Origin: Cephalotus follicularis | Lineage: Eukaryota; Streptophyta; Magnoliopsida; Oxalidales; Cephalotaceae | Direction of reading: 5' to 3' | Assembly: GCA_001972305.1 (NCBI GenBank) | Contig: BDDD01000115.1 | Coordinates: forward strand, 610,485 to 674,484 | Length of the DNA: 64,000 bases | Part shown: piece by piece, positions 1-64,000 of the stretch | Position numbering within the stretch: the first letter of the stretch is position 1 | How the letters are laid out: every line of letters begins with the position of its first letter | The notes under the pieces: generated by a model | The model's input: the letters and a program-made list of their open reading frames with translations, nothing else | What the model was told of the DNA's origin: nothing | Databases searched by the model: none | Program-made: the position numbers and the translations under genes

Positions 1-299
1 TATATATATATAGGCCATTCCTCAATTTGGGTTATCCTCTCCAATTGGGACTTATATATATATATATTCATTCATTTCCCCTTTTAAAGCCCAATTGCTA
101 TACATATATATATATATATAATGAGGAGAAAATAATTTCCTAAGCCCAAGGTCATAAATTTATATATATATATACCCAAAATCATAATTTATTTTTCATT
201 AAGGCCCAATTAAATATATATATATATACAGGCCCAGCCCAAAAGGTGGAAAAATAATTATAAAGCCCATTAATAATATTTTATAATATTTAAGGCTCT

Positions 300-1331
300 T
301 ACATTCAATATTCACATCCTTATATATATATATATATTTTAGAGAAGACTCGGAGCAGGAGGTTCAATGTTCACGTTATATATATATATAACAGCCTTCA
401 AAGAAGACTCCCAAGAGAGCAGTCAGAGTATATATATATATATACATGTCCTTAAACCTCTTAACAGCCTTCAAAAAAGACTTCTATATATATATATAGA
501 GCAGGTCCTTGATATAGGACCATAGCTCTCCAATCTTTTATATATATATATACAAAGACTCCCAAGGGAGCAAATGCTGGTTTGCAAACCCATATATATA
601 TATATAACCAGACCTAAAACGTAGCTTGATCTGCGAACACATAAGATATATATATATATAAGTCTTGTTAGCTGAGCGCTTTGATACAAGTGTCCTCACA
701 TATATATATATATAGTTGACCTGGTCTGGAAAATCTCAGACCAGTACGTAATGCTATATATATATATAATAAGAACTTGTCAGATCATACTAAAACTTTG
801 TCAAAGCATATATATATATATAGACCACAGCTCTGCCAGTCTCAAGAAGACTAAATCTTTAATATATATATATATAAGACTCCCATGGGATAATTCAAAG
901 CAGGTCCTTGATACAGTATATATATATATAAAGTCTGAAGCAGACTATAAAGGCTTAAAGCTTTAATACATATATATATATATACTCCCAGCCGATCAGT
1001 AGTCAGAGCATGTCCTTAATACAAGACCATAGCTCCCAAGATCTGCTTCCGTCAGTGCAGGTTCCCGAAGTCTACTTCTATATATATATATACTTGATAC
1101 AGGACTATAGCTCCTGAAATCTGCTTCGGTCATATATATATATATATACAGGATCACAGCTCTCCAAGTCTGAAGAAGCTTTAATATATATATATATATA
1201 GACTACCTCCTCAAAAAGCAAGAGAAGCCCATAAGCCAAATATATATATATATACCTGCTCAAGCAAGATCACATCGTAAATGTTGCTCATCTTTATATA
1301 TATATATAGAATAAGGACCAGGGGGGGCATC
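300..1331 (+). mobile_element. 3' non-coding tail of a Tat-like Gypsy element
   Basis: Between the TA blocks the sequence repeats phrases such as 'aagactcccaagagagcag', 'gcaggtccttgatacag' and 'ctttgatacaagtgtcctc'. These also occur in the post-integrase region of the Gypsy element at 22270-22780 and, inverted, at 59150-59800. It ends in a polypurine run (about 1315-1328, ggaccaggggggg) like that before the 3' LTR at 26071-26088. No protein-coding segment is visible, so only the end of the element is in the window. The first 300 bases are AT-rich and I cannot assign them. Confidence 0.6.
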
Positions 1332-1620
1332 TGATATGAAAAAATTCTTATATATATATATACACTGACACGTGTCAGTTGAAGCCATAAATACATGGGC
1401 AATATATATATATATATGATTATAATGGGGAAATAACTCCTCCATTCAAAAAGAAGGAAACGCCTCCAACCGTTTTTAAGGGACCAATAACCCCCTCCAT
1501 GATGTTCAAAGACAGTTACAGTAGGTACAGTTATAAATACCCCATAGAAAGACTATGAGGGGGTCGAACAACTTACCATATACTAGTTATCATCTATGCT
1601 ATCAACTGACTTAAGTATTA
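1332..1620 (+). repeat. 5' part of a Gypsy 3' LTR
   Basis: It begins TGATATG directly after the polypurine run, the position where a 3' LTR must start. It contains promoter-like 'acagttataaatacccc' (about 1527-1543) and a following 'ctatcaactgacttaag' reminiscent of the R/U5 part of the LTR at 13000. The far end with a CA terminus is not recognisable, so it is probably truncated near 1620. The TA block sites at 1457, 1511 and 1565 are vacant here. Confidence 0.5.
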
Positions 1621-3300
1621 TATATATATATAGAGTAAAAACTCATGAAATTTCGATAGTTTGCTTTTTGTGTATATATATATATATAGAAAACTGAAAT
1701 ACAGTACTTTCTTCGGAGCATCCAACTATATATATATATAATCAAATCCCTACACATGGAGGACTATTGTAAAGTTGATTTATATATATATATAAATTAT
1801 GAAAAGTACGTGTACGATACATTATCGTCATGTTTATATATATATATACTCAAATTTTCTTTGTCTCACCATCTAAATGATGTCAATATATATATATATA
1901 TATCTATAAACTACTTATCATCAATTTAATTACTTATCATCATATATATATATATACAAAGACCCTTAAAACAATGGATAATCTCTTTTTAATACATATA
2001 TATATATATATTACTATGTAAATCGTAACTTTCACGTACATTTTAGCAGGTATATATATATATAAGACTCAAAACTTGGATAAGGAATGTTTGGATATGC
2101 GAAATATATATATATATATGTGAGTCAAAACCATGCAGAAAGAAAAATGACATGATAATATATATATATATATATTGGTTGGGATTAGTCGTCAACATTT
2201 TGGGCTACTATATATATATATATATACGGTGTTTTCAATGCATGTACGCAAGTAGGCCAATAAGCTTATATATATATATAACGACAACGTTGTTTTTAAA
2301 TGCAAGTATGCAATAATGCATATATATATATATAGAAGTGTAGATAGATTGGACTTTGTAAAAACAAACAGCCTTATATATATATATAAAGAAAAATTGG
2401 ATCTACATACAATGAATTTGGTAGCACATATATATATATATAAAAAAAATATTTAATGTACTTGATTGTAACTAACATTTTTTATATATATATATAATCT
2501 GAAATTGCACTTCTCCTTGAAAAGAGAAAAAGTAAGTATATATATATATATCTGATTTTTTTAATTAAAGTACTAATTTGCCTTTTCGTTTATATATATA
2601 TATATTACTATTTTATTCCAATTCTATGAATAAATTTCAATTATTATATATATATATAAATATAAATCACATATAAAATTATCAATTTTATCCTATATTA
2701 TATATATATATATAATATATTTGTATTTTTACGTGAGACTAACCTTTTTTTTTATATATATATATACAAACTAATTGCTTAAATAATTATAGTAATCCAA
2801 ATAAAATATATATATATATACTATATAAAATATACAATGTTAATATATTTGTATTTTTACTATATATATATATATTTTTTTTAATTACAACCCCAAACTA
2901 ATTGCTTAAATAATTATATATATATATATTATGCTATCTTCAACTATATACTTTTACATCAAATGATATATATATATATATAGATGAAATATATCATAAT
3001 TGCTTTTAGTATAGTACAGATTTATATATATATATACAATTAATCTTATATTTTAGCCTTTAATTTTTTTTTTTTTTATATATATATATAATATACAAAA
3101 TGAGAAATAGTCGATGCAAACATGTCATCTTATATATATATATATCATTTATGAATTGAATTTCAATTTTCATTTTCAAATATACTCTTAATAAAATAAT
3201 AAGTTAGTCTTTGGAATTTAAAATATGATAAATAATTCAATTTTTGTTGTAAACTTATGGGATTAACTAATAATTGAAGATTATACTACAAAGAGAGATA
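1621..3300. other. AT-rich stretch without recognisable gene
   Basis: Very AT-rich sequence carrying the TA blocks. 'ttaatatatttgtatttttac' occurs twice near 2715 and 2840, and 'ccaaactaattgcttaaataattat' also occurs twice (about 2766 and 2893), so there is a local duplication of about 127 bp. I see no coding region or RNA gene. Confidence 0.6.
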
Positions 3301-3473
3301 GAGAGAAAGTGAGAGAGAGAATAAGAGATTTTCTTATTATGAATTCTATATATATATATAAACAATACATTCCTATTTATAGGAGTCTAGGGGGTTGTTG
3401 TATATATATATATATGTTGGAATAGTGTTTGGTTGTTGGAATAGTAATTCACTATATATATATATATATTTAC
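3300..3473 (-). repeat. Copia 3' LTR (part)
   Basis: It shares the phrase 'tatttataggag', then 'gttgttg', then 'ggaatagt', then 'tggttgtt.gaatagtaatt.acta' with 8890-8955 at the other side of the coding region. The inner end is set by 'tttaca' followed by 'atactcccacttg', the reverse complement of a polypurine tract. A GA-rich run (3294-3328) lies just outside or inside the left end. Confidence 0.55.
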
Positions 3474-3497
3474 AATACTCCCACTTGAATTTCTATT

Positions 3498-4000
3498 CTA
3501 TATTACTATGACTGCCTCGCTAAAACTTGTTAGGAAAAACTCATTGGGATAAAAACCTTTGCTATATATATATATAACAGTCTCCCGCTGAAACCAAACT
3601 TCACAAGTTCTTGAACTATATATATATATATCTTTAATCTGACGCATCCTAATATCATGTCTGAGCTTCTTATATATATATATAGGTAATGCCTTCGTAA
3701 ATAAATCTGTTAAATTGTCACTTGTATATATATATATAACATCAATATCACCCTTTTTTCTGAAGCTCATGGGTGTAGTATATATATATATAAATATGTT
3801 TCGTTCGATCACCCTTGATATATCCTCCTCTGTATATATATATATAAGCAACATTATCTTCATATATTACAGTGGGATTATTTCTATATATATATATATA
3901 ACATGATTCTCGTATATGTTGAATCATTGATTTCAACCATTATATATATATATATGCTTCATGAATTGCAAGGATCTCTGAATGATTCGAAAAAGTTGTT
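3498..4000 (-). pseudogene. Copia RNase H region
   Basis: The minus strand carries 'IYEDNVA' (RNase H catalytic region), 'GDRTKHI' and 'DNLTDLFTKALP' followed by KKL and a GMR-like 'DIRMRQIKD', the usual C-terminal end of plant Copia polyproteins. Between 'KALP' and 'KKL' exactly four residues read IYIY, where Copia proteins normally also have four residues. The TA block has therefore replaced, not lengthened, the coding sequence. The frame is broken by stops and frame changes and cannot be functional. Confidence 0.7.
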
Positions 4001-4549
4001 GTCATTGTGTGTTTTGTTGATCGCCATGATATAGCAGTGTCACAAAAGTATATATATATATAGGTTTTTGATCTTGCTTTATGTGGATCAGACAAGTATC
4101 CATATATATATATATAAATCAATGTTAATTTTGTTCCCCTTTAATAAAATAGACTATATATATATATATAACGCAGATAGCGCATTATGTGCTTAATCCT
4201 ATTCCAGTGCTATATATATATATAAGAGCTATATCTTGCTAGTAAATTGACAGAGAATGCAATGTATATATATATATAATTTGTAAGATATAATAGTGCT
4301 CTAATTGCGCTAAGATAATATATATATATATAAAGGATTTCTTCTCCTTCTTCTTGAGGACGAAATGGATCATATATATATATATAAGATCAAACTACCA
4401 TTGGAGTGCTTAGAGGATAAGCTTTGTCCATGTTGAATCGACTAAGAACCTTTTCAGTGTATGTGGATTGATTGATGAAGTATATATATATATAGTGCTC
4501 CATCTGTATACCAAGACAAAACTTTGTTTTTCCATATATATATATATAA

Positions 4550-5903
4550 AACTCACATTTTAAATAGGTTACAGTCTTTGTAAGTTCTTATATATATATA
4601 TAAAGATTTAAGTCATCCACATATACTGCAATAATAGCAAATTATATATATATATATTTTATAAAAATACGTGGACATATTTGATCGTTTGTATACTATA
4701 TATATATATAATATTCACTTAGTCGATTGTACCACATTCGACCAGATTGTTATATATATATATACAAACGTTGTAGCTTAATTGAATACATGTCTCGAGA
4801 TTTGTATATATATATATATTTAAATCCATAAAGAATTCTCATATATATGTCACTATCATATATATATATATAGTATGCTATTACTAAGTCCATAAGACGA
4901 GTTTCAAGTCCGTATATATATATATAACTAATTAGGAATCGAAAAGTGAATCCATCCAAAACTGAATATATATATATATAGTAATCAATACCTGGTCTCT
5001 GTGAGAACCCTTGAGCTACATATATATATATATATCTCACAATTTCATTTTTCTCATTTCGTTTTCGAACAAATTATATATATATATAAACAGGGGTTAC
5101 ACCATTTGGTGTTTGAATTATTGGTCCATATATATATATATAGGACAAAGATTGCAATTCTGCTTGTATTGCATCTTTCCATTATATATATATATATCTT
5201 TGTTGACATTGTTCAACACTTTGTGGTTCAGGATCCTATATATATATATAAATATCCAATGCAACGACATAGGCAAATTTGTCATTAACTTATATATATA
5301 TATAATTCCATATTTGTTTATTATGTGCATAATTAATTGAGACTTATATATATATATATCTCACAGCCTCTTCAGGGCTTTGTACTCTCTCTAGAGTCTA
5401 TATATATATATAAAATAACACATTATCTTGTTTTAATGTTGTTTCAGGGTTTTATATATATATATAATTTGCCTTTCATTTTCGTGGTACAATATCTTTA
5501 GCACCATATATATATATATATTTCAACTGTGGTTTAGACTTTAATATATCGATTGAGCTTTATATATATATATATATATCAATTCTTCCTGGAGCATTCA
5601 CAGATGGTATGTAATATATATATATATATTGAGCATCATTAAATGCATCTGGCATTTGATTAGCATATTATATATATATATAATCCTTTGAACTTATAGT
5701 TCACATTCATTTGTACGTGGATTATATATATATATACTTGATGCTTTCCATGAATTTTCATTTTCATTTTTCAATATATATATATATATACCTAACACTG
5801 GGAAAACCAATTCATCAAAGTGACAGTCTGTATATATATATATAAACATGTCGCCTGTTAATGGCTCAAGATACCTTATAATTGTATATATATATATACT
5901 CAC
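4550..5903 (-). pseudogene. Copia reverse transcriptase
   Basis: Readable minus-strand pieces include 'KNENENSWKASS' (start of the RT region), 'VAQGFSQRPGIDY', 'FTFRFLIS', 'LETRLMDLVIAY' and 'DSDIYMRILYGFK'. The catalytic YVDD box is intact at 4612-4623 on the minus strand, between two TA blocks. The domain order and spacing are those of the RVT_2 family. Many blocks overwrite coding bases and several frame changes exist independently of them. Confidence 0.75.
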
Positions 5904-5921
5904 ATAAACTCCAAGTCTGCG

Positions 5922-6450
5922 TTATGGTCCCATCTTACTATATATATATATAGAAATAGGAACATATACTACACATCCAAACACTCTTAAGTGGGATATG
6001 TTTGGTTCTTGACCAAGAACAAGTTGCAATGGAGAATATTTATGATATGCAGTCGGTCTTATACGTATAAGAGCCGCAATATGAAATGTCGCATGTCCCC
6101 AAGCTGAAATGGGTAACTTTGACCTTATCAACAAAGGACGAGCAATCAATTGAATATATATATATATAGATTCGGCTAACCCATTTTGGGTGTGTACGTG
6201 AGGAACAGTATATATATATATAATTCCTATTGCCATGCAATATTCATCAAATGCTTTGGAACTATATATATATATATTATCTAGCCGAATAGACTTTATA
6301 GGATGATCTGGAAATTTATATATATATATATTTATTTGAGCCAATAGTCCTGCAATGCAATATTGCGAGTTATATATATATATACATGCGACCATCTTGT
6401 CGATGCATCTATTAAGACCATGAATATATATATATATATATATGGTGGAT
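5922..6450 (-). pseudogene. Copia integrase core
   Basis: The minus strand reads through 'SIRLDN', 'SKAFDEYCMAIGI', 'VPHVHTQNGLAES' (the segment holding the catalytic Glu), 'LLIRSKLPISAWGHA', 'RPTAYHKYSPLQLVLG' and 'ISHLRVFGCVVYVPI'. This is the conserved Copia integrase tail, and it is best preserved where three consecutive TA sites (5993, 6047, 6101) are vacant. It would join reverse-transcribed element DNA to the host genome. It is interrupted by the overlay and lies between the protease/GAG-pre segment and the RT. Confidence 0.8.
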
Positions 6451-7115
6451 TAATCGGTCCACAAATATCTCCTTGAATTATATATATATATATTGGAGAT
6501 TCTACAACCACTTTTGTTGTAGATGGTTTTAATATATATATATATAGCGAACATTGTCACACCTGGGTGGCCTAGCCGTTCATGCCTATATATATATATA
6601 TTTAAGTCTATGAGTTTTGAATCCACAACATTATGAGATTCAATTGCTCTAATTTTCATAATGTATAGCCCAGAAGAAAACCCATGGAGTTTCTTATATA
6701 TATATATACGGCCGGAAGCATTACCAGTGATATAAAAATATTCTTTGCTATATATATATATAGTTTCAATATGATAACTATTTCGGCGAATATCTTTGAA
6801 ACTATATATATATATACTAGACTTTATTGAATATAAAGCATCTGTGATGCGCATTTTATATATATATATAAACACAAATCTAGCCATCCCAGAACCTTCA
6901 ATTAGGTCTGTATATATATATATAGTTCCAACATTAGCCTTTGCTATTGTTAAATGTGAAAAATTATATATATATATAAGTATTGTGTGTGTCGTTGCAC
7001 TGTCAGCTATGCATATATTATATATATATATAGTCTGATGATCTATAGATAAAAACACACATGTTATTAATATATATATATATATAATATTTAACATCAT
7101 AAGCACTTTATTCAC
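6450..7115 (-). pseudogene. Copia protease and GAG-pre-integrase segment
   Basis: The minus-strand frame contains 'IADSATTHTIL' (the position of the aspartic protease D-S/T-G-type site of Copia, here reading DSA), followed by 'FSHLTIAKANVGTI', 'GKNGEYFYIT'-like spacing near 6730 and 'RHERLGHPGVTM' of the GAG-pre-integrase zinc-binding motif. Apart from IYIY substitutions it stays open for 221 codons, so the overlay itself does not create stops in this frame. Confidence 0.7.
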
Positions 7116-7148
7116 AAGTGATAAACTATATATATATATAACATAACA

Positions 7149-8203
7149 TCAACTGAGATGGAAGTCTTCATCGACAATTATATATATATATATATCGTTT
7201 AGATCAGTTACGAAATCAGTAATGTCCAAATGGGTATATATATATATACCAAAGTCTGATTGCGTAGTTTCCAAAGGGTCACAATGACCTATAAAATTTG
7301 TTTCAATTCGTTTGTCTTTCTCTTTTAGATAAGCTTGATATATATATATATATATATTCGCTATGCGACAAGCACGGTACCAATGACCTTCCATACTATA
7401 TATATATATATTACCCTTTCTATTTTGGGTTTGTTCATAATTACTAGATTTATATATATATATACACTTTTGACGTTGTTTTGTATCAGGATTTTGCCAT
7501 TTCATATATATATATATACGTGGCCCCAAGAAATTTTGATTTCTTCCACTGCCACGTCTATATATATATATACTTCCTCGTCCTCTAAAATGGGACGAAG
7601 TTGCATTTACCTTATATATATATATAGAACCAGTGGGACGATTCTCATGATTTTGCAGGAGTAATTTATATATATATATAGCAATAAGAAGAGATCCAAT
7701 TAGTTCACGATATTTCTTGATATATATATATATATACTATTGTTACAGTAACACATTGGATGCATGAAGTGTTCTATATATATATATAAGCAACATATCC
7801 TCGGTGATAACTTCACCACACATCTTTATATATATATATATATTGAATAACGTGGAATTATATTCTGAAACTGTTTTAAAATTATATATATATATATGTG
7901 ACCAATCATTCAATGCCTTTGGCAGTAGAACAGCTTTCAAGTACTCAAACCTATCATTTAGGTTTTGCCACAGTTCAAGTGGATTTTCAATATATATATA
8001 TATATATTTCAGGCCATCATCAATACGAGTCTTAGGAAAATCAGTATATATATATATACCTCATTTGATACTGCATTATCTTCATCAATTGTGTGCCTTA
8101 TATATATATATATCAAATGCAGTTTCACATCAATTACCCACGATAGATAATTTATATATATATATACAAGAGTAATGAATTTCCGATTTTCAATGTTTGT
8201 CAT
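7149..8203 (-). pseudogene. Copia gag
   Basis: The most likely start is the ATG complementary to 8201-8203, giving MTNIENRKF, typical of plant Copia gag. Downstream are 'YLSWVIDVKLHL', 'RHTIDEDNAVSNE' and, near 7400, the zinc-knuckle half 'MEGHWYRACR' followed at normal spacing by 'QAYLKEKDKRIE'. The first Cys pair of the knuckle coincides with the TA block at 7397 and is lost. At least two further frame changes separate the pieces. Confidence 0.7.
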
Positions 8204-8429
8204 TTTTATATATATATATAAGATAAAAATAAATATCATTTGAGCATAGTAAATAAATAATATATATATATATAAAAAAAATTTGGGACCTCATTGGTGC
8301 AATCATAGGTCACGTATATATATATATAACCACTTGAGCATAATGGGGCTTGCCGAGACACGAATGCCTATATATATATATAAACGAGCAGCTTCCTACC
8401 ACTAAGTCACCACCTCAAGTGATATATAT

Positions 8430-8975
8430 ATATATAAAGATTAAATATATATAGATATATGATAATATCCTTACTTTATATATATATATAATCAAATATT
8501 AAATAATTACAATAATTAAAATTGATCATATATATATATATATAAATATATAAAGCAGTAAACGGGTTCACCTATACATCGTAATATATATATATATAAT
8601 ATTAAATATATAGGTTCCCACTAAGTCTCGGGCGATTCTATATATATATATATACCTCAAGGACAATAAATCATAATAATGTTTCACACCACTATATATA
8701 TATATAGCACATATAAGTAATACATTAAAGTAATAATAGAGACATATATATATATATATAGTCGGTACTCCGTACAAAGGATGAAAACGCGAAATTTTAT
8801 TATATATATATATAATATACGTTTTCACACATAGGCTTATATGTGTATGTATATATATATGTATACATATATTTGAAAGACTAATACATTCTTATTTATA
8901 GGAGTTTAGGAGTTGTCGGAATAGTTTTTGGTTGTTAGAATAGTAATTTACTATTTATGTTGATAATTTTACGAT
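8430..8975 (-). repeat. Copia 5' LTR (approximate)
   Basis: It lies upstream of gag on the minus strand and ends on the right in 'gttgataattttac', matching the end of the left LTR. The inner limit is not visible; the segment 8240-8430 would be leader, but a primer-binding site could not be found and may be overwritten. The low-complexity 'atgtgtatgtatatatatatgtatac' at 8842-8867 is native and not in phase with the 54-bp grid. Confidence 0.45.
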
Positions 8976-10300
8976 AATTTTTAAATTTTTTATTAAAGTC
9001 TTAAAAAATAGATTCATAAATAATTAATGTGACCGAAATTATGTTATATTTTACAGAATAGTCTTTAATAAATGATATCATCTATTCAAACTTTAAAATC
9101 ATATTATAATTCTTAGTTTTCTTCAAAGTAGTTCAGAATGCAACATCAAAGTAGTTCAGAATGCAACATGAAACTTTATTACATCTCATTTTTTGTTTTT
9201 TTTTGTTTTTGTTTTTATTAATAAACTGGTCATCAGTTACACCTTTTTTTTTGTCTTAATTGTCATTTTGTGGTTAAATCGTTCTACAATTTGGTGAAGA
9301 CTAATCTATACTAAAAAAAAAGATGAGAAAATGAAGAATGATGTGATTTTTTTTAATATATTTTTATCGTCCATGTTAACAAATTGAAAGAGGCAAAAAC
9401 AATTTTTTTTTATCTCGTCTTTTTCTCAAAGCTTTAGATTTTATGATTTTTAACGATTAATGCGTAATGCTTATTATAAAATATCCATGTTGATGATTAA
9501 TATTTGATGCTTATTATAAAAGTCCGTCATTTTATTTACGTTTTTAAAACAACAAATTATAGTGTAATCATTAAAAGATTAAAATATTAGAAATTTTAAT
9601 GTTTTATCAATTATGCTCTCACAGTAGCTTCCTAATAAATTAAGTTGTATATTATCAATTTTATATTTTATCCATTATTCTATTAACTTTATATTTTATC
9701 CATTATTGTTACATAAAGTTGTATAACTTTATACTCCTTTTTATTTATCTTTTTTTTGGAAGTAAAATAATATTTTTAGAATATTTTTACTTATCTTTAT
9801 TTAAATATAAAATATCTTTTATTTCAAATAACCCTTTTTTCTCTCTCTTTTTTATATAAAAAAAATAATAGTTTGATCTCAAAATATTTGAAAATTATAA
9901 TCGAATCAATATATACTATTTTGTTTTTCAACACAGTCACGTCGTTTTCTTGATTATTGCCTTTAGAATACTCTAACTTATCTTCATTTGCATATGAAAT
10001 TATCAAATAATAATAGAAATTATATGACCATCCAATGGGTACAAATATATTGAGTTGTTGTATATATTTACGTGTCTAATTTTAGTGTGAGACTTCATCA
10101 GTATTTTATAAAAAATGTTATTAACATATAAGTAACATATCAAAGGTATAAAATATGAAATATCACCTAACTAATAAAAAAATAATTATATCAAATTTTT
10201 AATTTTAATAATTAAATAACATATTATATGTTATAAATTAATTATGCAATATCATATTTTGCTAATAAAATTATTAGAATTTTGTTCAACCTGGTGTTCA
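8976..10300. other. AT-rich intergenic DNA upstream of the P450 gene
   Basis: Very AT-rich, with a short tandem duplication 'caaagtagttcagaatgcaaca' at 9125-9168 and another near 9655-9710 ('ttatattttatccattatt' twice). No open frame resembles a protein, and no RNA gene is seen. The 5' regulatory region of the P450 must lie in its last part. Confidence 0.6.
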
Positions 10301-10309
10301 GCTAGTATC

Positions 10310-10316
10310 TATAAAA
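10310..10316 (+). promoter_or_regulatory. TATA box of the P450 gene
   Basis: TATAAAA followed by GG, 58 bases before the ATG at 10374. That spacing predicts transcription starting near 10340 and a short 5' leader of about 30-35 bases. It is the only good TATA element immediately upstream of the gene. Confidence 0.7.
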
Positions 10317-10373
10317 GGACAAACCTCTTACTTTTTACACACAACCTTAATTCATTCATAGACCATATTCACT

Positions 10374-11951
10374 ATGGTATTCCTTCTCTTCATTTTGTTT
10401 CTCCCCTTATTTCTCTTGTTTCTTCTCCAAAAGCACTGGCTCCATAGAAATGTTCATCTCCCTCCTGGCCCTCGAGGGCTTCCCTTAGTCGGTAGCCTCC
10501 ACCAGATTATTAGCTCAAACCCTCCTCTTTATTTATGGCGACTCTCTAAAAAATATGGTGCCATCATGTCCTTAAAACTTGGTCTTGTACCAGCCATAGT
10601 GATTTCTTCTGCCAAATTGGCTAAAGAGGTCTTGACAGCTCAAGATAAAATATTTTGTAGTAGACCACAATTGCTGGGCCAACATAAATTGTCCTACAAC
10701 GGCCTAGATTTGGCTTTTGCACCATACGGTGCCTGTTGGAGAGAGACGAGGAAAGTATGTGATGTTCATCTCTTCAACTCTAGGCGAGTGCAAAGTTTTC
10801 GCTCAATTCGAGAAGAAGAGGTGTCACGGATGATGGAGAAGATAAGCAAATCGGATGCCATTACCAACTTGAGTAAGGAAATGATGTGTCTTTCAAGTAC
10901 CATAATATGTAGAGTTGCTTTCGGCAAGAGATATGAGAACGAAGAAAATGAAAGAAATGGATTTAAGGAGATGCTAAAAGAAACTCAAGCCATGCTTGGA
11001 ACCTATTTTGCCTCAGACCATTTTCCTTTCATTGGTGGCTTGATCGATAGACTCACTGGATTGATTGCTCGACTTGAAAAAAACTTCATAGAAATGGACA
11101 TGTTTTGGCAAGTACTCATCGATGATCACCTCGACCCAAAGAGACCAAAACCCGCGCAAGAAGACATACTCGATATTCTACTTCAAATATGGAAGGATGG
11201 TGGTTCCAATATCCAGCTTACTTGGGATCACATCAAAGGAGTGCTCATGGTAAGCTGCTTTTCGGTCCAATTACTTAAATCTCAATTATCTATAATTTAT
11301 TAAGCATCAAATGATACCTTTTTTGGGGGCTGAGGGCAGGATATATTTATTGGTGGAACAGATACAACTGCAGCCTCTGTGACATGGGCCATGACATTCC
11401 TAATGAAGAATCCTAGAATCATGAAGAAAGCTCAAGAAGAAGTTCGAAATTTATGTGGAAATAAAGGTTTTGTAAATGAAGATGATGTCCAAAACCTACC
11501 TTATCTAAAAGCTGTAGTGAAAGAGACTTTGAGACTACAACCAGTTGATCCTTTACTAATTCCAAGAGAAACAATGCAAAGCTGCAAATTAGATGGCCAT
11601 GACATACCAGTCAAAAGCATAGTATACGTAAATGCATGGGCTATTGGAAGAGATCCTGAAGCATGGGAAAACCCAGAAGACTTTAATCCTGACAGATTTA
11701 TTGACAGTTACATTGACCTGAAAGGTCAAGATTTTGGACTTATTCCATTTGGTGCTGGTCGCAGAATTTGTCCCGGGATGAATATGGGAATTGCCATCGT
11801 TCATATAGCACTTAGTAATCTTCTTTACAAATTTGATTTGGAATTACCAGCAGGGATGACAAGAGAAGACTTGGATTTCGAGATGTTACCAGGTATTGCA
11901 ATGCACAAGAAAAACGATCTTTGCATCGTGACTAAGGACCATATATTGTGA
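10374..11951 (+). CDS. Cytochrome P450, CYP71 clan (two exons)
   Basis: Exon 1 is 10374-11249 (292 codons) and exon 2 is 11340-11951 (203 codons plus stop); the 90-bp phase-0 intron starts GTAAGC and ends GGGCAG. The 495-residue product is normal for a plant microsomal P450. It has an N-terminal membrane anchor (residues about 2-20), a proline hinge 'LPPGPRGLPLVG', the I-helix 'GGTDTTAAS' just after the splice junction, 'KETLRLQP' (ExxR), 'FNPDRF' (PERF-type) and the haem loop 'FGAGRRICPG' with its Cys ligand. CYP71/CYP83-type proteins are ER-bound monooxygenases of specialised metabolism supplied with electrons by P450 reductase; the substrate cannot be told from sequence. The intron position before the I-helix is the conserved one of A-type P450s. 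No stops or frameshifts are seen. It stands alone between retroelements. Confidence 0.93.
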
Positions 11952-12060
11952 AAATAAAATTTAAATTCAGTGTCCATCACCGTTTGAGAGTTTTTCTGAA
12001 TGTTTGGGGTGTAACTTCTTACAGCTTGTTAGTTGTAATAAGAAGGCAAAAAAAATTACA

Positions 12061-12066
12061 AATAAA
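12061..12066 (+). promoter_or_regulatory. Possible polyadenylation signal of the P450 gene
   Basis: AATAAA about 110 bases after the stop codon, preceded by GT-rich sequence (tgtttggggtgtaacttctt). It fits a plant near-upstream element, but plant signals are loose, so this is tentative. Confidence 0.45.
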
Positions 12067-12220
12067 TGAAGTTTTTATTTTTAATTGGTACCAAGTTGTA
12101 TGATAAAAAGAGAGATGTGATTATGTGTAAGATTTATTAATTAAGATTTAAGGCTTTGCAATGTCAAGTCATTTTTACATTGTCTCATCATCAAATTGAG
12201 TTTCATCTTTATTTATGACA

Positions 12221-13194
12221 TGAGAAAAATCTGTTTATACTAAGTAGGACACGTGTCCACCGTGAATTTAGCCAGATGTCCAAGAAATCTTGAAGCTCAC
12301 ATAGACACCGGTCTGAGGAAGCTTTATGGAACACAGCTAAGAAGAGGGCGAGGAGTCCCTTCTTTAACATCAAAGCCAAGGAGCCCTTGCATGACAGAGG
12401 ACCTCCTTCACGGCACCAGTGCCGAGGACCTCCTCTCCCCGAATGAGCTTTTACTTAGATACAGGGCAGAGGACGTCCTTCAAGGCACCAATGCCGAGGA
12501 CCTTCTCTATCCGAGGAGCAGTCAATCGGATACATAGCAGAGGACGTCCCCCACTGCACCAGTACCGAGGACCTCCTCTTCGGCTATATCCAAAGAGACC
12601 TCATCCTCGGCAGTATGGCAGAGGACCCGGCGTCCCAAGCACACGCCCCTGAAGAAGCTCCAGACATTAAAGACCTTGAAGCAGATATGAGACCAGAGGA
12701 CATCTCTCATCTTCATCCTCCTCCTCCTCTGCTACATGGCGCCACAAATTCAGCCTATATTCAAGGAGTCGATCTCTACAGATATGGAAGGTGAGGTATA
12801 ATAAACTACCTACAAGGAAAGTAGCGACAAATCAGGTGGAGATAAGGGAAATCCCGAGATCCTCGGCATTTCCTTAGGGGACAACTATCACCTCCGCATT
12901 TCACGCTCAAACAGTTACAAACCAGCACTATAAATACAAGAATCAAAGACATATCTCAGGTCAGCCACTTTTACATTTGAAAGAACCTTGTTTTCTCTGT
13001 GCAAAGCCTAACTTGAGCGTTGGAGTGTCCCCGGGAGAACAACCTCCTGGACCTTGAACGTGTTTGCTCTTATGTATAGGAAAAAACACTTACAGCCATC
13101 CTCATCCTTCATCTTGGAGCATTAAAACAGCGTTTCCCTAAACAAATCAAGCCCTTACACGTGGGGTACTGTTGAGGGAAGAATTTTTGCATCA
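12221..13194 (+). repeat. 5' LTR of the Tat-like element
   Basis: It starts TGAGAAAAATCTG and ends TGCATCA, and pairs with 26098-27065 over its full length. It contains repeated 'gccgaggacctcct' / 'cagaggacgtcc' units (12390-12640), a 'ctataaatacaag' TATA-type box (12928-12940) and a long pyrimidine-rich end. The spurious frames inside it are not genes. Confidence 0.9.
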
Positions 13195-13199
13195 ACAGT

Positions 13200-13217
13200 T
13201 GGCGCCGTCTGTGGGAA
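13200..13217 (+). other. Primer-binding site of the Tat-like element
   Basis: TGGCGCCGTCTGTGGGAA lies six bases after the 5' LTR end. This TGGCGCC-type sequence is the usual minus-strand primer site of plant Tat/Athila-like Gypsy elements. It is copied from the 3' end of a host tRNA; I do not assign which one. Confidence 0.75.
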
Positions 13218-13242
13218 ACGTAGCAAAAAGTCATCAACAATC

Positions 13243-14942
13243 ATGCCTCCGAGAAAGAACAACAACCATCTTGGAGCCACAGGCAGTCAACAACAGGAGA
13301 TCACACCTCTTCTCCCAGAAGCCATCCAAGTTGTGGCCCAAGAGCAAGCTCCCGTCACAGGGGAGCAGCTCAATCAACTTCTCCAGGGAATGGAGCGTAT
13401 CACCGATTTATTGGTCACTACTTTGTCCAACCAACAGCAGCAAGCCGGGCCTGTCCAGCAAGTGGTCCGAGGAGTTTCTGGTCCCAGCAGACCAGGGGTG
13501 GAGACACGGCACCCACGAGGTGCCAGGCGAAACCCACTGAGGGGAGACAAATTTCCCCCTAGGCGGTCAGGGGATAATATTCCCCTGGGGAGGAGACCTG
13601 AGATCAATGCATCTCAGAGGGCAGAGTCCTCGACTACCCGGGATTAGCCTAACGATCCCAGGGGAGCACGCCCTGAACACCAGGCCATGGATGTGGATCC
13701 TCGGGAGGAAGCCAGAGGAGTAGAGGAGGCGCAGGTGCGCTCCAATGCCCCGCGCAGAGCTGGCACGGTGCGAGGAAGTAGGGTCGACCCCCCAGCCACA
13801 GTAGCTGGAGGGTCACGTGTTTCTAGCAGGGCTAGGAACATAGAGGATGTGGAGCAAGCAGTGAATAGAAAGCTTGCCGAGTTGGAAAGAAGGTTCCGAG
13901 GAGAGGAACAACACAGGGAGCATCTGTCTGAGGTGCGTAACATTAGCACCCACCCCTTCACGTCCGAGATCATGGCAGAGCTTGTTCCCAACGGGTTTCA
14001 ATTCTCAAGCCTTGATAAATATGATGGGTCCATGGACCCCATCCAACATGTACGCTCTTACATTCAAGCTATGTGGATGTACCAAGTCTCGGATGCTACG
14101 CTTTGCCGAGGATTCCCAGCGACCTTGACTGGAGCTACCCAGTCATGGTATTTCACCTTGGCGAAGGATTCGGTGGAGAACTTTGATCGGTTTAAGGAAC
14201 TGTTCGTAACTAAGTTCCTCAACAACACCATACAGAGGAGGAACTCCACCCACTTGATCAATGTGGTACAGGGTAAAGATAAGTCACTGAGAGATTACCT
14301 CACCAGATTCAACAGATAATCTCTCACAGTGAAAGACCTGGAGCCATCCTTTGCACTAGCAGCTTTGAACAGCAGACTGAGGAGCAACTCATCCTTCACC
14401 TTCTCTCTTCTGAAGAGACCCGCAACGGACATGGCAGACTTGCTAAGGAGAGCAGAGAGATATGTCAACGCCGAGGAAGAGATGGCAGCCAGGAAACAAA
14501 AAACACCCTGGTCAGGCCATCAAGAGGAGAAAGGGGAGCATTCATGAAATGCTCCCGAGAGGAAAGAGAAGAAGGAAACGTCGGAATTGTCCAAGGAAGA
14601 CCTTAGACATAAACTCTCCAAACGTGAGAGTTCATCCAAGGGAGCACTACCAATCCCGTTCTACAACAACTTTGCCCCCCTCCTCGATACACGCACCAGA
14701 ATACTTGCTGTGGAGCAAGATAAGGTCCCTTTCCAGTGGCCTGAGAAGTTGAGGTCCCCGGCAGAGAAGAGGGACGTAGAGAAATATTGTCGGTACAATC
14801 GTGACCATGGGCAAGATTCCGAGGAGTGCAGGCAGCTGAAGAATCAGATTGAGGATCTTATTAGAAAGGGACATCTGTGCAAGTACGTGGACAGAGATGC
14901 TCCCCAAGGAAGAAGGGAGCAAAGAAGAGAAGAGGCTCCTCA
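13243..14942 (+). pseudogene. Tat-like gag (nucleocapsid/capsid), three in-frame stops
   Basis: One reading frame runs from ATG 13243 to the nested element at about 14943 but is broken by TAG 13645, TAA 14317 and TGA 14545. The middle carries the Retrotrans_gag core ('FPATLTGATQSWYFTLA' and 'FKELFVTKFLNN'). The end has the knuckle-like 'CRYNRDHGQDSEEC' followed by 'IEDLIRKGHLCKYV', typical of Tat gag. The N-terminal part is Gln-, Arg- and Pro-rich and probably disordered. The C-terminal end and the start of protease are separated by about 3.1 kb of inserted DNA. Confidence 0.85.
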
Positions 14943-16440
14943 GGGATTGTCACACCTGAGCGAAGGTGATCGGCCCTATTATTGTCTGATTATAATTTGG
15001 ACTTATGAAATCCTTGGCCAAGGTTAAGGTAGACTGAAAATTAGATTTCCGGAGAGTTTACCAAAGATCCTAGTAATGATCAGATATTTTAGTCATTGAG
15101 GTACTATCTAGGGTTGACACATATCCTTACCCTAGACCTCAATCGGGGCCAAGTATAACAAGGGATTATAGTACACGCGAACCGACAACTTAGAAAATCT
15201 GTGGTTATTGAGGTGTTGGGAAAATTAATTAGATTAATTTTTCCATCTGGATAATATTAGATATTAATCCAATAGCATTTAAATTGGTCGAGGACTATTT
15301 AGAATGGCTAAAGCGGACCCGAAGGGTATTTCGGTAATTTATGAACACCTCTCTGATAACCAAGATTTTAAAGGGTCCCTGCCTTATAATGATAGATCTT
15401 TGATATGTTAGACATATTAAGTCTTGGTGTCAAATATCGGTTGTGTGGATTTTACATTTTGTGGAAACACTTATGTTTAATCTTACTTAACCAATATTTG
15501 AAAGTGACATGAGAACACTAAAGGAGTTAGACTTTTTGTGCTTGACTGGCCAGAAGGCGTCGACGTCTTTTAGAAAGACGTCGATGCGTTTCTTTGATAA
15601 AGACATCGTTATCTTTTAGAAAGCATCGATGTGCTTTGTGCCACGATCTATAGGAGTCGACGTCTTTTGGAAGGAGTCGACGTCTTTGAGCAGAACGTGC
15701 AACCTGTGCACGAGCTCAAATCGTGGGCACGATCTCTCCCTTGTTTCCAGCATCCAACTCCCGTTCTTGCACGTTTTGGAAACGTGGGAATCATGGCTTC
15801 AGACTCCTAGGGAGTGAAGGCCATGATTCTGAGTAAATGGAAGATTGGGAGAGAGAATCAGGGGCTGGTATTAAAAGCATTTTCTACAGAAGAAAGAACG
15901 AAGGAGGTTGGAAGTAGGTGTGACCTTTTTGCTGAGCAATTGGACTTCGATTCTCTCGGCAGACTGTGAGTGATTGTTTGACTGATATACACCAAGCAAG
16001 GCTTATCTAGGGTGGATTGATTACTGATTTCAATGGTCATAATCAATACTCCTTTTCTAAGCTAAGTGAGAGAGTGAGTGAGTTCTAGCTTTTGGAACTT
16101 GCTGGGAGATCTACCTGCTGTACCTGAAGCTTGGAGAAGATCAAAGGGAATCTACTCAAGCTTGTACCGGCAAAGAACGAAGGAGCCAACACCCACTGGT
16201 ATAACCTATGGTCCCTCTTCTTCTTGCCATGTTTGTGTGTCACCATTGGATGCAATGGTGATACCTATTCAGTTATGTTGATGTTGTGGTGATCCATGGG
16301 ATCTGTGGACGTGCCCTTATGGATTTGTTTATGTTATATAGGGTACTATTCTGCTGCATGATTAACTGTTTAAAAGTTTTTATTCTATACTCTTACACCC
16401 TATGTCCATTTTGGCACCGGAGTCGGTTTATCCGATTCCA
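14943..16440 (+). repeat. 5' LTR of the nested element
   Basis: It begins about 'gggattgtcacacctgagcg' and ends 'ccgattcca', directly before tggtatcagag. It includes a palindrome cluster (15555-15685) and a 383-bp 3' part (16058-16440) duplicated at 17693. Its first ~110 bp recur inverted at 30700-30810, showing another copy of this family nearby. Confidence 0.7.
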
Positions 16441-16444
16441 TCTG

Positions 16445-16455
16445 TGGTATCAGAG
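16445..16455 (+). other. Primer-binding site (tRNA-Met type)
   Basis: TGGTATCAGAG, complementary to the 3' end of plant initiator tRNA-Met, four bases after the LTR end. The same site follows the LTR at 55472. Confidence 0.75.
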
Positions 16456-17692
16456 CGTCCCACAACATCCTTAATTGGATATGTATGCAATAGATGATGT
16501 TCTAATTAATGGTTTAATCATTGGATGTGTTTTTGTGATCAAACTGAATTTTCTAAGTGCCTTAATGAAAATGACTTGAAATAGGATTTCAGTGTGTTTT
16601 TGTACTGGGAATGTTGCATAAATGTGTTTAGAATTAAGTTTGGAACATGCATGGTGCATTTAGGAATACCAGAATGGTATTCTATTGTCTAAACCATTGA
16701 TTTCAGCATTTTTAGAAATACAGAAAATGCCAAGGGGGCTAAAGACGTCGATGTCTTATGGTAGACGTCGATGTCATGTGCAATTTCCAGGATAGACATC
16801 GACGTTTTTGGTAAGACGTCGATGTCATGTCAAATTCCCAGTAAAGACGTCGACGTTCGTTATAGACGTCGATGTCTGGATCATACTTTCTAAAACGCGT
16901 CGATGTTTATGGTAGACGTCGACGCCTTTTCAACTCTAAGGGAAAAACGCATTGATGCTCTGTTTTAGGCATCGATGCCTTGTTCATGCTTTTCCAGAAA
17001 ACACGTCGATGCCTTTTGGTAAGGCGTCGACGTCTTTTATAAAATTAAAAAAAAAAACTGTTTTTGTATAAAATTGGATTTTATACATTTAGGCACTTGG
17101 AAGATTAAAATCATTGCTTGATTTAGTGGGAGTTTGATCAATTAACAATCTTTGAATTAAATTGTGTAGTTGGCTATCATTTATGGCATTTGTTTTATCT
17201 TGTGATTTTATTATATTGGATATAATATATGTCTTATGCACAATGGATGGCCCGAAAAGGACATAGACCTAGTTTATTGTTTTCTAAGTGTGGATGGATT
17301 TTAATTTATTTATTATCTTTAAAGGTCTGTAATAAGGTGCCTGCGTGCACTATTTATTTTTCCTTACTTTTATATTTTCTCCTTGTAATTTTAAATGTAA
17401 ATTTCTTTTCGAATATGTATTGTTCCTTTTTTGTAAAAGAAGACTATGCAAGGAGATATGGAGGAAAGGAGAAATGAAGTACAAGACTTTTGAAGGCCAT
17501 GTATGCATGGTAAATGCTGTAATAAATAGATTTATATCCGTACACCTAGGAAGACCTTGTAATGACTTTGGGCTCAAGTCATTGCATCTAATGTCCTGGC
17601 CAAAATCCATTGACATATTTTAGAAATATGTCCAAGGTGCATAAGATACACGTCTTGCATGATCAGCCGTAATTAATTGGAATTGGCTAATC
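16456..17692. other. Internal DNA of nested element, no gene
   Basis: It holds a cluster of 'gacgtcgatgtc'-type palindromes (16742-17040) and AT-rich sequence. The open frames present are short and do not resemble gag or pol. The boundary with a truncated second LTR is at 17693. Confidence 0.6.
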
Positions 17693-18075
17693 TAAGCTAA
17701 GTGAGAGAGTGAGTGAGTTCTAGCTTTTGGAGCTTGCTGGGAGATCTACCTGCTGTACCTGAAGCTTGGAGAAGATCAAAGGGAATCTACTCAAGCTTGT
17801 ACCGGCAAAGAACGAAGGAGCCAACACCCACTGGTATAACCTATGGTCCCTCTTCTTCTTGCCATGTTTGTGTGTCACCATTGGATGCAATGGTGATACC
17901 TATTCAGTTATGTTGATGTTGTGGTGATCCATGGGATCTGTGGACGTGCCTTTATGGATTTGTTTATGATATATAAGGTACTATTCCGCTGCATGATTAA
18001 CTGTTTAAAAGTTTTTATTCTATACTCTTACACCCTATGTCCATTTTGGCACCGGAGTCGGTTTATCCGATTCCA
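17693..18075 (+). repeat. 3' LTR fragment of the nested element
   Basis: Same length (383 bp) and nearly identical to 16058-16440; I see fewer than ten differences. It ends in 'ccgattcca', after which the host protease frame resumes. Confidence 0.8.
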
Positions 18076-18905
18076 TCAGTCGCATCTGGTGGCGACCACA
18101 AAAATGCAAGAAAAGCCTACAGGAGACAGTCCCTTGCTGTGCAACAAGTCCATCACAGCAAAAGGCTTAGAACTGGTGGAGACGAGAAGGTGATAACCTT
18201 CTCGGAGGCGGACTATGAGGGAGTACGTCTCCCTCACGATAATCCAGTGGTGGTAACTCTTCTGGTGGAATTCTTTACCATTAATAGAATCCTTATAGAC
18301 AGTGGCAGCTCGGCCGATATCCTATATAAACATGCATTTGATCAGCTGATGATATCGGCAGACCAGCTAAAGCCCGTGAAGACCCCACTGGTTGGCTTTG
18401 CAGGCGAGATGATCCATCCTCTAGGATCCATCAACCTATCCGTGGTTGCAGGCACGGCCCCACGCCAGACTCAGGTAGAGATGACATTCCTGGTGGTGGA
18501 CACACCCAGTCCTTATAATGCCATAATAGGGCGACTAGGTCTGAACTTAATAGAGGCCATAGTGTCTACGAGACACTTGTTAGTGAAGTTTCCAACGAGG
18601 TTTGGTGTGGGGGAAGTCAGAGCAGACCAACAGGAAGCAAGGCAGTGCTACAGAGCTGCCATCTTGGATAAGGGGAAGGTCAAGGAACTTACCATAGCAA
18701 ACGTGGAGCTCAGAGGAGACATGAAACCCAGCCTATTGAGGACGTGGTCCAAGTGCCCTTGGAAGAGAGCAGCACTGAAAAAATGTTCCAAGTTGGCTCA
18801 CAGCTTGGAGAGGTGGAGAAGGGGGAATTAATAGCATTCCTCCGAGATAATAAAGATGTCTTTGCCTGGTCGGCGGAGGAGGTCCCTAGGATCAGCCAGA
18901 TGTAA
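18076..18905 (+). pseudogene. Tat-like aspartic protease and linker to RT
   Basis: After 'VASGGDH' the frame continues through 'ADYEGVRLPHDNPVVVTLL', the active site 'LIDSGSSADILY', 'PLVGFAGEMIHPLGSI' and 'FLVVDTPSPYNAIIGR', the flap and second-half signatures of Gypsy retropepsins. A frameshift follows 'VELRG' (about 18715). The linker sequence ending 'DNKDVFAWSAEEV' continues in another frame to a stop at 18902. The active-site triad DSG is intact, unlike the copy at 63630. Confidence 0.85.
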
Positions 18906-18922
18906 TATTTCACAAACTAAGC

Positions 18923-20866
18923 GTGGATCCAGCGAGACCCCCGACCAGACAAAAGAAGAGGAACTTTGCTCCAGATAGGCAGCAGGCAATAGCAGAGGAG
19001 GTGAGCAAGCTGTTGCAGGCAGGGTTCATAAGGGAAGTGTATTACTCAGACTGGCTGGCGAACCCAGTACTAGTCAAAAAAGCAAATGGCAAGTGGAGGA
19101 TGTGCATCGACTTCACAGAACTCAACAAAACTTGCCCAAAGGATCACTTACCTCTCCCAAAGATAGACCAGTTGGTGGATGCGATCTCGGGTTACAGAAT
19201 GTTAAGCTTCTTGGACGCCTACTCGGGATACAATCAAATTCCCATGTACGGGCCCGACGAGAATAAGACAGCATTCATCACGGACCGAGGAATGTATTAC
19301 TACAAGGTTATGCCCTTCGGCTTGAAGAATGCAAGGGCCACCTATCAACGTCTGGTAAACAAAATCTTTGAGCCTCAGATTTGGAAAAATATGCAGGTCT
19401 ACATCGATGACATGCTCGTCAAGACCCCGGCCAGGAGCCCCCACATAAAAGACTTGGAGGAAACGTTTGAGCTGTTGAGGAGATACAACATGAAACTTAA
19501 TCCATCCAAGTGCACATTTGGGGTCACCTCTGGCAAGTTCCTCGGATTCATGGTCTCCAGCAGAGGAATAGAGGTCAACCCAGAGAAGATCTCGGCAATC
19601 CAAAGCATGAGGCCTCCTCAAACCATCAGGGATGTTCAAAGGTTAAATGGGAAGATTGCAGCCCTGAGCAGGTTTGTGTCAAAGTCAGCAGAGAAGTGCC
19701 TTCCCTTCTTCAAAATACTCAGAGATCCCAAGGGATTTTCTTGGTCAAACGACTGTCAAGCAGCCTTCAACAAGTTAAAGGAATACCTGGCTTCCCATCC
19801 TCTGATCTCAAAACCTAAGAATGGGGAAGACTTGTATTTGTACCTTGCAGCCACCTCGGGCGCAGTGAGTGCAGTGCTAGTCAGTGAAGATGAAAAAGTT
19901 CAAAAGCCAGTATACTACGTGAGCAAGGCTTTGAATGATGCCGAGGGGAGGTACCCAGAGGTGGAGAAGTTTGCCTATGCTTTGATTATCTCGACCAGAA
20001 AACTGAGGCCATATTTCCAAGCCCATACAATCAAGGTTCTGACTGACAAACCACTCAAACAAGTTCTTGCAAAGCCTGACACCTCGGGCAGGTTAATCAA
20101 GTGGTCAGTCGAGTTTGGCAAGTATGATATGAAGTTCGAAGCCAGACCAGCCATCAAATCACAGGTCCTGGCCGACTTTGTTGGAGATAATACACCTACG
20201 GAGTGTATGGAGGAGGACCCCTCCGAGAGTGAGAGGGGAATTTGGAAGTTATCTGTGGATGGCTCATCATGCATCACTGGCAGTGGAGCAGGTCTAGTAC
20301 TGATGAGTCCAGATGGTTGGACGTTAGAGTATGCTCTGAGGTTCAAGTTTAAAGCTACAAACAACGAAGCTGAGTGGGAAGCTCTGATAGCGGGGCTGAC
20401 AATTGCAAAGCACTTGGAGGCACAAAAGGTGGAGGCCTCCAGTGATTCTCAGCTAGTGGTTGGTCTAGAAAATGGAGAGTAGGAAGCCCGAGAAGACTCT
20501 ATGGCGAAATACTTATCCCATTTTCTGAGTATGAAATCAGCCTTCAGTTTTCTAAGAATTTTAAAAGTACCCAGAGCAGAAAACGCCCGAGCAGACCAGT
20601 TATCAAAACTAGCAACGGCAGAGGAGATGGAGAAGAATCAAACCGTTCTAGTAGACTACCTGGACAGGCCCACCATCTCTGAAGCAGATGTGATGGACAT
20701 TGACATACCGGAAGAGCCAAACTGGATGACTCCTTTCATCAATTGGCTGAGAAATGGAATTCTATCAGAGGACCCCGTAGAGGCAAGGAAACTAGTGTAC
20801 AGAGCAAATAGGTTCCAATTCCAAGATGGGATCCTCTACAAAAGATCTTTCTCTTTCCTTGGTTAA
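18923..20866 (+). pseudogene. Tat-like RT, RNase H and second RNase H
   Basis: The RT shows 'KWRMCIDFTELNK', 'FLDAYSGYNQIPM', 'KVMPFGLKNA' and the catalytic 'VYIDDMLVK'. Then come 'LLRRYNMKLNPSKCTFG' and 'GFMVSSRGIEVNPEKI' of the thumb, the first RNase H ('YLYLAATSGAVSAVLV', 'YPEVEKFAYALI'), and a second, archaeal-type RNase H ('WKLSVDGSSCITGSGAG', 'ATNNEAEWEALIAGL', 'SSDSQLVVG'). The frame is open for 519 codons, interrupted only by TAG 20480-20482, and then continues to 20866. The second RNase H is a known feature of the Tat lineage. Confidence 0.9.
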
Positions 20867-21901
20867 GATGCTTGACCCCCTTAGAGGCCGATTACGCTTT
20901 GAGTCCATGAATGAATTTGTGGCAACCACACTGGGGGCAGAACATTGTCTCACAAGCTATTGAGACAAGGCTACTACTGGCCGACAATGCATCAAGATGC
21001 TATTGACCTGGTAAGAAAGTGTGACAAATGTCAGAGGAACGCAAACATAAGCAGAAGACCTTCTCAACCTCTGACGTCTATCACGGCCCCATGGCCCTTT
21101 GCACAATGGGGAATGGACTTTGTCGAACCACTACCCATGGCGACAGGCCAGAGGAAGTTTCTCATTGTAGTAGTGTAATACTTTACCAAGTGGGTGGAAG
21201 CAGAACCTCTAGCCATAATTACTGAGAAGAACACGGAGAGCTTCGTATGGAAGTCAATCATCTGTAGATTTGGAGTCCCGAGGACAATCGTCTCAGACAA
21301 CGGTAAACAGTTTGATTGCCAAGCCTTTCGTGATTTTTGCAAGGAGTGGAGGATAGAGCATAGGCTTGCTTCAGTGGCCTATCCCCAAAGCAATGGTCAA
21401 GCCGAGGTGATCAACAGAGAAATCATCTCAGGCTTGAAGAAGCGCCTCTAAGACAGCAAAGGAAGATGGACAGGGGAGCTACCAAGTGTACTATGGGCAT
21501 ACAGAACCACTCCTCAGACAACAACTGGTGAGTCCCCATACAGCCTTTGTTTTGGAGCTAAAGCCATGATACCGGTAGATATTGGAGTACAATCAGCAAG
21601 AGTTGTACATTTCACTGAAGACAACAACGAAGAAGGGTTTAGATGCCTCCTCGACTTGGTGGAAGAGCTCAGAGACAAGGCTGCGATCAGAGTTGCAGCC
21701 TACCAGCAGAGGGTGAGTCGCTACTATAACAAAAGGGTAAGCCCTAGGCCACTAAGACAAGGAGATCTAGTCCTGCGCAACTCAGCTATTGCAGATCCAA
21801 CTGGTACCAGAGGAAAACTAGCCCCTGCCTGGGAAGGGCCATACAAGATCAAGAGGGTCCTCCGCCCAGGAACATTCAAACTTGAAATTTTGGGGGGGTA
21901 G
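20867..21901 (+). pseudogene. Tat-like integrase
   Basis: The zinc-binding part 'HTGGRTLSHKLLRQGYYWP' plus 'KCDKCQRN', the catalytic Asp in 'QWGMDFVEPLP', the second Asp in 'TIVSDNGKQFD' and the Glu in 'YPQSNGQAEVIN' are all present in one frame. Stops occur at about 20864-20900, at TAA 21176 and at TAA 21449. The C-terminal part has 'YYNKRVSPRPLRQGDLVLR' and 'GPYKIKRVLRPGTFKL'. No chromodomain is seen, consistent with Tat rather than a chromovirus. Confidence 0.88.
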
Positions 21902-22264
21902 GGAGATTGCCAGAGCTTGGAATGCCGAGCATCTGAGGAAGTATTATCAATGATTGTAAATTGTACGAATTCAGACATCAATGAAACAGAATTTTTCAAA
22001 ACACTTGTTCAACATCATAGTTCCAAGTTTGCAAGGGACCGGAGGTCCAATGTTCATGTCCTCAAACCTCTGAATAGCCACCGATCAACTCCCTCAGTCT
22101 CTACTCCAAGCATGTCTGACCATGCCCCCAAGGGGGCATTCAGGGTACATCCTGACATCAGTCCAGTGGTTTCTAAGTTGTCTTACAAAGACTAGCCCCT
22201 AAAGGAAAAAAAACACAAGAAAAGGTCTCGAACAGACTGAGGTAACAAACGTCCGAGAAAACAC

Positions 22265-22800
22265 TCAAGGATGCACACCCAAAAGCCTCCTTCCGAGGAG
22301 CACACAAAAGCCTCCTTCCGAAGAGCACACAAAAGCCTCCGTCCGAGGAGCATGCAAAAGACTCCCTCCGAGGAGCATCTCTATGCACATCAACAAAGAC
22401 TCCTTCCGAGGAGCACACCAAAAGACTTCCAAGGAAGTACTAAGACTCTCCAGGGAGCAAGCACTGGTTGGCAACACCATAGGAACTCGACCAACCAAAC
22501 CTAAAATCGTGTCTTAAAAGGCGAATCCATGGGAACTCGCAATGATCAAGCTCATCGGACTAAGCACTTTAATACAAGTGTCCCTATGCGGACTGCAAGC
22601 TTAGCCGGCCTGTCCCAAAACCTAATGGGTCAGATGATACACTGCTCGGTAAACCCATAGGAACTTGTCCGAGCAGACCAAGACCTTAGTCTACGAACAC
22701 AGAAGAACTCGTAAAGACTAAGTTAAAATTACTTAAGCACTTTTGAAGTAAAGTGTCCTCCGAGGACTGCCAAGCTTAAGTGATCTCATGTACGAGAAGT
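22265..22800 (+). repeat. Subrepeat zone after the integrase
   Basis: Five or more imperfect copies of a ~27-base unit, 'ctccttccgaggagcacacaaaag', between 22285 and 22440. They are followed by 'gcaagcactggttggcaacacc' and 'gacaagtgtcc'-type sentences that recur in the other Tat-like copies (400-1000 and, inverted, 59150-59800). It is non-coding. Confidence 0.75.
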
Positions 22801-22997
22801 TAATGATTTGGGCTAAGTTAAAAATCCTAAGGGAATTGTCAACACATGTATATATGCAAAGCTCAAGCACACAATACAAAAAGTTAATCAAAGACAAGAT
22901 CCAAGAACGCAAAGAGGTCTTTCATTTATATATTGAAGAAATTACAAGTTCACCAAAAAATTTAAAACTATTACAAAGTCAAAGCAGTAAGCAAAAA

Positions 22998-25478
22998 CTA
23001 GGATTCGGGAGAATCTTCGTGCTCGGGTAGAGGAGCGAAGAAGGCATCGACGGAAGGAAGAGGAGGAACTTCAAGCCCAGAGAAAGGGTCCATGGGAGTT
23101 GATGTAGAGGGAAGGACAGAGGAGTCCAGAACAGGATCCGAGGCCAAGGCAGGATCCGTGGGAAGGATAACCAAGTATGACGAACCGGTTATCGTCACCT
23201 CTTCTCCCATGACCACGAGCTTCCCTCCTCCAACTGGAGACGGAGCTTCTCTTCCTTCTCATCAACTCCCTCTGGATAGAAGTCAAAAGTTTTGGCCGAG
23301 GGACCATATATTACATCATCTAGAGGAATATTGAGACGAAGGGAAGAGATCCAATTCCTGCAAGCGTAGAAGCCCTGACAGAAGTATTCGGCCGCCTCCT
23401 CGAACACTACCTCCTCAAACTCATCCGAGACCTTGAACTCCTCCACGGAGGTTTTCTTCAACTCTTTGAACTCATCCGAGGCCTTAAACTCTTCCACGGA
23501 GGCTTTCATCAACTCTTTGAATTCCACCGAGGACTTGAAGTCAGCAACGGCTTTGTGTCACTCCCTCCTCAGCTGTTCCTCATCCATCCTCTGTCAGCGT
23601 TCAAGTTTTACTACCAGATCAAAGCACCTATCCTTGGTATGGTTCAGCTCTGCCTCCAGCTCCTTCTTGCCAGCCTTATCCTCTTCCAAATCCTCGATTG
23701 CTCGCTTCTTCTCCTCAACCAAAGACTCTTGAACCTTGAGAACCTCGTTCAGTTGGGCTTGGGCGGAGTGGGTAGTCTCCTCCAATGTTGCCATGTTCGC
23801 CCTCAGCTCTCTGTCCCTAGCCACAACGGCGGAGAAGTTATCCACCAGTAGTTGGATGTTATTCAGGGCCTGTCAGAGAAGCATATTTGTTAGTGAATGT
23901 GAAGAACAAAGATAAAAGAAAAATAGGAGTAGCAGAGGAAGAATTCATGTACCCTCAAGTTGCTTCGCAGACAATGAGTTACCAACTCCTTGTTGGACCA
24001 TTTCTCCCTAGCCTCCATCTCCAAAGGAAAAAAGACCAGGCGACTGACCACCTGAGGAACCCCAGGTGCATTAAAATGTAGTTTGGAGCAGTCCAGGTCC
24101 TCGAAATCGTTGAGCATGTCCTCTGCCACCTGAGTCGGAGGTATAATGATGGGGTCTTGAGAACTCGCTCCAAGGGCAGCGACGTCCTCAACCTCCTTCC
24201 CCTTTCGGGCGCCCACAGCTCCTTTTCTCTTCCTGCTCTTCTTCAGTAGAGGAGCGTGATCTTCGACGGGAGAGGTCTCATCTATAGTCCTCTTACCCAT
24301 TTCCCTCCTCTTCTCAGCAGCAGCAGTAGAAGCTTTGGCAGTTGGAGGAGCCTTGGTCTGCAACTTTGGGCCCTCGGTCTCAGGGCCTTTATGCTTTGAC
24401 CCCTCTGAAAACAGGCGCCTTCTTCTTGGCAGTGGCCTTCAAGATGGCAGAGAAGTCACGGCAATGAGCCATTGCTGAGGAAAAAACGTGAAGATCAAGG
24501 TTAGTGGTTCAAAATGTGAGTAAAATCAAAATGACACTAAACTAAGCAGTGGAGGAGACAAAGGCTTTATACAGCTTTCCTCCGATACTGGGGGCATAGG
24601 ACTTTTTTGACCTCCCTCTCCCTCTGAGATATCCTTCTCAGCTTCGTCCGAGTAGGATTCTTGGCCGAGGACCACGCTCAGCCCAGCCTGGAGCAGACGT
24701 TCCTTACGAATGGTGGAGTTCGCCTCCTCTGGCTCAAGGGCCAGGAGTTTGTTGAAGCTTATTTTCTCCGCCGAGGTCAAGCGGGACTTCTTATTCAGAG
24801 ATGTCGTGTCCAAGGAATCGCACCAGGGAGAGGGAGTGAACCCTTTGAAATCCTTTATCAAAAAATACCTCTTCCTCTAGTTTTTGATGGATTTGGTAGG
24901 GTTGAGGAGAAGATTTTTTACACCAGAGCGGGACTTGAAAAAGTATCCACTCTTCTTAGGCGTGGCCGAGAGGACGTGGAACTCTTTAAAAAGGTTCATT
25001 GTCGCGTCCACCCCTGACTCGATGCATTTAACGAGGAAGCAAATTATGAAGCTCCAAGATTGGGGTTGAAGAAGAGAAGGGTGAAGATTAAAATGTTCCA
25101 AGACCGAGATGGCGAAGGAGGGAATTAGAACCCTCAAGCCATGTGAGAGCGCCCCTTCGAAGATCACAAAAGGCCCTCTCTGCTCATGGTAACCATCCGA
25201 GGATCCGAGGGAAGGCTGTACGTCAGCCCACGAGGGAAGTTGTACTTCTCAGAGAGTCCCTTCACCTCAACACGAGTGAGGGTGCTTACTTCGAAGCTGC
25301 TTTCGGAAGGTGGGCGTTTAGCCCCGGCGGTGGGAGAAACAGGGTCACCCACCGCAGCCCCCAGGCTACCTTCAATATCAAGTGGTCTCTCGGCGGTGGG
25401 AACCACCATGGCCAAGGGTTTGACCGCTAAGGGGGAAGAAGAATAGGACCCACTAGTTTGCTCTTGACTGTCCATCAA
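22998..25478 (-). pseudogene. Antisense ORF of the Tat-like element (Transposase_28-like)
   Basis: Opposite to gag-pol, five consecutive open stretches form one decayed gene starting at about 25475. The N-terminal part ('KYNFPRGLTYSLPS', 'FEGALSHGLRVLIPSFA', 'ESGVDATMNLFKEFHVL') resembles the plant 'putative gypsy type transposon' domain (PF04195). The middle is basic and Ser/Pro-rich ('KKSRKRKGAVGARKGKEV'), and the C-terminal part is a long coiled coil ('DKAGKKELEAELNHTK'). A frameshift lies near 25167. Some breaks may be introns, for example cag/acaat-type junctions near 23958, rather than mutations. Antisense ORFs between integrase and 3' LTR are known from Grande and relatives; their function is unknown. 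Confidence 0.7.
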
Positions 25479-25499
25479 CCTTAGGCGAAGAGAAAGAAA

Positions 25500-26070
25500 A
25501 AGTTTTAAGAGATCCTAGACCAACTTAGAACAACAAGAAGACGATGGAAAACTTACCAGAAACCTTGACGAAAAAGTGATGAAACTAGGTTTTGTAAGCA
25601 CTGTGGATTTGGGAAGCTCTCAGCAACAAGACGAAGATTGGAAATTGAAGGAGTGGAAAGTTTTTCTTTGGGAAAAAGATATCCTTTTATAGACCCCAAC
25701 CTCGGATCCTGGCCCTCCACCTCACACAGATCTAACGGCTGAGGAATGAACCGTAAAACATGGGAAACGAAGAGACAGAGGCAGGAAACGCTCTGTTTAT
25801 GCCACGTGTAAAACATGTTCAATACGTAACTTAAAAGCAAATGATTTGGGCCCGCGGCACGAGGTCAGTTAGCAGAGATAGGTCCAAACAGAAGGCAAGC
25901 TACAGTCCTCTGCTAAGGCGAGCTCAGTTTTTGTCATAGGATCACCAAAAGCTACACTTTCAAACCATAGCTCGTTCACACATGGAAACGCTTATGTAAA
26001 GCTCATTGGAGAAGTCCAGCCCGGGTCACGACTCCCAGCTGTGATCCTCCTCCTCTGACCACGGTCAGAG
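25500..26070. other. Non-coding leader of antisense ORF and pre-LTR region
   Basis: No gene. It has 'ttttatagacccc' (25685-25697), whose reverse complement 'ggggtctataaaa' is a good TATA box for the antisense ORF about 210 bp downstream on the minus strand. This suggests that ORF had its own promoter. Confidence 0.45.
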
Positions 26071-26088
26071 AAGAAGGACCAGGGGGGG
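26071..26088 (+). other. Polypurine tract of the Tat-like element
   Basis: AAGAAGGACCAGGGGGGG nine bases before the 3' LTR; the plus-strand primer site. Nearly the same string precedes the LTR at 1332 and, inverted, the LTR ending at 48041. Confidence 0.75.
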
Positions 26089-26097
26089 CTTATAATA

Positions 26098-27065
26098 TGG
26101 GAAAAATCTGTTTATACTAAGGAGGACACGTATCCACCGTGGATTTAGCCAGATGTCCAAGAAATCTTGAAGCTCACATAGACACCGGTCAGAGGAAGCT
26201 TTATGGAACGCAGCTGAGAAGAGAGCGAGGAGTCCCTTCTTTAACATCAAAGCCGAGAAGCCCTTGCATGACAGAGGACCTCCTTCACGACACCAGTGCC
26301 GAGGACCTCCTCTCCCCGAAGGAGCTTTTACTTGGATACAGGGCATAGGACGTCCTTCAAGGCACCAATGCCAAGGACCTTCTCTATCCGAGGAGCAGTC
26401 AATCGGATACATAGCAAAGGACGTCCTCCACTGCACCAGTGCCGAGGACCTCCTCTTCGGCTATATCCAAAGAGACCTCATCCTCGGAAGTATGGCAGAG
26501 GACCCGGTGTCCCAAGCACACGCCCCTGAAGAAGCTCCAGACACTGAAGACCTTGAAGCGGATAGGAGGCCAGAGGACATCCCTCATCCTCCTCCTCCTC
26601 TGCTACATGGCGCCACAAATTCAGCCTATATTCAAGGAGTCGATCTCTACAGATATGGAAGATGATGTATAATAAACTACCTACAAGGAAAGTAGTGACA
26701 AATCAGGTGGAGATAAGGGAAATCCTGAGATCCTCGACATTTCCTTAGGGGACAGCTATCACCTCCGCATTGCACGCTCAAACAGTTACAAACCAGCACT
26801 ATAAATACAAGAATCAAAGAAATATCTCAGGTCAGCCATTTTTACATTGGAAAGAACCTTGTTTTCTCTGTGCAAAGCCTAACTTGAGCGTCGGAGTGTC
26901 CCCAGGAGAACAACCTCCTGGACCTTCAACGTGTTTGCTCTTCTGTGCAGGGAAAAACACTTACAGTCATCCTCATCCTTCATCTCGGAGCATTAAAACA
27001 GCGTTTCCCTAAACAAATCAAGCCCTTACACGCGGGGTAGTGTTGAGGGAAGAATTTTTGCATCA
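26098..27065 (+). repeat. 3' LTR of the Tat-like element
   Basis: TGGGAAAAATCTG...TGCATCA, 968 bp, matching the 5' LTR along its whole length with scattered substitutions (for example gacacgtatcc against gacacgtgtcc). It is followed by unrelated AT-rich DNA. Confidence 0.9.
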
Positions 27066-27864
27066 ATAATTTAGTTCTATGTGTTAACAACTTGTGGTTC
27101 ATACATCTTAACCAGAATCATATAGGTTGACATATCTCATATAACAATGTCAAACAAAGAAAAGTAAAATTACTTGACATTTTAGGAACAAACTAAACAA
27201 TCCATCTATATCTTATCTTCAGAATAACAACCATCGATAACCATAATAAATTCCTAGAAATCAATGCGCCAAAATTGTTGAATTGCGCAAAATCATACTA
27301 CTGATGGTGTTTGAAGGCGATGGTCTGGCATCCTATCTAGTTTAATTAAAATCCTCAAACATCTTAGAGGGTAAATTATAAAAATTCGTAGAAGTTTTTT
27401 TTTACAAATATATATTTTTTTAATATTTAAATTCTACACAAATCTTCCTAATTTATATAACCATCTAATAAATACCTTTTTTTTTATTGAAAATACCAAG
27501 ATTTTCCTCAAGTTTATTTTTACAATATATTTTTTCTTTTTCTTTTACGAAAATAATAGTATATTTACTCGTTTGCAGTCCGTTTTAAACAAAAAAAACT
27601 CATTGAGAAGATATAAATTCTAGTTTCTAATGTAACATAAGTTTTATGAAAAAAATTTCAATCACAATTTTGTAATGATCAAAATACTATTATTTAAACA
27701 TTTACCTTTCAAACTGAATAGTTTTTACTTTCTATTTTACAAAAATATTCGTACGTTACTCGTTTGTTGTCCATTTTAAGGAAAAAAAATGCTCGTTGAG
27801 AAGATTAAGATGTCTAGTTTCTAATTAAATGAGTTTCATGAAAAAAAAACTTAAATAAGGAATT
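27066..27864. other. AT-rich DNA, no gene seen
   Basis: Contains two similar sentences ('actcgtttgcagtccgttttaa...' near 27569 and 'actcgtttgttgtccattttaa...' near 27758), an imperfect direct repeat about 190 bp apart. No coding potential is recognised. Confidence 0.55.
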
Positions 27865-30188
27865 TGTCATACCACATACCACACATATGCTATAATATAA
27901 AATAAGCATACGATTGCGGAAGCATTAAATATTACAACATAATGTCATTGTTTCTACAAATTTAAATAAAGATTAAATAGGTACAACAAGACTTGGGGTG
28001 TAATAATAAGCTGGTATATCTGAGCTTCAACCTGTAGCTACATCAACCTAAAATTGATGGGATAACCTTTTGACTACTCGGCTACGTAGGAAGAAAACAA
28101 TGTTAGAAGAATGTACAAGATGTTGAATGTATGATATTAAATATAGATTTATATATAAAATATATATTTTCACATTATATTTCGAAAACAATCAATGCCA
28201 AAAGGGTCACTCAATCACTTATAAAACAATCCTCTCAAAGGATCAATCATAAACGATGATGTCATTTATCGCCAACTCCTGGCCCTAATCATGCACTCAT
28301 GCCTATCATCCCACTCTCTTGGTGAGTGACAGGATCTTGATGGAAAGACTTTAAAGGCATTGACATAATTATGGTTCTTAGAGTTTAGGGTTTGATAACA
28401 AAACTTTTTGATTGATTAAATCCCCAATCAATGGGATACCCTAAATTCTAAATACATAATCATCTCAATCATGCAAAGGATCACTAATTAAGCATTCAAT
28501 TGAACCATACAAATATTCCAAGCATAAAGTGGGCTCGGGTTTGGGGAGGAATTACACAAACCCTAACCAAGCCTCACATTTCATTTGAATTAGAACAACA
28601 CACAAAACCCTAATTCTAATGGCACCAAACCCGAACCATAGCAAAGCCAAACCCTTAGAATTTTCTAAGGTAGCATTAGGGTTCGGTTAGGGTACCAAAC
28701 CCTAGCTTGAACCCGAAGCTTTACCCTCCATCAAACAACACAAAACAACATAGAAACATGTTAGAAAGAATTACCTAATTCTTTGCCCACTTCCACTTAT
28801 GATGTGCAACTCCAATATTTGAATCCTACCTTTCTCCTTCACTAAAGTTGTTCCTCAAGAATGCATCTACAACTTCTATGAAGGGATGAAGGCTATATGT
28901 GTTTATTCCTAAAACTATAAATCACACTAAGTAAAGATTGTATGCAATTAACAAGCAATCTGCACCTATTGTGATTTAGGGTGGTAAAAGAAGATTGTTT
29001 TGTTGTCTTCTCTTCAAGAACTAGAAGTTCTTTCAAGGTCCATTAATGGAGGACAAAGACACGGCATAAAAGAGAAGAGAAGAGGAAGATAGGAGCTTGT
29101 ATTCTACGGGTGAGAGACAAAACATCACAAAAATGAATTAGTTAAGTCTTAGTGTGTTAGGCAAGTCTTATACCCTTTAAGACTTGTCAAAGGCTTCTAC
29201 AATAAGCCAAGACTAAACTAATATCTCTCCCTATTATGCACAAAATGGCTGGCCAAAACTAAAGAGAAGAATCGGCCAAAAGCATGCCCAAAATGCATAA
29301 GTACAAAGTTGAAATGGTCAACTTTGGTGGACTAAGGAGTAATGGTTTGGGCCAACCACACTTTGGCTTCTTCAAGGCTTAACTTCGGCCCAAAAGAGGA
29401 TGTAGAATCCAAGCCCAATCCTTTCTAAAGCCCTAGATCTCTCTCTCCCAATAAATGCACAAGTGCATCTATTAGTTCAACAAACAATCCTTCGCACGGA
29501 ATAATCTATTATGGTGATGCGTGAACTTACTTCTAGGAAAGTGACACTAATTCAGCAAATAGAATATTTACTAGCAAAGTAACATCTCTCAGACGTTAAT
29601 CTTTCATTAAATGACATGTCTCTCCCACATTTCAACCTATTCCCAAAATCAGGCGGGACCCGAAAGCCAGGTTGGTTCCTGGTACAAATGATATATTTCT
29701 CAGAAATCCCAGAATTCTGGTACGGCTATCCCGATAGTCCTAGACTATCCTATAGCCCCATTGTGATCTCCAATCACACCCGGATCCGTGTATACCACGT
29801 CTATCATTTGTTAGCAAGTTAAACCCGTACTTTATCACTGTCATCGGCATGTGTCGTATATCCCTCATCATCTCGGCTCTGACCGCGACTAGGATTAATT
29901 AATGTCACCCCTAGGTAAAACGCGATAACTATAATTCTATGAACTTATTGAGACTATCGAGAGGCATCCCAGGAAGCCTCATTTCCATCTCCCAAGTGCC
30001 CGGTCGGGACTCTTAAGTCTTCAATGGTCACAGGTGTTATAGAGCCCCTGCCCGCTGTCTGGGAAGCGGAACCCCCGTACTCCCCGAGCGTAGGGTCATA
30101 CTACGGGTCCCTTGAAATATTTGCCAACTACACAATAGCAATCATCTTTCCATAATTAATATCTTTACTGGAAATTCGGGTCATTGCA
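27865..30188 (-). repeat. Probable Gypsy LTR remnant
   Basis: Read on the minus strand it starts TGCAATGACCCGAATTTCC (right end) and ends near ...ATGACA at 27865, with the 'ttgcggaagca' sentence near its end that is common in plant chromovirus LTRs (compare 49650). No internal region joins either end, and no target duplication is seen, so this is a solo or truncated LTR. The open frames inside are short and not gene-like. Confidence 0.5.
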
Positions 30189-30199
30189 GCATGCCTTGG

Positions 30200-30810
30200 G
30201 ATCCTCGAACACATGGCAAAGGAAAGCCATGGTTGGATCCTCGGACGCATGTGATTCGCACTGCTCGGACATTTAGTCCACCTCAGGCGTACTAGTACTG
30301 ATCGGACATGTAGTCCTCCACGGACATACTAGCACTGGTTGGACTTGTGGTCCTCGGTCATTATGCTCCTTGGGCACCTTTGCTCCTCAGGCAATATGCT
30401 CCTCGGGCATATACCTTGGTATCCTTGTACACACAAGTATGCTTGGACGCAGCACCTTTGTACCCTGGGATTTACTTCATCTCTAAGTGCTTTCCAAGCA
30501 CTGAGGCATGTTCAGGTATCAATTTTCGACGGAGAAGGGCAGAATCCTAGTCTAACAAACACAAGCAATCGCAAGGATAACACATAGCAACACATGCATC
30601 CAAAGCAAACAACAACACATACACATGCTGGTAGGCGCTCGGACATGAAGCAACCTACCTGGAAAATGGTTGGAAATGGAGATTGCTAGGCTTCCTCCTT
30701 GGATAATCTAATTTTCAGTCTACCTCAACCTTGGCCAAGGATTTCAAAAGTCCAAAGTATAATCAGATCATAATAGAGCCGATCACCTTCGCTCAGGTGT
30801 GACAATCCCA
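30200..30810 (-). repeat. Fragment of the nested LTR family plus 'tcctcgg' repeats
   Basis: 30700-30810 is the inverted equivalent of 14943-15050, about 90% alike by eye. To its left, 30225-30420 repeats 'ggacatgtagtcctc' and 'gctcctcgggcatatg' units of about 18-25 bases. Neither part codes for protein. Confidence 0.55.
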
Positions 30811-31554
30811 TATTGCGCACTCACTTATATTCGTATAGATTAGATCATACCCAAAGACCACCCGATTGCCAGCCCTATGGGTAAGGTGGAGATCAAAGCA
30901 TAACCGTCTCCATACAACATAGAGCAGTCGCTCAGGTCTAAGGATCAGACGAGTTTGTGAACTCGCAAAGTGATCAACACTTATACACAACTGCAACAAG
31001 TAGGAGTCACTACTGACACGAGAATAGCGACTATCCAAATAGTGTCTCCTACGCGGGTCCATTTAAGTGTACACGCTCCCAGCACGCACCCTGTATTTTC
31101 CCTAGTGTCCAACACAGATGGTAGTGAGAGAATCCATCCTCCAATTACATGAGCAGGCAACATACGCACAAGTCTATCCGGTTTACTAATGCCCACAAAG
31201 TAAACCTATGACTCGGAACTAATTCGACATAAGGAATAAGGTAACCAATCTCACAGCCTCTATGCTAGGCATCCAACCTTATGTCAGGGCATCACAAGTG
31301 TAAGCAGGTAAATAATAGACTACTTCAATTAAGTGATAAAACACAAGTGATATAGCCATATCTAATTAGCACATATCATATATATAAGGAATAAGATTGT
31401 TTCATACAAGATAAGATATAATACGACAACCAATCCAATGGCTTTTCAGGTCACTACATCTAACACAAACAACGAGCCATATCGTGGCATACAGGGACAC
31501 CCCTAACCCAACACCCCCCACCTCAGTCCGATCAAAGTATTTTAATTGGCATAC

Positions 31555-31680
31555 CAGTATACTTTTCTACTTCAAGTCTGAACTCTTTGAACATCTCAAA
31601 AGATTCTGACTTGTGTCTCATCAGATACACATAACCAATCTGGATAAATCATCGGTAAAGGTTATGAAGTAGAAATAACC
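31555..31680 (-). pseudogene. Copia integrase fragment
   Basis: The minus strand reads 'YFYFITFTDDLSR' and, after a frame slip, sentence parts matching 'LMRHKSESFEMFKEF'. This is the segment with the first catalytic Asp of the Copia integrase core. Nothing else of a Copia pol is nearby, so it is a small stranded fragment. 30820-31460 to its left has no recognised gene. Confidence 0.55.
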
Positions 31681-31689
31681 TCCTCACCC

Positions 31690-33598
31690 ACTGACCGACA
31701 GACAACAGACTATCAGAACCTAAGCATGCACAAAACCGTGAAATGCGTTATGCAATGAAATGCGTGCAGATGTCAGAAAAACCATAACGACCTATCCGGT
31801 CGACAGAAACAGAAGTTTGATTATCAAAAACATCTTTTAAACCTTCAATTTAAACATCCGTTCGAAAACCTTAAAGCTAGTCCAAGTGGTTGTCCGAGTT
31901 ATCCAATTCGAGTCATATAACCAATTCAAGTTCATATGTAACAGAAACAGATACAGAAATACAGAAAATAGCAGAAAACAGAATTAACGAAACAGAGTTC
32001 GGAATTTACCGAAAGCTGATGAAACGGAGCACAGATTCAGAATCCCGCAGCGGAACTGGAACGGATCACATCACCCCAGAGAACGGAGTCGGAAAACTGT
32101 CCGAAATTTCTCGTCGGAGGGTCGCCGGTGCGTGGACCCCCGCGCCACCGCTGGTCTGCGCGTGACAGCCATGGGCATCACCGGTCAGCCGCAGAGGGCG
32201 CATCTGGAGAGCTGGAAGCCAGGGAGCACGGATCTGGGGCGCGTTGGGTCTAGCGCCACCGTGTTTGGCCAGAACGGCCGTGTTGACCGCGACTGCCTTT
32301 GCCGGCGATCGACGTTGTCGACGTCATCACGTGTCGGGGCCGGCACCATTCGAACGGCCGCGACGGCAGGAGCCCGAATCTGGGCTCGGCTTGCCGTGAC
32401 AACCACCGGAGACGCCGGAACGAAGCAAAACAGCCAGAGAGAGAGAAGAGCTTGCCGGGCGCTCACGGCGCGGTTGCCGGCGCAGGGGAGAGGCTCGGCG
32501 TGCTCGGGAGGACGAGGCGGTCCCGTTGGTACCCTCTCCGGTGTCAGATCGGCACTGACGCCGGCGGCAGAAGCCAGAAACCGGAGAGAGACGGGAGAGA
32601 GGATAGAGGGAGCGGGAGAGATGAGAGAGAGAGAGTCCAATTTCTTTTAAAATTTTTGCATTTTCACATATATATATAATCTCCACCATAACAGAATGAG
32701 TTTTGTCCAGAATTTAACCGTTACGGACAGAAATCGGATGTTTAGGACATACCACTTGGGCTATTTTTTCCGAAATCAGCAGCAGTTTTAGTAAAACATT
32801 GTTTAATTTACGGAAAGGCAAATTAATTTCTTATGCAGAAAACCAACAGAATAAAATCATAAAAATTTAAATAAAGCCATGATGCATATCATGAATGCCA
32901 GAAAACAGATTGACATACCGACAGACAGACAGAAGCCACGTAGGCTCACAGACACAGACCGTAGAAGGACACGGATGTCACACGAGATGTCTCTCCCCTG
33001 GAAAGACATCGATGCCGAACATCGATGCGCATTCTCAGGCTATTTTTATTGAAAGACGTAGACGCCTTTCTCCAAGGACATCGACGCCTTCGGCCAGATC
33101 TCCATACAAATAGGGAAAGACATCGATGTCTTTTAAAGACATCGATATCTTTCCACCGTTTTAAAGAGGAGTCGATGTCTTTAACCAAAGACATCGACGC
33201 CTAATGTACTGAAAGGAGTTTTTAACTGTTTTAAAGATGGTTTTCAACTTCTTTTCACATTTCCACTTGACTAGAGCCTCACTTGAGGTGTTCAAGTGTT
33301 TGAAAAAAGTTTTAATGATTGTACAGACAGATTGATTGATTGCTTAAGTCATAAGTGTTGTTGTGAGTCTAAGTCGGTAAAATGGACGCACGTTCCCATC
33401 TCTCCATTAGATACCACCACTTACTGACCTGGCTTCGACGTTGTATTGATACATTGATCGATTGCTTAAGTCATAGTGTTGCTGCGAGTCTAAGTCGGTA
33501 CGATGGACGCACATTCCCATTTCGGCATGCATTAGATGGGACGCATAGTCTTGAATAAAATCTTAATACGCTGTCGTCTCCCAAGCTAAAGCGTGACA
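31690..33598 (-). repeat. 3' LTR of minus-strand Gypsy element
   Basis: On the minus strand it starts TGTCACGCTTTAGC at 33598, next to the pol remnant. It includes two near-identical ~85-bp sentences (33340-33420 and 33460-33535), a palindrome cluster (32990-33200), a TATA run (32669-32678) and a strongly GC-rich leader-like block (32100-32640). The left limit is uncertain. The long overlapping frames in the GC-rich block are compositional, not genes. Confidence 0.5.
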
Positions 33599-33639
33599 TT
33601 TTTCCATTCCGCACTTGGTCCGCTATCTCCTTAAGTTCC

Positions 33640-35668
33640 AAGTCCTCAAGCTAACATTGCTTTATTCTTTCCACTAGAGAAGGTTGAGCTATGACTTGAG
33701 ATAGGGAAGCTCATTCTCCTTGTTTTCTCACTTCCAAATTCATCCTTTGGAAATCTCTTATGAATTCTTCCTGTGAGGTGATCATCATAGCCAAGTTCCC
33801 CGTACTTTTTCGGCTCAGGGCGTCTGCCACGACGTTTACTTTTCCCAAATGGTACTAAATTGTGCAGTCGTAGTCCTTGATAAGTTCCAGCCACCTCCTT
33901 TGACTCATGTCTAACTCCTTTTGTGTGAAAATATATTTGAGGCTGTTGTGATCGGTAAAAATCTCGCACTTCTCTCCATATAGATAGTGCCTCCAAATCT
34001 TTAGCGCGAAAATAACTATAGCCAATTCCAAATCATGGGTAGGATAATTCTGTTCATGCGCTTTAAGCTGTCAAGAAGCATAAATGATCACTTTTCCTTA
34101 CTGCATCAGCACACAACCCAATCCTTTACAAGATGCATCGCTATACACCACGAAAGTTTCAGATTCCATTGGCAAGGCTAATATTGGTGCATTCATCAAC
34201 CTCTCTTTCAATTCCAAGAAACTTCTTTCTCATTGGTCAGACCATTCAAACTTGACATTCTTCTGCGTGAACCTTGTGAGAGGATTCGCAATGCGAGAGA
34301 AATTCTCGACAAACCTTCGATAGTAGCCTGCCAGTCCCAGAAAACTTCGTATTTCAACTACTGATGTGGGTCTCTGCCATTCTCTTATTGCTTCTGTCTT
34401 GGCGGGATCGACTGAGATACCTTCCTGTGTGATCACATCCCCCAAGAAGGATATTTCCTCCATCCAAAACTGGCATTTTCTGAACTTAGCATAGAGTCAT
34501 TCCTTCGGCAGTGTTTGTAACACACGGTTTGAATGCTCCTCATGTTCTTCTATACTCTTTGAGTATACCAATATGTCATCAATGAAGACTATCACGAACT
34601 GGTCCAAAAATTCATTGAATATTCTGTTCATCAATTCCATAAATACCGCCGGAGCATTCGTTAATCCAAATGACATTACTAAGAACTCGTAGTGCCCATA
34701 TCTTGTCCGAAAAGCAGTTTTTGGTATATCATTTTTTTTACTTTCACTTGATGGTAGCCCGATCGAAGGTCAATCTTTGAGAAGTATCGAGCATTCTTGA
34801 GCTGAATAAACAAGTTGTCAATCATTGGTAGTGGGTATTTATTCTTGATGGTGACTCGATTCAGCTCTTGATAATTTATGCAGAGTCTCATTGTTCCGTC
34901 TTTCTTCTTTACAAACAGTACCGGTGCACCCCATGGTGATACGCTTGGCCGAATAAATCCTTCATCCAAAAGTTCTTGTAATTGAGTCTTCAATTCTTTC
35001 AATTTGGCTGGCGCCATGCGGTAAGAACTCTTTGAAATAGGGGCTGTTCCAGGGATTATATCAATCGTAAACTCCACTTCTCGATCTGGTGGCATACCCG
35101 GTAAATCTTCAGGAAAAACATCGAGAAATTCCTTAACAACATGTAACTCTTCTATCTTTATCTTTTCCTTGTCAGTATCCATCACATAGGCAAGATAGCC
35201 TTTGCATCCTTTTCCCAACAATCGCTTAGCTTGCATCGATGATATGATCCTTAGAGGTTCACTAACTCTCGTGCTTCGGAAGATAAACTCAGGTCGGTTA
35301 GGTATAGAAAACCTAACTTCCTTCTTGAGACAATCAACACTAGCATGATTCATCGAAAGCCAATCCATGCCTAGTATGATGTCAAACTTTAGGATTGCTA
35401 TAGGTACTAGGTCTACTAGCATCATCCTATCGCATATTCTTAGATCACAAGACTTGTGTACCTTATCAGCCACCAAAGTATTACCACTTGGTGTTTCAAT
35501 GGCTAGACCTATCTCCAACTCTTGCAATGGGATACTTAAACATTGTGTAAAAGATAAGGACACAAATGAATGTGTCGCTCCTGTGTCAAACAATACATGT
35601 GCAGATTTAGAGCATACGGGAAAAGTACCTGTCACCACATCGTTAGGATTTTCTACCTCATCCGCCAT
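33640..35668 (-). pseudogene. Chromovirus-like Gypsy pol: protease, RT, RNase H; integrase missing
   Basis: The minus strand opens with ATG 35668 and shows the protease '[15 protein letters not shown]', '[11 protein letters not shown]', '[18 protein letters not shown]', then RT '[18 protein letters not shown]' and '[15 protein letters not shown]'. A frameshift near 34735 precedes the rest: the YxDD-type box '[11 protein letters not shown]' (about 34555-34595), '[19 protein letters not shown]', '[16 protein letters not shown]' and RNase H pieces ('[12 protein letters not shown]' in a broken frame near 33970). It ends in the DALSRK region at about 33800 and meets the LTR at 33598 without an integrase. 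There is no gag upstream of 35700. Confidence 0.82.
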
Positions 35669-35689
35669 TAGAAGAGGTCTAAGCGTCGA

Positions 35690-35880
35690 AGTTTACCTTC
35701 AAAGCGTCACTGCTTTAAGAAACCGTCGGTGCTTATGTGACCTTGTCTTGGCCTGTTGACGTTTGAAGCATTCGTTCGATGGTTAAGGCTAAACGCTGGC
35801 GCTTAATCTACACCGTCGATGCTTTAAACAATTCCGTCGACGCTTAACACTATCCGGTCGATGCTTTATCCCCTGTAAAC
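35690..35880. repeat. Cluster of TCGA-centred palindromes
   Basis: Seven or more variants of 'agcgtcgacgct' / 'gcatcgacgg' within 190 bp, at or just upstream of the start of the protease ORF of the neighbouring Gypsy element. 35880-35940 is ordinary AT-rich sequence. Confidence 0.6.
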
Positions 35881-35939
35881 AACTCTTTCAACATATCACA
35901 TGATGCAAGTAAGAGAGCATACTACTTAACATTATCATT

Positions 35940-36890
35940 CAAAAATTTTCGGTCATTACAACAGGCGCTGGTGTGCATCAGATGAGCCCTAAGTGCAGGC
36001 AGCATGGCCCTGCAGAGATACTACAGTGAGTGTGGGATGAAATGGTGAACATGTGGATGTCCAAGTATTTTCAGAAGTGGGCAAGAACAAATGCCACCAA
36101 TAGGACGAACGAAGCACACACCTCCTACATTGGCCGTAGTTACACGATGTAAAGACAACTTCATATTGGGGTAAGTAATAAACTTAATTTATAATTATGG
36201 TGCTTAATAAACTTCATTTGTGTTTCAAACTAATTCGAAATTGCATTTGACTTGCAGAAGGTGAAGGAGAAGCCTACTGTGGATGTATTTTACGACACCT
36301 ATCGGAGGGTGGGGAATGATACTCTTCCACCTCCTATTATAATGGAGAGGATGGTGAGTCATAAACTTAAATGAATATGTCAATTACCCTTTATATGTCA
36401 ATCACCTAACTGATTAATGTTGTATTTTTTTTATAGGAGAAGTACCGGGCTGCTGCCGGGTTAGATACTGTGGAGGGGCCCGACGACACTAGTAGGTCGG
36501 CTCCCTTCAACATCGTGGCATAGACAGAGGCGACTGGAATTCCACGGAAGGGCAAGATCCGTGAATTGGGGAACTACATGACTTCCACGAAGATGCTACC
36601 ACAAGCACTTCGAGGTACTTAGTCGGGAGTGGGAAGTCAGAGTCGCCCATTCACTTCACAGCCATCGGAGGCCAACCCAGGGACGGACACAGGTGTTCAG
36701 GAGGAGGTCTCAGAGCTTCGCCAGTAGGTGACCCGGGTACAGACGACGTTGGAGAGTTTTATGGCTCAGATGATGGCCACCCATACAGAATCTCAGTCCA
36801 TACGCAGACCATCTAATCAGAGTTCGTCGTAGAGCCGGTACCCCCCCTCCCAGCCATCCCCAGACTCGGACCATAGCAATGACAAGTCAT
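35940..36890 (+). pseudogene. CACTA (En/Spm) second-ORF-like remnant
   Basis: The plus strand holds exon-like pieces: 'KYFQKWARTNATNRT' (about 36061-36105), 'KEKPTVDVFYDTYRR' (about 36265-36310), 'MEKYRAAAGLD' (about 36430-36465) and a C-terminal Ser/Gln-rich segment ('RPSNQSSS' near 36800). This order matches the plant Transposase_24 (PF03004) proteins of CACTA elements. GT-AG introns are plausible ('gtgagtcata...tttttttatag'). Stops at 36002 and 36522 show decay. Confidence 0.6.
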
Positions 36891-37139
36891 AGTTTGTTGA
36901 GTTTGACACTTTTTAGAGTGTTTGTAAACGTATTACACTTTTTTTTATAAATATTCTATAAAGCTCATTTACATTGTTTTATTAGCTTAATGTGAATGAA
37001 ATGTGTTGTTTAGTAGTTATTGATGGAGTCAATTACACAATTGTGAAATATAAACTGTTATTGTGGCTGTTGCTTAAATGAATTGCACGTTTTGCTTGGA
37101 TATAGGGAATGGATTCTGCTGATATAACCACCAATAGAA

Positions 37140-37560
37140 ACTGCAGAATTGCGAGGGCACGGCGAGGGTATTTCCCTCTCCATTCTGTAGCAAATATACA
37201 CGGTGAGGGTTGGTGAGGGTATATGCATGTACGAGCAGATAATGGTGAGGGGGCACATGCCATAGCTATACCCTCCCCATGGTGAGGGCATGACTGCGAG
37301 GGGGAGCCCGCCCTCACCGTGGCGAGGGCATGACGACGAGGGGGATCCAACCCTAGACAAACCCTCACCTTGGCGAGGGAAATCTACGGTGAGGGGACCT
37401 GACTTTCACCGTGAACTCGCCAAGCCCTCGTGAAGTTGATGAGGAGGAAGATTTCGATGAGGGTTTCTTCCCCTCGCCATGCCCTCGGAGTTGACTCAAA
37501 GGCGAGAGGATGGCGAGGGGAAGTGCCCTCGCCGTTGACCTATTTTTTAGTTGTGTCGAT
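37140..37560. repeat. CACTA-like subterminal repeats and end
   Basis: At least ten copies of 'gcgagggcatg' / 'ccctcgccgtg' in both orientations. The block ends with 'acctattttttagttgtg', which resembles a degenerate CACTA terminal sequence read outward. It lies just downstream of the PF03004-like remnant, as expected at the 3' end of a CACTA element. The frames seen through it are products of the repeats. Confidence 0.55.
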
Positions 37561-37569
37561 GACTGATTT

Positions 37570-38702
37570 GCATTCAATTGATTGATTGTTCCTATTAGAG
37601 CTACCTCATGACCATAGTTAGGTTTGTGAGACGATCTTTGTTTACCATCTATTGACCCTGATTGGATTGTTACCAGCCTATGAGCGATACAATATTACTT
37701 GAGCAACCTATGGGCATAGCTACTATCCTCAGGTGACACGTATCACCAAGTATATGTGGGATGGAACTTACCATCGAGTATATGTTTAAAATTGCACTCA
37801 CCATCAAGGATGCACTTGGTTAACACTTACCACCAAGTATGCGCATAAGTGGCACTTACCACTGTGCATGTGCTCAGATGGCACTTACCATTGAGTAGGA
37901 ACTTAGTGGCACTTACCATTATGTATGTCGAGTGGGACTAGTCTAATTGATCCCAGTCTAGCAGACTGGTCTAGCCATCCTCTATAAAGGATCACCCTCT
38001 AGGGGTTAGATTGTCGATATCGGCATTGATTAAATTGGACTTGTATCGATTTGAGATCACACGCTCTATAGGATTTACTTGATTTGATGTGAGTGCACTC
38101 GCGCTCTTTTATTGATATTTAGTTAGAAGATTGATAGGACTGATATTAGATCCCACTTCGATACATCGGTATGGGTCAGTTGTATACGACTGGTAGATCG
38201 TAATTGGCATTCATGCATTTTACATGCCATACATCATTACTGTATACTTGATATTTGACGTTGTGCACTTACACATTTATATGATACTGCATACCTATAT
38301 AGCATAATTTGCGTATGGGGATGTATCTACTTGACCCTATGGCTAACCCATCCTTCATGATGGGGACTCTATTTTGTTACAGGTAACACTACAGGGAATC
38401 GTGGTCGTGGATATTGCTAGTTACTCCTTTCTGTTGAGGATTTGAATATTGTAATGCTTTATTGCTTTTAACATGTATTAAACATGTACTGTATTTGTAT
38501 TGATATCGCACTAAAACTCATACTTGTAGTAATTAGTATAGTTTACTATTATTACTTCTGAAGCTGTGACGAATTACATGTGTTGTAATAAAGTTAATCT
38601 ATCCAGCTATTTGATACATTACCTAGGCTCGACTACTATAATTAACTATATATTACTCTACATAACACTAAGTTTCCAGCCATCCGAGTGCTGGACGTTA
38701 CA
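37570..38702 (+). repeat. 5' LTR (part) of gag-only Gypsy element
   Basis: It ends 'gctggacgttaca' at 38702, immediately before gag-bearing DNA. It contains a degenerate tandem array (37728-37930) of a ~36-base unit with 'ggcacttaccattgagtatg'. The left end is cut by the CACTA-like remnant. Homology to the 3' LTR start at 40113 could not be shown because the two preserved parts do not overlap clearly. Confidence 0.5.
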
Positions 38703-38739
38703 TAAGGTGGAATAATTTGGCTATTGGGGATGAATATTA

Positions 38740-40100
38740 ATCGATACATGAGAATCAGGCACCGGATTTTGATGAGAATGCTCTGCCTCGTGGAGATGAT
38801 CATTCTACTTGGAGAGATATGTGTGCAACTATGGCAAGGATGAATGAATTGTTGATGAGAAGGAATGCATGGTATGAACCTATACAAGGGGGAGATGATG
38901 TACTAGTAAGGATTATGAAACTACATCCTCCGGTTTTCTAAGGAGAGATGGATCTGATAGTAGCTGAACAGTGGCTTCTTAACATGACAAAGGTCTCTAT
39001 AGTTATGGGGAGCTCGGATAAGCAGGTCCTTTCCTTAGAAGTTTACATGCTTCAAGGAGAATTTGAACATTGGTGGGCAATGGTCCAAGCTTCACAGGTA
39101 CTTAAGGAGACACAGAAGACATGTGGGTGCATTTGTGACGGAGTTCAATGCTCCGTTCTATCCTGAGGAAATCAAAGAGAAAAGGGAACAAGAGTTTTCC
39201 AACCTGACACGTGGAGACATCACAGTTGCACACTATGAGAGCAAGTTCATTGAGTTTTCTCGGTCGGCTCTGTATCTCATTCAATGTGAGGCAAGAAAGG
39301 CAAAGAAATTTCTATGGGCTTTAAAGACTGAGCTCAGAGGTCAACCGATCGCACAGGATTTGAGGACTATGGTTGATGTTGTAGCTAGGGCCAGACAGTT
39401 AGAAGACCTATCATAAAAGTTCATGATGCTGAGAATTCAGACAAGTACTGGACAATCACCGTACTTATGGTAGAGTGATTAGAGTGGATCTCCTAGTGGG
39501 AAGTCAGCAAAGACATATAGTAGTGGCTCGCCCAGTGGATCACCGGTGGGGTTTACAGAGGGATTCTTCTAGGGTGACTTCCATGCTGGTCCTAAAGGGA
39601 GTGGTGGTCGAACATAGTTTTCATTTGACAGGAGACCAATGCGTAGTTACCATCGGTGGAACCAGTCTGGAGCACCAAGTAAGGGTACTCAGTCTAGGTT
39701 CCCGGATGCCAGGAACCAACTTGGACCAGAATCGTGCATACATTATCAGAGGGCCAATCACACCTCTGATAACTGTCGCCGATACTTGAGAAGTTTTATG
39801 CACTGTGGAGAGATGGGACACTTGGCTAGGGATTTCCCATATAGGATGGCTAACATTGGACAACAACGGACAGGGCAGACACAGTATCAGTATCAGCCAC
39901 CTTATACACAACATCAGGCACCACCTACACAGACTAGTAGTGCACCAGGTGCTTCTAATGGGAAAAAACAAGTAAGTAGTCAAGTTCGTCTATACAACAT
40001 GATTATGAGGAATGGTACATTAACAAGTGTGACATCAAAAGGTAAGATCATAGTTATGGATACATTTATGGACAGTGAATATAGGGACCATATTTTTTTA
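38740..40100 (+). pseudogene. Gypsy gag, followed directly by the 3' LTR
   Basis: Frame pieces include 'MDLIVAEQWLLNMTK', 'GEFEHWWAMV', 'FYPEEIKEKREQEFSNL' and 'GDITVAHYESKFIEFS', a standard Retrotrans_gag domain. Then comes a basic/Gly-Ser linker and two knuckle-like motifs ('CIHYQRANHTSDNCRR', 'CMHCGEMGHLARDFP', the last Cys replaced by Phe). Stops at 38938, 39414 and others, plus frame changes, break it. After the knuckles there is no protease or RT: a purine tract (40099-40112) and an LTR start follow. Confidence 0.75.
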
Positions 40101-40112
40101 AGGAGGAGGAAA

Positions 40113-40968
40113 TGTAACGCCCCAAAACAACAGTTACTAGTTTTGGCATGTATTGGGTCATATTTTCATGGTACATAGATATTATGGAAATGATTGTACA
40201 AATGATTATGATGTGGATCGAGGTATTTAATACATGTATGGAATGATAAGTGTTTATATGAATTGATTATATGGTGTTTGGGGCATTAATTGCACGCATT
40301 TGGGCATATACCTGTATAAGGATGTTATGACATATTTAAATGTTATATATGAATACATGAGGGATAACATGGGGGTATTTAGTTGCATGTGAGCGATGTG
40401 AGCATTTTGATTTTAAGAGAGAAAACCTATAAATAGAATTCATTTCCTCTTTTATTCTTTATTCTCACAAACACACTCTCTCTTTACTTCTATCTCAAAC
40501 CTCCCATATCCTCTCTCTCTCTCTCTCGCTCTCTCTCTACCCAAATGTCCTCCAAAACATACAAAATTGAAACTCAAATGATCATGGGAATAAGGGGTAG
40601 TTGATAGAAGCTAGAGACTTCAGTCTCTCCTCCTCTATCTAATAGTTTCAACGGTTAAAGCACTGAAGTGAAAAGGTGGGAATTTGTCTACCTAAAATGC
40701 ATTTGAAATTATTTATTGCTTTATGATATGCATGGATTGTAATGCCTTGATGAGTACTTGACTATGTATGTGAAAGGATCGATTAGAACATATTAAAGCA
40801 AGTTAAAATGGGTTTTTCATGAAAAATGGACTTTTAGATCTGTTTCACCCCTTTTCAGATCTAGTGTCTTTCTGATTGTCCAAATGACTAGGTCTCTTGA
40901 TATGTCACCGCTAGATGTCTAGATCTTTCCCCTTAAGTTTTGTTTCAAATGTATTTGAGGAAGATGAT
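40113..40968 (+). repeat. 3' LTR (part) of gag-only Gypsy element
   Basis: It starts TGTAACGCCCCAAAAC after the purine run 'aaggaggaggaaa'. It contains 'aacctataaatagaattc' (40426-40443, TATA-type) and a TC repeat (40511-40538). It is cut at 40968, where another LTR begins. Confidence 0.6.
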
Positions 40969-42118
40969 TGTAACACCCCGCGCCCGCAGGGCAGACACGT
41001 AGTATTACTCTCAATCCAATACACAATACAATGGTCGGGACTAGCAATATAAAAATGCGGAAAACTTAAAACTTTGCAATACATAACACTTGCGGAAGAT
41101 ACAATACCAATCCATTCATACAGTACAATGCAAATATTTTACAATACTAGTCTTTTACAATACATTATCAATCCTTCAATACAGTATTACAATACAGTAC
41201 ATTCCAAACTTCACTACAATCTCATAACCAGTCCTGCGGTACCCAAGCAGTCATGCGATCAATCGAGTCTTCAATCCTTCTGTCCGCTGCTACCTGCTGC
41301 CCTACCTATGCCGCACACAAAGGTACAACACAGCCCCAAATGAGACTACTGTTTATATTACATTATATATGTAATAATTGAACTGATTGTGTTTGATAGT
41401 CTGTTAGTCTAGTGATCGGAGTGTATCACTGGCTACGGAGGTGAGCCTAGGTGCCAGGAGTTGGCTAGAGCTTATATAAAAAATTTATCTGCAATGCAGA
41501 TCGTGAATGTTAATTTCCCGTAAAATGCCGGCAATACTATTTACCTTTTCTATCATCATCGGAGTGTATGGTGTTAGTTAGGTGATGCATCATTGGGTCT
41601 AGGAGGTAGCGACGTGTGACACCCACTAGTCTTCGGACAACTGTATCGTTTGTACCCTTTGTGGTATTCCTGATATCTGATTGATTGTAGCCACTTGACA
41701 TGGTTTCTTATATATATATATATATACTGTACTAAAATATAAACTGTCATGCATGATTACATTTATATATTCATTTTCATGCATATCTCATACTTAGCCG
41801 AGTAGACAAAAGGCTACTACCTACAATTTCATATTGACGAAGGAAATTGAAGGCGTGTTGCTGAAACTTTACTTTGAAGGTTTTATTTAAGGTTGTAATT
41901 GTAATTAAGTCATACCCCTTGTTATATTTGCATTATCAATATGTAACATATAACTTTGAATTTGTAATATGTTTAAGCATGTAGTATGGGCTGCATATGT
42001 ATACTATTTTGGATAATCTAGTATTGTTAATGCTTTCGCAAAAGGTTAAGAGATTTAATAAATTGGTAAATACTGGATTAATTGAATTAACCATGTGTTA
42101 ATAAATAGGGGTGTGACA
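40969..42118 (-). repeat. 3' LTR of a second gag-only Gypsy element
   Basis: TGTAACACCCCGC at the left, GGGGTGTGACA at the right: TG..CA ends, 1150 bp. The segment 'acaatggtcggga' near its left end recurs in the LTR at 43752. The native run (TA)n at 41711-41726 is not on the 54-bp grid. Confidence 0.65.
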
Positions 42119-43639
42119 GTCAATCTCTAATAAAAAAATCTTTACAAACTCGATTGATAGTCGCCGACTCACCGAGAGATGTACTAACCTCCATGAAGAA
42201 GGGTAACCAATTAGGACCCACACCCATGCTAAGCATAATATGAGATGCAATAAAATAGTGGGATAAGCCCGGATCTATAAGAACACGAGCTGAAAGCAGG
42301 TAAAGTGGAAGAATATCTCCAATAATAGAGTTACATCCAGTTGCAATGCTAAGATCCATAGCAAAAACACTTCCATGTACTGTCGGTGTCGATCTCGCAA
42401 CCCGCTTCCCCTTAGGCTGAGAAGTCCCACGAGAAGTAGATGACGTACCACTGTGCTACCTCTGTGACCCCTATCCATATGATGTTTGAGGCTATGATGC
42501 CTGTGTTGTTCTGTGAGGGAAATTTTTGGTGAAGTGATCAGCAGAACCATAAGTCAAGCAAAAAGCCAAATGCCATCTGCAATTTTCTATAGTGTGGTTT
42601 GTTTTCTGATAATGCACACAAGCGGTCGGGGAATTCTGATTACCTGCATTAGAGAACCTGGAAGGTGTATTTTTATTGGCCCATTGAGATCTACGACGGG
42701 AACTCTTCGACTGGCTGTTCCTCCTTCTCGAGAACTGGGACAGATTCCTCGTACTATAAGGGCTACTACCCTGAGAACCTAGAGAATCACTATTATCTGT
42801 GTTCTGAGATATATTACCGTCATTGCCACTACAACCACTTTGTGAAGAAGTAGGCGCTTTATGGTTGTCTGCTCTATTCCTCATCTGTCTCGCCTCCTCT
42901 GCAAGACTCTCAAGCTACCTAGCTCGAGTAGCAATCTCAGTGATGGAAGTGAAGCTCAAAGCAGTCAACTACCTCCTCAAGTCCATCCTCAATACACGAA
43001 GAAACTTCTTCGTGCTTTGTTTTTATCCTTCCACTAGATATGGAGAAGAACGAGCTACAGGATAAATCTTGACTCACACTCAGAAACAGACATATCTCCC
43101 TGCACCAGACTAGCAAACTCAGTCTTCCTTTTTTCCTTCTTATCCTAAAGAAAATATCGTGCAAAGAACTTTTTCTGGAAGACTGTCCATGAATGAACCG
43201 TCCCATTGATCGTCCAGTCATTATTAGCCATGGTCCACCAATGCTCAGCTTCACACTGCACCATGTATACGGCCAAGACCAGCTTATGCTCGTTATCATA
43301 TTCCATCACCTGGAAGATCTTTTCAATCGACAGAAGCCGTGACTCCCATGTCGAAGGATCCAGAAGTCCCAAAAATACTAGTGGCTTCAGTTTCAAAAAT
43401 TGGCTCACTGAATTATCTCTTCGAGGCCTCCGCTCGGCCCTGGAAGCTCTGCGTCCCATTATATTTTCCATTTGTGCCATAGTTGCGCGTATCTATCTCC
43501 ATGACTCAGGATCAGCTCCCGGAGGTGGAGTTTCAAGATTATACTCTGGAAAAGGGTTCTCATGTACCGATTCTTCTACTACGGCATGAGCTGGGGCATT
43601 ACGTCTGCCACCGCGAGTGTGTCTCCTTCTGCCATCCAT
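42119..43639 (-). pseudogene. Gypsy gag with protease stub
   Basis: The minus strand starts at ATG 43639 ('MDGRRRHTRGGR', then 'ENPFPEYNLETPPPGAD') and continues with 'FLGLLDPSTWESRLLSIEK', 'YMVQCEAEHWWTM' and 'FQKKFFARYFL' of the gag domain. Then come a Ser/Arg/Asn-rich tail, knuckle-like 'CVHYQKTNHTIENC', and the protease stub 'VLIDPGLSHYFIA', in which the DTG/DSG active site reads DPG. It then meets the LTR at 42118: RT, RNase H and integrase are absent. Several stops and frameshifts are present (for example TAG after 'PESWR'). Confidence 0.72.
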
Positions 43640-43751
43640 GATCTACCTTATTGAAGAAACATGTTAGATTTATAGCATGAAACATTTCAGTTGGACTTAT
43701 CACTACAATTGACATTTAACTCAGCAGGTCGACTTTCTCCCCAATAACATT

Positions 43752-44056
43752 TGTAACACCCTATGTTCGGGTAGCAAACCCGAAGCGATACATTCAATAA
43801 CATTTACAATGGTCGGGTCTAGGATACGTATCAAAAATATGATAAATTTAAAACTTCAATATAATATGCTTCAAGCTTTAAGTAAAGATACAATTATTAG
43901 AAGCTTGAATTAGAAGCACAATACTTATTACCATAAGAAAGTACTTATACATGAATACTAAAGCAGTAAGCCTCCAATCAACAAGTCTTCAATCCCAAGA
44001 CTAAGAGCATCCATGTCCACTGGTCCTTGCTGAGCCACCTGAAACACAATAAATGT
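43752..44056 (-). repeat. 5' LTR (part) of the second gag-only Gypsy element
   Basis: TGTAACACCCTATG next to the gag leader, with 'ttacaatggtcgggtct' as in 40969-42118. It is cut near 44057, where a different LTR-like start (tgtcacatcccgaagg) appears. 44057-44390 has no recognisable coding content. Confidence 0.55.
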
Positions 44057-44394
44057 CACATCCCGAAGGATTGGTTAGCCATGAGCCAAGTAGGAATATC
44101 CACAATTATGTTGCCTTGTTGGTGTGGTTAGTGGATGTGTTGGCTAGCGGCGTGCTTGTTGAGTTGAGGCAGAAGATGCAAAATAGGTTAAAAATGAAAT
44201 AAGGTTTTGATCCAGTGAGCCGTTTAGGTAGGGTGATGAAAATTGGAAAGTGAGTTTTAACTTTATATAGTTGAGAGGATTTTGATAGTGTGTGATAGTT
44301 TTAATTATGTATTAATTGTGTATTTTAAATCTATAATATAGTTAAAGATTATATTTTATCAATATTATTGTTATATAAAAAAATATATGGAAAA

Positions 44395-44570
44395 AAACAA
44401 AATACCGGTTCGGTTCGGGTTTTACCAGTATCTAGATGTTCCCTAAACCGAACTGGTAGTACCGGGTTCTAGAATTTAGAACCCTAAACCGAAATCAGGT
44501 AAAAAAAAACCAAACCGATTCGTCGGTTTCGGATGGGATCGGATAGGTTTTTCGGTTTTTCAGTTTTTTT
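44395..44570. repeat. 'ggttcggtt' / 'aaccgaac' inverted low-complexity block
   Basis: Opposed runs of 'ccggttcggttcggg' and 'ctaaaccgaactgg', then 'aaaaccaaaccgattcgtcggtttcgg', can fold into hairpins. Such blocks are common in plant non-autonomous transposons, but I cannot define ends or a target duplication. Confidence 0.4.
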
Positions 44571-44639
44571 GTCCAGCGCTATTCATTCATGTGTCATTTG
44601 AATTGGTTGAGATTTTGTAGGAATAAGTTGGCCAGAGAA

Positions 44640-46700
44640 ATTTTTCTCATATGACAGATATACCGTATGCCGTTTTCTGTGCCAGAAGGCATCCTAAAAA
44701 TTGGAACAAATATTTGTAATTATTTTGTTCTTTATTGTTTCAATTTTTTGTTGTATGGGTTGAGTTAGTAATTGTTGTTCAAGTTTTTTATTTAAAATTT
44801 CTTGCTGCAAAAAATGTAAGTGGGTTTCTTTTTTTATGTATTTGATTGATAGAGTGTCGTTCTTTAAAAAGAGATAATGCTTTTAGGATGTTAATGTCCT
44901 TAGTGATTGGTTGTTCGTTGAAAGCAAATGGTATTTTTCTTCCAAATAATTTTGTGATAATTCCATTATTTTTTACTTTGAAAGGCTTGATAATCTCTAG
45001 AAATGGTTGTCCTAAAATAATTCATATGTCTAAATCTTTGATTAGGATAAAAGTTTGTTTAATACAAATGTCTTCATTACAAATATGGGCATAAGAAATT
45101 TTCCATTTTCTATTTAGTTTTTCATCATTGGCAGTAGGGACGACAATTTTCCCCGCCCCCGCTCCCCCTGCTCTGCTCCGCTTCCCCACCCTGTTTAAGG
45201 ATTGGGGTGGGGATGGGGGGGAAAATATGTCCCGCGGGTGCGGGTGGGGAGGGAGCAAAGCAAGTGTTTTCCCCGCCCCGCTCCGCTTTTATATATTGTA
45301 TCACATATATTTCATTACATTTATGATATATCAATAAATGAATTTTTCAAAATATTATTATAATATTATATCTAGGATTTATTGCAATATGTATGTATGT
45401 ATAACAAATACATATAATCTTTTTTTTCTTAAACTTTAAGCATATTAATATGTGAGTTTAAGAATAAAAGAAACTGCTAGTCATTTGGTTGTGTTTAACT
45501 TATACATACATGAGGTTAGGGATGACATTGAGGTGGACGAGACAGATTTTGCCATCCCCGACCCCGCCCTGACAAAGAAATGACTTCTCCGCCTCCGCCC
45601 CGCCTCGCCCCGCCATGGGGAAAGGAAACTCCGTCCCGTCCCCGCCCCGCTCTTTGGTGGGGTGGGGACGGCGATGGCAAAATCCACCCCGATCGCCCCA
45701 TTGCCATCCCTAATTGGTGGTAGTTAATCGTTCTTTGGTTGTTTGAACGAATTGTGTAGGGACTAATCATTCTTGAATACAATTTAATTGGGCTCCTGAA
45801 TCTACTAAGGCTGTTGTTTGTATTTTAAATGAATTATGGATTACATTACTAATGTTAATGTGCCATTGTTGATAAGTAATACGTTCAATTAAATTGATGA
45901 ATTTAATGGATGCTTCTTATTGAATATCCAAATTTTTGTGTTGTTCTTTTTCAGATGACGAAGATGATGAGTGTCTTTGTAAAAGTAATTGTTCAAGATA
46001 AGTGATTTGGGATTTCGTTTTTTGTTTGAATTTTGCTAATTCCTGTTTTGTTTGTTTGATTTCTTTTTGTAAGTCTTGTAAGGTTAGGGTTTGGGATTGT
46101 ATTTTATTAAATCTTTGAATTATGTTTTGTAATGTATATAATTGAGTACTAGAAGATGATGGTCCTATTGTGGTTATTAAGTCTTTTTTTTAATACGTAT
46201 TCTTTTTTAAGTTCTAGATTGTCAATCTTATCAACCAATTGTAATAGTAAGCTTGATTATTTTTGTTTGTATGTATTGAGCATATTAATTTTTGCAGTAG
46301 AACATGTAGTTCTTATGATACAGTTTTTACAAGTAAGTTGGAGTTAGTGTCAGAGAGTTGGTCAGAATCTAAAGCTAAAGAGTGTTTAATTGGTTGTATG
46401 TGTGTTGTAGAATCAGAAATTCTAATTCTTCATATGAGGTTTGTTCATTAACGATTTTAAACAGTTGATTTTTCTGTTCAATAGATATGCCTAATTTTTT
46501 AATTTGTTTCCTAAATTTGCAGTATTTGACAATATGTACTGATTTTTCACAATTGTAATAATTTTTTTTTTATTTTTGTGGGATATTCCGTGTTTTGAAA
46601 TATTTATCTGTTTTTTAGGGTTTTTTTTATTGTAGTATTGAGGTTTTTCAATTTATTGTTGAGTTTTGTAATAATTTATTCGGTATTTTGGTTTGTACTT
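44640..46700 (-). pseudogene. Degraded pararetrovirus-like polyprotein fragment
   Basis: The minus strand has a CCHC-like knuckle remnant near 46525-46565 (first Cys lost), a Lys/Glu-rich coiled region after it, and further down an aspartic-protease-like second half near 44930-45070 with 'IILGQPFLEIIKPFKV'. That string and its flanks fit plant caulimovirus-type (endogenous pararetrovirus) polyproteins better than Gypsy ones, but stops and frame changes are frequent and no RT domain remains, so the assignment is tentative. It is split by the hAT-like element at 45135-45712. It can make no functional protein. Confidence 0.4.
45135..45712. mobile_element. hAT-like non-autonomous element (MITE-type)
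   Basis: A 578-bp unit has inverted ends: TAGGGACGACAAT at the left and ATTGCCATCCCTA at the right. GC-rich arms of 'ccccgccccgctcc' type surround an AT-rich middle. It is flanked by attggcag (45127-45134) and attggtgg (45713-45720), an 8-base target duplication with two changes, which is the hAT length. There is no transposase ORF. Confidence 0.7.
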
Positions 46701-47507
46701 TTGTGAATTGTTTTTATGAGTTGAGGATGGTGGTTTGAGTTGTTCATAACCAAATTAAGTATAAAAATCTCATAATTCTCTTTTATGAGTTTTAACATTT
46801 CTTTTTATTTATTTGTTAATTTTGATGTATTTATAAATTTCTAATATTATTTTAATAATCATACTTGTAATATCATCATAAATTAGTATATTATATAGAA
46901 CGATCCCATACAAGATGAAACACTCTATTCTTTTTTTTTAAAAACAAAAAACACTCTATTCTTTAACAAACACTCAATTCTTTATTGTTTTCCAATATAT
47001 ATAATATGTTCTGCTATATAAAGTGCTACATCATATATATGTCGTGTAGTGAAATAATCTGATTCAAATTATTTCATTTCATTGATACATTTATTATGAA
47101 GTGATGCGATTTATAGGACGTCGTTCTGCTTCTTTTGTTTTGTTTTTTTAAAAAAAAATTGTATCGGATATACCTTGCTGACTTGTCCCAAAAGCCACGT
47201 CAGGTGCAGTTGATGCCACCCCAGCTGCAGTTAACGGGATAGATGACATAGCCTGATTTGGACATGCTCCTTGCTTTTCCCTCTTACTCATGCAAATGAT
47301 TAATGGGCCAATTAATGGGCCAAGCTAGTCACCACATGGCTATTCTCCCCTATTAAACCTACTGCTTCATTATTACTAATTAGATGAATCAATGAAGCTG
47401 TTGCTCTTATTAATTATGGTTGTAATGGAGGAATTTACTTAATTATCATGAAATGAATATATCCATGACGCGATAGCATATATATTGAGTACTTATTAAC
47501 ATTTTGT
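46700..47507. other. AT-rich DNA without recognised gene
   Basis: Poly-T and poly-A runs and one GC-moderate stretch (47170-47290). I see no coding region, no RNA gene and no terminal repeats. Confidence 0.55.
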
Positions 47508-48041
47508 TGATGCAGAAATCTTTCCTTCAACAGTACCCCGCGTGTAAGGGCTTGATTTGTTTAGAGAAACGCTGGAATTTGTCCGAGAAAGGGTGTTTGG
47601 TGATGGCTGGTGATCCCTGCACAAGCAAGAAAGAAAGGTAGAAGGTCCAGGAGGTTGTTCTCCAGGGGACACTTCGACGCTCAAGTTAACAGTTGTACAG
47701 AGAGTATTTAGGTGCTTTTTTTGTGCTAGAAAATGACTGACCTTTGTAAAGACTGTGAAACTGGTATTTATAGGCCTCCTAGTGACTGACGAGCGTCTAA
47801 TCAGGAGTTGGTTGCCCCTAGGGGAAAGGTGTCAGTGGTCCTGGCATTTCCCCTGATCTCCTCCAGATTTGGTGGCTATAGCCGCAAGTCCATTAATGGA
47901 TTGGAGGGCTACGCCGACATGCCAGTCTCTTTTCCCACGTTGATGCGATGGCAGGCCACGTGCTCGGGCCCTAGAGCGACATCTGTCCTTCTTTCCTTGC
48001 GCACGTGTCCTTATGCTTAAAAAAGGATTTTTCCTATATCA
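47508..48041 (-). repeat. Gypsy 3' LTR related to the Tat-like family
   Basis: Minus strand: TGATATAGGAAAAATCC...CTGCATCA, 534 bp. The last 200 bases match the R/U5 end of the LTR at 12221 ('cttacacgcggggtactgttg', 'gagaacaacctcctgg'). It is preceded on the minus strand by the polypurine tract ggaccaggggggcat (48043-48057). Only about 70 bp of internal DNA follow before a Sirevirus-like LTR, so the rest of the element is lost. Confidence 0.7.
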
Positions 48042-48115
48042 TATGCCCCCCTGGTCCTTCTTCTCTGGCACTGGCAGAGGAGGAGGAGCAGAGTTGAGAG
48101 TGAGAAAACAGCTCT

Positions 48116-49351
48116 TGCAATATACAAGAAGGGGGGGGAATTGAATATTGAGGAATATGCGGAAATTTAAAAACTTTAAAAGTTAAAGAGATAAGGAAAG
48201 AAAAACTTCTCCGAAATTTAGAGTGGTTCGGCTAACTCTTGCCTACGTCCACTTTTCCCAAGGGTGCTCCTTGAGTTTCCACTATCTCGAATTGATTATG
48301 GTAGCAATTTGTTACACCTCATAATTTTGGTGATTGAACTCAATCACAAGACCTTGACCTCAAGACCTTAGAGGATTCACCTCTTTTACAAGTGTTTATA
48401 AATGTGTTTACAAGGTAACCTCTCAATAGGTTTGATCTAGCTTATAATACAGAACACAATAGAAATCACAGGAAGACCTCAAAGAATAGAACTATGAAGC
48501 CTTTTTGAGAACACTTAGGAGCACTTGAGCTTTGTAAAATGCTTGAATCTTTTGTTTCTTGATTGTTGTTTCTCTATCTCTCCTGATGGTTTTGGATCTT
48601 CCTTTATATAGACAAAAAAGTCTTGTAGCCGTTGCATAAATCATGGAGATTTAAGATATAAAAATGATGTGTTGATGCAATTCTGTTTTTATGCCTGCCG
48701 AGATAAAGACGTCGATGTCTTTTGAAAGGAGTCGATATCTTTGTAGGTTACTAGCCGTTGCAAGTGGGTTTACTAGCCGTTCCTTAATTCCCGGGTCAAA
48801 CAATTTGAAAAGATGTCGATGTCTTTCATTGGCGTCGATGTCTTTTCTGGGAATGTATCCAAGCATTTGAGGTTATGAGCATCACGTCGATGTCTTCTTG
48901 AAGGATCAATGTCTTTTCTGGATTTTGCAGTTGACTCTTCAAACACATCGATGTCGAAGGAAAGGGATCGATGCCTTTTATTTGGACGTCGATATCTTTA
49001 CATACAAGGATCGATGTCTTTAATCAAAATCGACCTGTAACTTTTGTGCACTAAAGACGTCGATGTCTTCTTGAAAAGGGATCGATGTCTTTCTTCGAAA
49101 ATGGCCTGTAACTTTGGTCGCACAAAGACGTCGATGTCTTCTTCAAAAGGGATCGATGTCTTTCTTCAAAAATGGCCTGTAACTTTGGTAGCTCAAAGAC
49201 GTCGATGTCTTCTTCAAAAGGGATCGATGTCTTTTCTTTAAAACTGTCTTTTGCCTTTTGTGAATCTTTCTAACATCTTGCACATTAAGTGAACTTTGTT
49301 AAATGCAAATATGTTATCATCAAAACTAGGATTGAGACTAAAATGTCAACA
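48116..49351 (-). repeat. Sirevirus-like Copia 3' LTR
   Basis: Minus strand starts TGTTGACATTTTAGTC at 49351, immediately after the purine tract 'aaaaagggggagat' (49352-49365) typical of Sireviruses, and ends about TTGCA at 48116. It contains the 'gagtggttcggctaac...cctacgtccac' sentence known from Maximus/SIRE-type LTRs and a large palindrome cluster (48700-49240). Confidence 0.7.
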
Positions 49352-49535
49352 ATCTCCCCCTTTTTGATGATGACAAAAATTTGCTCATAAAACGCATAAT
49401 CATAGAATATAAGTAATATCAATTGAGCTATTTCCCATAAAAAGCATAATCAAAGAACATAAGCAATATCAATTGAGCTATTTCCCATAAAAAGCATAAT
49501 CAAAGCAATATCCAATTGAGCTATCTCCCCTTCTT
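49352..49535 (-). other. Sirevirus-like 3' untranslated region
   Basis: Three tandem ~60-base units built on 'cataatcaaagaacataagcaatatcaattgagctatttcccat' lie between the purine tract and the solo-LTR insertion. No coding content. Confidence 0.6.
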
Positions 49536-50209
49536 GAAAGTGTCACACCCCGTTTCACAAACAACATATAAAGTGGTGGCAACTAACATATAAATCCGGC
49601 TTATGTAAAATACCATAAAATTAAAACTTTCCATATCAATTAACAACCTGCGGAAGCATATAAAATAAGCCGAATCATGACATAGCATGCATCCCATACT
49701 ACATGCTACAACAACAAATATCATCACAGTTAACTGCCCTCAAAACGGAGCGTGAACAATATTCCTTATTACAACCATTCATTTATTACAATGATCCATA
49801 AACATTTCTCAAAAGTAAACATCATAACACTTCACTTTGCTCCTCGGAGCCCAACGGTAACCAACAGCTGCATCAACCTGAAACACACTGAAGTTGTAGG
49901 GGGTTAGCCTTTGTCCTCACTCGGCAAAACCATAAAAGCGATCCAGGGTCAAGGATAAAACATGTCATGATATGAATGCACAATGATGCAGTACATACTA
50001 TATCTCGATGCATATATATATATGCCACGACCACACGGTCACAGGCCACAATGTCACAACACATCAACACACCACTCGGTTCACAAAATCACAACGGCAC
50101 AAAAGCCAACTATATCTCAGGTCTCTAAGGACCCATCACTCCACAATAACGATCAGCCACGTCCCAAAGGACAACAATCAGGCATGTCATGGCAGACAAT
50201 CAATACACT

Positions 50210-50480
50210 CATTGCAAACAATTATTCCTGTCACAGGCACGACGGCGTGGACAACACTCAGAACACACTACGATACAAGCACGACGGCGAGTACCAACAC
50301 TTCCCCGCTAACGGCAACACTCACGATACTAGCACGACGGCTAAGTACCAACATTACCCCGCTAGCGGCAACACTCAATCACAATCAATACAATAACGTC
50401 CACGTTACTAGCACGACGGCTAAGTAACGACAATCAATCAATCCACAGTAAACGATACTAGCACGGTGGCTAAGTACCAA
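50210..50480. repeat. Tandem 'tagcacgacggctaagtacc' repeats in the solo LTR
   Basis: Five imperfect units with 'agcacgacggc(t/g)a(g)ta(c)caacac' and, in two of them, 'ccccgctagcggcaacactc', spaced 62-70 bases. Non-coding. Confidence 0.7.
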
Positions 50481-51184
50481 CACTCAACATAGTCACAATA
50501 ACAGTGCAAACACAGCACCCACAATACCACTCAAGTAGTTTATAAAATAAATACTTGATAAAAACATCCCATTCAAAACATTGCAATCCGTTTCCAAAAC
50601 GTTTAAAGTATAAATACTTTCAACATATATATATTTGTCAAAATATATATATAACACTTCATTTCCCAAGTAAGTTATGATTCATAAAATACTTGCAACA
50701 ATAAATTTCTCTTTAAACATTTCAAGTAATTTATAGGTATAAATACTTGCAACATATATATTTGTCAAAATATATATAACGATCATTTTCCCAAAACTCA
50801 AGTATCAAAGTACTTGGAACAATACACTTTCGTAAAACCCGGTTATTTGAACTACATTCAAATACCCCAAAATACGTATTTCGTATAACAGTTTTGCAAA
50901 CCCTTGAAAGCCATTTTCACAATCCTTTTGGAAAACATAATTTCCCGAACAATAGTGATTTTAATAAACCATTCACATTTTCACAAGGTTTTGGAAGCTA
51001 CTTTCACAATCTTTCGAGAATATGTATATATCTCAAAACGTACAGTTCGCATAAAGTAATGATTTACATAAATCACATTTGCACTTCCAAAAAGGGGTAA
51101 AACGTTTCACAATCATCAATAACCAACTCAAAATGCAGTTTAACAGTTATAGATGCATACATATGCTCACAATGCAAAACGGTC

Positions 51185-51695
51185 CCAACCAGTCAGCTGT
51201 TTCTCACTGACAGTCGGCTGTTCTCCTTCAACAGTCGGCTGTCCCTTACTTGGCAGTCGGCTGCCCTTTACCAACAGTCGGCTGCCCTCCTTGGCAGTCG
51301 GCTGTCCCATGCCAACAGTCGGCTGCCCTCCTTGGCAGTCGGCTGTCCTTCACTTAGCAGTCGGCTGCCCTCTCCAGGCAGTCGGCTGGTCCAATACAAT
51401 ACACATTCCTTGCTATCACCTGTCCCAGCATACCTGGTAGGGTGACACATGGACAGTCGGCTGTTACCCAAAACAGTCAGCTGCACCACCACAGAGTCGG
51501 CTGCCTTCCTCTGGCAGTCGACTACTCAATCAACAGGAAGAAACCTGCAATTCCAGGCACGAACAGTCGACTGGATCCAATGCCCAGTAGGCTGCCCTCC
51601 TTGAGTAGTCGGCTATTCCTCACGAACAGTCGACTGCTAGCCTTGGACAGTCGGCTGTCCTCCCTGGACAGTCGACTGCCCTACGGGCAGTGTCC
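51185..51695. repeat. 'cagtcggctgcc' array in the solo LTR
   Basis: About twenty copies of 'cagtcggctg' or its palindromic variant 'cagtcgactg', 15-35 bases apart; seven more copies lie at 52215-52350. The open frames seen here only reflect the repeat. Confidence 0.8.
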
Positions 51696-52832
51696 AAAAA
51701 CAGCAGAAATCACACAAGTTTCAATCCACTTTAAACTATTCAAAGCCACAAACACTATCACCACAATACACATATCCATGCCTTTATCACAATATAACAT
51801 ATGCATTTCACTCATAACATCATTATAAATGACTTTGAATAAAAAATATAGCTTTCCCCTACCTTAGAACTCCAAGTTAGGAGTTGCAATCCACCTCTTT
51901 AAGTCCCGAATCCGAGGTCCTTGCACTCCCACACACGTCCAACAGCCTCCACTGGTCCGATTCCTCTGCTGGTCCGGCGTCCAAGTCCACGATTCAACAC
52001 AACTCCTTATGTCCACAACACACACACACACTTTCACTCTCAAACTTACTACTCCAAACACACATGAAATCACAGAGGAAGATGGAGATTGAGGAGAGGG
52101 AGCTATGTTTTTATGAAGGAGACCCGGCCCCTCACCCTGCCATCTGCCCATATAAACCAAAACACCCACCTTTTATCACTTTAAAGCTGTCAACACGTGG
52201 GCTGTCTGGCACTCGGCAGTCGGCTGCCATGCCTTGGCAGTCGACTGTTTCTGCCGACACTCAAACCAGCCGGCTGCTTCCTCACAGCAGCTGGCTGCCG
52301 CCTTCACCAGGGGAGTCCAGTCGGCTGCCTCCTTGTGGCAGTCGGCTGCCTCCTGCACAAAAAACACACTAACACACTTTTTCTTGCAACTTCCAACACA
52401 CCAAAGGGGAAAAAACACAATTCTCATTAACCCAACGTGTAAAATTACATTAAAAACGCAATATTACACCTTAACGAAAATCCCGGGCATTACAGAAAGG
52501 TTCATAAAAGAAAGTTCTATTGAAAGCTATTGAGCTCTATCTCCCCCTTTTTTGGATAGCATAAAAAAGGTAGATGTAATTAGCTCCCCCTTAATAAGAG
52601 AGAGGGTAAAAAAAAACAGCATTTCAATAACATCAATATTATCATAACATGATCAATAACATTTCAGTATCAAGAATTAGCAATATATAACACCATATAC
52701 AACAGAAAACATTTCATTAACAAACACTTGTCTTATAACACAATAGAAGTTCAAAAATTACATAAACAACTTGTTTGATTACAACAAAAACTTGTTAAAG
52801 CTATAACAGCAAGAAACAACAATCAAGAATCA

Positions 52833-54162
52833 GCATTCAGGACGAGGATCAGAATCATAAGAAGATTCATCGCCCGAGGTATCTTCGCATATGTCGATTG
52901 TCTTGGATACATCAAGCTTTCATTCCAAGCGCTTGAGACGTCTTTTGCTGACATGTAATTCATAACAGAGTGTGTCCTCTATCATCTCAAAGTCAAATCG
53001 AATAGTCATGTGATCTTTTTCCAAATTTTCGAGGTGTGAATTTACTTGCTGGAATTTTCCTTCAATTGATGCTTCCATCGAGTCGAACCTAGTATTCAAT
53101 GCATCAAATCGAGTGCTCATGAATTCCATCATTTGATCATACTCACAGGTAGAAGAAGAGCCATGAGTTTGAGCAAGTGCTGCTTCTTGTGCTTCCCAAG
53201 AAGGGATCTCTTCATGTTCTTCTCTCTCAATTTTCTGGACTTTTTCACTTTTTGGACAGTAAGTCCAATTTCCATCTTGTTTCTTCCAGCCCATGCGATT
53301 TTAAAGTGCTTTTGTTGTACGTATCTTCCTTCTTCAGCTTAGTTCCAATCTCCCCTTCAAGACATACATCATGGTATCGAAAGATTTTGGTTAAGATGCA
53401 ACCAAAGGGAAGGACAGATTTCTTCTGTGAAAAGGCACGCACCATTGTGTGGAGCATAAGCAGTGGATAACAAAACTCGATTTTGGAAATGATGCACCAC
53501 ATTAGGAATGCTTGCATCCTCGTGAGTTTTGCATAACCACCACCGGTAGGAAGAAATTGATGAACAATGAGGTGATGTAAAAGACGATGATCAACCGAGA
53601 GCTTGTTTGTGTAAAGGGCCATGTTGGGATGAATGTTTGGATCATTAGGGTAGAGAATTGATAAGATGTTGTTTGGGTGAAAACCTTCGACTTCCGGCCA
53701 TTTCTTGTATTCAAAGATATACAAGCCGTTGCGAGGAATATGAAGAATTGATGCAAGAATCTTATCATTTAAAAAGATTCTTTGACCTTTGACAGTTGAG
53801 GAGAGGGCAAATTCTTCATGAGGACTAGACACAATCCTTAAGTTCATGTAAAATTCTTTGATAAGCTTGACATAAAACATATCTTGAATTTGAACTAAAG
53901 GAATGAGATGTAAATCTTCTAGCCAAGAAACAAAAGAAAACTCATTAGAACAAAAGGATAAATCTATGTTCCTACCACCCATTACCCTTTTGTCAACAAA
54001 TGCAACATTGCGGACAGGAATTTATTCTTCGGATTCGGAATCCGATTGAAGAGCGGGATCGGGAGAAAGTTCCCGAATGTTAAGCTTCCTCTTAGAGCCA
54101 ATTTTCTTAGGTTGGGAAGAGCTAGAGGCCTTCTTTATGCCAGTGGTTTTTGTTCTAGGCAT
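52833..54162 (-). pseudogene. Plant-mobile-domain-like ORF of the Sirevirus-like element
   Basis: The minus strand starts at ATG 54162 with a basic, Ser-rich N-terminus ('MPRTKTTGIKKASSSSQPKK'). It has an in-frame TAA near 54024 and then continues 'MGGRNIDLSFCSNEF', 'LIKEFYMNLRIVSS', 'VKGQRIFLNDKILASIL', 'IPRNGLYIFEYKKW' and 'MALYTNKLSVDHRLLHHLI'. This is the pattern of plant 'putative plant transposon protein' (PMD-like) domains. After a frameshift near 53290 it ends in a coiled coil with 'TRFDALNTRFDSMEAS' and an acidic tail. It lies on the same strand as the Sirevirus-like LTR, where no Copia pol remains. The function of such ORFs is unknown. Confidence 0.65.
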
Positions 54163-54164
54163 TT

Positions 54165-55466
54165 TGCCAAACACTTGGAATGTTTTATCCGGTATTCGTG
54201 TTTGTTTAGATTTTCAACCTGCTAAGGTACGGATCCTTCGTTCTTTGGTACTCATTCTGTTAAACTTTCATTAATTGATGATTTAGTACGTTTTATTGAA
54301 CAGATTATGTTTATGGTTTTATTAGAAATAGAATTCATATTTTGATTGGATATTCTCATTTTGATAATGATATTACTAAAATGAATTTATTATCGTTATA
54401 TCGGATATTACTTTTCTGTTATCAAAAATGTATTATTGTTTGGGCATGGCTTCCACCTTCGGGAGTATGTTATATTTCAGATACAGATCGGATTTTGATT
54501 TGATTTTTGATATGAAAGTATGATCCTTCTTAAATAATGTCAGATATGTCTGGAGACAGTTTACATAAGTATATGTTAGAATTGTTTTAGAATAAAACAA
54601 AATTTTAGCATAATAACATACAGAGAAAAACCCTACCTATGAGGTATCATAGGCATGTTCTTTGGCACGGAGGACATGACACCTACCGTGGTGGTGTGAT
54701 CGGTCTACGGCGTCTCTTTTAAATATGTATCCTGAGAGTTGGATATGGATCCTTTTGAGGCGTATGAGTATACTCTAGTTATTGTCAGAATTCAGAAATT
54801 CAGTATTTGGGATTGTTTGTGTAGTGCCGTACACGACTTTTCCGTCAGGGCATGTGGGCCTCGCGAACCCCTTGCACCTATATATGTATGTATGTCAGAA
54901 TTCTCTGTTATGGAATTATGAAATCAGATAATGTTTTGAGTTATGATGTTTTTCGTAAAGTTATGATGATTTTATAACTGTTCGTTTTTAAATATTATGC
55001 TTTACATTTTAAAGAATATTTATTATGTTACTTTACTGAAATTTTAAAGTTCAACATATTTTGTTTATCGTTTACTGTTTTACTTCCTTATCCGTACTGA
55101 GGTTTGCTCAGTCGCATTTTTTTTTCATGCGGCAGGTTTTCAGAAGGATGGGGGAAACGTGTGATGAGAGTTACTCACTTGTCAGATGATCAGTTAGGAG
55201 TTGGTCCATTGTGTTTCCAGTATTGTTGATCATGTTTTAAGTTAATATCAGACTAGTTTTCTCTTAAACGGTATTTGGATATCAGATTATGGTTTGTTGT
55301 TATTTATGAATGGTTCAAATTTCAGACTCTGTTTTATATCAGTTAATTATAAGATATGTTTTTAGACCACCACATCCGTTTCGCATCAGTCTATTGTTTA
55401 GATATTCCGTTATGTTTCAGTTTGGTATTATGACCTGTAAGGGCTCCCACCATCGGGGGTGTTACA
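54165..55466 (+). repeat. 5' LTR (part) of chromovirus-like Gypsy element
   Basis: It ends GGGGGTGTTACA at 55466, six bases before the primer site. The left end is cut by the PMD-like ORF. It includes the sentence 'tactgaggtttgctcagtcgc' followed by 'catgcggcagg', common in these LTRs. No ORF in it looks real. Confidence 0.7.
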
Positions 55467-55471
55467 GATTG

Positions 55472-55482
55472 TGGTATCAGAG
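55472..55482 (+). other. Primer-binding site (tRNA-Met type)
   Basis: TGGTATCAGAG directly after the LTR end and 158 bases before the gag start codon. Confidence 0.8.
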
Positions 55483-55639
55483 ATATAGGTTTTGTTTCCT
55501 TAGAAGACCTAACTAGGTTTGACCTGTGAGATTGGGTAGACACCAGATTAGGACTTCTTCGTTATGATCCTTTGATGTGTCTTTTCGTTTTGATACTCTG
55601 ATTATTTTGTCTTTATCATGTCCTGGTTTTGATGCGTAG

Positions 55640-56760
55640 ATGGCACAAACAAGGAACACCCCTCAGAGAACCGAACCAGTTATGGCTCAGGATGGAGCAA
55701 GAAATGAGCCTGCAATTGACGAGATGGTTAGACAAGCTGTGGCTCAGGAAGTGAACTGAGTGATGCAGCAACAGCAAAATCATGAGCACGATCGTCCTGA
55801 GCAAGTAGCTGGGGAGAATGTACCCGTTGATGCTCATGCAGCTGGGGGAGCTGGGGACCATCCTGATACTCCAGTTCATGTATGGTTGGAAAGGTTCCAG
55901 AAACAGAGACCGCGATCCTTTACTTCGGTGCCAACACCAGTGGAGGCTGAGCATTGGATTGCTCATTTGGAGAAGATTTTCGATGTGCTGGAATGCGGTG
56001 ATAATTAGAAGGTTAAGTTGGCTGCGTATAAGCTAGAGGGCGATGCCCAGACATGGTGGAAGACCTTGAAGACAGCTAAGGGTGGAGGTTTTGTTGAGAC
56101 TTTATCTTGGTCTGATTTCTGTGAGATCTTTTATCAGCAGTATTTCCCCACTGCTGATAAAGAGGCTTATGCTAGGGAGTTTCTAATGACGAGACAGAAG
56201 GAAGGTGAGTCTGTTACGGAGTTTTTAGCCCGGTTTACCAGGTTGGCAGGCTTTGCAGGACCTGCAGCGGGGTCGGCAGCAGAACAGGCAGAAAAGTTTA
56301 AATGGAAGTTGCATTATCAGCTTAGGGGCAAGCTGATTTACTCGAGGTTTGCGGATGTGTTAGAGGTTGCAAACGCTGCAAAGAACATAGAAATGGAAAG
56401 GTTAGATTTTCAGGCTGCTCGTTTAGAAGGAGAAAAGAAGAGAAATAGGGGAGACTCTCAGGGCCAAAACTCGGGGCAGCAGGGTAAGGGCCGAAATGGT
56501 AAGCAACAAAAGAAAAATAATAACCGAGGAGGGGGACAATCTGGAAATGATCAAAGGCAGAATTAAGGAGCTACTGGTGGGGGTAACCCCAATGTTCAGA
56601 TTGCACTATGCGAGACTTGTGGGAAGAGGCATCCGGTTGCGACTTGTTACAAGGCTTCGGGGGCATGCTTTGTGTGCGGACAGTAGGGCCATCGTTTTAT
56701 GGATTGCACAGACCCTCGAGAAAAGGAGAGGAAAGGTAATGGCGGAGGCGCGGGACAGCG
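55640..56760 (+). pseudogene. Chromovirus-like gag
   Basis: ATG 55640 opens 'MAQTRNTPQRTEPVMAQD', with an in-frame TGA near 55757 and a TAG near 56006. Otherwise the frame continues through the gag domain ('VEAEHWIAHLEKIFDVLEC', 'KLEGDAQTWWKTLK', 'FLARFTRLAGFA') and the basic tail ('KGRNGKQQKKNNNRGG'). A TAA follows at about 56564, and then zinc-knuckle halves 'CETCGKRHPVATCYK' and 'CFVCGQ' near 56610-56690. Stops, but no frameshifts, separate the parts, so decay is recent compared with its neighbours. Confidence 0.82.
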
Positions 56761-58785
56761 CAATGTAGGTGGCCGAGTCTTTGCTTTGACTACTCATCAG
56801 GCAGCGGGTGCTCCAGGTACTGTTTCGGGTTATGTCTCTGTTTGTTGTCGTATGGCTTATGTTTTGTATGATACTGGATCGACTCACTCTGTAGTAGCGA
56901 GATCTTTTGTTCGGCATCTTGGGGTGCCATCTCTATCTCTGGATCCAGCTTTGGTTCTTTCGACCCCTATGGGGACATCTGTTGTTATATCTGAATGTTT
57001 TTGTGCTTGTCCTATCGTTTTTGATGACCGCGTTTGAGATGCGGATCTTTTCCCAATAGATATGCATGACTTCGACATGATTTTTGGCATGGATTGGTTA
57101 GATCGCCATCGTGCCACGATTGACTGTCACACTCGGAGGGTTTTGTTTGGGGATGTGGATAGGCCTGATTTTGTTTATCAGGGTTCACAGCCGAGAAAAG
57201 AAGTTAAGGTTATTTCTGCTTTAAAGGCTCGAAAATTGGTAGCTAAAGGTGCTGAGGGGTACCTAGCTATTGTAAAAGACGTCTCTAAGGATGAGGCTCG
57301 CCTTGAGGACTATCCAGTTGTTAGAGAATTTTCAGATGTGTTTCCGGAGGAGTTACCGGGTTTGCCACCGCAACGGGAAGTGGAGTTTACCATCGAGCTC
57401 ATTTCCGGAGCGGCACTGATATCTAAAGCACCTTACAGAATGGCACCGTTAGAGTTGCAAGAACTGAAGAAGCAATTGCAAGAATTGTTGGATCGGGGTT
57501 TTATCTGGCCTAGTGTTTAACCGTGGGGAGCTCCGGTTATTTTGTCAGGAAGAAGGACGGGTCTATGAGGTTGTGCATAGACTACATAGAGCTTAATCGG
57601 ATCACTATTAGAAATAAATACCCTTTGCCTAGGATTGATGACCTTTTTGATCAACTCCAAGGTGCACGATATTTTTCTAAGATCGATTTGAGATCGGGCT
57701 ATCATCAGCTACGGGTAAAGGATGAAGACATAGCTAAGACTACTTTTCGTACACGGTACAGACATTATGAATTCCTGGTGATGCCATTTGGACTTACAAA
57801 TACACCGGCAGTCTTTATGGATATGATGAATCGGGTGTTTCATGAATACTTGGACAAGTTCGTGATTGTGTTCATTGATGACATCCTTGTGTATTCCAAG
57901 TCGAGAGAAGAACATCAAGCTCAACTTCGTATAGTGCTAGGTGTTTTGAGGAAGAATCAGCTTTATGCGAAGTTTTTGACATGTGAATTCTGGATGGAGC
58001 AGGTGACATTTTTAGGCCATGTGGTTACGGCAGATGGTATTAGTGTGGATCCTGCTAAGGTTGAGGCTATTACCAAATGGCCGAGGCCTACTACAGTAAC
58101 GGAAGTTAAGAGCTTTTTGGGTCTGGCTGGCTACTATAGAAGGTTTGTGGAAGGCTTCTCCTCCATAGCCTTGCCACTGACACAACTTTTAAGAAAAGGA
58201 GCCAAGTTTGTGTGGAACGAAGAAAGGGAAGCAAGTTTTGAGAAACTGAAGAACGGTTTGGTGTCTGCACCAATTCTTCGGTCACCGTCTGGGTCAGAGG
58301 GATACCAGATTTACAGTGATGCTTCCAAGAAGGGTTTGGGATGTGTTCTTATGCAGCACGGTCATGTGATAGCCTATGCTTTAAGACAGTTGAAGCCTTA
58401 TGAAGTGAACTATCCTACACATGATCTGGAGTTAGCAGCTGTGGTTTTTGCGTTGAAAATCTGGAGGCATTATTTGTACGGAGAAACTTGTGATGTTTTC
58501 ACTAATCACAAGAGTCTCAAATACATCTTCACGTAAAAGGAGTTGAACATGCGACAGAGGAGATGGTTGGAGCTTTTGAAGGACTATGACCTGAATATTC
58601 AGTACCACCCCGGTAAAGCAAATGTGGTAGCTGATGCTTTGAGTAGAAAGAGTTCTGGAAGTGTGGCGGCTTTGCTTACTCATCCGCAGTTGATAGCAGA
58701 TATGGAGCGTTTGGATTTGAATTTGTTTGTTCGGGGTTCTGGAGGATATATGGCTAGTATGAGTATAGAGCCTACCCTTAGATCA
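56761..58785 (+). pseudogene. Chromovirus-like protease, RT and RNase H; integrase lost
   Basis: In the gag frame the protease reads 'VLYDTGSTHSVVARSF' and, after a TGA near 57038, 'FDMIFGMDWLDRHRATIDC' and 'DVFPEELPGLPPQREVEF'. A stop and a one-base slip near 57520-57540 move to the frame of RT: '[15 protein letters not shown]', '[13 protein letters not shown]', '[12 protein letters not shown]', catalytic '[11 protein letters not shown]', '[16 protein letters not shown]'. The RNase H part has '[15 protein letters not shown]', '[15 protein letters not shown]', '[16 protein letters not shown]' (TAA 58534) and '[16 protein letters not shown]'. The sequence breaks off at about 58785, so integrase and chromodomain are missing. 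Confidence 0.88.
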
Positions 58786-58805
58786 TATTGTTTGTTGTCC
58801 TGCAT

Positions 58806-58933
58806 CGCAAGCCTTTGAATTCTTTCCCGAGGGAGTTAAGGCAGCGGAAGAGAAAGCTTTCCTTGCCCAAGAGAATGAGGAAATGGCAGAGCACTCATGT
58901 GCAATTGTTCCATACTTTGGACCTGAAGCATAG
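58806..58933 (+). pseudogene. C-terminal end of the antisense ORF, second copy
   Basis: The plus strand reads 'FFPEGVKAAEEKAFLAQ', 'EEMAEHS' and 'CAIVPYFGPEA' before TAG 58931. 'PEGV' and the following Glu/Lys-rich run match the C-terminal part of the antisense ORF of the first Tat-like element (near 23240, minus), in the same relative orientation to gag-pol. Everything upstream is cut at the junction. Confidence 0.55.
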
Positions 58934-59149
58934 ACTTTCTTGAATCCCCAACCCGAGAACTTCTAAGAGCCTTCTTCTCTTCATGTAAATAATGCCCCCT
59001 TAGGGGATAACAATGTTTGAACAACTTTTTGTTTTTGTAACTTGTAATATTTCCCTTTGACTAATAAAACTTTACTTTAGCTTCATTTGAGCTTCTTCAT
59101 TCCCTTAGGAATTTTTATGCCTTTGTAGACATTCTTTTGAATTAGTTTG

Positions 59150-59850
59150 ATATTTATCAGACCAAGTTGCCTAAGCTTTTTAGCCCACGTAGGGCACTTT
59201 GTATCAAAGTGCTTAGCGAAAGAGACTTGATCTTTGCGAGTTCTTAAGTGTTCGCAGACCAAGATTTTAGGTTTGGTCTGACAAGTTTTTATGGATTTGA
59301 TATTTTTCAGACCAGGTCATCTGAGCTTTCTAGGCCCCCTGGTGACACTTGTATCAAAGCACTCAATCCAAAAATCTTGATCGTTGTGAGTTATTATGTG
59401 TTTGCCTATCAAGATACGATGTAGGTCTGGTCTAACAAGTTCTTATGGATTTGCCTACCAGCATTTGCTCCCTTGGGAGTCTTTTTTATTTGCTCCCGTG
59501 GTAGTATTTTTTGATTGCCCCCTTAAGGGTCTTTTTTGTTTAATTTCTCCCTTAGAAGTCTTCTCTGATTGCCCATTTAGCAGTATTTTATGGTTGCTCC
59601 CTTAGGAGTCATCTTTGATAGCTCCCTTAGGAGTCTGCTCTGGCTGGAGACTTTAGTATGTTTGAGACGTTAGTCTGCTCTGACCTTAGTCTGATTGAGA
59701 CCTTGGTTTGCTCTGACCTCAATCTGCTTAAGACTTTGGTCTGCTCTGATCGCTCCCTTGGGAGTCTTCTCTGACTGCTCCCTTAGGAGTGTGGTCTGAC
59801 AAGCTTGTATTAAAGCTTTTGTTGAGAGAACTTGTTGGAGGCTGTTCAGA
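59150..59850 (-). repeat. Subrepeat zone after the integrase, second copy
   Basis: Repeated 'gctcccttaggagtctt' units, 24-33 bases apart, from 59468 to 59790, and 'tgacacttgtatcaaagc' sentences on the right. Inverted, these equal the 22270-22800 zone and the 400-1000 zone. Confidence 0.75.
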
Positions 59851-59997
59851 GGTTTAAGGACGTGAACATCGGACCTCCTGTCACTTGAAAACTTGGAACT
59901 GCTCCTTTTGAAGAAAAAATTCTCTTTATTGATATGTCTGGAATAATTGTACATTTTTACAAATTCATTGGTAGTACTTCCTCAAGTGCTCAAAATT

Positions 59998-61075
59998 CTA
60001 AGCCCTAGGAATCTCCCTACCCCCCAGAGTTTTAAGTTTGAATGTTTCAAGTCGGAGCACCATCTCCACCTTGCAGGATCCATTCCAATTAGGAGCTAAC
60101 TTTCCTCTAGTGCCAGTGGGATCAGCTATTGCCGCATTTCTAAGGACTAAGTCTCCCTCCCTTAGTGGTATGGGGTTTACCCTTTTGTTGTAATAGCGGC
60201 TCACACTCTGTTGGTAGGCTGCTACTCTGATGGCTGTTTTATCTCTAAGCTCTTCCACTAAGTCGAGGAGATTCGTCAAACCTTCTTCATTATTAGCTTC
60301 ATTTAAATTGACAACTCTGGGAGAATGCACTCCAATCTCTACCGGTATCATAGCTTCTGATCCGAAACAAAGGTTAAATGGTGACTCTCCAGTTGTGGTA
60401 TGAGGAATAGTCTTATAAGCCCACAATACACTTGGGAGTTCCTCTATCCATCTTCCTTTACTAGCTTCAAGGCGTTTCTTCAACCCTAAGATGATTTCTC
60501 GGTTAATGACCTCTGCTTGTCCATTGCTCTGGGGATAGGCTACGGAGGCAAGTATATGTTCAATTGTCCACTCCTTGCAAAAGTTCTGAAAAGCTTCACA
60601 ATCAAATTGCTTCCCGTTATCAGAGACGATTACTTTGGGGACCCCAAATCTGCAAATGATTGATTTCCAGACAAAGCTCTCCGTCTTGCTCTCCGTTATT
60701 GTGGCCATGGGCTCTGCTTTCACCCATTTGTTGAAGTAGTCCATTGTCACGATGAGGTACTTTCTCTACCTTGTTGCCATGGGTAATGGTCAGACAAAGT
60801 CCATTCCCCATTGGGCAAAGGTCCAAGGGGCAGTGATAGATGTCAAAGGCTCTGATGGTCTTCTGCTTATGTTGGCATTCCTCTGACACTTATCACATTT
60901 CCTCACAAAGTTGATGGCATCTTGGTGCATGGTCGGCCAGAAATAGACTTGCCTTAACAATTTATTGGACAAGGTTCTGCCCCCCGTGTGATTTTCACAT
61001 ACTCCTTTATGGACTCTCTTAGAGCGTAGTCTGCCTCTCAAGGAGCTAGACATCTTAACAAAGGGAAAGAGAATG
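59998..61075 (-). pseudogene. Tat-like integrase, second copy
   Basis: The zinc-binding part 'HTGGRTLSNKLLRQVYFWP' with 'KCDKCQRN', then 'FAQWGMDFV', 'KVIVSDNGKQFD' and 'YPQSNGQAEVINREII' hold the catalytic residues. The C-terminal part includes 'YYNKRVNPIPLREGDLVLR'. From 60750 down to 59998 the frame is open for 250 codons, so this half is better preserved than in the first copy; a short frame break lies at 60750-60790. Confidence 0.88.
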
Positions 61076-61267
61076 ACCTTTTGTAGAGAATCTCTTCTCT
61101 GAATTGGTATCTATTGGATTTGTACACTAGCCTTCTCACCTCCTCTAGGTCCTCTGGAAAAATACCATCCCTTAGTCAGCTTATGAATGGGGTCATCCAA
61201 TTTGGCTCCTGTTGGATATCGATGTCCATCACATCCGCCTCCGAGATGGTGGGCCTGTTTAGATAGT

Positions 61268-62316
61268 TTACAAGCACGGCTTGATTTTTTTTTCTAATTC
61301 CCCCGCTATAGCTAGTTTCGACAATTGGCTCGCTCTGGCATTTTCTACTCTAGGAACTTTCAAAACCTGGAAGGCTTGGAAAGCGGACTTCAAACTTTGA
61401 ACATGGGCCAAGTATTTAGCCATTGTGTCTTCTCTGGTTTCGTACTCTCCACTTACCAGACCAACCACCAGCTGAGAATCACTAGAGGCTTCTAATTTTT
61501 GAACCTGTAAGTGCTTCACTATTGTCAATCCAGCAATCAGAGCTTCCCATTCTGCTTCATTGTTTATTGCTTTGAAACCAAATCTCAGAGAATACTCTAA
61601 GATCCACCCATATGGGCTAGTCAGCACTAATCGTGCTCCACTTCCGGAGATGCAGGATGACTCATCAACTGATAGTTTCCATAAGCCCTTCTCATTTTCA
61701 GAGGATTCCTCTTCCATACATTCCGTAGGTGTATTATCTCCCACAAAATCAGTCAAGACCTATGATTTTATTGTTGGTCTAGCTTCATATTTCACATCGT
61801 ATTTGCCCAATTCGATAGACCACTTGATCAGTTTGCCTGACCTGTCTGGCTTTGCTAGCACTTGTCTAAGTGGCTTATCGGTTAAAACTTTGATAGTGTG
61901 GGCTTGAAAATATGGCCTTAGTTTTCTCGCCACAATGATCAGAGCATAAGCATACTTCTCTACCTCTGGATATCTCCCCTTGTCATCATTCAAGGCTTGC
62001 TCACATAATACACTGGCCTCTGGGCTTTGTCTTCTTCTCTGACTAGCACTGCACTCGCTGTGCCTTGTGTCACCGCTAAGTACAAATACAAGTCCTCCTC
62101 ATCTTTTGGTTTTGATATCAGATAAGAGGAAGCCAAGTATTCCTTTAATTTTTTGAAGGCTGCTTGACATTCGTCACACTGGAGAAACCCCTTAGGGTCT
62201 CTTAATATTTTGAAGAATGGAAGACACTTCTCTCCCAACTTGGAGACAAATCTACTCAGGGCTGCAATTTTGCCGTTCAACCTCTGCACATATCCTATAG
62301 ACTGAGGAGGCTTCAT
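61268..62316 (-). pseudogene. Tat-like double RNase H region, second copy
   Basis: First RNase H: 'KIAALSRFVSKLGEK', 'YLYLAVTQGTASAVLV', 'YPEVEKYAYALII' and 'KVLTDKPLRQVLAKPD'. Second RNase H: 'WKLSVDESSCISGSGA' (one residue of the usual DGSS has become DESS) and 'AINNEAEWEALIAGL'. A frame change near 61990 and the stop at 61757 separate the parts. Confidence 0.83.
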
Positions 62317-62328
62317 ACTCTGAATATC

Positions 62329-63111
62329 TTAGATCTTTTCTGGCTTGGCCTCTATTCCTCTACTAGAGACCATGAACCCAAGAAATTTACTAGAGGTGAC
62401 CCCAAAAGTACACTTGGAAGGATTGAGGCGCATATTGTATTTGTTTAGCACCCAAAAATTCTCATCCAAGTCTCTAATATACGGACTCCTCTCAGGTGTC
62501 TTGACGAGCATGTCGTCAATATAAACCTCCATATTCCTCCCGATTTGAGGTTGAAAAATTTTGTTGACCAACCGTTGGTAGGTTGCTCCAGCATTTTTTA
62601 ATCTGAAGGGCATAACTTTATAACAATACATACCCTTATTAGTGATGAAGGCTGTCTTGTTCTCATTTGGTCTGTACATAGGAATTTGATTGTAGCCAGA
62701 GTAAGCATCCAAGAAGCTCAATATTCTATAGCCGGAGGCTGCATCCACTAGTTGATCAATCTTTGATAGGAGGAAGTGGTCTTTTGGACAAGCCTTGTTG
62801 AGGTCTGTGAAGTCTATACACATCCTCCACTTTCCATTTACTTTCTTGACTAGTACCGAGTTCTCTAACCAGTCAGAGTAGAGCACTTTCCTTATAAACC
62901 CCGCTTGTAATAGCTTATTTACTTCGTCTGCTATTGCTTGCTGCCTCTCGGGGGCAACGTTTCTCTTCTTTTGCCTGACTGGGGGCCGCATTGGATCCAC
63001 ACTTAACTTGTGGACCATCACCTCTAGGTTGATGCACGAGACTTTTTCTGTAGACCAAGAAAATACATCTTTGTTGTTTTTGAGGAACGTTATTAGTTCC
63101 TCTCTCTCCAC
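62329..63111 (-). pseudogene. Tat-like RT, second copy
   Basis: 260 open codons with 'VRQKKRNVAPERQQAIADE', 'KWRMCIDFTDLNKACPK', 'FLDAYSGYNQIPMYR', 'YKVMPFRLKNAGA' (F-G changed to F-R), the catalytic 'VYIDDMLVKTPE' and 'LNPSKCTFGVTSSKFLG'. It ends at an in-frame TAG (62329) just before 'SMKPPQS'. Confidence 0.86.
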
Positions 63112-63156
63112 CTCCCCAAGCTGGGAGCAAACCTAGAAAAACTTCTCTGCATTTCC

Positions 63157-63760
63157 TTACCCCAAAGGCACCAGTACCACATTATCTACGGGTTGTGGAT
63201 GCTCAGGCTCCACTTCTCCTATGAGCTCCACATTTGCTATGGGAAGGGCTTTTCCCTTTCCTTTGTCCTTTATGGCAGTCTGGTAGCACTGCCTAGCAAC
63301 CTGTTGGTCTCCTCTGACTTGCTCCATACCAAACCTGGTCAGGAATTTTACCAATAAGTGCCTTGTCGACACTATCGCTTCCATGAAGTTCAATCCTGGA
63401 CGCTTAATTATTGCATTGTACAGGCTTGGTGTATCAACCACCAGGAAAGTCATTTGTACCTAGGTCTAGCGGGGGGTTGTGCCTGCAACGACTGACAATT
63501 CGATGGATCCTAGAGGATGAACCATCTCTTCCGCAAAGCCTACCAGATGAGTCTTTACCGGCCTTAGCTAGTCCTCTGGTATTCTCAACTGATCAAAGGC
63601 AAGTTTGTAGAGGATATCCGCTGAGCTCCTGTTGTCAAGGAGGATTCTCTTCATAGTGAATAATTTCACTTGAAGAGTTACTACCATTGGATCATTATGA
63701 GGGAGACGTACTCCCTCTAAGTCCACCTATGAGGAGGATATTACCTAATCTTCTCCACCA
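63157..63760 (-). pseudogene. Tat-like protease, second copy, active site lost
   Basis: The segment after 'GGED' reads 'GVRLPHNDPMVVTL', then 'RILLDNRSSADILY' where the first copy has LIDSGSSADILY. It continues 'MTFLVVDTPSLYNAII' and 'RHLLVKFLTRFGMEQV'. The D-S-G active site is therefore D-N-R. Three or more stops lie between 63460 and 63745. Confidence 0.8.
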
Positions 63761-64000
63761 GTCTTCAACCTTTTTCTATGCATGTATTGTTGCACGGCAA
63801 AGGTTTGTCTAACATAGGCTTTTCTAGCCCTGCTATGATCACCACCAGATGCGACCCCTCTAGAGATGGTGTGTGTCACACCCCTGGGCTGTTGCTCCTC
63901 TTCCTGTTGCGGAGCTTCTTCTCTGCGCTCCATTCTTCCTTGGGGAGCATCTCTATCTACATGCTTCCGTAGATGACCTTTTCGAATCAGGACTTCTATC
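63761..64000 (-). pseudogene. Tat-like gag C-terminus, second copy (runs off the window)
   Basis: The minus strand shows 'LIRKGHLRKHVDRDAPQG', then a Glu/Gln-rich linker and 'RGVASGGDHSRARKAYV', the uninterrupted gag-protease junction. This copy shows what the first element looked like before the nested insertion at 14943-18075. Confidence 0.8.

Follow-up and report, generated by a model that had tools for sequence, protein, structure and literature searches.

A phase-locked (TA)7 grid over 8.8 kb of plant DNA is most likely a data artefact

In the first 8.8 kb of the window (the whole 64,000-nucleotide stretch of Cephalotus follicularis DNA analysed here), the exact 14-letter word TATATATATATATA, or (TA)7, stands at nearly every 54th letter. 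Almost certainly these blocks were laid digitally over plant DNA that is otherwise ordinary. An earlier reading made from the sequence only had favoured a synthetic overlay or a processing artefact; this remains the most likely origin, as protein alignments and a DNA paralog within the same window cross the tested blocks without added length. The features on which the argument turns are collected in Table 1.

Table 1. Coordinates of the grid, its longest gaps and the pieces compared with homologs or paralogs
Feature	Position	Strand	Remarks
(TA)7 grid, sites 53+54k	1..8814	none	147/164 sites filled, first truncated by window edge
DNA outside Copia element, holds block 593-606	554..644	+	gapless match to 59484-59394, same window
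Three empty sites in a row, k = 26-28	1457..1578	none	ordinary DNA, phase kept
Three empty sites in a row, k = 58-60	3185-3306	none	ordinary DNA, phase kept
Copia-type reverse transcriptase piece, block-crossed	4753..5073	-	homologs; Pfam RVT_2 1.6e-4, under its cut-off
Copia-type integrase piece	5925..6449	-	homologs; Pfam SH3_retrovirus 3.6e-5, under its cut-off
Three empty sites in a row, k = 110-112	5993-6114	none	ordinary DNA, phase kept

Geometry of the grid

We scored 164 grid sites (k = -1 to 162) by counting mismatches to (TA)7 at each. The filled sites comprise 146 complete blocks and one cut at the window edge; the word is its own reverse complement and the grid is therefore without strand. 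Mismatches per site were either 0 or 6 to 12, with no near-miss block among the 164 sites; since nothing lies between 0 and 6 mismatches, the pattern is all-or-none. The earlier claim that blocks start in steps of 54 from 53 to 8801 holds for the phase, which is kept at 147 sites, but not for completeness, as 17 sites have no block. The same reading had placed the tail of a further block, expected at -1, at the start of the window, and bases 1-12 are indeed 12 bases of TA, that tail. Every TA/AT run of at least 14 bases in 1-8814 covers a grid site. The triple pattern (TA)7-N40-(TA)7-N40-(TA)7 occurs 122 times in the window and 0 times in each of 100 dinucleotide shuffles. The coordinates are fixed regardless of content, the filled sites lying on 53+54k across differing sequence types. 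The last block ends at 8814, near one likely LTR, and the grid ignores the boundaries of the underlying sequences.

On the grid, TA runs longer than 14 bases fit a 14-base block plus chance neighbours, judging from the composition of the flanking bases: the base preceding a complete block is A in 53/146 cases (spacer background 2149/6560) and the base following it is T in 41/146 (background 2163/6560). The filled blocks total 2056 bases with no differences, giving an upper 95% bound of 0.0015 per base; the blocks are exact by the counting rule, yet no mutated block was set aside, because mismatch counts of 1 to 5 are absent from the 164 sites. Shorter off-grid TA/AT runs within 1-8814 are found at 4841-4848 and 8445-8453, and past 8815 there are two TA runs of at least 12 bases, one of 18 bases at 41709 and one of 12 bases at 50012. 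The spacers had been described as unrelated to each other. This is broadly correct, but some are alike, for example 1015-1054 and 1093-1132, owing to repeats in the underlying DNA. The composition of the spacer columns is near background, and Tandem Repeats Finder reported no 54-base array in 1-8814.

The empty sites (k = 4, 18, 26-28, 58-60, 64, 73, 81, 110-112, 122, 134 and 146) carry ordinary DNA that departs from (TA)7 at 6 to 12 positions, and the phase is unshifted across all 17. They include three runs of exactly three. At least three runs of at least three empty sites arose with a frequency of 4.5e-5 among 200000 random placements; the empty sites are thus clustered beyond simple scatter. 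Their GC content is 0.366, against 0.343 in the spacers.

Replacement of native sequence by the blocks at the places tested

Beneath the grid lie first repeats with relatives near 59 kb and then a minus-strand Copia-type retrotransposon that occupies much of 3.3-8.9 kb; the grid also extends over about 3.2 kb ahead of this element. In minus-strand order, integrase (6449-5925) is followed by reverse transcriptase pieces at 5073-4753 and 4587-4393, with Pfam scores under the curated cut-offs; of nine Copia pieces searched against Pfam, none had a match that reached its cut-off. Integrase thus precedes reverse transcriptase in pol, as in Copia-type elements. Likeness to this class also comes from the plant homologs of both pieces. 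Likely LTR pieces (3364-3391 and 3415-3454 versus 8883-8910 and 8914-8953; 62/68 positions identical, 6/68 different) may flank the element, which is only part of the sequence under the grid. An inserted block adds 14 bases and shifts the reading frame, while an overwritten block does neither. We tested replacement in two coding pieces and in two further stretches of DNA outside the element. At the block at 3401 the likely LTR pair does not discriminate, as its copies are of unequal length there as well.

The integrase piece, on which replacement was chiefly tested, is a single open frame of 175 residues that crosses six filled blocks and three empty sites, with the blocks translating as Tyr-Ile in this frame. 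We compared it with 120 listed homologs of 880. Among these, residues lying wholly inside blocks were identical in 38/2368 comparisons (1.6%), against 8283/11354 (73%) for spacer residues and 1105/1440 (77%) for residues wholly within the three empty sites. Residues partly in a block matched in 425/1194 comparisons; for residues only partly within an empty site, the figure was 549/720. Of these same 120 alignments, 115 were gapless, and a gap was found within two residues of a block in only 2/588 block crossings. The empty sites act as an internal control in these alignments, with native protein present wherever the stamp is absent. YIYI or IYIY was seen in 3 of the 240 listed homologs (P0084, P0091 and P0222), each with one such run and no grid. 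One integrase homolog, P0025, is 62% identical and is recorded under the bacterium Dyella mobilis; plant contamination of this record seems likely.

The reverse transcriptase piece points the same way, its alignments agreeing with replacement less cleanly than those of integrase. Among 120 listed homologs of 273, matches were found in 150/2314 comparisons for residues wholly in blocks and in 28/575 for those partly in blocks, compared to 6343/8824 for spacer residues. Gapless alignments accounted for 35 of the 120, and 80/573 crossings had a gap no more than two residues from a block. These gaps are probably natural length differences between homologs. The one gapped alignment that we inspected in print has a two-residue gap beside the last block.

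DNA was also compared within the window with the blocks masked. The self-match aside, two of the resulting pairs cross a block. In the first, 554-644 and 59484-59394 align 91 bases to 91 with no gap, and 14 ordinary bases face block 593-606. In the second (607-696 and 59277-59191), 14 ordinary bases again face the block, with 5 gap positions elsewhere. At the places tested, these comparisons indicate that the blocks overwrote 14 existing bases, with length and frame kept; from the common grid, the same would apply to all the remaining blocks. Insertion is rejected at the tested places, since the alignments preserve length and frame: neither the integrase alignments nor the DNA pair is lengthened.

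Origin of the blocks

The best explanation is that a letter-level process overwrote 14 bases with (TA)7 once in each step of 54; such a process would have spared about one site in ten and ended after 8814. Two observations weigh against it: the gaps beside blocks in the reverse transcriptase alignments, and the clustering of the empty sites beyond that of random placement. We infer that the overlay arose in a file rather than in DNA, and a single process was probably responsible for all the blocks. A fixed period, a fixed unit, a conserved length and indifference to the underlying contents are what the grid has in common with synthetic overlays and masking patterns in sequence files. The titles and abstract openings of the papers retrieved pointed to no specific tool and no published example. 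We know of no biological process that overwrites bases in this way across unrelated sequences. The overlay may have been deliberate or accidental, a file accident being possible, and we keep both as sub-cases.

The likelier of the two is that the overlay was added purposely once the sequence had been deposited, to serve as a control in a scan such as this one, in which case the public record would be without blocks. The simple unit, the exact period, the phase-keeping empty sites and the clean stop look designed, although this is a matter of inference only. The distribution of the pattern elsewhere is also consistent with a purposeful addition: no contig of a viral collection contained the triple pattern, and its sole two matches in a prokaryote collection were stretches of long, near-pure TA runs and not the grid. 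A pattern with a 94-base gap is uninformative, because its gap can hold a block. Against a purposeful addition, the first block is already cut at base 1 of the window, and a grid present upstream in the record would also be compatible with this.

This mid-block start speaks in favour of the second sub-case, in which something went wrong during assembly, polishing, masking or file conversion and left the overlay within the deposited record. The grid looks as though it ran on upstream of the window edge and, since it begins mid-block at base 1, may extend there. We consider such an accident a tentative and rather unlikely origin: no artefact of this kind was found among the titles and abstract openings of the papers retrieved, and to our knowledge no assembly or masking tool writes (TA)7 every 54 bases.

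It is very improbable that the blocks are genuine TA microsatellites that were inserted at regularly spaced sites or expanded from them, or that they belong to a 54-base satellite with very diverged spacers. TA microsatellites are generally common in plants, and like the grid blocks they are perfect TA repeats within AT-rich plant DNA. Microsatellites, however, vary in length, have imperfect copies and gain bases by slippage or insertion, whereas the grid blocks are of one length, exactly 14 bases plus chance neighbours, hold a 54-base phase over 8.8 kb, show 0 or 6-12 mismatches with no near-misses among the 164 sites, and replace native sequence where tested, without the 14-base lengthening that would be expected in the integrase alignments or the DNA pair. 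The constant 54-base period recalls satellite DNA, but what recurs is only 14 of every 54 bases; the 40-base spacers consist of ordinary sequence, either single-copy-like or from transposons, including Copia coding sequence that is continuous with its homologs rather than diverged satellite units. A satellite is rejected, as the whole unit does not recur head to tail and there is no 54-base array in 1-8814. It is scarcely credible that the blocks are physical. Some process would have had to swap 14 bases at almost all steps of 54 along 8.8 kb or more, across unrelated sequences and with length kept, so recently that no block has mutated, and its mechanism would be unlike any known to us.

The rest of the window and consequences for annotation

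The remainder of the window looks like ordinary plant DNA. We scanned eight of the 24 listed pieces outside the grid for domains, and found a reverse transcriptase domain in four, an integrase domain in one and a plant transposon domain in one. LTR retrotransposon fragments that carry reverse transcriptase or integrase domains lie at 18890-20479 (+), 34682-35692 (-), 57514-58533 (+), 60001-60765 (-) and 62332-63132 (-), and 53248-54021 (-) matches Pfam Transposase_32, 'putative plant transposon protein' (5e-20). About 1.5 kb beyond the end of the grid, two open pieces at 10362-11951 (+) make up a cytochrome P450 gene, with Pfam p450 matches of 8e-32 and 2.4e-63.

A tandem array with a 71-base unit and TCGATGTC words occupies 48985-49243; two other 71-base arrays, at 12395-12579 and 26275-26456, share nearly one common unit that is different from that of the first. 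We also scanned 8815-64000 for 8-base words seen at least 12 times, with one spacing at least 6 times. There was no second phase-locked word in this region beyond three overlapping words at a spacing of 71, which fit the array at 48985-49243.

This analysis found no evidence for a biological feature, and the grid is most likely a data artefact and not a new feature of the genome. Comparing homolog identity inside and outside the blocks, with the unstamped sites as a control, distinguishes overwriting from insertion and needs no raw reads. An overlay of 14 bases in 54 hides protein domains, and gene and repeat annotation would be misled by it. The overlay thus matters as a question of data quality, and most likely not as one of biology.
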